DNA from: Chloroflexota bacterium
Lineage (GTDB): Bacteria; Chloroflexota; Limnocylindria; Limnocylindrales; CSP1-4
Reading direction: 5' to 3'
Assembly: GCA_021783595.1 (NCBI GenBank)
Contig: JAJXTS010000007.1
Span: 1-37,771, forward strand
DNA length: 37,771 nt
Below, in pieces: positions 1 through 37,771 of the stretch (within the stretch, counting starts at the first letter, position 1; each line of letters starts with the position of its first letter). Position numbers and translations under genes: made by a program. The notes beneath the pieces were generated by a model, which was not told the DNA's origin, ran no database searches, and worked only from the letters and a program-made list of their open reading frames with translations.

Positions 1-1242
1 CAGCGCGTCCACGGGCTCGGCCGGCGCGCCCGGGGCGGGCGCCTGGCGGCGACGGGCCGGGGCCCGCGCCTCGCGGTTGAACACGATGGCCTCCGACGCG
101 AGCGCCGGGGCCGGGATGCGGGCCAGCTCGACGGCGCCGGCGACGGGCCGGCCATCGGGGCCGAGCGCCCCGGAGCCGTCCGGCCCGGTCAGCACCACCA
201 CGTCGGGCTCGGCGGTGACCCGGCCGATGACCGCCGACGCGATCCCCCACCGGTCGCACACCTCGTGGACCGCGGGCCACTGCGCCGGCTCCACGATGGA
301 CACCATGCGCTCCTGGGACTCGGAGATCATGACCTCGAACGGCTCGAGGCCGGGCTCCCGGCGCGGGATGGCGTCGAGGTCCACGAGCATGCCCGTGCCG
401 CCGCGGTCGGCGGTCTCGCACGTGGCGCAGGTGATGCCCGCGGCGCCCAGGTCCTGGATCGAGACCACCAGCTGGCGGGCGATCAGCTCGAGGGTCGCCT
501 CGATCAGCAGCTTCTCCGCGAACGGGTCCCCCACCTGGACGCTGGGGCGCTTGGACGGGTCCTGGTCGCCGAACGTCGCGCTGGCCAGCACCGAGGCGCC
601 GCCGATGCCGTCGCGACCGGTGGCCGAGCCGTAGAGGACCACCAGGTTGCCCGGGCCGTCCGCCGAGGCCCGGGTGAGCATGCCCTCCTCGAGCAGCCCG
701 ATGGCCATGACGTTGACGAGCGGGTTGCCCTGGTAGGAGGGGTCGAACACCAGCTCGCCGCCCACGGTGGGCACGCCGACGCAGTTGCCGTAGCCGCCGA
801 CGCCGCGCACGACGCCGTCCACGAGGTGCCGCGTCCGCGGGTCCTCGGGGTTGCCGAAGCGCAGCGCGTCGAGGACCGCGATCGGGCGGGCGCCCATCGC
901 GAACACGTCGCGCAGGATGCCGCCGACGCCGGTGGCGGCGCCCTGGTACGGCTCCACTGCGCTCGGGTGGTTGTGGCTCTCGATCTTGAACGCCACCGCG
1001 AGCCCGTCGCCGATGCTGATGACGCCGGCCTGCTCGCCCACGCCCGCCACGACGTCCTTGCCCTTGGTGGGGAGCGTCCGCAGGAGCGGCCGGCTGCTCT
1101 TGTACGAGCAGTGCTCGGACCACATGACGCTGAACATGGCAAGCTCGAGGCCGTTCGGCTCGCGGCCCAGCTTGGCGCGGACCGCGTCCAGCTCGACGTC
1201 GACCAGGCCGAGGGCGATGTGGAGCGGGACCTCGGCCGTCAC
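1..1242 (-). CDS. purL: Phosphoribosylformylglycinamidine synthase subunit PurL (C-terminal part truncated by the left edge)
   Basis: Manual reverse-strand translation from a GTG at 1242 gives [61 protein letters not shown]...[37 protein letters not shown], classic PurL motifs. It is missing from the ORF track because of the GTG start and open end. It overlaps purQ by 4 nt. Confidence 0.96.
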
Positions 1243-1997
1243 GCGGCACCTCCGGCGGGCTGCTTGGTGCCGGCGACGCGGCCGGTCGCGGCGTACTCCG
1301 CGGCGCTCACGACCAGCGAGCGGATGATCCCGAGGCCGTCGTCGGAGCCCAGGACCGCCTCCACGGCCGTCTCTGGGTGCGGCATGAGCCCGGCCACGTT
1401 GCCCGCGGCGTTGCTCACGCCAGCGATGCCCCGCAGCGAGCCGTTGGGGTTGCCGGGGGCGTCCGGCCCGGCGACGCTGCCGTCGGGGTTGGCGTAGCGC
1501 CACAGCACGCTGCCGTCGGCCTCGAGCGCGTCGAGCGTGGCCTCGTCCGCGTAGTAGCAGCCCTCGCCGTGGGCGACGGGCATGCGGAGCGGGCGCCGGT
1601 CGCCGATCTCGCGCGTGAACGGCGAGTCGAGGCGGTCCGGCAGGATCGCCACCTGGCGGCTCACGAAGCGCAGGCCGCGGTTGCGGAGCAGCGCGCCGGG
1701 CACCAGCCTCGCCTCGGCGAGGACCTGGAACCCGTTGCAGATGCCCAGGACCGGGCCGCCGCGCGCTGCGAACTCGGCGACCGCGCGCATGACGGGGCTG
1801 AACCGGGCGATCACGCCCGCCCGCAGGTAGTCGCCGTACGCGAACCCGCCCGGGATGAGGATGCCGCTGACGCCCTCGAGGTCCACGGACTCGTGCCACA
1901 GCCTCACCGGCTCGGCGCCCGCGACCTCCAGCGCGTTGGCCGCGTCGATGTCCCGGTTGGAGCCCGGGAACAGGACGATGCCGACCCGAGCCGTCAC
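1239..1997 (-). CDS. purQ: Phosphoribosylformylglycinamidine synthase subunit PurQ (glutamine amidotransferase)
   Basis: [37 protein letters not shown]...[12 protein letters not shown]...[11 protein letters not shown]...MPHPE. GTG start at 1997; the longer ORF call to 2465 is an in-frame upstream extension. Confidence 0.95.
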
Positions 1998-2254
1998 GCG
2001 AGCACCTCGACGTCGAACAGCTCCATCAGCGGGTTGCTGAGCAGCTCCGACGCCAGCCGGTCCACCACGGCCCGCGCCGCGGTGGCGTCGGCCGCCTGCA
2101 CTGTCAGCTCCACGCGCCGGCCCACGCGGACGGCCGAGACGCCGCTGATGCCCAGGTGCGGCAGGCTCTTCTCCACGGCGCGGCCCTGGGGGTCCAGGAT
2201 GCCGGGCTTGGGGGTGACGTTGACCGCGAAGCGGTAGGCGGGCTGGTCGCTCAC
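1994..2254 (-). CDS. purS: Phosphoribosylformylglycinamidine synthase subunit PurS
   Basis: 86 aa, [44 protein letters not shown], lying between purC and purQ with 4-nt overlaps. Confidence 0.94.
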
Positions 2255-3168
2255 GCGATGACGTCCTCCGACAGGTAGCGGGCGAAGCTCGCCCCGGTGA
2301 TCCGCTCGTAGGCCTCGACGTAGCGGGCGCGGGTCCCCGCCACCACATCATCCGGGAGGTCCGGCCCCGGCGCCGTCTTGTCCCACGGCTGGGCTTCCAG
2401 CCAGTCGCGGACGAACTGCTTGTCGTAGCTGGCCTGGGCGCGCCCCGGCTCGTAGGCCGCAGCATCCCAGAAGCGCGACGAGTCCGGCGTCATGGCCTCG
2501 TCGATGAGCAGGAGCTCGCCGTCGGGCGCGACGCCGAACTCGAACTTGGTGTCGGCGAGGATGATCCCGGCCCGCTCGCAGACCGCCGCGCCGCGGGCGT
2601 ACAGCGCGATGGACGCCTCGCGGACGCGCCCGGCGAGCCCGGGGTCCCGCGCCAGCTCCACCACGCGCTCGAACGGGATGTTCTCGTCGTGGGCGCCGGC
2701 AGGCGCCTTCCACGCGGGCGTGAAGATCGGCTCGGGCAGGCGTTCGCTCTCGCGCAGCCCGGCGGGCAGGGCCACCCCGCAGATCGCGCCGGTGGCCAGG
2801 TAGTCCTTCCAGCCGGACCCGCTCAGGTAGCCGCGCACCACGCACTCCACGGGGAGCACCTCGGCCCGGCGGCCGAGCATCATCCGGCCCCGCAGGCTCG
2901 CCAGGACCTCGGCGTCGCCGCCCGTGAGCTCGGCCGGCAGGTCCGCGGGGTCGGTCGAGAGCAGGTGGTTCGCCACGATGTCGGTGGTCTCGCGGAACCA
3001 GAACCGAGACAGCCCGGTGAGGATGCGGCCCTTGTCCGCGATCGGCGTGGGCAGGATGACGTCGAACGCCGACAGCCGATCCGACGCGACCAGCAGGAGC
3101 CGATCGTCGCCGATCGCGTAGAGGTCGCGGACCTTGCCCGAGCGGACGAACGCGCTAGCGAGCGCCAT
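2251..3168 (-). CDS. purC: Phosphoribosylaminoimidazole-succinocarboxamide synthase (SAICAR synthetase)
   Basis: SGKVRDLYAIGDDRLLLVASDRLSAFDVILPTPIADKGRILTGLSRFWF, ECVVRGYLSGSGWKDY, DTKFEFG...LIDEAMTPDSSRFW. Confidence 0.96.
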   Translation of the reverse strand: MALASAFVRSGKVRDLYAIGDDRLLLVASDRLSAFDVILPTPIADKGRILTGLSRFWFRETTDIVANHLLSTDPADLPAELTGGDAEVLASLRGRMMLGRRAEVLPVECVVRGYLSGSGWKDYLATGAICGVALPAGLRESERLPEPIFTPAWKAPAGAHDENIPFERVVELARDPGLAGRVREASIALYARGAAVCERAGIILADTKFEFGVAPDGELLLIDEAMTPDSSRFWDAAAYEPGRAQASYDKQFVRDWLEAQPWDKTAPGPDLPDDVVAGTRARYVEAYERITGASFARYLSEDVIA

Positions 3169-4498
3169 GGGAGCCCTCCTTGCGGGCGGCGATCGCCGCC
3201 TCGAGCACGTCCAGCCGCGCGATCACCGACGGCACGTGGCGGAGCACGACGGCGTCGTCGAAGCAGGCGTCGAGCTCGGCCAGGCTAAGCTTCTGGGCCA
3301 CGGCCGGGTCCGTGGCGAGCAGGCCGTGGAGCCCGACGCGCTCGTCCGCGGCGCGGAGGGCGTGCCGCTGGACGATTGCGTACGCGTCCTCGCGCGAGAG
3401 CCCGGCCCGCTCCACCAGCGCCAGCAGGACCCGCGACGAGGCGTGCAGCCCCAGGCCGCGCTCGATGTTCTCGCGCATCCGGTCGGGCCGGACCACGAGC
3501 CCCTCCACCAGGCCCGCCGCCTTGGCGAGCATGTAGTCGAGCAGGATCGTCGCGTCGGGCAGGATCACGCGCTCCGCCGAGCTGTGGCTGATGTCGCGCT
3601 CGTGCCACAGCGGCTGGTCCTCCATCGCGGTGTGGGCGTAGCCGCGCAGCAGGCGCGCCATGCCCGCGATCCGCTCGGACAGGATCGGGTTGCGCTTGTG
3701 GGGCATGGCCGAGGAGCCCTTCTGGCCGCGCTTGAACGGCTCCATGACCTCGGCGATCTCGGTGTGCTGGAGGTTGCGCACCTCGGTGGCCAGCCGCTCG
3801 AGGCTGCCGCCCAGGATGGCGATTGCCGCGATGAACGCGGCGTGGCGGTCGCGCTGGACGATCTGGGTGCTCACCGGGTCCACACGCAGGCCCAAGTCGC
3901 CCAGGACCTCCGCCTCGAGGTCCGGCGCCAGGTGGCTGTACGTGCCCACCGGGCCGCTGATCTTGCCGGTGGCGATCTCCGCTGTCGCCGCCGCCAGCCG
4001 CTCGCGCCCGCGCGCCACCTCGAACGCCCAGCCGGCGCACTTGAGGCCGAACGTGGTCGGCTCCGCGTGCACCGAGTGCGTGCGGCCCATCATGATCGTG
4101 CCGGCCTCGCGACGGGCGCGGCCGATCAGCACGCTCGTGAGCCGGTCCGCACCGGCCAGGAGCCGCTCCCCGGCTGCCCGCAGCTGGAGCGCCAGGGCCG
4201 TGTCCACCACGTCGCTGCTGGTGAGGCCAAGGTGGAGGAAGCGCCCGTCGGCTCCCACGGTCTCGGCAACCTGCGAGACGAACGCGATCACGTCGTGGTC
4301 GGTGGTCTGCTCGATCTCCGCGATGCGGTCCACGTCCACGCGGGCGCGCGCCTCGATGGCCGCCAGCGCCGCGGCCGGGACGAGCCCGCGGGACGCCTGC
4401 GCCCGGCAGACGGCCAGCTCCACCTCGAGCATCCGCTCGAAGCGCGCCTGGTCGGACCAGACCGCGCCCATCTCGGCCAGCGTGTAGCGGCGGATCAT
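3155..4498 (-). CDS. purB: Adenylosuccinate lyase
   Basis: MIRRYTLAEMGAVWSDQARFERMLEVELAVCRA...TSSDVVDTALALQLR...GRTHSVHAEPTTFGLKCAGW...GQKGSSAMPHKRNPILSERI. ATG at 4498; the ORF-track start at 6091 is an artefactual extension. Confidence 0.95.
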   Translation of the reverse strand: MIRRYTLAEMGAVWSDQARFERMLEVELAVCRAQASRGLVPAAALAAIEARARVDVDRIAEIEQTTDHDVIAFVSQVAETVGADGRFLHLGLTSSDVVDTALALQLRAAGERLLAGADRLTSVLIGRARREAGTIMMGRTHSVHAEPTTFGLKCAGWAFEVARGRERLAAATAEIATGKISGPVGTYSHLAPDLEAEVLGDLGLRVDPVSTQIVQRDRHAAFIAAIAILGGSLERLATEVRNLQHTEIAEVMEPFKRGQKGSSAMPHKRNPILSERIAGMARLLRGYAHTAMEDQPLWHERDISHSSAERVILPDATILLDYMLAKAAGLVEGLVVRPDRMRENIERGLGLHASSRVLLALVERAGLSREDAYAIVQRHALRAADERVGLHGLLATDPAVAQKLSLAELDACFDDAVVLRHVPSVIARLDVLEAAIAARKEGSHGAR

Positions 4499-5826
4499 GC
4501 GGGCACCCTCGCCTTGGGGGGCAGCCGCAGCGCGATGTCGCGCCGGCGGTGGACCCCGTCCCAGTGGATCGTGTCGGCCGCGCGCTCGGCCGCCGCGCGC
4601 GCCTCGGCCAGGTCGGCGCCTCGCCCCACCACGGTCAGGACCCGGCCGCCGCTGGTCGCCCAGCCGCCGTCCGGTCCGAGGGCGGCGGTCCCGGCGTGGA
4701 ACACCAGGGCGCCCTGCCCGCCGGCGGCCCCGACGCCGTCGATGCGGTCGCCTCGCCTGGGGGCCTGGGGGTAGCCCCGCGCCGCCAGGACGATCCCCAC
4801 CGCGGCATCGCCGGTCGCGGGCAGGACCGCGGGGGTCTCGGCCGGGAGTGCGGCCCGGGCGGCCGCGAGGAGCAGCGGCGCGAGCGGCACCCCGACGCGG
4901 GGCAGGATCACCTGCGTCTCCGGATCGCCGCAGCGGACATTCGTCTCGAGCAGGGCGGGGCCGTCGGGAGTCAGCATCAGACCCGCGTACAGGAACCCGC
5001 GGAAGGGCGCGCCCCGCCGGCGCATCGCCTCGAGGATCGGCAGGTGGACCGTGGCCACGACCCGGGCGACGGCCGCGTCGTCGAGGTCCGGGAGCGGCGA
5101 GTAGGCGCCCATGCCCCCGGTGTTGGGGCCCCGGTCGTCGTCGAGGAGCCGCTTGTGGTCCCGGGCGGCTGGCAGCGCTGCCGCGCGAGTGCCGTCGCAG
5201 ATGGCGATGACGCTGGCCTCCGGGCCGGCCAGACGCTCCTCGACCACGAGGGCCGGCGCGCCCGCGGGCCGGCCCTCGAGGAATGCCGGCGCGGCCGCGA
5301 GGGCCTCCCCCACCGTCTCGGTCACGAGCACGCCCTTGCCCGCCGCGAGCCCGTCCGCCTTGAGCACGACGCCCGCCCCCCCGGCCGCGAGCTCGCGAAT
5401 GAACGCGAGCGCCGGCTCGACGGCGCCGCCGCTGAACGCCCGTGCGCGCGCCATCCGCACGCCGGCCGAATCCGCGACCTCGTGGCAGAACGCCTTGGAG
5501 GTCTCGAGGCGCGCGGCCTCGCGGCCCGGCCCGAACACCGGCACGCCGGCGGCCTCCAGCGCGTCGGCCACGCCCACCGAGAGCGGGGCCTCCGGGCCAA
5601 CCACCACGAGTTCCACTCGCTCGGCCCGGGCCAGCGCCACGACCGCCGCCGGGTCCATCGGGTCCACGGCAGCGCACCGCACGCCCGGGGTGGTGGCAAT
5701 GCCGGCCGAGCCGGGCGCGCACAGGACGTCCTCGACGCCAGCCTCGCCCGCCAGCCGCCACGCGAGCGCGTGCTCGCGACCGCCCCCGCCGAGGACGAGA
5801 ACGCGACGCGGCACCTGGAGGGTCAT
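4495..5826 (-). CDS. purD: Phosphoribosylamine--glycine ligase
   Basis: RVLVLGGGGREHALAWRLAGEAGVEDVLCAPGSAGIA...KADGLAAGKGVLV...NTGGMGAYSP...LETNVRCGDPETQVILPR. Confidence 0.95.
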   Translation of the reverse strand: MTLQVPRRVLVLGGGGREHALAWRLAGEAGVEDVLCAPGSAGIATTPGVRCAAVDPMDPAAVVALARAERVELVVVGPEAPLSVGVADALEAAGVPVFGPGREAARLETSKAFCHEVADSAGVRMARARAFSGGAVEPALAFIRELAAGGAGVVLKADGLAAGKGVLVTETVGEALAAAPAFLEGRPAGAPALVVEERLAGPEASVIAICDGTRAAALPAARDHKRLLDDDRGPNTGGMGAYSPLPDLDDAAVARVVATVHLPILEAMRRRGAPFRGFLYAGLMLTPDGPALLETNVRCGDPETQVILPRVGVPLAPLLLAAARAALPAETPAVLPATGDAAVGIVLAARGYPQAPRRGDRIDGVGAAGGQGALVFHAGTAALGPDGGWATSGGRVLTVVGRGADLAEARAAAERAADTIHWDGVHRRRDIALRLPPKARVPA

Positions 5827-5844
5827 GGACGCCCGGCCGCGCCG

Positions 5845-7152
5845 CTACGCCTGCAGGCCAGGCCGACGGCGCATCGGCCGCCAGGCCCGTTCGATCGTCT
5901 GGGTGCGCTCCGGGCCCACCGAAACGAACACGATCGGCACCCCCGCATGGTCCTCGAGCGCGGTCACGTACCGGCGCGCGTTCTCCGGCAGGTCCGACAG
6001 CGAGCGCACGTCGTGGATCGGCTCCTCCCAGCCCGGGAAGTCCTCGTACACAGGCACGGCGCTCGCGAGCATCGCCCCGCTCGACGGCCACCGGTCAACG
6101 CGCTTGCCGTCGATCTCGTAGGCGACGCCCATCTTGATGGTCTCGATGCCGGACAGGATGTCGAGCTTGTTGAGCACGATGGCCGACGCCGAGTTCACGG
6201 CGACCGCGTACCGCAGCGGCACGGTGTCGAACCAGCCGACGCGCCGGGCACGCCCGGTGACGGTCCCGAACTCCCGCCCGCGCTCGGCGATGCCCCGGCC
6301 GACCTCGTCGAACAGCTCGGTGGGGAACGGGCCCGAGCCCACGCGCGTGGCATAGGCCTTCATGACGCCGATGACCTCGTCCACCTGGAGCGGGCCCACG
6401 CCGCCGCCGGTGCAGGCGCCGCCGGCCACGGGGTTGGACGATGTGACGAACGGGTAGCTGCCGTGGTCGAGGTCCAGGAGCGCGCCCTGGGCCCCCTCGA
6501 GCAGCACGTGGTCCCCGCGGCGCAGGGCGTCGTGGACGAGCCAGGTGCTGTCGTCGAGGTTGTCCTTGAGCCGCTCGCCCCAGGCGAGGCACTGCGCGAC
6601 AAGGGGCTCGACCTCGAAGCGCTCGGCGCCCATCGACTCGAGCAGCAGGTTCTTGTCCGCGAGGGCGCGCGTGATGCGCTCGCGGAGGCGCCCCTCGACG
6701 ACCAGGTCCTCCATCCGCAGGCCGAGGCGCCAGGCGCGATCGCCGTAGGCCGGGCCGATGCCGCGGCCGGTGGTGCCCACCTTGGCGCCCGCGAGCCGGC
6801 TCTCGTTGGCCTGGTCCAGCGCCGCGTGGTACGGCATGATCACGTGGGCCGAGCGGCTCACGCGCACGTGGCTCGTGTCGATCCCCTTGGCCGCGAGCAT
6901 GTCGAGCTCGCGGATCAGGGTGGCCGGGTTGACCACCACGCCGTTGCCGATCACCGACGTGATGTGCGGGTACATGACCCCCGACGGGCAGAGCTGGAGC
7001 TTGAGCGTCTCCTCGCCCACCACCACGGTGTGGCCGGCGTTGTCCCCGCCCTGGTAGCGAACCACCATCGCCACCTGCTCGGCGAGGAAGTCGGTGGTCT
7101 TCCCCTTGCCCTCGTCGCCCCACTGGAGGCCAACGATCACGGTCGCGGGCAT
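5845..7152 (-). CDS. purA: Adenylosuccinate synthetase
   Basis: MPATVIVGLQWGDEGKGKTTDFLAEQVAMVVRYQGGDNAGHTVVV...GVVVNPATLIRELDML...TTGRGIGPAYGDR...LLEGAQGALLDLDHGSYPFVTSSNP. Confidence 0.97.
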   Translation of the reverse strand: MPATVIVGLQWGDEGKGKTTDFLAEQVAMVVRYQGGDNAGHTVVVGEETLKLQLCPSGVMYPHITSVIGNGVVVNPATLIRELDMLAAKGIDTSHVRVSRSAHVIMPYHAALDQANESRLAGAKVGTTGRGIGPAYGDRAWRLGLRMEDLVVEGRLRERITRALADKNLLLESMGAERFEVEPLVAQCLAWGERLKDNLDDSTWLVHDALRRGDHVLLEGAQGALLDLDHGSYPFVTSSNPVAGGACTGGGVGPLQVDEVIGVMKAYATRVGSGPFPTELFDEVGRGIAERGREFGTVTGRARRVGWFDTVPLRYAVAVNSASAIVLNKLDILSGIETIKMGVAYEIDGKRVDRWPSSGAMLASAVPVYEDFPGWEEPIHDVRSLSDLPENARRYVTALEDHAGVPIVFVSVGPERTQTIERAWRPMRRRPGLQA

Positions 7153-7169
7153 CGCACGCCTCCGGACAT

Positions 7170-7354
7170 GAAAAAGCCCCGGCGGGTGCCGGGGTCACAG
7201 GTAGTCGTCTCCCGCGTCAGCCCGCCGAGCGATCGGCGGACCCGGTTGGTGAAGGTGCGAGCCCCACTCACGGGGCGGACGCCGCGCCTTCCTCGGGCAA
7301 TGCTCTTCCCTCCTTCGCGGGTCAGGGGCCCCGCTCGGCCTCGAGGACGTGCGC
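7170..7354 (-). ncRNA. Structured 5' leader RNA of purA (candidate cis-regulatory attenuator, class unknown)
   Basis: Intergenic with several hairpins on the minus strand: CCGCCGA-UCGC-UCGGCGG, GCCCC-GUGAGU-GGGGC and an enclosing GAAGG...CCUUC pair, followed by the terminator. A GGGUC segment (7239-7243) can pair with GACCC at the 5' side of the terminator. Possible -10 TAGACT at 7355-7360. Confidence 0.5.
7171..7195 (-). terminator. Intrinsic terminator/attenuator immediately upstream of purA
   Basis: Minus strand reads CCCCGGC-ACCC-GCCGGGG-C-UUUUU: perfect 7-bp GC stem, 4-nt loop, 5 U. It ends about 18 nt before the purA ATG, so it would terminate before purA. Confidence 0.75.
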
Positions 7355-7559
7355 AGTCTACCAAAGCGGACGACCCGCCATCCGTTGCGATTCGGGGTCG
7401 GCGCCCCGGGGCCCGGCTGCGGCCTCAGGGTCGGCATAAGCCGCCGCAAAGCGAGTCCCGTCATGATCGGCCCGTCCGGTCGGATCCCGCCTCGCCGCCG
7501 GCCCCGGCACCGCGCCGGAAGTCGTTGCCCGCCGCACGCAGGAACAGGAGACACGGCCG

Positions 7560-8051
7560 ATGAACAGGGTCCTCCTCACCGGGCGCCTCACGCGCGATCC
7601 GGAGCTGCGCACCACCGCCTCCGGCAAGCCGGTGGTCCAGTTCGCGGTCGCCACCCACGAGTACGTGGGCGGCGGCAAGGAGAAGAGCGAGTTCCACACC
7701 ATCGTCGCCTGGGGCCGCCTCGCGGAAACGTGCGGCAAGTACCTCGGCAAGGGCCAACAGGTCGGGGTCGAGGGGCGGCTCCAGACGCGCTCCTGGGACG
7801 ACGCCAACAGCCAGCGCCACTGGCGCACGGAGATCGTCGCCCACCACGTTGAGATGCTCGCCGGCCGACGGCGGCGCGACTACTCGGCCGAGGCGGCTGC
7901 CGCATCGCTCGAGGCGCAGGCGCTGGCGGCGGGCATCGAGCCGGACCCGCTCGAGCCGGCGGCCGAGTCGTTCGTCCCCGCCGGGCCGGCCCAGCCCGCG
8001 GACGAGGAGGACGAGGAGGACGAGCTGCTCGAGGACGCGGTCGCGGCCTGA
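7560..8051 (+). CDS. ssb: Single-stranded DNA-binding protein
   Basis: MNRVLLTGRLTRDPELRTTASGKPVVQFAVATHEY...KSEFHTIVAWGRLAETCGKYLGKGQQVGVEGRLQTRSW, then an acidic tail. Plus strand, preceded by AGGAGACACGGCCG. Confidence 0.93.
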   Translation: MNRVLLTGRLTRDPELRTTASGKPVVQFAVATHEYVGGGKEKSEFHTIVAWGRLAETCGKYLGKGQQVGVEGRLQTRSWDDANSQRHWRTEIVAHHVEMLAGRRRRDYSAEAAAASLEAQALAAGIEPDPLEPAAESFVPAGPAQPADEEDEEDELLEDAVAA

Positions 8052-8112
8052 CCCTCGGCTCCCCGCAGGCGGCGGTGCGGACACCCCCTTCCGCGCCGCC
8101 GCCCGAGCGCCG

Positions 8113-8985
8113 TCAGCCGCGCTCCGCCCCGTAGAGCGACCGGCGCGGCAGCCCGGTCGCCGCCGCAACGCGCCTGGCGGCCTCGCCCCGGGCTGCGCCG
8201 TCCGCAACCAGGCGCTCCACCTCGGCGCGGGCCGCCTCGAGGGCGTCGGCGGGGTCGGCGGCGGCCAAGGCGGCGCTCCCGCGTCCCCAGCCGACGACGA
8301 CCACGACCTCGCCGCGCGCCGGGATCGAGCCGTCGGCCGCCTGCTCCGCCAGATCCCCGAGCGCTCCGCGGACCACCTGCTCGTGCAGCTTGGTGAGCTC
8401 GCGGCACACGGCGCCGGCCCGGTCCGCCCCGCACTCGGCCGCAAGGTCGCGCAGCGTCCCGGCAAGCCGCCCGGGCGCCTCGAACAGGACGCTGCCGCGC
8501 TCGTCGGCGGCGATGGCGGCCAGACGCTCGCGGCGTTCGCGCCCGGACCTCGGCAGGAACCCCTCGAATGACCACCGCGGCCCGGCGACACCGGACGAGG
8601 CCACCGCCGCGAGCACCGCGGACGCGCCGGGGATCGCCACCACGGTGCCTCCCGCCGCGGCCCAGGCCGCGACCAGGCCCTCGCCCGGGTCGGACACGAC
8701 GGGCGTCCCCGCGTCCGTGACGAGCGCGAGGTCGGCGCCAGCCGAGAGATGCTCGAGCAGCTCGCGCTCGCGGGCCGGGCCGCTCTGGGCGTGGTAGGAC
8801 ACGGTCCGGGTCGTGATCTCGTAGCGGTCGAGGAGCCGGCGGGTGATCCGCGTGTCCTCGGCGGCGATCAGCGGGACGGCCCGCAGCGTCTCGAGCGCCC
8901 GGTACGTGACGTCGCCCAGGTTCCCGATCGGCGTGGCGACGACGTACAGCGTGCCGCCGGCCGCCGGAGCCGCGCGCCCGCCCAC
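8113..8985 (-). CDS. rsmI: 16S rRNA (cytidine(1402)-2'-O)-methyltransferase
   Basis: GTLYVVATPIGNLGDVTYRALETLRAVPLIAAEDTRITRRLLDRYEI...LALVTDAGTPVVSDPGEGLV...SFEGFLPRSGRERRERL. Confidence 0.94.
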   Translation of the reverse strand: MGGRAAPAAGGTLYVVATPIGNLGDVTYRALETLRAVPLIAAEDTRITRRLLDRYEITTRTVSYHAQSGPARERELLEHLSAGADLALVTDAGTPVVSDPGEGLVAAWAAAGGTVVAIPGASAVLAAVASSGVAGPRWSFEGFLPRSGRERRERLAAIAADERGSVLFEAPGRLAGTLRDLAAECGADRAGAVCRELTKLHEQVVRGALGDLAEQAADGSIPARGEVVVVVGWGRGSAALAAADPADALEAARAEVERLVADGAARGEAARRVAAATGLPRRSLYGAERG

Positions 8986-8986
8986 C

Positions 8987-9898
8987 CTAGGTCCGCGCCG
9001 AGCCGGGGCGCCGCCGCGGGTAGAGGTAGTCCACGCCGGCGGTCCGCGGCCCGAGCTTGGCGATCGGCGGGACCTGGCGCTTGAACTCGGCGCCCGCGAC
9101 CATCCGGTCCACCCGATCCACCAGCGTCCGGTCGAACCCCATGGCGACCAGCTCGTCCGCGCTGCGCCGCCGGTCCACCCGCCAGAACAGGACGCGGTCC
9201 AGGACCGGGTAGCTGAAGCCGGCCTCCGTCTCGTCGGTCTGGCCCGGCCACAGGTCGGCCGACGGCGCCTTGCGGATCACCGCCTCCGGGACGCCCAACG
9301 CCGCCGACAGCTGCCGGATCTGGCTCTTGTAGAGGTCGCCGATCGGGTTGAACGCGCAGGCGGAGTCGCCGAACAGCGTCGTGTAGCCGATCAGCGACTC
9401 GGTCTTGTTGCCCGTGCCGACGACGAGGCCGCCCCAGGTGACGGAGCGGTCGTACAGGGTGGCCATGCGCATCCGGGCCATGAAGTTGCCGCGCCGCAGC
9501 GCGGACGCCTCGAGACCGTCGGCCCCGCCCGCCCCGGGGACGCCGCCCGCGCCGAAGTAGCCGTCAACCATGGCCGTGATCTCGACCAGCTCCGACGCGC
9601 AGCCGAGCGCCGCGACCACGGCCTCGGCATCGCCCCGCGAGGCGGGCGAGGACGTTCGGTACGGCATCATCACGCACAGGAGGCGCTCCGGGCCGATGGC
9701 CTCGGCCACCAGGAACGCGACGAGCGCCGAATCGATCCCGCCCGACAGCCCGAGCACCGCGCGCTCGAACCCAGCCTGGCGCAGCTGGCCGCGGATGAAC
9801 TCCGCGATCACCCGGCGGGCGACGCCCGTGTCGATCGCGAGCTCGGGGGGCAGGTCGAACATGGGCTCGGGGTCGATCGGCCCCCTGCCGCCGCTCAC
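8987..9898 (-). CDS. nadE: NAD+ synthetase (ATP-pyrophosphatase domain only)
   Basis: VLGLSGGIDSALVAFLVAEAIGPERLLCVMMPYRTSS...VVGTGNKTESLIGYTTLFGDSACAFNPIGDLYKSQIRQLSAALGVPEAVIRKAPSADLWPGQTDE. A GTG start at 9898 gives a 4-nt overlap with the upstream gene; ATG at 9862 is an alternative. Confidence 0.92.
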   Translation of the reverse strand: MSGGRGPIDPEPMFDLPPELAIDTGVARRVIAEFIRGQLRQAGFERAVLGLSGGIDSALVAFLVAEAIGPERLLCVMMPYRTSSPASRGDAEAVVAALGCASELVEITAMVDGYFGAGGVPGAGGADGLEASALRRGNFMARMRMATLYDRSVTWGGLVVGTGNKTESLIGYTTLFGDSACAFNPIGDLYKSQIRQLSAALGVPEAVIRKAPSADLWPGQTDETEAGFSYPVLDRVLFWRVDRRRSADELVAMGFDRTLVDRVDRMVAGAEFKRQVPPIAKLGPRTAGVDYLYPRRRPGSART

Positions 9899-10779
9899 CG
9901 CCCGCCGCCCTCGGATAGGCCCGCCCGGCCCGCCGCGAGGCGGCCCCACTCCCGCGCGACCAGCTCCGGCCGCTCGTCGCGCAGCAGCGGCAGCGCGATC
10001 CGCTCCCGCCGCACGTCGCCGAGGTCGATGTCGCAGGTGAACAGACCCTCCTCGAACATCGGCGCCACGAACGCTGGCGAGCCTGTCGGGCCGATGACCT
10101 CGGACCCGCCCCAGAAGGACAGCGACTCGTCCACGCCCACGCGGTTGCAGAACACCACGAACGATGTCGTCAGCTGGGCGTACGTGCGCATCAGCGTCCG
10201 CCAAGAGGAAGCGGTCCCGAGCCCCACCTCGTGGGTCGAGGCGAGGTCGCGCCCGGGCGACGAGCTCACGTTGACCAGCAGGTGGGCCCCGTCCATCGCG
10301 AGGACCTGCGGCACCGACACGTGCCAGAAGTCCTCGCACACGGCCAGGCCCAGGCCCACGCCCAGCCGCGAGGGCGTCGCGCGCACGGTGTCGCCCGGCG
10401 CGAAGAACCGGCGCTCGTCGAACAGCCCGTAGGTGGGCAGGAAGACCTTGCGGTGGACATGCCTGACCGCGCCGTCCTCGAGCAGGGCCGCGGCGATGAA
10501 CAGGCGGTGGTCCCCGGACTCCTCCACGAACGAGACGACGACCGACGTCCCGCGGGCGGCGTCCGCCAGCCCCAGGATGCGCGGGTCGTCGGGACGCATG
10601 GCGACGTCCGCCGCCAGGTCCTGCAGCTGGTAGCCGGTGAGCCCGAGCTCCGGGAAGACGACGAGGCCGGCGCCCCGGTCGCGGGCGGCGGCGATCAGCT
10701 CGTGGTGGCGCGCGAGGTTGGCCTCGAGGTCCCCGAGGCGCGGCGCGATCTGGGCGAGGGCGATCCGGAGCGGTTGCAC
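9895..10779 (-). CDS. Nitrilase/carbon-nitrogen hydrolase, probable glutaminase partner of NadE
   Basis: VQPLRIALAQIAPRLGDLEANLARHHELIAAARDRGAGLVVFPELGLTGYQLQDL...HRKVFLPTYGLFDERRFFAPG...GLAVCEDFWH. Glu (FPEL), Lys (HRKVFLP) and Cys (VCEDFW) match the nitrilase-superfamily triad. GTG start at 10779. Confidence 0.88.
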   Translation of the reverse strand: MQPLRIALAQIAPRLGDLEANLARHHELIAAARDRGAGLVVFPELGLTGYQLQDLAADVAMRPDDPRILGLADAARGTSVVVSFVEESGDHRLFIAAALLEDGAVRHVHRKVFLPTYGLFDERRFFAPGDTVRATPSRLGVGLGLAVCEDFWHVSVPQVLAMDGAHLLVNVSSSPGRDLASTHEVGLGTASSWRTLMRTYAQLTTSFVVFCNRVGVDESLSFWGGSEVIGPTGSPAFVAPMFEEGLFTCDIDLGDVRRERIALPLLRDERPELVAREWGRLAAGRAGLSEGGGR

Positions 10780-10789
10780 GCCGCCGAGT

Positions 10790-11947
10790 CTAGGCCCCCT
10801 GCGCCGCCGGCGCGGCCGACCGGGGGTTGCCGGCCGGCGCCCACGACGGAGCCACGGCGGCCGAGGCGCCGCCCTGCCCGGCGGACTGGCGCTGCTCGGG
10901 CGAGCCGTCAACCTCCTCGGCGAAGTGGCAGGCCACGGCATGCCCTGCCGACAGCTCCCGCAGCTGCGGGTCCTCGACGGTGCACCGTTCCGGGTTCCCC
11001 AGCCGCTCCCGGAGCCAGCAGCGGGTGTGGAACCGGCAGCCCGAGGGCGGGTTGGCCGGCGAGGGGACGTCGCCGCGGAGGATGATCCGGCGCCGGCGCG
11101 ACTCGACCGCCGGGTCCGGGATCGGGATGGCCGACAGCAGCGCGACCGTGTAGGGGTGCAGCGGCGCCTGGTTGAGGTCCCGCGACGGCGCCAGCTCCAC
11201 GATCCGGCCCAGGTACATCACCGCGGTGCGGTCGCTGATGTGGCGCACCACGGACAGGTCGTGGGCGATGAACAGGTAGGTCAGCCCGAGCTTGTCCTGG
11301 AGCCGCTCGAGCAGGTTGATGATCTGCGCCTGGATCGAGACGTCCAGCGCGCTGATCGGCTCGTCGGCCACGATCAGCTCGGGGTTCACCGCCAGGGCCC
11401 GGGCCACGCCGATGCGCTGGCGCTGCCCGCCCGAGAACTCGTGCGGGTAGCGGACCCCGAACTCGGGATTGAGGCCCACCACGCCGAGCAGCTCCCGCAC
11501 GCGCTCGCGGCGTTCGTGCGGCGTCCCGATCTTGTGGATCTCGAGGGGCTCGCCGACGATCCCGGCGACGTTCATCCGCGGGTTGAGGGACGAGTAGGGG
11601 TCCTGGAAGACCATCTGCATCCGGCGGCGCATGCGGCGGAGCTGGTCACCGCCCAGCGTCGTGATGTCCACACCGTCGAACTCGATTCGCCCGCTGGTGG
11701 GACGGTAGAGGCGCACGATCGCCCGCCCCGTCGTGCTCTTGCCGCACCCGGACTCCCCCACCAGACCCAGCGTCTCGCCGCGGCGCAGCTCGAAGCTGAC
11801 GCCGTCCACCGCGCGGACGTCGCCCACGTGGTGCTCGAACACCAGGCCCTCGGTGATCGGGAAGTACATCCGCAGGTCGTCGACGCGGAGCAGCGGGCCG
11901 TCCAGCTCCGCGGGGCGCGCCGCCCCGGCATTCCGCGCCAGGCTCAC
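10790..11947 (-). CDS. Oligo/dipeptide ABC transporter ATP-binding protein (OppF/DppF-like), cassette 1
   Basis: Walker [17 protein letters not shown]-loop [12 protein letters not shown], signature [16 protein letters not shown], Walker [14 protein letters not shown]-terminal [16 protein letters not shown]...CHFAEE (PF08352-type domain). Confidence 0.93.
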
Positions 11948-13098
11948 CGGCGTCCCTCCCGCGCGTCGTTCGTGGGGAACTCAACCAGGGTCCCCTCCAG
12001 GTCGGGGGCCGCGACGGCCAACTCGTCGAACACGGCGTCCGGCGGCGGCGCGGCCACGAACCCGGGCCGGGTCGGCCGCCCCGTCCGAGCCTCCTCGGGC
12101 AGCGGCGGGTTGTGGCAGGCGATCTGGTGGGTCGCGCCCGGCCCGGTGGCGACGACCGTGCTGACGGGCTCGAGGGGCACCAGCGGCGGGTTGTCGGTCC
12201 AGCATGCCTCCACGCGCCAGGCGCAGCGGGGCGCGAACGGGCAGCCGACCGGGGCGCGGCGCTGGTCCGGCGGCACGCCCTCGATCGGCACCAGCTCGCC
12301 GCCCTCGTCGGCGTCCACCCGGGGGATGGAGTGCAGCAGCCCCACGGTGTAGGGGTGCGAGGGGCGGGCGAAGAGCTCGGGCGTGGGCGCGGTCTCGACG
12401 ATGAACCCCGCGTACATCACGTTGATCCGCTCGGCCATCCCCGCGACCACGCCGAGGTCGTGGGTGATCAGGAGCACCGCCGTCCCGAGCCGCGCCGTGA
12501 GGTCCTGGAGCAGCTCGAGGACCTGCGCCTGGATCGTGACGTCGAGCGCGGTCGTCGGCTCGTCGGCGATTAGGAGCTTGGGCTCCAGAGCCAGTGCCAT
12601 CGCGATCATGACGCGCTGCCGCATGCCCCCGCTGAACTGGTGCGGGTAGCTGCGCAGGCGCGTCTCCGGGTGCGGGATGCCCACCATCCCCAGCAGCTCG
12701 ACCGCCCGCTTGCGCGCTTCGGCGCGGCTGGCCGCCCGGTGGGCGACGATCGTCTCGACCATCTGCTCCTCGATGGTCAGCACCGGGTTCAGGCTCGTCA
12801 TCGGGTCCTGGAAGATCATCGCGACGTCGCGGCCGCGCATCTCGCGGACGTCCGCCTCGGGCAGCGCGACGAGGTTTACCCCGTCGAGCGTCACGCTGCC
12901 GCGCTCGATCCGGCCCGCCGGCTTGGGCAGCAGGCGCATGATCGCGAGGTTGGTCACGCTCTTGCCACAGCCGGATTCGCCCACCAGACCGAGCGTCTCG
13001 CCCGCCTCGAGGTTGAACGTGATGCCGTTGACCGCGTAGATCGTCCCGTCGTGGGTTCGGAACCGGACCACCAGGTCCCGGACTTCTAGCAGGGCCAT
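11944..13098 (-). CDS. Oligo/dipeptide ABC transporter ATP-binding protein (OppD/DppD-like), cassette 1
   Basis: [60 protein letters not shown]...[42 protein letters not shown] at 13098. Confidence 0.93.
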
Positions 13099-13994
13099 CA
13101 GCGCCGCAGCCTCGGGTCGAGCGACTCCCGGAGCCCGTCGCCCAGCAGGTTGAAGCCGATCGCGCTGATGACGATCGCGATGCCCGGGAAGAAGATGAGG
13201 TACGGGGCCTCGCGCAGGTACTTGGTCGAGTCGGTGAGCATCGTGCCCCACTCGGCCGTCCGCGGGTCGGGCGGCCCCAGCCCCAGGAAGCCGAGGCCGG
13301 CCACGTCGATGATGGCCGTGGCGAGGGCCAGCGTCGCGGCCACGATCAGCGAGGTGAGGGCGTTCGGCAGCATGTGCCGCAGGAGCAGGCGGAGCGGCGT
13401 GGCGCCGATTGAGCGGGCGGCGACCACGAAGTCCGCCTCGCGGAGCGCGAGCAGGCTGCCCCGCAGGATCCGGGCGAAGATCGGGGCGTTGGTCATGCCC
13501 ACGGCGAGCATGATCTGCGGCAGGCCGCGGTCCAGCCAGGCGACGATCCCGATCGCGAGCAGGATGCCCGGGATCGCGAGCAGCACGTCCACCATGCGCA
13601 TGAGCACGTTGTCCACCGCCCCGCCGAAGGCGCCTGCGATGGCGCCCAGCGTGCCGCCGATGGCGAGGCCCATGATGACCGAGATGACGCCGACCTGGAG
13701 GCTGATCCGGGCGCCGTACAGGATGCGGGTCAGCTCGTCGCGACCCTGGAGGTCCGTCCCCAGCACATGGCCGGCGGTGCCCGGCGCCTGGAGGCGGTTG
13801 GCCAGGGACCCCGCGATCGGGTCGTAGGGCGAGATGACGGGCGCGAGCACGGCCGCCAGCACGAACACCACGATGAAGAACATGCCGAGCAGCGCCGGGC
13901 CGTTCCGCGTGAGCCGGGCCAGGGCGTCGCGCCACAGGCCGCGGCTGGCGCGAGCCGGCGCGGTCCTGCGGGCGGGGGTAGCGGTAGCCGTCAT
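13098..13994 (-). CDS. Oligo/dipeptide ABC transporter permease (OppC/DppC-like), cassette 1
   Basis: MTATATPARRTAPARASRGLWRDALARLTRNGPALLGMFFIVVFVLAAVLAPVISPYDP...HVLGTDLQGRDELTRILYGARISLQVGVIS...GFNLLGDGLRESLDPRLRR. ATG at 13994, TGATG overlap with the next gene. Confidence 0.93.
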   Translation of the reverse strand: MTATATPARRTAPARASRGLWRDALARLTRNGPALLGMFFIVVFVLAAVLAPVISPYDPIAGSLANRLQAPGTAGHVLGTDLQGRDELTRILYGARISLQVGVISVIMGLAIGGTLGAIAGAFGGAVDNVLMRMVDVLLAIPGILLAIGIVAWLDRGLPQIMLAVGMTNAPIFARILRGSLLALREADFVVAARSIGATPLRLLLRHMLPNALTSLIVAATLALATAIIDVAGLGFLGLGPPDPRTAEWGTMLTDSTKYLREAPYLIFFPGIAIVISAIGFNLLGDGLRESLDPRLRR

Positions 13995-14998
13995 CAGGCG
14001 TACCGGATCCGCGGGTTGAGGTAGGCGTAGCCGATGTCCACGATGAGGTTCACCGCCAGGAAGATGAAGGCGAAGATGAGGATCGACGACTGCACCACGA
14101 AGTAGTCGTGGTCCTGGATGGCCTCCACCACCCACCGGCCGACGCCGTTCCAGGAGAACACCGTCTCGGTGATGACGGCACCCGCCAGCAGGCCCCCGAC
14201 CTGGAGTCCGATGACCGTCACGACGGGCAGCCACGCGTTGCGCATGATGTGGCGGTCGTCCACCCGGCGCTCGGTGAGGCCCTTGGCGCGGGCCGTCCGC
14301 ACGTAGTCCTCGTTGTTCACGTCCAGGACCGACGCCCGCGTGATCCGGGTGATGATCGCGAGCGGGATCGAGCCCAGCGCGATGGCCGGCAGGATGAGGT
14401 GCCGCAGCGCGTCCACGAACGCGTCGGGCCGGCCGGCCAGCAGCGTGTCGATGAGCATGAAGTTCGTCACGCTCGGGATCGTGGTCCGCGGATCGAGCCG
14501 CCCGGACGTGGGCAGCCAGTGCAGCTGCACCGAGACGACGTACTGGAGCGTGAGGCCGAGGACGAAGATCGGGATGGAGATCCCGAACAGCGAGATGACC
14601 GTGACCACGCCGTCCTGCCATCCCTGCGTGTGCCGGGCCGCGAACCGCCCGAGCGGGATGCCGATCCCGACCGCGAACACGAGCGCCGCGAGGGTGAGCT
14701 CCACGGTGCCCGGGAAGCGGTTGGCGAAATCGGTGATCACGGGCCGGTTGTTGATGACGCTCTTGCCCAGATCCCCGTGCAGGAGCTGGGTCAGGTACTG
14801 GAGGTACTGGACGTAGAGCGGCTGGTCGAGGCCGAGCTGCTGGCGGATCTTGGCCGTCAGCTCCGGCGTCGCGTGCTGGCCGAGCAGCGCCGCGGCGGGG
14901 TCGCCGGGCAGCAGGTGGATGAAGGAGAACAGCACGATCGACAGCCCGAACAGGACCGGGATGGCGCTGAGGATCCTTCGGACGATGTACTTGGCCAC
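13994..14998 (-). CDS. Oligo/dipeptide ABC transporter permease (OppB/DppB-like), cassette 1
   Basis: MAKYIVRRILSAIPVLFGLSIVLFSFIHLLPGDPAAALLG...DYVRTARAKGLTERRVDDRHIMRNAWLPVVTVIGLQVGGLLAGAVITETVFSWNGVGRWVVEAI. Confidence 0.94.
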   Translation of the reverse strand: MAKYIVRRILSAIPVLFGLSIVLFSFIHLLPGDPAAALLGQHATPELTAKIRQQLGLDQPLYVQYLQYLTQLLHGDLGKSVINNRPVITDFANRFPGTVELTLAALVFAVGIGIPLGRFAARHTQGWQDGVVTVISLFGISIPIFVLGLTLQYVVSVQLHWLPTSGRLDPRTTIPSVTNFMLIDTLLAGRPDAFVDALRHLILPAIALGSIPLAIITRITRASVLDVNNEDYVRTARAKGLTERRVDDRHIMRNAWLPVVTVIGLQVGGLLAGAVITETVFSWNGVGRWVVEAIQDHDYFVVQSSILIFAFIFLAVNLIVDIGYAYLNPRIRYA

Positions 14999-15025
14999 GG
15001 GCGCTGGGTCGCTCCACTCGCGAGA

Positions 15026-15053
15026 GGCCCCTCGGTGCGATAGCCGAGGGGCC
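15026..15053. other. Perfect 10-bp inverted repeat between the cassette 1 SBP and permease genes
   Basis: GGCCCCTCGG-8 nt-CCGAGGGGCC in the gap 14999-15114; no U-tract on the minus strand, so attenuation or an mRNA-stabilising hairpin rather than a full terminator. Confidence 0.7.
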
Positions 15054-15114
15054 CCTGCTTGCCTCGATCAGGTGGGCTGGGCCGACCGCCGGGGGTCCGG
15101 GGCCGGCCCGACCG

Positions 15115-16872
15115 TCACTTGTTGAGCCAGGTCGTGTTGAACTGCTCCTCGAGGTTGCCGCTGCCGACGAACCCCTGGACGTACGCGGCCGCCGCTGCCG
15201 GCGGGGTGGAGTTGAGGATCGGGATGATCGGGAGGTCGCGGGCGAGGATGTCCTGCGCCGTGCTCCACGCCTGCTGCGCGGCCGCGGTGGTGGTCGCCGA
15301 GATGCCGGCGTCGAAGGCGGCCTTGAGGTCAGCCGGCCCGTAGTTGAACTGCGGGTTGGGCTTGGAGCCGTTGAAGTAGAACAGGTCCGTGACCAGGAAG
15401 TTGTCCGGGCCGGCCCAGTCGCAGGTCCAGCCGAGCAGGTCCATGGGGAACTTGCCGACAGACGAGTCGGACAGGTAGCCCGTCCGCCAGCCCTCGGTCT
15501 TGAAGGTGATCGTGAAGCCCACCGCCTGCAGGTCGTTCGCGATCGCCTCGGCCAGGCCCTTCGGGTCCGGCATGTACGGGCGCGAGACGTCCGACGGGTA
15601 GTAGAAGGTCAGGTTGAGCTGGCTGGCCGGCACGCCGGACGAGGCGATCAGGCTCTTGGCCTTCGCCGGGTCGTAGGTGGGCAGGTTCAGCGGCTTGTAG
15701 AACTCGGTGCTGGGCGGCATGAAGTTGTCAGCCACCTTCGCCATGCCCGCGTAGAACGCGTCGATGTACGACTGCTTGTTGAGCGCGTACCCGATGGCCT
15801 GGCGGATCTGAAGGTTGTCGAACGGCTTGTCGGCATCGTTCAGCGAGAGGTGGAACTCGTTGCACGACTGGCCGCGGTCGATCACCTGGAGGCTGGAGTC
15901 CGACTGGACGGTCTTGACGTCGGTCGGCGAGATCGTCTGGGCCCAGTCGATGTCACCCGCCTGGAGCGCGTTGAGCTCGGCGGTCTGGTCGGCGTAGGGC
16001 TTGAACGTGATCGCGTCGAGGTGCGCCGCGTTGGCGGTGTCCCAGTAGTTCGGGTTCTTGACCAGCGTGACGTGGTCGTTGGGGACCCACTCCTTGAACA
16101 TGAACGGCCCCGTGCCGACCATGCTCTTGCCGGTGCCGCCCTGGCCCTGCGCGTACGGGCTCTTGGACGGGTCGGGGTTGTCCGCGTCGCCAGCCTTGAG
16201 CGCCGTGGGGCTCTGGATGCCGAACTGCGGCAGGGTGGTCGCGAGCAGGAAGTTGCTCTGCGGCGTCTTGAGCTTGAACACCACGGTGGACGCGTCGGTC
16301 GCCGTCACCGAGGCCAGGTTGGAGTCCGCGCCGAAGCCGAACACCGCGCCGAAGTAGTAGTTGTAGTCGTTCTGCAGCGACTTGGGCGCGTTCAGCTGCC
16401 GGGTGTAGTTGTAGACGACGGCGTCGGCGTTGAAGTCCGTGCCGTCGTGGAACTTGACGCCCTGGCGCAGGGTGAAGGTGTAGGTCAGGCCGTCAGCGCT
16501 CACGGTGGGCAGCGCGGAGGCGAGCACCGGGACGAGTTCGCTGTTGGTGCCGGGCTTGAGGCCCACCAGGCCCTGGATGACCTGGCCCTCGATCTCCGAC
16601 GAGTTGCTGTCGCTCACCAGCGACGGGTCAGCGAGGACCATGTCCCCGGGAAGCCCGGCGACGAGCGTGCCGCCGTCCTTGGGCGTGCTCGCCGCGGCGC
16701 TCGCCGCGGCGCTGGGTGCCGTGCTCGGCGCGGTGCTTGCCGCAGTGCTGGCCGCGCTCGACGGCGCGGCGCTCGACGCCGCGCTGGGTGCTGGGGTGGC
16801 CGACGAGCCGCCGCAGGCGGCGACCACGATCATGGTCGCTGCGACCAGCGCCCCGAATCGGGTACGGGTCAT
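15115..16872 (-). CDS. Family-5 extracellular solute-binding lipoprotein (peptide ABC transporter SBP), cassette 1
   Basis: Signal MTRTRFGALVAATMIVVAAC lipobox, Ala/Ser/Thr/Pro linker, GGTLVAGLP...QGLVGLKPGTNSELVPVLASALPTVSADGLTYTFTLRQGVKFHDGTDFNADAVVYNY...GTGPFMFKEWVPNDHVTLVKNPNYW. Confidence 0.94.
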   Translation of the reverse strand: MTRTRFGALVAATMIVVAACGGSSATPAPSAASSAAPSSAASTAASTAPSTAPSAAASAAASTPKDGGTLVAGLPGDMVLADPSLVSDSNSSEIEGQVIQGLVGLKPGTNSELVPVLASALPTVSADGLTYTFTLRQGVKFHDGTDFNADAVVYNYTRQLNAPKSLQNDYNYYFGAVFGFGADSNLASVTATDASTVVFKLKTPQSNFLLATTLPQFGIQSPTALKAGDADNPDPSKSPYAQGQGGTGKSMVGTGPFMFKEWVPNDHVTLVKNPNYWDTANAAHLDAITFKPYADQTAELNALQAGDIDWAQTISPTDVKTVQSDSSLQVIDRGQSCNEFHLSLNDADKPFDNLQIRQAIGYALNKQSYIDAFYAGMAKVADNFMPPSTEFYKPLNLPTYDPAKAKSLIASSGVPASQLNLTFYYPSDVSRPYMPDPKGLAEAIANDLQAVGFTITFKTEGWRTGYLSDSSVGKFPMDLLGWTCDWAGPDNFLVTDLFYFNGSKPNPQFNYGPADLKAAFDAGISATTTAAAQQAWSTAQDILARDLPIIPILNSTPPAAAAAYVQGFVGSGNLEEQFNTTWLNK

Positions 16873-17069
16873 GCTGCTCCTCCTCCTGCCGGGGTGGACG
16901 GATCAGCCCGTCAGGCGACCGGCCCGGCACCGGTTGAGCCGCCATTTGTCGCCGCATCATACCCACCCGGAGGGGCGCCGCTGCGGCAAACCGCACGGTG
17001 CTAGCCTGTCCGCGGGCCACAGGCCGCCTCGGCCTGCCGCCCGTCCCACGCAGGAGCCCCCACCCGCGC

Positions 17070-18905
17070 ATGACCCCGCCCCGCCGTCCTGCCGTGCTGC
17101 TCGCGGTTGCGCTGCTCGCAACGGGCGCCTGCGCACCCGCGCCGACGGCGACCGACTCGCCGCTCCCGAGCGGGTCGGCCGCCACCCCGGCGTCCACGCC
17201 GCCCCCGAGCGACATCCCCTTCGCGCCCGTCGCCTGGCCCGTGTCGGGAAGCGCCTGCGGGACCCCCGGCGCCGGCGGGCGGATCGCGCGCATCGAGGCG
17301 CCGGACGCCAAGACCGTGGTGTTCACGCTGTGCGCGCCCGACGGGGCGTTTCTCGCGCGCCTGGCCAACCCGGCCATGGGCATCGTGGACGCGGCCCAGC
17401 TGGCGCGGATCGCCGCGGACCCGGGCGCGGCCCGGGACGTTGCCGGGCACGGCGGGTACCGCGTGACCGCGTGGGGGTCCGACAACGTCCAGCTCGGGCG
17501 GGTCGGGGCCGCCTCGCCGAGCGCCGTCGAGCCCACCGTCATCCTTCGCTGGGCTGCCGACCCGGCCGCCCGGACGGAGGACCTGGTCAACGCATCCGTG
17601 GACGGCATCGACGCACCGACCGCGGCCGGGCTGACGACGGCGGCCGTGACGCCGTCGCTCGCGGTCGTGCCTCGCCACCTCCTGGCGACGGCGCTGCTCG
17701 GCTTCGGGAAGGGAGCGCCGTTCTCGGATGCGCGCGTGCGGCGCGCGATCGCGGCTGGCATCGACACCGGCAGCCTCGCCGCCGGTGCGTTCCCGGCCGG
17801 TTCCGTCGCAGCCGACCACCTCGTGCCCTGCGAGATCCCGGCGGGCTGCGCGGGGAGCCCCTTCGCGAGCTTCAACGGCCCCGCGTCGACGGCGGCGCTC
17901 CAGGGGCTCAAGTTCAACTTCGACACGTCCTACACCCTGACCGTCCCGGATGCGCCGATCCCGGGCCTGCCGGACCCGTCCGGCGTCGGCGCGGCCATGG
18001 TCGCGCAGCTCGCGGCGAACCTCGGGATCACCGCCACCGTCCAGACGATGCCCGCCGACCAGTTCCGCGCGGCGGTGGACGGCGGCTCGCTGGCCGGCCT
18101 GTACCTCGACGGGGTGGCCGCGGCGCTCGCCGACCCGTCGGCGTTCTACGGGCCGCTGTTCCTCGACCGGCCCGCGAGCCTGGCGGCCCGGCGCGCCGGT
18201 GCCGCGGCCGCCAGCCTGACCGCCGCTGCGTCGAGCGCCGATCCCGCGACCCGCGAGGCCGCCTACGCGGCGGCCGCCACCTCGCTGCGCACCAGCGTGC
18301 CGGTGGCGCCGCTCGCGCACCCCGGCGGGGCGGCCGTGTTCCAAGCCGATGTCAAGGGCGCCGCCACCTCGCCGTTCGGCGCTGACCCGCTGGGGGCCAT
18401 GACGGCAGCCGACCGCGGGCAGGTCGTGTTCGAGCAGGCGGCGGCGCCGGCGGGCGGCTGGTGCGGGATGCAGGCCTCGGCGGATGCCATCCGCCTGTGC
18501 GCGCTGGTCACCGACGGCCTCTACGGCTACGCCCCGGGCTCGCTCGACCCCACGCCCATCCTGGCGACGGGATGCACGCCGAACGCGGACGCGACCGTCT
18601 GGACCTGCCGCCTGCGCACGGAGCGCACCGGCGACGGGCTGCTGCTGGACGCCGCCGACGTGGTGGCCACCTTCCGGGCCATGGCCGACCCGGCCGACCC
18701 GGTCCACCTGAGCCTGGGCGATGGCGCCTTTTCCGCCTTCGCGGGGATCTTCGGCGCAGCCTCGGGCGCGTTGCCCGTCCCCTCGCCGGCGCCATCGCCG
18801 ACGCCCTCGGGATCGGGCGCCGCCGCCGGGAGTCCGTCCGGACCGCCGTTCGCGCCGACGCCCTCAGGCGCCGGGGCAGGCGCGCCGACGACGGCCGCGC
18901 CGTAG
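17070..18905 (+). CDS. Putative circularly permuted family-5 solute-binding lipoprotein (orphan)
   Basis: MTPPRRPAVLLAVALLATGACAPAPT signal; ATG at 17070 with AGGAG upstream. SBP_bac_5-like blocks occur in rotated order: APDAKTVVFTL..., GHGGYRVTAWGSDNVQLGR, FSDARVRRAIAAGIDTGS..., VAPLAHPGGAAVFQADVKG..., and only then the canonical N-terminal block ALVTDGLYGYAPGSLDPTPILATGCTPNADATVWTCRLR...DAADVVATFRAMADP. Pro/Ser/Gly/Ala-rich tail at the C-terminus. Confidence 0.82.
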   Translation: MTPPRRPAVLLAVALLATGACAPAPTATDSPLPSGSAATPASTPPPSDIPFAPVAWPVSGSACGTPGAGGRIARIEAPDAKTVVFTLCAPDGAFLARLANPAMGIVDAAQLARIAADPGAARDVAGHGGYRVTAWGSDNVQLGRVGAASPSAVEPTVILRWAADPAARTEDLVNASVDGIDAPTAAGLTTAAVTPSLAVVPRHLLATALLGFGKGAPFSDARVRRAIAAGIDTGSLAAGAFPAGSVAADHLVPCEIPAGCAGSPFASFNGPASTAALQGLKFNFDTSYTLTVPDAPIPGLPDPSGVGAAMVAQLAANLGITATVQTMPADQFRAAVDGGSLAGLYLDGVAAALADPSAFYGPLFLDRPASLAARRAGAAAASLTAAASSADPATREAAYAAAATSLRTSVPVAPLAHPGGAAVFQADVKGAATSPFGADPLGAMTAADRGQVVFEQAAAPAGGWCGMQASADAIRLCALVTDGLYGYAPGSLDPTPILATGCTPNADATVWTCRLRTERTGDGLLLDAADVVATFRAMADPADPVHLSLGDGAFSAFAGIFGAASGALPVPSPAPSPTPSGSGAAAGSPSGPPFAPTPSGAGAGAPTTAAP

Positions 18906-18988
18906 GGGGGGCCGGGAGGCGGGCCGGGATCTCCCAAGGCGCGGCAATGGCGGGCGCAGAGACGGCCCGGCCACGCGCCCGTGGGGGC

Positions 18989-20044
18989 CTAGCCGACGCG
19001 CAGCGCCCCGGTCAGGCCGTCGGCGGCGGCAGGGACGGTCGTCTGCACGGGCGGCCTGGCGACCGGGAAGTGGCAGGCGACGAAGTGCCCGTCCTCCAGT
19101 TCGCTGAGGGGCGGGACCTCGCGGCTGCACCGCTCCTGAGCCTGGTAGCAGCGGGTCCGGAACACGCACCCCGACGGCGGGTTGATCGGGCTCGGAAGAT
19201 CCCCTTCGAGCATGATCCGAGATCGCCGCTTCTGCAGGCTGGGGTCCGGGATGGGCACCGCCGACAGCAGGGAGTGCGTGTACGGGTGCAGCGGCGCGGT
19301 GTAGATGGTCTTCCGCGGCGCCGACTCCATGATCTTGCCGAGGTACATGACCGCCACGCGGTGCGAGATCTGGCGGACCACCGCGAGGTCATGGGCGACG
19401 AACAGGTAGGAGATCCCGAACTCCTGCTGCAGGTCGCGCAGCAGGTTCACGATCTGGGCCTGGATCGACACGTCAAGGGCGGAGACCGGCTCGTCGCACA
19501 CGATCAGCTTCGGCCGCAGCGCAATAGCGCGCGCGATCCCGATCCGCTGCCGCTGGCCGCCCGAGAACTCGTTCGGGTAGCGGTTGTAGTGCTCCGGGTT
19601 CAGCCCGACCCGCTCCATCAGCTCGGCGACGGCGGCCTTGACGCCGCCCGGCGGGACCACATTCTGGATCTTGAACGGCGCGGAGATGATCGTCCCCACC
19701 GTGTGGCGAGGGTTCAGCGCGTTGTACGGGTCCTGGAAGATCATCTGTGCCTTGCGGCGCACCGGCACCAGCGCGCTCGGCGCCAGCCGCGTGATGTCCT
19801 GCCCGTCGAGCTCGATCGTGCCGCTCGTCGGATGGGCGAGCAGGAGGATCGACCGCGCGACCGTCGTCTTGCCAGAACCGCTCTCGCCCACCAGGCCCAG
19901 GGTCTCACCCGGCCCAATGTGCAGGCTGACGCCGTCGACGGCCTTGACCTGGCCAATGACACGCGGGATCAGGCCGCTGGAGCGGACCGGGAAGTACGTG
20001 CGCAGGTCGGTTACCTTGAGGATGTCGCCGCGCTCGGCCGTCAT
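18989..20044 (-). CDS. Oligo/dipeptide ABC transporter ATP-binding protein (OppF/DppF-like), cassette 2
   Basis: GLVGESGSGKTTVARSILLLAHPTSGTIELDGQDI...MIFQDPYNALNPRHTV...[44 protein letters not shown]...INPPSGCVFRTRCYQAQERC. Confidence 0.93.
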   Translation of the reverse strand: MTAERGDILKVTDLRTYFPVRSSGLIPRVIGQVKAVDGVSLHIGPGETLGLVGESGSGKTTVARSILLLAHPTSGTIELDGQDITRLAPSALVPVRRKAQMIFQDPYNALNPRHTVGTIISAPFKIQNVVPPGGVKAAVAELMERVGLNPEHYNRYPNEFSGGQRQRIGIARAIALRPKLIVCDEPVSALDVSIQAQIVNLLRDLQQEFGISYLFVAHDLAVVRQISHRVAVMYLGKIMESAPRKTIYTAPLHPYTHSLLSAVPIPDPSLQKRRSRIMLEGDLPSPINPPSGCVFRTRCYQAQERCSREVPPLSELEDGHFVACHFPVARPPVQTTVPAAADGLTGALRVG

Positions 20045-21099
20045 GCCGCGCCTCCCGCCAGAACGCGGAGCAGGTCCTGCGCGATCTGCTGGCGCTCCTC
20101 GCTGGGCAAATGGCAGCGGACGAGGTGGTCTGGCGCCGCGTGGAGTAGTTCCGGGCGGGCGCTCGCGCAGGCGCCGCCCGGCACGCGGTCCACATACTTG
20201 CAGCGCGGCGCGAACACGCAGCCGGGCGGCAGTCGGATCGGCGAGGGCGGGTTGCCGGGGATGGGCTCGAGTCGCATTGACACGTCGCGGTCCATGCGCG
20301 GCACCGAGGAGAGCAGGCCCAGCGTGTACGGCATCTCGGGCTGGTGGTAGAGCACGCTGGTCGGAGCGACCTCGACGATCCGGCCGCCATACATGACCGC
20401 CACGTCATCGGCCACGTCGGCCACGATGCCGAGGTCATGCGTGATCATGATCACGGTGATCTGGAACTCGCTCTGCAGGCTGCCGATCAGGCCCAGGATC
20501 TGTGCCTGGACCGTGACGTCCAGGGCGGTGGTCGGCTCGTCGGCGATCAGCAGGGCGGGCTTGTTGATCAGGGCCATCGCGATCATCACGCGCTGTCGCA
20601 TACCACCGGACAGCTGGTGCGGGTAGTCGTCGATCCGCCGTTCCGCCGCCGGGATCCCAACGCGCTGCAGCATCTCCAGGGCCTCGGCCCGGGCCGCCTT
20701 GGCACCGACCGAGCGGTGGGCGAAGATCGCCTCCGTGATCTGGGCGCCAACCCGGTAGAAGGGGTGGAGGCTGGACATCGGGTCCTGGAAGATCATGGCG
20801 ACCTGCGACCCGCGCAGCGCCTGCATCTCATCGGCGGGGAGGCCGATCAGCTCCTGCCCGTCGAGCCAGATCTCGCCCGTCATCCTGGCGGCCTTGCGGT
20901 CGATGAGGCCCATGATGGCCTGTGCGGTGACGCTCTTGCCGGACCCGGACTCGCCCACGATCGCGAGCGTCTTCCCCTTCTCGACAGAGAACGACACGTC
21001 GTCGACCGCCTGCACCAGGCCATCCTCAGTCGGGAAGGCCACCGACAGGTTCTTGACGGACAGCAGGGGCGGCTCGACCGCCCGCGCGGGGCTCGTCAT
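20041..21099 (-). CDS. Oligo/dipeptide ABC transporter ATP-binding protein (OppD/DppD-like), cassette 2
   Basis: MTSPARAVEPPLLSVKNLSVAFPTEDGLVQAVDDVSFSVEKGKTLAIVGESGSGKSVTAQAIMGL...MIFQDPMSSLHPF...[36 protein letters not shown] at 21099. Confidence 0.93.
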   Translation of the reverse strand: MTSPARAVEPPLLSVKNLSVAFPTEDGLVQAVDDVSFSVEKGKTLAIVGESGSGKSVTAQAIMGLIDRKAARMTGEIWLDGQELIGLPADEMQALRGSQVAMIFQDPMSSLHPFYRVGAQITEAIFAHRSVGAKAARAEALEMLQRVGIPAAERRIDDYPHQLSGGMRQRVMIAMALINKPALLIADEPTTALDVTVQAQILGLIGSLQSEFQITVIMITHDLGIVADVADDVAVMYGGRIVEVAPTSVLYHQPEMPYTLGLLSSVPRMDRDVSMRLEPIPGNPPSPIRLPPGCVFAPRCKYVDRVPGGACASARPELLHAAPDHLVRCHLPSEERQQIAQDLLRVLAGGAA

Positions 21100-22088
21100 G
21101 CGATGGTCACGCGTGGATCGAGGAACGCATACAGCAGGTCGACCACGAGGTTGGCGAAGATGATGAGGGTTGACGAGAACAGGGTGATGCCCGTGATCAG
21201 CGGCAGGTCCGACTGCAGCACCGAGTTGACCGCCAGCGACCCCAGTCCGGGGAGGCTGAAGATGCTCTCCGTGATCACGGCGCCGCCCAGGAGGGCCGCG
21301 AGGTCCATGCCCGCCGCCGTCACCAGGGGCGTGAGGCCGGCCCGCAGGGCGTGCTTCACGACGATGGTCCGTTCTGGGAGCCCCTTGGCGCGGGCCGTCC
21401 GCACGTAGTCCTCGTGGAACGTCTCCAGCACCTGGTTGCGGGTGAGGCGCATGTAGAACGCCGTGTTTAGGAACGCGAGGACGATCCACGGCAGGATCAT
21501 CGTCTTGAGGAAGCCCACTGGGTTTACAAACGGCGACACGTAGGCCGGGAACGGCAGCCAGTTGAATTTGAGGATGACGAAGAAGATCAGCAGCAGGCCG
21601 ATGAAGAACGACGGTAAGGAGTAGCCCACAAGGGAGATGCCCATCACGAGGCGATCGGGCCAGCGCCCGTGGTTGAGCGCGGCGAATATCCCCAGCAGGA
21701 TCGAGATGGATATCCAGACCACGAATGCCCCGACGGCAAGCCAGAAGGTCACCGGCGCCGCGTTGAGGATCATCGTGAGCACCTGCTGGTGCCGCGAGTA
21801 CGAGTAGCCCAGGCACGGCGCGTTGCACACGATGGGCTGCGGGGAGTCGGACGAGAAGGTTCGCCCGAAGAAGATGCCGCCAAGGAACTGCCCGTACTGC
21901 GTCAGGATGGGCTGGTCGTAGCCCAGGCGATGACGGTTCGCCTCGATGACCGAGGGGCTGCACGCCTTGCCGCAGGTCAGCCGGGCCGGATCGCCGGGCA
22001 GCATGTTGAACAGGAAGAACACCGCGGCCGTCAGCGCGAACAGCAGCGCGACCATCAAGAGGAGCCGGCGAATGGTGTAGGCGACCAC
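21096..22088 (-). CDS. Oligo/dipeptide ABC transporter permease (OppB/DppB-like), cassette 2
   Basis: MVAYTIRRLLLMVALLFALTAAVFFLFNMLPGDPARLTCGKACSP...DYVRTARAKGLPERTIVVKHALRAGLTPLVTAAGMDLAALLGGAVITESIFSLPGLGSL. Confidence 0.93.
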   Translation of the reverse strand: MVAYTIRRLLLMVALLFALTAAVFFLFNMLPGDPARLTCGKACSPSVIEANRHRLGYDQPILTQYGQFLGGIFFGRTFSSDSPQPIVCNAPCLGYSYSRHQQVLTMILNAAPVTFWLAVGAFVVWISISILLGIFAALNHGRWPDRLVMGISLVGYSLPSFFIGLLLIFFVILKFNWLPFPAYVSPFVNPVGFLKTMILPWIVLAFLNTAFYMRLTRNQVLETFHEDYVRTARAKGLPERTIVVKHALRAGLTPLVTAAGMDLAALLGGAVITESIFSLPGLGSLAVNSVLQSDLPLITGITLFSSTLIIFANLVVDLLYAFLDPRVTIA

Positions 22089-22187
22089 GCTTGGTTGTTC
22101 TTCCTAGTGGGGGGATCGATTTCCGGGGGCGGCGGCGCCGCCCCCGGCAATCGGGTTTGTCCGTGTGCTAGCGATGCGCGGTGGCGG

Positions 22188-24041
22188 CTACTTCACGTAG
22201 ACGTCGCCGTACGGGTTGGACCCGTAGGGGCCCCAGATGTAGAGCCCGCCGTTGGCGCCGGTGCCGGTCGCCAGGCCGCTGCCCATGATCAGGGACGCCT
22301 TGCCGAACAGCGTGGGGATGGCCCACACCTTCTGCATCGCCTCGGTGTTGAGCGCCTGCCAGTCCTTGGCCTGGGTGGGCCGGTCGGTCTCGGCGTTCGC
22401 GGCGGCGACAGCCGTATTGAAGGTCGGGTCGTTGGCCTGGGACAGGTCCCAGCCGCCCTTCACGGTGAACAGGGGCGGGATGACAGTCGAGGCGTTCGGC
22501 CAGTCAGCACCCCAGCCGCCGATACCGAAGTCGCCCGCCTTCTTGGGGTCGAACACGGTGCTGTAGTAGTTGCCGGGGGGGATGGGCGCCAGGTTGACCG
22601 TGAAGCCGGCCGCCTGGAGCGAGGCCTGAACCGCGGCCGCGATCTTGCCGTAGGTGGGGGTGTCCGCGTAGTTGAAGGTGAGGGTCGGCGCAGCGGCGCC
22701 GGACTGGCTGATCAGCTGCTTGGCGAAGGCCGGGTCGCCCCCGTCGGGGATCGCCTGGCCGAACATCGTCGTCCACATGTTGGTCGGGGCGTAGTCCATG
22801 CCCAGGTTGGGCTTGATCACGCCGTCCGCCAGGTCGCCCACGAACTCGCCGCCGGCGATCTTGCGGTAGGACGCCCGGTCGAGCGCGACCGCCATGGCCT
22901 CGCGGATCTTCTGGTTGGTGATCTTCTGGACGTTGATCCAGATGTACCGGGCGTACGGGTCATAGCCGTTGACGACGCGTCCCGCGTACTGCGGCTGGGC
23001 CGTGTTCGGATCGACGAACACTGTGGCCAGGTCCTGCGGCATGATCCCGCCGTACATGAGGGCGGTCTGGTCGTTGCCCGTGCTCTGGATCATCCGCTGG
23101 TCCATGACCTGCGGGTCGAGCCCGAAGTCGACCTCCCACTGGTCCGGGTAGGGATGGCGGTACGGGTCGCTCGCCTGGCTCCAGTTGGGGTTCCGGACGA
23201 GGATCATCTTGCCGCCGTTGCCGGTCTGGTAGCTCTGGACCTCGTACGGCCCGGAGGCGACCGGCGGCTTCGCCACGCCGTAGCTCTCGCCCGTGTCGGC
23301 GGCCTTGGGGACCGGCGAGAAGCCGAGGGTCACGGTGTAGTTGAAGTCAGCGACCGGCTGATTGAGGTTGAACGTGATCGTCTTGTTGTCGGCGGAGCAG
23401 GTCACAGCCTTGTCGAACAGGGCCTGCTGGGCTGCGGTCGCCTTGTAGGGGCCGGGGTACTGCGACGAGCCGTCCTTGTTGGACGGGATGTCGAGGTACT
23501 GGATGGCGTACGTCGGGCCGCCGGAGATGACGTCGGTTGCGAACGTCCGGGAGGTGCCGTACTTGACGTCGGCACACGTGATGGGCGAGCCGTCCTGGAA
23601 GGTGACGCCGTCACGCAGGGTGAAGGTCCAGGTCTTGGCGCCGTTGCTCGGGGTGCCGAGGTCGGTGGCCAGGTCCGGCGTCAGCTGCGACGCCTTGGTG
23701 TTGTCCGGCGAGATCGTGTACGCCTCGAGCGACCGGTAGATCGTGGCCTGGAAGAAGGCCATGTCCTCGCCGGTGTACGCGCGCTGCGGGTCGACCTGGT
23801 CGAACTGCTGCGCCTGGGTCAGCAGATACACCGTGCCGCCCGACTTGGGGCCGGACGCGGCGGCCGAGGCGCTCGGAGCCGTCGAGGCCGCGGCGCTCGG
23901 CGCCGTCGAGGCCCCGGTGCTCGGCGCCGTCGAGGCGGGCGGAGCGGAGGTCGCTGACGACCCGCCGCAGGCTCCCGCCACGAGCGCGACCACCGCGCCG
24001 AGGGACGCGATGCGCGACCACCGTGTGGTCAAACCACCCAT
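22188..24041 (-). CDS. Family-5 extracellular solute-binding lipoprotein, cassette 2
   Basis: MGGLTTRWSRIASLGAVVALVAGACGGSS lipobox, STAPS linker, SGGTVYLLTQAQQFDQVDPQRAYTGED...TWTFTLRDGVTFQDGSPITCADVKYG...VASGPYEVQSYQTGNGGKMILVRNPNW. Confidence 0.93.
   Translation of the reverse strand: MGGLTTRWSRIASLGAVVALVAGACGGSSATSAPPASTAPSTGASTAPSAAASTAPSASAAASGPKSGGTVYLLTQAQQFDQVDPQRAYTGEDMAFFQATIYRSLEAYTISPDNTKASQLTPDLATDLGTPSNGAKTWTFTLRDGVTFQDGSPITCADVKYGTSRTFATDVISGGPTYAIQYLDIPSNKDGSSQYPGPYKATAAQQALFDKAVTCSADNKTITFNLNQPVADFNYTVTLGFSPVPKAADTGESYGVAKPPVASGPYEVQSYQTGNGGKMILVRNPNWSQASDPYRHPYPDQWEVDFGLDPQVMDQRMIQSTGNDQTALMYGGIMPQDLATVFVDPNTAQPQYAGRVVNGYDPYARYIWINVQKITNQKIREAMAVALDRASYRKIAGGEFVGDLADGVIKPNLGMDYAPTNMWTTMFGQAIPDGGDPAFAKQLISQSGAAAPTLTFNYADTPTYGKIAAAVQASLQAAGFTVNLAPIPPGNYYSTVFDPKKAGDFGIGGWGADWPNASTVIPPLFTVKGGWDLSQANDPTFNTAVAAANAETDRPTQAKDWQALNTEAMQKVWAIPTLFGKASLIMGSGLATGTGANGGLYIWGPYGSNPYGDVYVK
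23871..23941. repeat. About three copies of a 24-bp imperfect tandem repeat inside the SBP linker coding sequence
   Basis: Units GCTCGGAGCCGTCGAGGCCGCGGC / GCTCGGCGCCGTCGAGGCCCCGGT / GCTCGGCGCCGTCGAGGCGGGCG encode ASTAPSxx repeats. Confidence 0.8.
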
Positions 24042-24156
24042 GGAAACTCCTCCTCCAAGGTCAGGGGCGCCGGTTGGCCGGACGCCTTTCGAAGATCCTA
24101 CACGCGAGGTACGAGACTTGTACGCAGTGTGCGCGCCTCACTTCGAGGATCTAAGG

Positions 24157-25086
24157 CTAGTGGACTCCCTTCGGATCCAGCGCGTCGCGGAGGGAGTCAC
24201 CCAACAGGTTGAATGACACGACCAGGATGACCAGCGCGGTCCCGGGGATGAACAGGTAGGTCGGGACCACGTTGACGTAGGTGACCGAGTTGGCGAGCAT
24301 CGAGCCGAACGTGACATCCGGGGGCAGGACGCCGACCCCGAGGAAAGACAGCGCGGCCTCGAGCCCGATGTAGTTGGGCAGCGTCAGGGTGGCGTAGACG
24401 AGGATCGGCGCCCACAGGTTGGGCAGGATTTCCGAGAACAGGATCCGCCGCCGCCCGGCGCCCATGGCGACGGACGCCTCGACGAACTCGCGCTCCCGCA
24501 GGCTCAGGACCTGGCCCCGGACGATGCGGGCGAGGTACGGCCAGCCGAAGAAGCTCATGACCAGGATCAGGTACAGGATGCGCGAGGCGTTGCCCTCCGG
24601 CACCCCGAGCTGCGTCAGCCGCTGGGTGAGCACGCCGGACAGCGACATCACGATGAGCAGGAACGGGAACGCGAGGATGAGGTCCATCAGGCGGCCCAGG
24701 AAGTTGTCGGTGACGCCGCGGCTGTAGCCGGCGACGATCCCGATCACCACCCCAAGCACGACGGTCATGAGCGTCGCCACGGTGGAGATCACGAGCGAGA
24801 TCCGCAGTCCGAACAGGAGCTGGGCGAGGATGTCGCGCCCGGTCCCCCACTCGACGCCGAGCGGGTGGGCCGCGCTGATCCCGCCGTACGCCGCGATCGG
24901 CTTGCCGCCCATCTCGCTGATGAGGTCAGGGTGCAGGGTGTACGGCGAGTCGTTCAGGATGCCGGCCACGACCGGGCCCAAGATGCCGATCAGGTAGTAG
25001 ACCACGAGGATGACCAAACAGATCATCGCAACGCGGTCCCGGCGAAGGCGGGCCCAGATGATTTCGCGGAGGCTTCGGCCGACCAT
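24157..25086 (-). CDS. Oligo/dipeptide ABC transporter permease (OppC/DppC-like), cassette 2
   Basis: MVGRSLREIIWARLRRDRVAMICLVILVVYYLIGILGPVVAG...HPLGVEWGTGRDILAQLLFGLRISLVISTVATLMTVVLGVVIGIVAGYSRG...SFNLLGDSLRDALDPKGVH. Confidence 0.92.
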   Translation of the reverse strand: MVGRSLREIIWARLRRDRVAMICLVILVVYYLIGILGPVVAGILNDSPYTLHPDLISEMGGKPIAAYGGISAAHPLGVEWGTGRDILAQLLFGLRISLVISTVATLMTVVLGVVIGIVAGYSRGVTDNFLGRLMDLILAFPFLLIVMSLSGVLTQRLTQLGVPEGNASRILYLILVMSFFGWPYLARIVRGQVLSLREREFVEASVAMGAGRRRILFSEILPNLWAPILVYATLTLPNYIGLEAALSFLGVGVLPPDVTFGSMLANSVTYVNVVPTYLFIPGTALVILVVSFNLLGDSLRDALDPKGVH

Positions 25087-25155
25087 GAGCGGGGAGGATA
25101 GCAGATCGCCGGGGCCGAACAGCGGTCCGGCGACACGTCGTTGGGGGCCCGAATG

Positions 25156-26318
25156 CTAGGGCTCGGCTGTCACCGTCGGCCCAGACGACGCCACGGCACT
25201 CGCGACGGCCTCCGGGCTGATCTCCTCGGCGAAGTGGCAGGCCGACTCCTGGCCGCTGCCGAGAGCCCGCAGCACGGGCTCCTCGGTGGTGCACCGCTCC
25301 GGGCGGCCGAGCTGCTCGCGCAACCAGCACCGGGTGTGGAACCGGCAGCCGGAGGGCGGGTTCGCCGGCGACGGGATGTCGCCCTTGAGGATGATCCGCT
25401 TCTTGCGCCGGTGGGGGTCCGGCTCGGGCACCGCGGACAGGAGGGCCACGGTGTAGGGGTGCCGCGGGTTGGCGTAGATGTCGTCCACGTTCGCCATCTC
25501 GACGAGCTTGCCCAGGTACATCACGCCCACCCGGTCGCTGATGTGCTCGACGACCGCGAGGTTGTGCGCGATGAACAGGTAGGTGAGGCCCAGCTCGGCC
25601 TGCAGGTCGTTGAGCAGGTTGAGGACCTGGCTCTGGATCGACACGTCGAGGGCGGACACCGGCTCGTCGCACACGATGAAGGCGGGGTGCAGGGCGAGGG
25701 CCCGGGCGATGCCGATGCGCTGCCGCTGGCCGCCGGAGAACTCGTGCGGGTAGCGGTGGATGTGGCTCTGGTTGAGCCCCACCCGGCCCAGCATGTCCCG
25801 GACGAGCGCCTCGCGCTCCTTCTTGTCGGTCATGCCGTGGACGAGCGGTCCCTCGCCGACGAGCTCGCCCACGCTCATGCGCGGGTTGAGGCTGGCGTAC
25901 GGGTCCTGGAACACGACCTGCATGTTTTGGCGGACCTTCTTCATCGCCTCGTTGCTGGCGTAGACGGGCCGGCGGCGCGGCTCGCCGCGGGCGGGAATGT
26001 CGAACAGGACCTGCCCGTCCATCTCCACGCGTCCCGACGTCGCCGGGAGCAGCCGGAGGATGACCTTGCCGAGCGTCGTCTTGCCGCAGCCTGATTCGCC
26101 GACGAGCCCGAGCGCCTCGCCGCGCCGGACGCTGAAGCTGACGCCGTCCACGGCCTTCACGGCGCCGACGCGGGACATGCCCAGCAGGCCGCCGCGGATC
26201 TCGAAGTGCTTGACGAGGTTGTCCACGCGGAGGAGCGTGTCCGGGGCGACCGCGCCGGCCACCCCCGGGGCGACCGCGGGCGACGAGGGCGTCAGGGTGT
26301 TGGGGGCTCGCGTCTCGG

Positions 26319-26322
<4 letters not shown>
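25156..26322 (-). CDS. Oligo/dipeptide ABC transporter ATP-binding protein (OppF/DppF-like), cassette 3
   Basis: [10 protein letters not shown]...[62 protein letters not shown]...[16 protein letters not shown]...[16 protein letters not shown]...[28 protein letters not shown] at 26322, 4-nt overlap with the upstream gene. Confidence 0.93.
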
Positions 26323-27383
<1,061 letters not shown>

Positions 27384-27386
27384 CGA

Positions 27387-28331
27387 CTAGGCCTCGAGCT
27401 TCTGGCGCGGGTCGAGCGCGTCCCGGAGGCCGTCGCCGACGAAGCTGGCGGCGAGGACGACGAGGATCAGCGTGATCCCGGGGTAGTAGATCCACAGCGG
27501 CTGGCGGTAGAAGTAGTCCTGCGCCGCGGTGAGCATGTTGCCGAGGCTCGCGTCTGGGTCTCGGATGCCGTAGCCGAGGAACGACAGCGCCGCCTCGGTG
27601 ACCACCGCGTCCGCGATGCCCAGGGTCGCCGCCACGAGGACGGGCGCCATCGCGGACGGGACCATGTGGCGGATGATGATCCGCGAGTCGCTGGCGCCGA
27701 GCGCCTTGGCCGCCTGCACGAAGTCCGACTCGCGCAGGCGCAGGAACTCCGCCCGCACGAGCCGGGCGGCGGTCGTCCAGCCCGTGATGCCGATGGCGAT
27801 GATGATCACCATCATCGGCGGCACGATCCCGCCGATGAACGCGACCAGCATCAGGATCAGGAAGAAGCCCGGCAGCGACAGCACGATGTCCACGACGCGC
27901 ATCATCACGTTGTCGACGAGGCCGCCGGCGTAGCCGGAGATCGAGCCGAACGTGGTGCCGATGAGCGTGATGATCAGGACGGCGAAGAAGCCGATGATCA
28001 GCGACGTCTGGAGGCCCTTGGTCAGGCGGAAGAAGATGTTCCGGCCCAGATTGTCGTAGCCCAGCGGGGCGTCGATTGACACGGGATCCGTCGGGTGGTG
28101 GACCAGGCTCGTCCTGTACCAGGCGTCGCCGCCCACCATCGGGAACACGATCGCCGAGAACACGAGGAATGCCAGCAGCACCAGTCCGATGACCGCGGTG
28201 CGGTTGCGCAGGAAGCGCCGGCGAACCAGCTGCCAGTAGGTCTGGACGGCGACGAGGTCAACCTCGTCCGTGTCGGTCGAGGTGCTGGTGGGGCCGGCCG
28301 CGCCGGAGCGGATGCTCTCCGAGCTCGCCAC
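27387..28331 (-). CDS. Oligo/dipeptide ABC transporter permease (OppC/DppC-like), cassette 3
   Basis: [41 protein letters not shown]...[68 protein letters not shown]. Confidence 0.92.
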
Positions 28332-28344
28332 GGATCTTGCCCTC

Positions 28345-29307
28345 CTAATAGTGGATCCGTGGATCGACGACCCCGTACAGGACGTCGGCCAAGAGGTTGC
28401 CGAGGATCACCATCATGCCGCCGATCATGGTCACGGCCAGCACCACCGGGTAGTCGCGGTCGCCGACGGCCTGCACGCCAAGCCAGCCGAGGCCGGGCCA
28501 CGAGAACACGGTCTCCGTGATCGCGGCGCCTGACAGCAGCGTGGGAATGGTCAGCCCGAGGAGGGTCACGATCGGGATGAGCGCATTGCGCAGGGCGTGG
28601 CGACCGATGACACGGGCGGGGCCAAGACCCTTGGCGCGGGCCGTGCGCACATAGTCCTGGCGCAACACCTCGAGCATCGAGGCGCGCATGTAGCGGCTCC
28701 AGCCGGCCACGGACACGACCGCCAGCGTGGACACGGGCAGGATGAGGTGGGCGATCATGTCGGGAATGTCACCCTGCTTGCCGAGCGTGTTCTGCCCGTA
28801 CAGCGGGAGCCACTTGAGCTGGACCGAGAAGAACTGCTTGAGGATCAGGCCCAGCCAGAACGTCGGCATCGCGTAGCCGATGGTCTCGAAGGTGGTGATG
28901 ATCCGGTCGGCCCAGCTGTACTGCTTGACCGCCTGCAGGATCCCGATGGGGATCGCGAGCAGCATCGACACGACCAGCGACGTGCCCATCAGCAGCAGCG
29001 TGCTCGGGGCGCGTCCGAAGATCTTGTCCCGGACCGGGAGCCCGTCCGTGAAGGAGTAGCCCCAGGCCGTGCTGTTGAACGGGAACGACCAGAAGTGCGT
29101 GAACCAGTTCACGAACTGCACGGGCAGCGGCTGGTCGAGCCCGTAGACGCGGATGAGGTTCGCGATCGTCTGGGGGCTGACCCGTCCCGTGCGGAACTTG
29201 TCGATGGGCGAGCCCGGCGTCAGGTAGACGATCGCGAACGAGATGACCGAGATCCCGATGACGATCGGGATGGCCTGGATCAGGCGCCGGACGATGTACG
29301 TCACCAT
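28345..29307 (-). CDS. Oligo/dipeptide ABC transporter permease (OppB/DppB-like), cassette 3
   Basis: MVTYIVRRLIQAIPIVIGISVISFAIVYLTPGSPIDKF...DYVRTARAKGLGPARVIGRHALRNALIPIVTLLGLTIPTLLSGAAITETVFSWPGLGWLGVQAV. Confidence 0.93.
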   Translation of the reverse strand: MVTYIVRRLIQAIPIVIGISVISFAIVYLTPGSPIDKFRTGRVSPQTIANLIRVYGLDQPLPVQFVNWFTHFWSFPFNSTAWGYSFTDGLPVRDKIFGRAPSTLLLMGTSLVVSMLLAIPIGILQAVKQYSWADRIITTFETIGYAMPTFWLGLILKQFFSVQLKWLPLYGQNTLGKQGDIPDMIAHLILPVSTLAVVSVAGWSRYMRASMLEVLRQDYVRTARAKGLGPARVIGRHALRNALIPIVTLLGLTIPTLLSGAAITETVFSWPGLGWLGVQAVGDRDYPVVLAVTMIGGMMVILGNLLADVLYGVVDPRIHY

Positions 29308-29462
29308 CGACTTCGATGCCTCGCTAAACGCAGTGTCCGACCCAGGCTGCCGCTTGGAAGCGGCCGGTCAAGGGGAGAGGGGCGCAAGGTGCGGCACGTC
29401 CGGGGCGGGCCTCGCAGCCCGCCCCGGACGGTTTCGTCACGCGCCTGGGACGCGCCTGCGGC

Positions 29463-31499
29463 TTACTGGGCGGCGACCTTCCAGGTGTCGCTGTTCCAGT
29501 AGTAGAGCGGGCTCGTCAAGTCGATCGTGCCGTCGGTCACAACGGAGTTGGTGCCGCCGGTGATCGCCTTGGACAGGGCCGCGTAGCCCTTGTCCGCCCA
29601 CAGGAAGTAGTACGGGACGTCGTTGTGGACGATCGTCTGGAACTGCGCGTAGATCGTCTTGCGCTGCGCCTGGTCCGTCGTCTGGCGGCCCTGGATGAGC
29701 AGCGCGTCAGCCTGCTTGTTGCACCAGCCGACGAAGTTGTTCGCGTCCGGGTTGGCCTTGGTCACGATCTGGTCGCAGCCGAAGATCGAGCTGTCGTCGG
29801 GGTCGAGGGCTGTGGACCAGCCGCCGAGGTAGGTCTCGAACTTGTTGGGGTACGACAGGAGCGGCAGGAGGACGGTCGAGAAGTCGGCCGGATCCACCTT
29901 GACCTCGATGCCGCACTGCTTGAGCTGGTCGGCCGCGAGGTTCGCGAAGTTGATGCGCTGCTGCTTGCCCGAGCGGACGTACAGCGTGGTGGACAGCCGC
30001 TGGCCGCCCTTCGCATAGATGCCGTCCGAGCCGAGCGTCCAGCCGGAGGACTCGATCAGCGACTTGGCCTTGGCCACGTCGAGCGTGTACTTCGGCACGT
30101 TCGGGTCGAAGGCCCACGAGGCCGGCGGCACGTTCGCGTAGACCGGCACGCCCTGGCCGTCCGTCGCCTGCGCGACGGTGGCGTCGTGGTCGATGCACAT
30201 GGTGAACGCCTGGCGCAGGTTCAGGTCGCTGTAGATGTGACCCGGGCGCAGGTTGAACGCGATGAAGTAGTAGCCGAAGTCCGCGTAGCTGGCGATCTGG
30301 AGGTTCGGGTCGTTCTGGAGCGCCGTCAGCGCGTCCGAGACGACCGCGTACAGCCAGTTGACGTCACCCTTCTGGAGGGCGGCGGCGCCGGAGGCGGAGT
30401 CCTTGATGATCGGGTAGTAGAAGTTGGCCGGGGCGACGGGGCCGGCGTAGTAGGTCGGGTTGGCCTTCAGCTGGACGGACTGCCCGGTCTGGTAGCTCAC
30501 GAACGAGTACGGGCCGGTGCCGATCGGGTGCTGCTGGAAGTCCAGCAGGCGGAAGGCTGCGGCGACCTGGTCGGTCTGCTGCGACTGCAGCGTGGTGTTG
30601 AGGTCAGTCAGGCCGTTGAACAGCGCCTGCCCGTAGGCGGAGTTGTCCGGCGTCCCGTCGGCCTTCACGTAGAGGTTCTTGTCGAGCTGGCCGACCAGCT
30701 GCACGCCCGCGCCGGTGAGCGCCGTCTCCATGTCGGAGACGTACGTGGCGTAGTCGCAGCTGCTCGGCTGGGTGGCGGACCCGTCGCAGGCCTTGTCCGT
30801 CGTCGCGGTGGAGACCTTCTCGTACAGGGTCTTGATCGCCGTGGCGTCGGTGTTCGCCGTCCCGCTCTGGAACTTCGCGAACGACGCCATGACCGCCGCC
30901 TGCGGCATGATCGGCGTCGGCAGGTCCGTCACGAGGAACGGCGCGAACTTGGCCTTCAGGGTGAAGACCACGGTCTGCGGGTCCGGCGCCGCGACCGAGG
31001 CGACGTTCGTCTGGATGTCCGAGCAGAAGCTCGGGATGAAGGTGCAGTTCTTGGAGGCGGCCAGATCGAACGTGAACTTCACGTCAGCCGACGAGAAGTC
31101 CGAGCCGTCCTGCCACTTGATGCCGCTCTTGAGCTTGATGGTCCAGGTGAGGCCGTCGGCGCTGACCTGCGGCAGGTCCGTCGCCATGTCCGGGACGACC
31201 GCGAGCTTGTTGTTGACGCGGTACATGCCCGTGTAGATCTGGCCGACGATGTAGCTCGTCGGCAGGTCCGTGTACGCGAGCGAGAAGTACGTCGGCTCCG
31301 CGTCCATGACCATCTTGAGGTCACCGGACGCCGCCGCGGCGGACGCTGACGGCGCTGTGGACGCCGCCGCTGACGGCGCCGTGGACGCCGCCGTGGACGG
31401 GGCAGTGCTGGCTGCCGGCGACGCCGTGGAGCTGCCGCAGGCAGACACCACGATGGCGAACGCGCCGAGCAGGCCGAGGTACCGCCTTCTCAACGTCAT
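29463..31499 (-). CDS. Family-5 extracellular solute-binding lipoprotein, cassette 3
   Basis: MTLRRRYLGLLGAFAIVVSACGSS lipobox, A/S/T/P linker, QIYTGMYRVNNKLAVVPDMATDLPQVSADGLTWTIKLKSGIKWQDGSDFSSADVKFTF...IGTGPYSFVSYQTGQSVQLKANPTYY. ATG at 31499; SD GGAGGAGGAA just upstream. Confidence 0.93.
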   Translation of the reverse strand: MTLRRRYLGLLGAFAIVVSACGSSTASPAASTAPSTAASTAPSAAASTAPSASAAAASGDLKMVMDAEPTYFSLAYTDLPTSYIVGQIYTGMYRVNNKLAVVPDMATDLPQVSADGLTWTIKLKSGIKWQDGSDFSSADVKFTFDLAASKNCTFIPSFCSDIQTNVASVAAPDPQTVVFTLKAKFAPFLVTDLPTPIMPQAAVMASFAKFQSGTANTDATAIKTLYEKVSTATTDKACDGSATQPSSCDYATYVSDMETALTGAGVQLVGQLDKNLYVKADGTPDNSAYGQALFNGLTDLNTTLQSQQTDQVAAAFRLLDFQQHPIGTGPYSFVSYQTGQSVQLKANPTYYAGPVAPANFYYPIIKDSASGAAALQKGDVNWLYAVVSDALTALQNDPNLQIASYADFGYYFIAFNLRPGHIYSDLNLRQAFTMCIDHDATVAQATDGQGVPVYANVPPASWAFDPNVPKYTLDVAKAKSLIESSGWTLGSDGIYAKGGQRLSTTLYVRSGKQQRINFANLAADQLKQCGIEVKVDPADFSTVLLPLLSYPNKFETYLGGWSTALDPDDSSIFGCDQIVTKANPDANNFVGWCNKQADALLIQGRQTTDQAQRKTIYAQFQTIVHNDVPYYFLWADKGYAALSKAITGGTNSVVTDGTIDLTSPLYYWNSDTWKVAAQ

Positions 31500-31576
31500 C
31501 GACCTTCCTCCTCCTGGTTCCTGCCGACCCCTGGGCCGGCAGTGGCTGCCGGGCCTCGATGGGGGGCGGTTGTTCT

Positions 31577-31608
31577 CGTGCGCAGGCGGAACTGCCCGTC
31601 TGCGCACG
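31577..31608. other. Strong inverted repeat at the predicted 5' end of the cassette 3 SBP transcript
   Basis: CGTGCGCAG (31577-31585) and CTGCGCACG (31600-31608) are a perfect 9-bp inverted repeat, extendable inward by about 4 bp with one wobble. Confidence 0.7.
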
Positions 31609-31618
31609 GGCGTGGCGC

Positions 31619-31649
31619 ATTATAGGTGCGAGCGAAACGCGATCGTCAA
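31619..31649 (-). promoter_or_regulatory. Sigma70-type promoter for the cassette 3 SBP gene
   Basis: Minus strand TTGACG (31649-31644), 19-nt spacer, TATAAT (31624-31619). Exact -10 consensus in a very GC-rich background. Confidence 0.6.
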
Positions 31650-31704
31650 TCTTCCGGCGCCATCCCGGGCCAACGCTCGGCCCGGGATGCGGTGGCTGTC
31701 GGCC

Positions 31705-33201
31705 TCAGTTGCCGCAGGGGCGCTCGGCGCCCGTCATGCCTCGCCAGCGCAGGTTCGGCTGGCGGGCGGCCGTCGCCTCGTCGAGACGGCGGACCGGGGC
31801 GTCGTGAGGGGCCGAGGTGACGATCTCCGGGTCCGTCTCCGCCTCGCGGGCGATCTCGATCAGCGCGTCCACGAAGCGGTCGATCGTCTCGAGCGACTCC
31901 GTCTCGGTCGGCTCGATGAGCATCCCCTCCTCGACCGTGAGCGGGAAGTAGATCGTCGGCGGGTGGTACCCCTTGTCGATCAGCCGCTTCGCGATGTCGA
32001 GGGTGCGGACGCCCGTGCGGTGCTTGATCTCCGACGCGGACGCCACGAACTCGTGCTTGCAGGCTCGCTCGAAGGGCACGTGGTACGTGCCGGCGAGGCG
32101 CGCCTTCATGTAGTTCGCCGCGAGGACCGCGTCGTCGCTCACCTCGCGGAGCGCGGTGCCGTGCGCCCGCAGGTATGCGTACGCGCGGACGAGGACGCCG
32201 GTGCTGCCGAAGAAGCTGCGCACCCGGCCGATCGAGGTCGGACGCTCCCCGTCCCGCTCGAGGCGGAACGAGCCGTCCGCCTCGCGCACGACGCGCGGGC
32301 TGGGCAGGAACGGCACAAGGACCTCGCGGACGCCGACGGGCCCGGCACCGGGGCCGCCGCCGCCGTGCGGCGTGCTGAACGTCTTGTGGACGTTGAAGTG
32401 CATCACGTCGAACCCGGCCTCGCCCGGCCGGAACCGGCCGAGGATCGCGTTGAGGTTCGCCCCGTCCATGTAGGCGAGCGCGCCCGCGGCGTGCGTGGCC
32501 TGGAGGAGCTCCCCCACCCGGGCCTCGAACAGCCCCAGCGTGGACGGGTTGGTGATCATGATCGCCGCGGTCCTCGGGCCGAGGGCGGCCCGGAAGGCCT
32601 CCACGTCCACCCCGCCGTCCGGGGCGGACGGGATCGTGACCGTCTTGAAGCCGGCCATCGAGGCCGTCGCCGGGTTGGTGCCGTGGCTGGAGTCCGGGAC
32701 CAGGACCTCCGTCCGCTCCAGGTCGCCCCGCGAGCGGTGGTACGCCCTAACCATCAGGATGCCGGTCAGCTCGCCCTGGGCGCCGGCGGCCGGCTGGAGC
32801 GTCACCGCGGCCATGCCGCTGACCTCGGCCAGCATGGCCTCGAGTTCCCACAGCATCTGGAGCGTGCCCTGGGCGGCGGCGGCGGGGGCCAGCGGGTGGA
32901 GACCGGCGAACCCCGGCAGGCGCGCCGCCCACTCGTTCAGCTTGGGGTTGTACTTCATGGTGCACGAGCCAAGCGGATAGAAGCCCGCGTCCACCGAGTA
33001 GTTGAGCGCAGACAGGTTCACGAAGTGGCGAACCACCTCGGACTCCGCCAGTTCCGGCAGCGCCGCCGGGGTGGCCCGACGGGCAGAGGCCGGGACCCGG
33101 TCCAGGGCGCCGGGCGCCGGGTGCGGGATCTTCCCCCCGCCGCGACCGGGCCGCGACAGCTCGAAGATCGTGGGCTGCAGCTTCTCGCCGACGACGCTCA
33201 C
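31705..33201 (-). CDS. gcvPB: Glycine dehydrogenase (decarboxylating) subunit 2, P-protein
   Basis: [28 protein letters not shown]...[25 protein letters not shown]...[16 protein letters not shown]...[28 protein letters not shown] at 33201. Confidence 0.95.
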
Positions 33202-34556
33202 GCGACACCTCCCGCCAGCTCGGCGCGGAGCGCGTCCGCGAAGGCGGCGATCTCGGCCGGGGTGGTGACCTCGGTCGCGCACACCAGCAGCCCGTCGGCA
33301 AGCGACGGGTCGTCCGGGACAAGGTCCGCGAGCGGGATCCCGGCCAGCACGCCGCGATCGAGAAGCCGGGCGTGAACCGCCCGGGCGCTGGGGACGCGGA
33401 CGGCGAACTCGTTGAGATACGGGCCGGCGTGGAGCCTCGGCGCCCCTGCCGCGGCAAGGGCCAGCTCAAGCTCCGACGCCCGCTGGGCGCCCAGGGCCGC
33501 CACGTCGCGGAGCCCGTGCGGGCCGATCGCGGCGAGGTAGATGGCCGCGGCCAGCGCGAGCAGCGCCTGATTGGTGCAGATGTTGGACGCCGCGCGCTCG
33601 CGGCGGATGTCCTGCTCGCGGGCGCGCATCGTCATCACGAACGCGCGCTTGCCGTCCACGTCCCGGGTCAGGCCAACCAGCCGGCCGGGGATCTGGCGGA
33701 CCAGCGGCTCCTTGCACGCCACGATGCCCAGGTACGGCCCGCCGTACTGGAGCGGGATGCCGAGCGGCTGGCCCTCGCCGCAGGCGATGTCGGCGCCGGT
33801 CTCGCCAGGCGTCGCGAGGACGGCCAGCGAGACGGGCTCGATCACGTGCACGAACAGCGCGCCCGCCCGATGGGCGAGCCCGCCCACCCGGGGCAGGTCC
33901 TCGAGCAGGCCGAGCAGGTTCGGGTTCGCCGCCAGGACGCCGGCCACGGGGGTCCCGTCGGCCAGCATCGCCTCGAGCGCCGCCAGGTCCGTGGTGCCCT
34001 CGGCGGACAGGGGCACGTCGTCCACGAGCAGGCCCGCGCCGTCGGCGTAGGTCTGGAGCGTCTGGCGATAGTGCGGGTGGACCCCGCGCGACACGAGGAT
34101 CCGTCCGCGGCCGGTGGCGCGGCACGTCATGAGGGCCGCCTCGGCCGTTGCGGCCCCGCCGTCGTAGTGCGACGCCGAGACCACGTCCATCGCCGTCAGC
34201 TCGGCGAGGAGGCTCTGGTACTCGTAGATGGACTGGAGCGTCCCCTGGCTGATCTCGGGCTGGTACGGCGTGTAGGCCGTGTACCACTCGCCGCGGATCA
34301 GCATCTGGTCCACTGCGGCCGGGGTCCAGTGGCGATAGGCGCCGGCGCCGAGGAAGCTCGCGAGGTCCGTCCGGTTCCGGGCGGCGAGGCCCGTCAGGCG
34401 GGCGGAGAGCTCGAGCTCGGGCTCGGGCGGGTCAAGGCGGAGCGGGCCGGCGCGAAGCGCCTCGGGGATGTCGTCGAAGAGCCGGTCAACCGAGTCGACG
34501 CCGATCGTCTCCAGCATTCGCGCCCGGTCGTCCGCGCCGTGCGGACCGTAGGGCAT
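33198..34556 (-). CDS. gcvPA: Glycine dehydrogenase (decarboxylating) subunit 1, P-protein
   Basis: [35 protein letters not shown]...[76 protein letters not shown]. Confidence 0.95.
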
Positions 34557-34557
34557 C

Positions 34558-34938
34558 TCAGGCCTCGGCCGTCAGCTGCTCGTAGGCGGCGGCGTCAAGC
34601 AGCCCGTCCACCTGCGCGGCGTCGGCCAGCTTGACGCGGAGCATCCAGCCCTCGCCGTACGGGTCCGAGTTGACCAGCTCCGGCTGGCCGCCGAGCGCGT
34701 CGTTGGCGGCGACCACGTCGCCCGAAACGGGGGCGAACAGGTCGGACACCGCCTTGACCGACTCGACCACGCCGAAGGTGGCGTGCTGAGCGAGGGTGCG
34801 CCCGACGGCGGGCAGCTCCACGAAGACCACGTCGCCCAGCTGGTGGGCCGCGAACTCCGTGATGCCCACGACGGCCTCGTCGCCCTCGACGCGAACCCAC
34901 TCGTGCTCCTTGGTGAAACGCAGATCAGCCGGGACCAT
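34558..34938 (-). CDS. gcvH: Glycine cleavage system H protein
   Basis: [75 protein letters not shown]; the lipoyl-lysine motif ESVKA is present. Confidence 0.96.
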
Positions 34939-35021
34939 GAGGTAGCGCTCCTTGTTGGCAGTGCGGCCCGAGCGCGCGCCGGGGCGCGTCGGGGCGGGGG
35001 CAGGAAATTGGCGCCGGGAGA

Positions 35022-36137
35022 TCAGCTCGGGCGCTTGTAGAACGGCAGCGGCACGACCTCGGCGGGGACCGAGGCACCGCGGATCTCAACCGCAACCATC
35101 GTACCGATTTCGGCCTGCGGCGTGGGCACGTACGCCATGGCGATGGCCTTGCCCAGGGTGGGCGACATGGTGCCCGAGGTGACGGTGCCGGCCGCGACGC
35201 CGTCCACCAGCACGGGGTACCCGTGGCGGGCGATCCCGCGATCACGCAGGACGAGCCCGACGAGGCGTCGCGCCGTGCCGTCCCGAGCCACCTGCTCGAG
35301 CGCCTCGCGCCCGACGAACGGACCGGGCTTGCCGAGCTTCACCACGCGGCCGAGGCTGGCCTCGTAGGGGTTCGTGGCCCGGTCCAGCTCGTTGCCGTAC
35401 AGGGGCATGCCGGCCTCCAGGCGAAGCGTGTCGCGGGCGCCGAGCCCGACCGCCACCAGGCCGTGGGGCTGCCCTGCCGCGTACAGGGCGTCCCAGACCT
35501 CGTGCACCCGAGCCACGTCCACGAAGACCTCGAACCCGTCCTCGCCCGTGTAGCCGGTCCGCGCGACCATCGCCGGGACGCCGGCCACCGAGCCCTCGGC
35601 GATGCCGTAGTAGTGGATGGCGGCGGGGTCGATGTCCGCGAGCGGGCGCAGGATGGCCATCGACCGCGGGCCCTGGACGGCGACCAGGCCGGTGGCAAGG
35701 GAGCGGTCGTCCAGCACGGCCTTGAAGCCGTCGAGCCGGTGGACCAGCGCGTCCGACACGGTCCGGGCGTTCGAGGCGTTCGCGACCACCATGAAGCGGT
35801 CCGGGCCGAGGCGGTAGACGATCAGGTCGTCGAGGAGGCCGCCGTCCTCGCCGCAGATCATGGAGTAGTGGGCCCGGCCGAGCGCGAGCGAGGGCGGGTC
35901 GGTCACCAGGGCGGCGGCGAGGGCGGCGCCCGCCTCGGGGCCCTCCACCACGAGCTCGCCCATGTGCGACAGGTCGAACAGGCCGGCGGCCGAGCGCGTG
36001 GCCCGGTGCTCCTCGAGGATCCCGGCGTACTGGATGGGCATCAGCCACCCGGCGAAGTCCACGATCTTGGCGCCGAGCGCCTCGTGGCGGTCCAGGAGCG
36101 GGGTGGGCTGGGGCGCGGGGGCGGGGCTGTCAGTCAT
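35022..36137 (-). CDS. gcvT: Glycine cleavage system T protein (aminomethyltransferase)
   Basis: [59 protein letters not shown]...[16 protein letters not shown]...[22 protein letters not shown]. Confidence 0.95.
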
Positions 36138-36742
36138 GCGTCCGGGGTCTCCTGTGATTGGCCGGCGGCGGGGAACGGCCCGCCGGCCGCTGCGGTGGCT
36201 GCTCGGGCGACAAGCGCCCGCTCGGTCTGGAAGGTGAGGAGCGCGGCGGCGTCGTCGAAGCCGACCCAGCGCACCTCGTCGAATTCGTGGTCATGGCGCG
36301 CGAGGTCGCCCCCGACGGGCGCCATCAGGAAGTAGTGCACGGTCTTGTGGATGCGCGTCCGGCTCTGGACGAACGTGTAGGCGATGGAATCGAGGGGCCG
36401 GACGATCCGGACCAGCAGGCCGGTCTCCTCGGTCACCTCGCGGAGGGCGGTCTCCTCGGTGGTCTCGCCCGGGTTGGGCGTCCCCTTGGGGAGCGTCCAG
36501 GTGACCCCGTCCCGATCGCGCTTGCGGCAGCCGACCACCAACTGCGGCACGCCCTCGGAGAACCGGATCACGATCCCGCCCGCCGAGGTGGCGGTCCCCT
36601 CCCTTAGGCGCGCCACGCGGGGGCCAGGGACGGACGGCGGGGTCCGGCCCCGCGGCCGGGGCTCGTCCAGGACATCCCCGCGGTACCCGACGGCCGGCCG
36701 AGGCCGGCCGCGCGGTCCGCCTCGATGACCGGGGCTCGCCAC
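36134..36742 (-). CDS. NUDIX hydrolase
   Basis: NUDIX box GTPNPGETTEETALREVTEETGL. An in-frame GTG at 36616 (VARLREGTATSAGGIV) is a plausible real start, since the first 42 residues are low-complexity. 4-nt overlap with gcvT. Confidence 0.85.
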   Translation of the reverse strand: MASPGHRGGPRGRPRPAVGYRGDVLDEPRPRGRTPPSVPGPRVARLREGTATSAGGIVIRFSEGVPQLVVGCRKRDRDGVTWTLPKGTPNPGETTEETALREVTEETGLLVRIVRPLDSIAYTFVQSRTRIHKTVHYFLMAPVGGDLARHDHEFDEVRWVGFDDAAALLTFQTERALVARAATAAAGGPFPAAGQSQETPDA

Positions 36743-36938
36743 GCGGCGCGCAGTTCAGCGAGGGGCCCGATCTCCGCGTGCCGCAGGACGGTCCGCCTCG
36801 ACGGGGCCGGCTGGAAGCGCGGCCCGATGCCGAGCCCGAGGCGACGCTCACGAGCCCGGGGGGTCGCGTGGGCATACCGGGCGGGCCATGCCCCGCGGAG
36901 GGCGGCGAGACTGTGCTGCATGCCCTGATCGTATCGCG

Positions 36939-37771
36939 TCAGGAGCCCCCCGCAAGTGCGGTGCGGAGGCGTTCGGTCGCTTCCGGTGACAGGGCGCCAC
37001 GCCTGGCGGCGATCGCGATGTCGCGCTCCAGCAGCGCCCGGTAGACGGGGAGGGCGTCCGGTGCCGACGACGCGAGCGCGGACAGGTGCGCCGTGACGGT
37101 GCCCGCATCGCCTCGGGTCGCCGGGCCGGTGAGCGCGGACTCGACGCCCAGGGCCCGCGCGTTGGCGACGGCCTGCTCGACCAGCGGCACGAAGATCCGC
37201 AAGGCGCCGGCTTCGTCGAGCCCGAGCGCGCGGGCCACCTCGCGAATGGTGTCCAGCAGGGCGACCACGCCCCCGGCCGAGAGGACAGCCGCCGCGTGGT
37301 AGGCGGGCTTGGAGCCCGGGGCGAGCCGGACGGGCGAGCCGCCGATCGCCTCGGCCATGTCCGCGAGGTGCGCGGCCAGTTCGTCGTCGCCCTCGATGGC
37401 GATCGTGGCTCCGGGAAGCGCGGCCAGCGCCCGCTCGACGTCCGCGAACGCGACGAGCGGGTGGAACGCGCCTGCCTGCGTGCCGGCGGCGAGGGCCGGG
37501 GCCAGCACGTCCGCGCCGAGCAGGCCGCTGGTGTGGGCAATCGCCTGGCCCGCGTACAGGCGGAGCGTGCCCGCGATGGGCGCGATGGCGTCGTCGGGGA
37601 CGGCGAGCAGGATGAGCTCGACCTCGTCCACGAGCGCCGTCGCGTCGGCGAACGCGCGGGCTCCCGGGACGCGCTCGCGGAAGCGTTGCCGCCGGCCGGG
37701 ATCGCGTGACGCCACGGCGCCCACGGGCCAGCCCGCGCGCGACAGCGCGACGCCCAGCGTGAGGCCCACGG
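36939..37771 (-). CDS. Rossmann-like / DUF2520 NAD(P)-binding protein, N-terminus cut by the right edge
   Basis: GLTLGVALSRAGWPVGAVASRDPGRRQRFRERVPGARAF...ILLAVPDDAIAPIAGTLRLYAGQAIAHTSGLLGADVLAPALAAGTQAGAFHPLVAFADVERA...KPAYHAAAVLSAGGVVALLD. Confidence 0.8.
   Translation of the reverse strand, partial: VGLTLGVALSRAGWPVGAVASRDPGRRQRFRERVPGARAFADATALVDEVELILLAVPDDAIAPIAGTLRLYAGQAIAHTSGLLGADVLAPALAAGTQAGAFHPLVAFADVERALAALPGATIAIEGDDELAAHLADMAEAIGGSPVRLAPGSKPAYHAAAVLSAGGVVALLDTIREVARALGLDEAGALRIFVPLVEQAVANARALGVESALTGPATRGDAGTVTAHLSALASSAPDALPVYRALLERDIAIAARRGALSPEATERLRTALAGGS

Follow-up and report, generated by a model that had tools for sequence, protein, structure and literature searches.

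A probable natural circular permutation in a family of cluster C (SBP_bac_5) binding lipoproteins from Chloroflexota and Actinomycetota

The window, by which we mean the whole stretch of 37,771 nucleotides of Chloroflexota DNA that was analysed, carries three complete, side-by-side Dpp-type ABC operons (10790-16872, 18989-25086 and 25156-31607, all on the minus strand), each with a binding protein (SBP) of canonical organization. Between the first two, on the plus strand, lies an uninterrupted open reading frame (17070-18905) that encodes a protein of 611 amino acids with a lipoprotein-type signal. The features of this gene and of its immediate surroundings are the following:

15115..16872, minus strand: canonical SBP of the neighbouring Dpp-type operon (dppBCDF 14998-10790, minus), divergent from the permuted gene and used as the block-order control
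17070..17132, plus strand: signal peptide with a lipobox-like end (...LLATGAC) and Cys21 as candidate lipidated residue; Cys21 is aligned in 26/29 relatives
17133..17267, plus strand: Pro/Ser/Thr-rich tether, residues 22-66, with Cys63 near its end; Cys63 is found in 28/29 relatives
17268..18404, plus strand: block X, the canonical middle and C-terminal part of SBP_bac_5, residues 67-445, placed first (Pfam and block HMMs)
17958..17960, plus strand: Ile297, at the position of the carboxylate-binding Arg383 of DppA, which is lost (alignment)
18123..18125, plus strand: Ala352, at the position of the amine-binding Asp436 of DppA, which is lost (alignment)
18405..18410, plus strand: junction of 2 residues (~446-447) leading from the canonical C-terminus to the canonical N-terminus; the X-Y gap is 1-3 residues in 67/68 members
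18411..18761, plus strand: block Y, the canonical N-terminal part of SBP_bac_5, residues 448-564, placed last (Pfam and block HMMs)
18762..18902, plus strand: Pro/Ser/Gly/Ala-rich C-terminal tail, found in close relatives; most family members stop 2-12 residues past block Y
18989..25086, minus strand: second Dpp-type operon (dppC, canonical SBP, dppB, dppD, dppF), whose dppF is convergent with the permuted gene

The signal peptide and its lipobox-like cysteine are sequence evidence that the protein may be secreted or lipid-anchored. The gene order of the middle operon is unusual and is kept at three other loci (L097, L098 and L155). The canonical SBP of the third operon (29463-31607, minus strand; 714 aa) matches PF00496 in two stretches as well, apparently owing to an insertion of at least 100 residues after the TVVFTL strand. 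A NAD synthase gene (8987-10339, minus strand) adjoins the Dpp cluster; many relatives likewise have this gene near their permuted-SBP operon.

The sequence-only reading took the plus-strand gene for an SBP_bac_5 protein with its blocks in rotated order, in a single ORF with its own signal peptide, and the order of the Pfam matches together with a rotation test bore this out. PF00496 (SBP_bac_5) is the only Pfam family that the protein matches, in two stretches (E = 7.8e-25; 88.2 bits, for a gathering cut-off of 32.4). When the two parts were scanned separately, residues 1-449 matched positions 63-363 of the profile and residues 469-611 matched positions 2-55, so that the C-terminal segment is indeed homologous to the N-terminal region of PF00496. 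All the segments of the profile are thus present, in an order that is not the canonical one. Rotating the protein in silico, with block Y placed first, resulted in a single stretch covering positions 2-363 of 368 and raised the score from 88.2 to 97.8 bits; the same operation on a distant orthologue (L007) gave one stretch, 2-365, and 272.8 bits, compared to 262.6 unrotated. The three canonical SBPs of the window, all encoded on the minus strand, align to the permuted-family HMM with their blocks the other way round: in one of them, residues 97-178 correspond to model positions 479-558 and residues 192-583, further on, to positions 75-446. Each block had seemed to be present only once, and neither the separate scans nor the block HMMs found a second N-terminal block in the ORF; Pfam and block HMM scans detected no N-terminal-domain block in the tether (residues 22-66) either. 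A hidden second N-terminal domain upstream was rejected, as no block Y precedes block X in any permuted protein. The boundary between the blocks, first placed at residue ~430, had to be moved to ~446-447. Domain scans display a rotated SBP merely as a two-stretch PF00496 match, which makes the rotation easy to overlook.

In all, 67 further proteins with the rotated order were recovered. A protein search gave close orthologues, with 71% and 70% identity over residues 1-568, in other assemblies of Chloroflexi, as well as the distant, colinear L007, from 'Anaerolineaceae bacterium NAT123'. Whole genomes were sampled in the Chloroflexota and the Actinomycetota. At E < 1e-20, matches were found in 37 of the 107 genomes of the taxonomic family of the window; at the level of its order, an alignment of 19 members (A1) used as query with a threshold of E < 1e-60 gave matches in 44 of 126 genomes. 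Among an even sample of 301 Chloroflexota genomes, 37 had junction-spanning matches above 450 bits and one more had a match truncated at a contig end, while the canonical SBPs of this phylum-wide search stayed below 272 bits and covered only model positions ~75-455, leaving a clear gap between the two groups. In the Actinomycetota, the phylum of Brevibacterium, the permuted protein was present in 3 of 297 genomes; in the order around one of these three it was present in 42 of 119, which argues against contamination. No match was found in the viral contigs searched. Plasmids yielded 3908 records with SBP matches, none of which covered 80% of the permuted query, a weak indication of absence because the long tether makes this cut-off strict.

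Scoring of block order with two separate HMMs, one for X and one for Y, gave X then Y in 68 proteins and Y then X in 46, the only permuted protein with an X-to-Y gap longer than three residues having a gap of 6. A tree that does not depend on block order was obtained by aligning X and Y separately and then joining the alignments (66 permuted and 34 canonical proteins). The 66 permuted proteins form one clade that includes none of the 34 canonical ones, with a support of 0.96 for both blocks together, 0.60 for X alone and 0.76 for Y alone; monophyly is consistent across the block trees and weakly supported per block. The Actinomycetota sequences fall beside L007, inside the Chloroflexota proteins, and this suggests that the permuted SBP was transferred between phyla. 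The block order seen by the HMMs, the rotation test, the 68 homologues sharing order and breakpoint and the monophyly of the group all support a circular permutation of the window protein; the E-values and the recovery of 67 further proteins with the same order rule out chance. Its spread over many families of Chloroflexota and an order of Actinomycetota, usually next to genes for an importer of its own, marks the rotation as ancient and inherited rather than as an error of sequencing. Overall, it is very likely that the gene specifies a cluster C (SBP_bac_5) lipoprotein with a natural circular permutation, from a family rotated once, of which the window copy is a diverged orphan.

Most members of the family have a genomic context that points to their function. 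A dppB homologue lies directly downstream of the permuted gene at 24 of the 28 scorable loci outside the clade of the window copy (the orphan clade) and at 0 of 8 inside it. It is mostly followed by dppC, dppD and dppF, also at the three Actinomycetota loci, and in the taxonomic family of the window this operon is often near a NAD synthase gene. From its position upstream of dppB(CDF), the permuted SBP outside the orphan clade is likely to be the receptor of its own importer. In E. coli DppA, R383 and D436 (full-length numbering) bind the carboxyl and amino ends of the dipeptide, respectively, and the R383D+D436R double mutant shows no binding (PMC12136057). According to an alignment to the Yersinia DppA structure (5f1q), the equivalents of these two residues are the Arg in VVRSYLP and the Asp in GWGADYPD. 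Both residues persist in 57 of the 58 permuted proteins outside the orphan clade, which makes the operon-linked members likely peptide receptors; of the 8 proteins of the orphan clade, none has them.

The window copy, for its part, stands on the strand opposite to the dpp operons and has no permease genes and no DppA-type dppBCDF operon of its own. A similar arrangement is maintained in relatives from the genus. In genome G006 (locus L100), an orphan lies ~4.5 kb from a complete operon of the permuted type, which suggests that the orphan is a duplicate. All eight members of the orphan clade have lost both dipeptide-binding residues, replaced in the window protein by Ile297 and Ala352. By simple pairwise counts, blocks X and Y had dN/dS values of 0.34 and 0.23, respectively, in comparison with L003, and of 0.14-0.31 in comparisons with closer relatives; at dN/dS ~0.3, the window copy is, on these counts, under purifying selection. 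The loss of both residues and of the permease genes, in a gene that is nevertheless under purifying selection, was interpreted as meaning that this protein is probably not a DppA-like dipeptide binder; most likely, it binds another ligand or has another role. The main alternative is slow decay: the orphan position, the lost ligand residues and the added low-complexity tail would also be expected of a relic of the operonic permuted SBP. This is rather improbable, however, in view of the ORF of the same length class found in eight genomes of the clade, of dN/dS values of ~0.14-0.34, of the conservation of all eight family cysteines (see below) and of the maintenance of the locus in the genus. 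A permuted SBP that is sister to the orphan clade (L151:2474-4123, plus strand; also L027) has lost both ligand residues as well and has no dppB downstream.

The site at which the chain was opened could be placed on known structures. A residue-level alignment of an operon-linked member (L026) to 5f1q showed that block Y corresponds to residues 63-150 of the chain and block X to residues 156-530. The cut thus falls near DppA residues 150-156 (full-length numbering), with a segment ending at ~150 and a strand starting at ~156. In SapA, domain Ia consists of residues 35-68, 230-312 and 532-561 and domain Ib of residues 69-229, with an unmodelled loop at 139-162 (PMC8519434); block X begins near residue 170 of the SapA chain (8tv8). 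Together, the 5f1q alignment and these domain limits place the cut within domain Ib and close to a flexible loop; the old termini, which both belong to domain Ia, have been joined.

Eight cysteines are near-invariant among the relatives (C63, C88, C254, C260, C465, C477, C502 and C513) and all eight are kept in the window protein. In the block alignments, the seven that are located within the blocks occur in 60-66 of 66 permuted proteins as against 0-4 of 34 canonical ones; a cysteine near the start of X was found in 66 of the 68 permuted proteins but in only 4 of the 46 canonical ones. Their spacing in the sequence suggests 254-260, 465-477, 502-513 and 63-88 as likely disulfide pairs. A profile search of the PDB matched 106 sequences; the 60 listed are all SBPs of the cluster C class, and the best stretch of each falls inside block X and in no case crosses the junction, so that no permuted cluster C structure was seen among these 60. 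AlphaFold2 gave a pTM of 0.47 and a mean pLDDT of 60.8 for the window protein, from a shallow alignment of 18 rows, some of them canonical fragments, and a pTM of 0.29 for L007, from 6 rows. A Foldseek search with the weak model of the window protein listed cluster C SBPs first, with TM ~0.3.

In the model favoured here, the rotated chain would refold into an ordinary bilobed SBP, the new ends of which would lie in domain Ib, the extra domain specific to cluster C, and would be held there by up to four disulfides. The lipid tether would then leave from domain Ib instead of domain Ia. The operon-linked members would capture peptides through the DppA-type Arg/Asp pair and pass them to their own DppBC, while the window orphan, most likely with a different ligand, would perhaps feed a neighbouring Dpp permease or act as a lipid-anchored sensor. 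The full scheme, in which a family rotated once has its tether on domain Ib, four disulfides holding the fold and an altered presentation to DppBC, and in which one branch exchanged the peptide site for a new ligand or a sensor role, is put forward tentatively, as one that could well turn out otherwise. It is plausible that the moved lipid anchor is the selected feature.

Tandem duplication with loss of both ends is the usual model for such rotations. Here, the rotation most likely arose once, and we infer that the gene was first duplicated in tandem and in frame and then lost its outer ends; none of the sequences examined contains two copies of block Y, as an intermediate would. One could also imagine a fusion of two SBP remnants, with X and Y coming from different genes, since no immediate donor could be pinpointed for either block and the single-block trees have modest branch support. 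Taken together, however, the two blocks make up one SBP with nothing missing and nothing duplicated, and each block tree groups the permuted proteins in a single clade, so that we consider a fusion unlikely; structurally, its outcome would be the same as that of a permutation.

Slightly less likely still is a domain-swapped assembly, in which block Y would complete the X of a neighbouring molecule and the working form would be a dimer or a chain. The X-Y order in one chain permits such a swap, and AlphaFold2, with its shallow alignments, produced no confident monomer model. Against it, the first and last segments of cluster C structures share one domain (domain Ia of SapA, PMC8519434), which is why a junction of 1-3 residues suits folding back within one chain, and the permuted SBP already described, TpMglB-2, behaves as a monomer (PMC4990184). 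An assembly artefact, which the origin of the window in a draft assembly of 258 contigs might bring to mind, was rejected and has a negligible chance of being correct, given that the same X-Y order recurs in dozens of independent genomes from two phyla.

Among the closest known systems is TpMglB-2 (Tp0684), a naturally permuted glucose-binding lipoprotein of cluster B for which the term 'Cluster Bc' was proposed and whose authors speculated that tethering might favour a changed topology (PMC4990184). The likenesses are that both are naturally permuted SBPs of ABC importers and lipoproteins, that the first strands of the N lobe have moved to the C-terminus, that the gene is clustered with its own permease and that the bacterial range is wide (PMC4990184). 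TpMglB-2, however, is a sugar-binding protein of type I, cluster B ('Type Ic / Cluster Bc'), which is permuted in the N lobe and has a fourth hinge in addition, whereas the family described here belongs to another SBP class, cluster C / SBP_bac_5, with the break in domain Ib and a new set of cysteines. Indeed, PF00496 being its sole Pfam match, the window protein does not show the type I / cluster B sugar-binding fold of cluster Bc.

The resemblance to E. coli DppA and DppABCDF (1dpp, 8z1y; PMC12136057) consists of the same Pfam family, aligned over both blocks, and, for operon-linked permuted members, of the dppBCDF operon and the retained R383 and D436 equivalents. Unlike DppA, the permuted proteins have a rotated block order and eight conserved cysteines, and the window copy is without both ligand residues. 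SapA (cluster C, PMC8519434) is of the same family, the break mapping to its domain Ib (69-229) near the unmodelled loop 139-162, but has the canonical order. HbpA2 of the Pasteurellaceae, a DppA-family SBP that no longer has Asp408 (mature numbering) and fails to bind peptides (PMC3295651), offers a parallel to the orphan clade, in which the same Asp is lost; it differs by its canonical order.

Full-text searches of open-access papers turned up no report on natural permutation in cluster C SBPs. Natural circular permutation of an SBP was thus already known, TpMglB-2 of cluster B being the only case found, and the cluster C case is new within that literature. Natural SBP permutations are rarely documented, and this would be a second, independent one, spread over two phyla and conserved in dppBCDF operons. 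Such a case would mean that evolution can rearrange the topology of an SBP while the importer is retained. The family should also make it possible to ask whether a moved lipid anchor is an advantage, as suggested for TpMglB-2, and might serve as a natural scaffold for the design of biosensors, where permuted binding proteins are otherwise hand-made.

A few loci deserve mention for their arrangement. Two tandem permuted SBP genes lie upstream of a single dppBCDF set at L160:7062-10476 (minus strand), and a similar tandem pair is found on contig C341 of G089. At L102:9374-15695, an intact permuted SBP is followed by fragmented dppB, dppC, dppD and dppF pieces and by a second, partial permuted SBP; these fragments are probably sequencing errors or a decaying duplicate. 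Finally, two divergent permuted SBPs without dppB directly downstream (L162:7606-9180 and L163:6736-8259; 43% and 36% identity, respectively, to the reference used) possibly represent further orphan branches.
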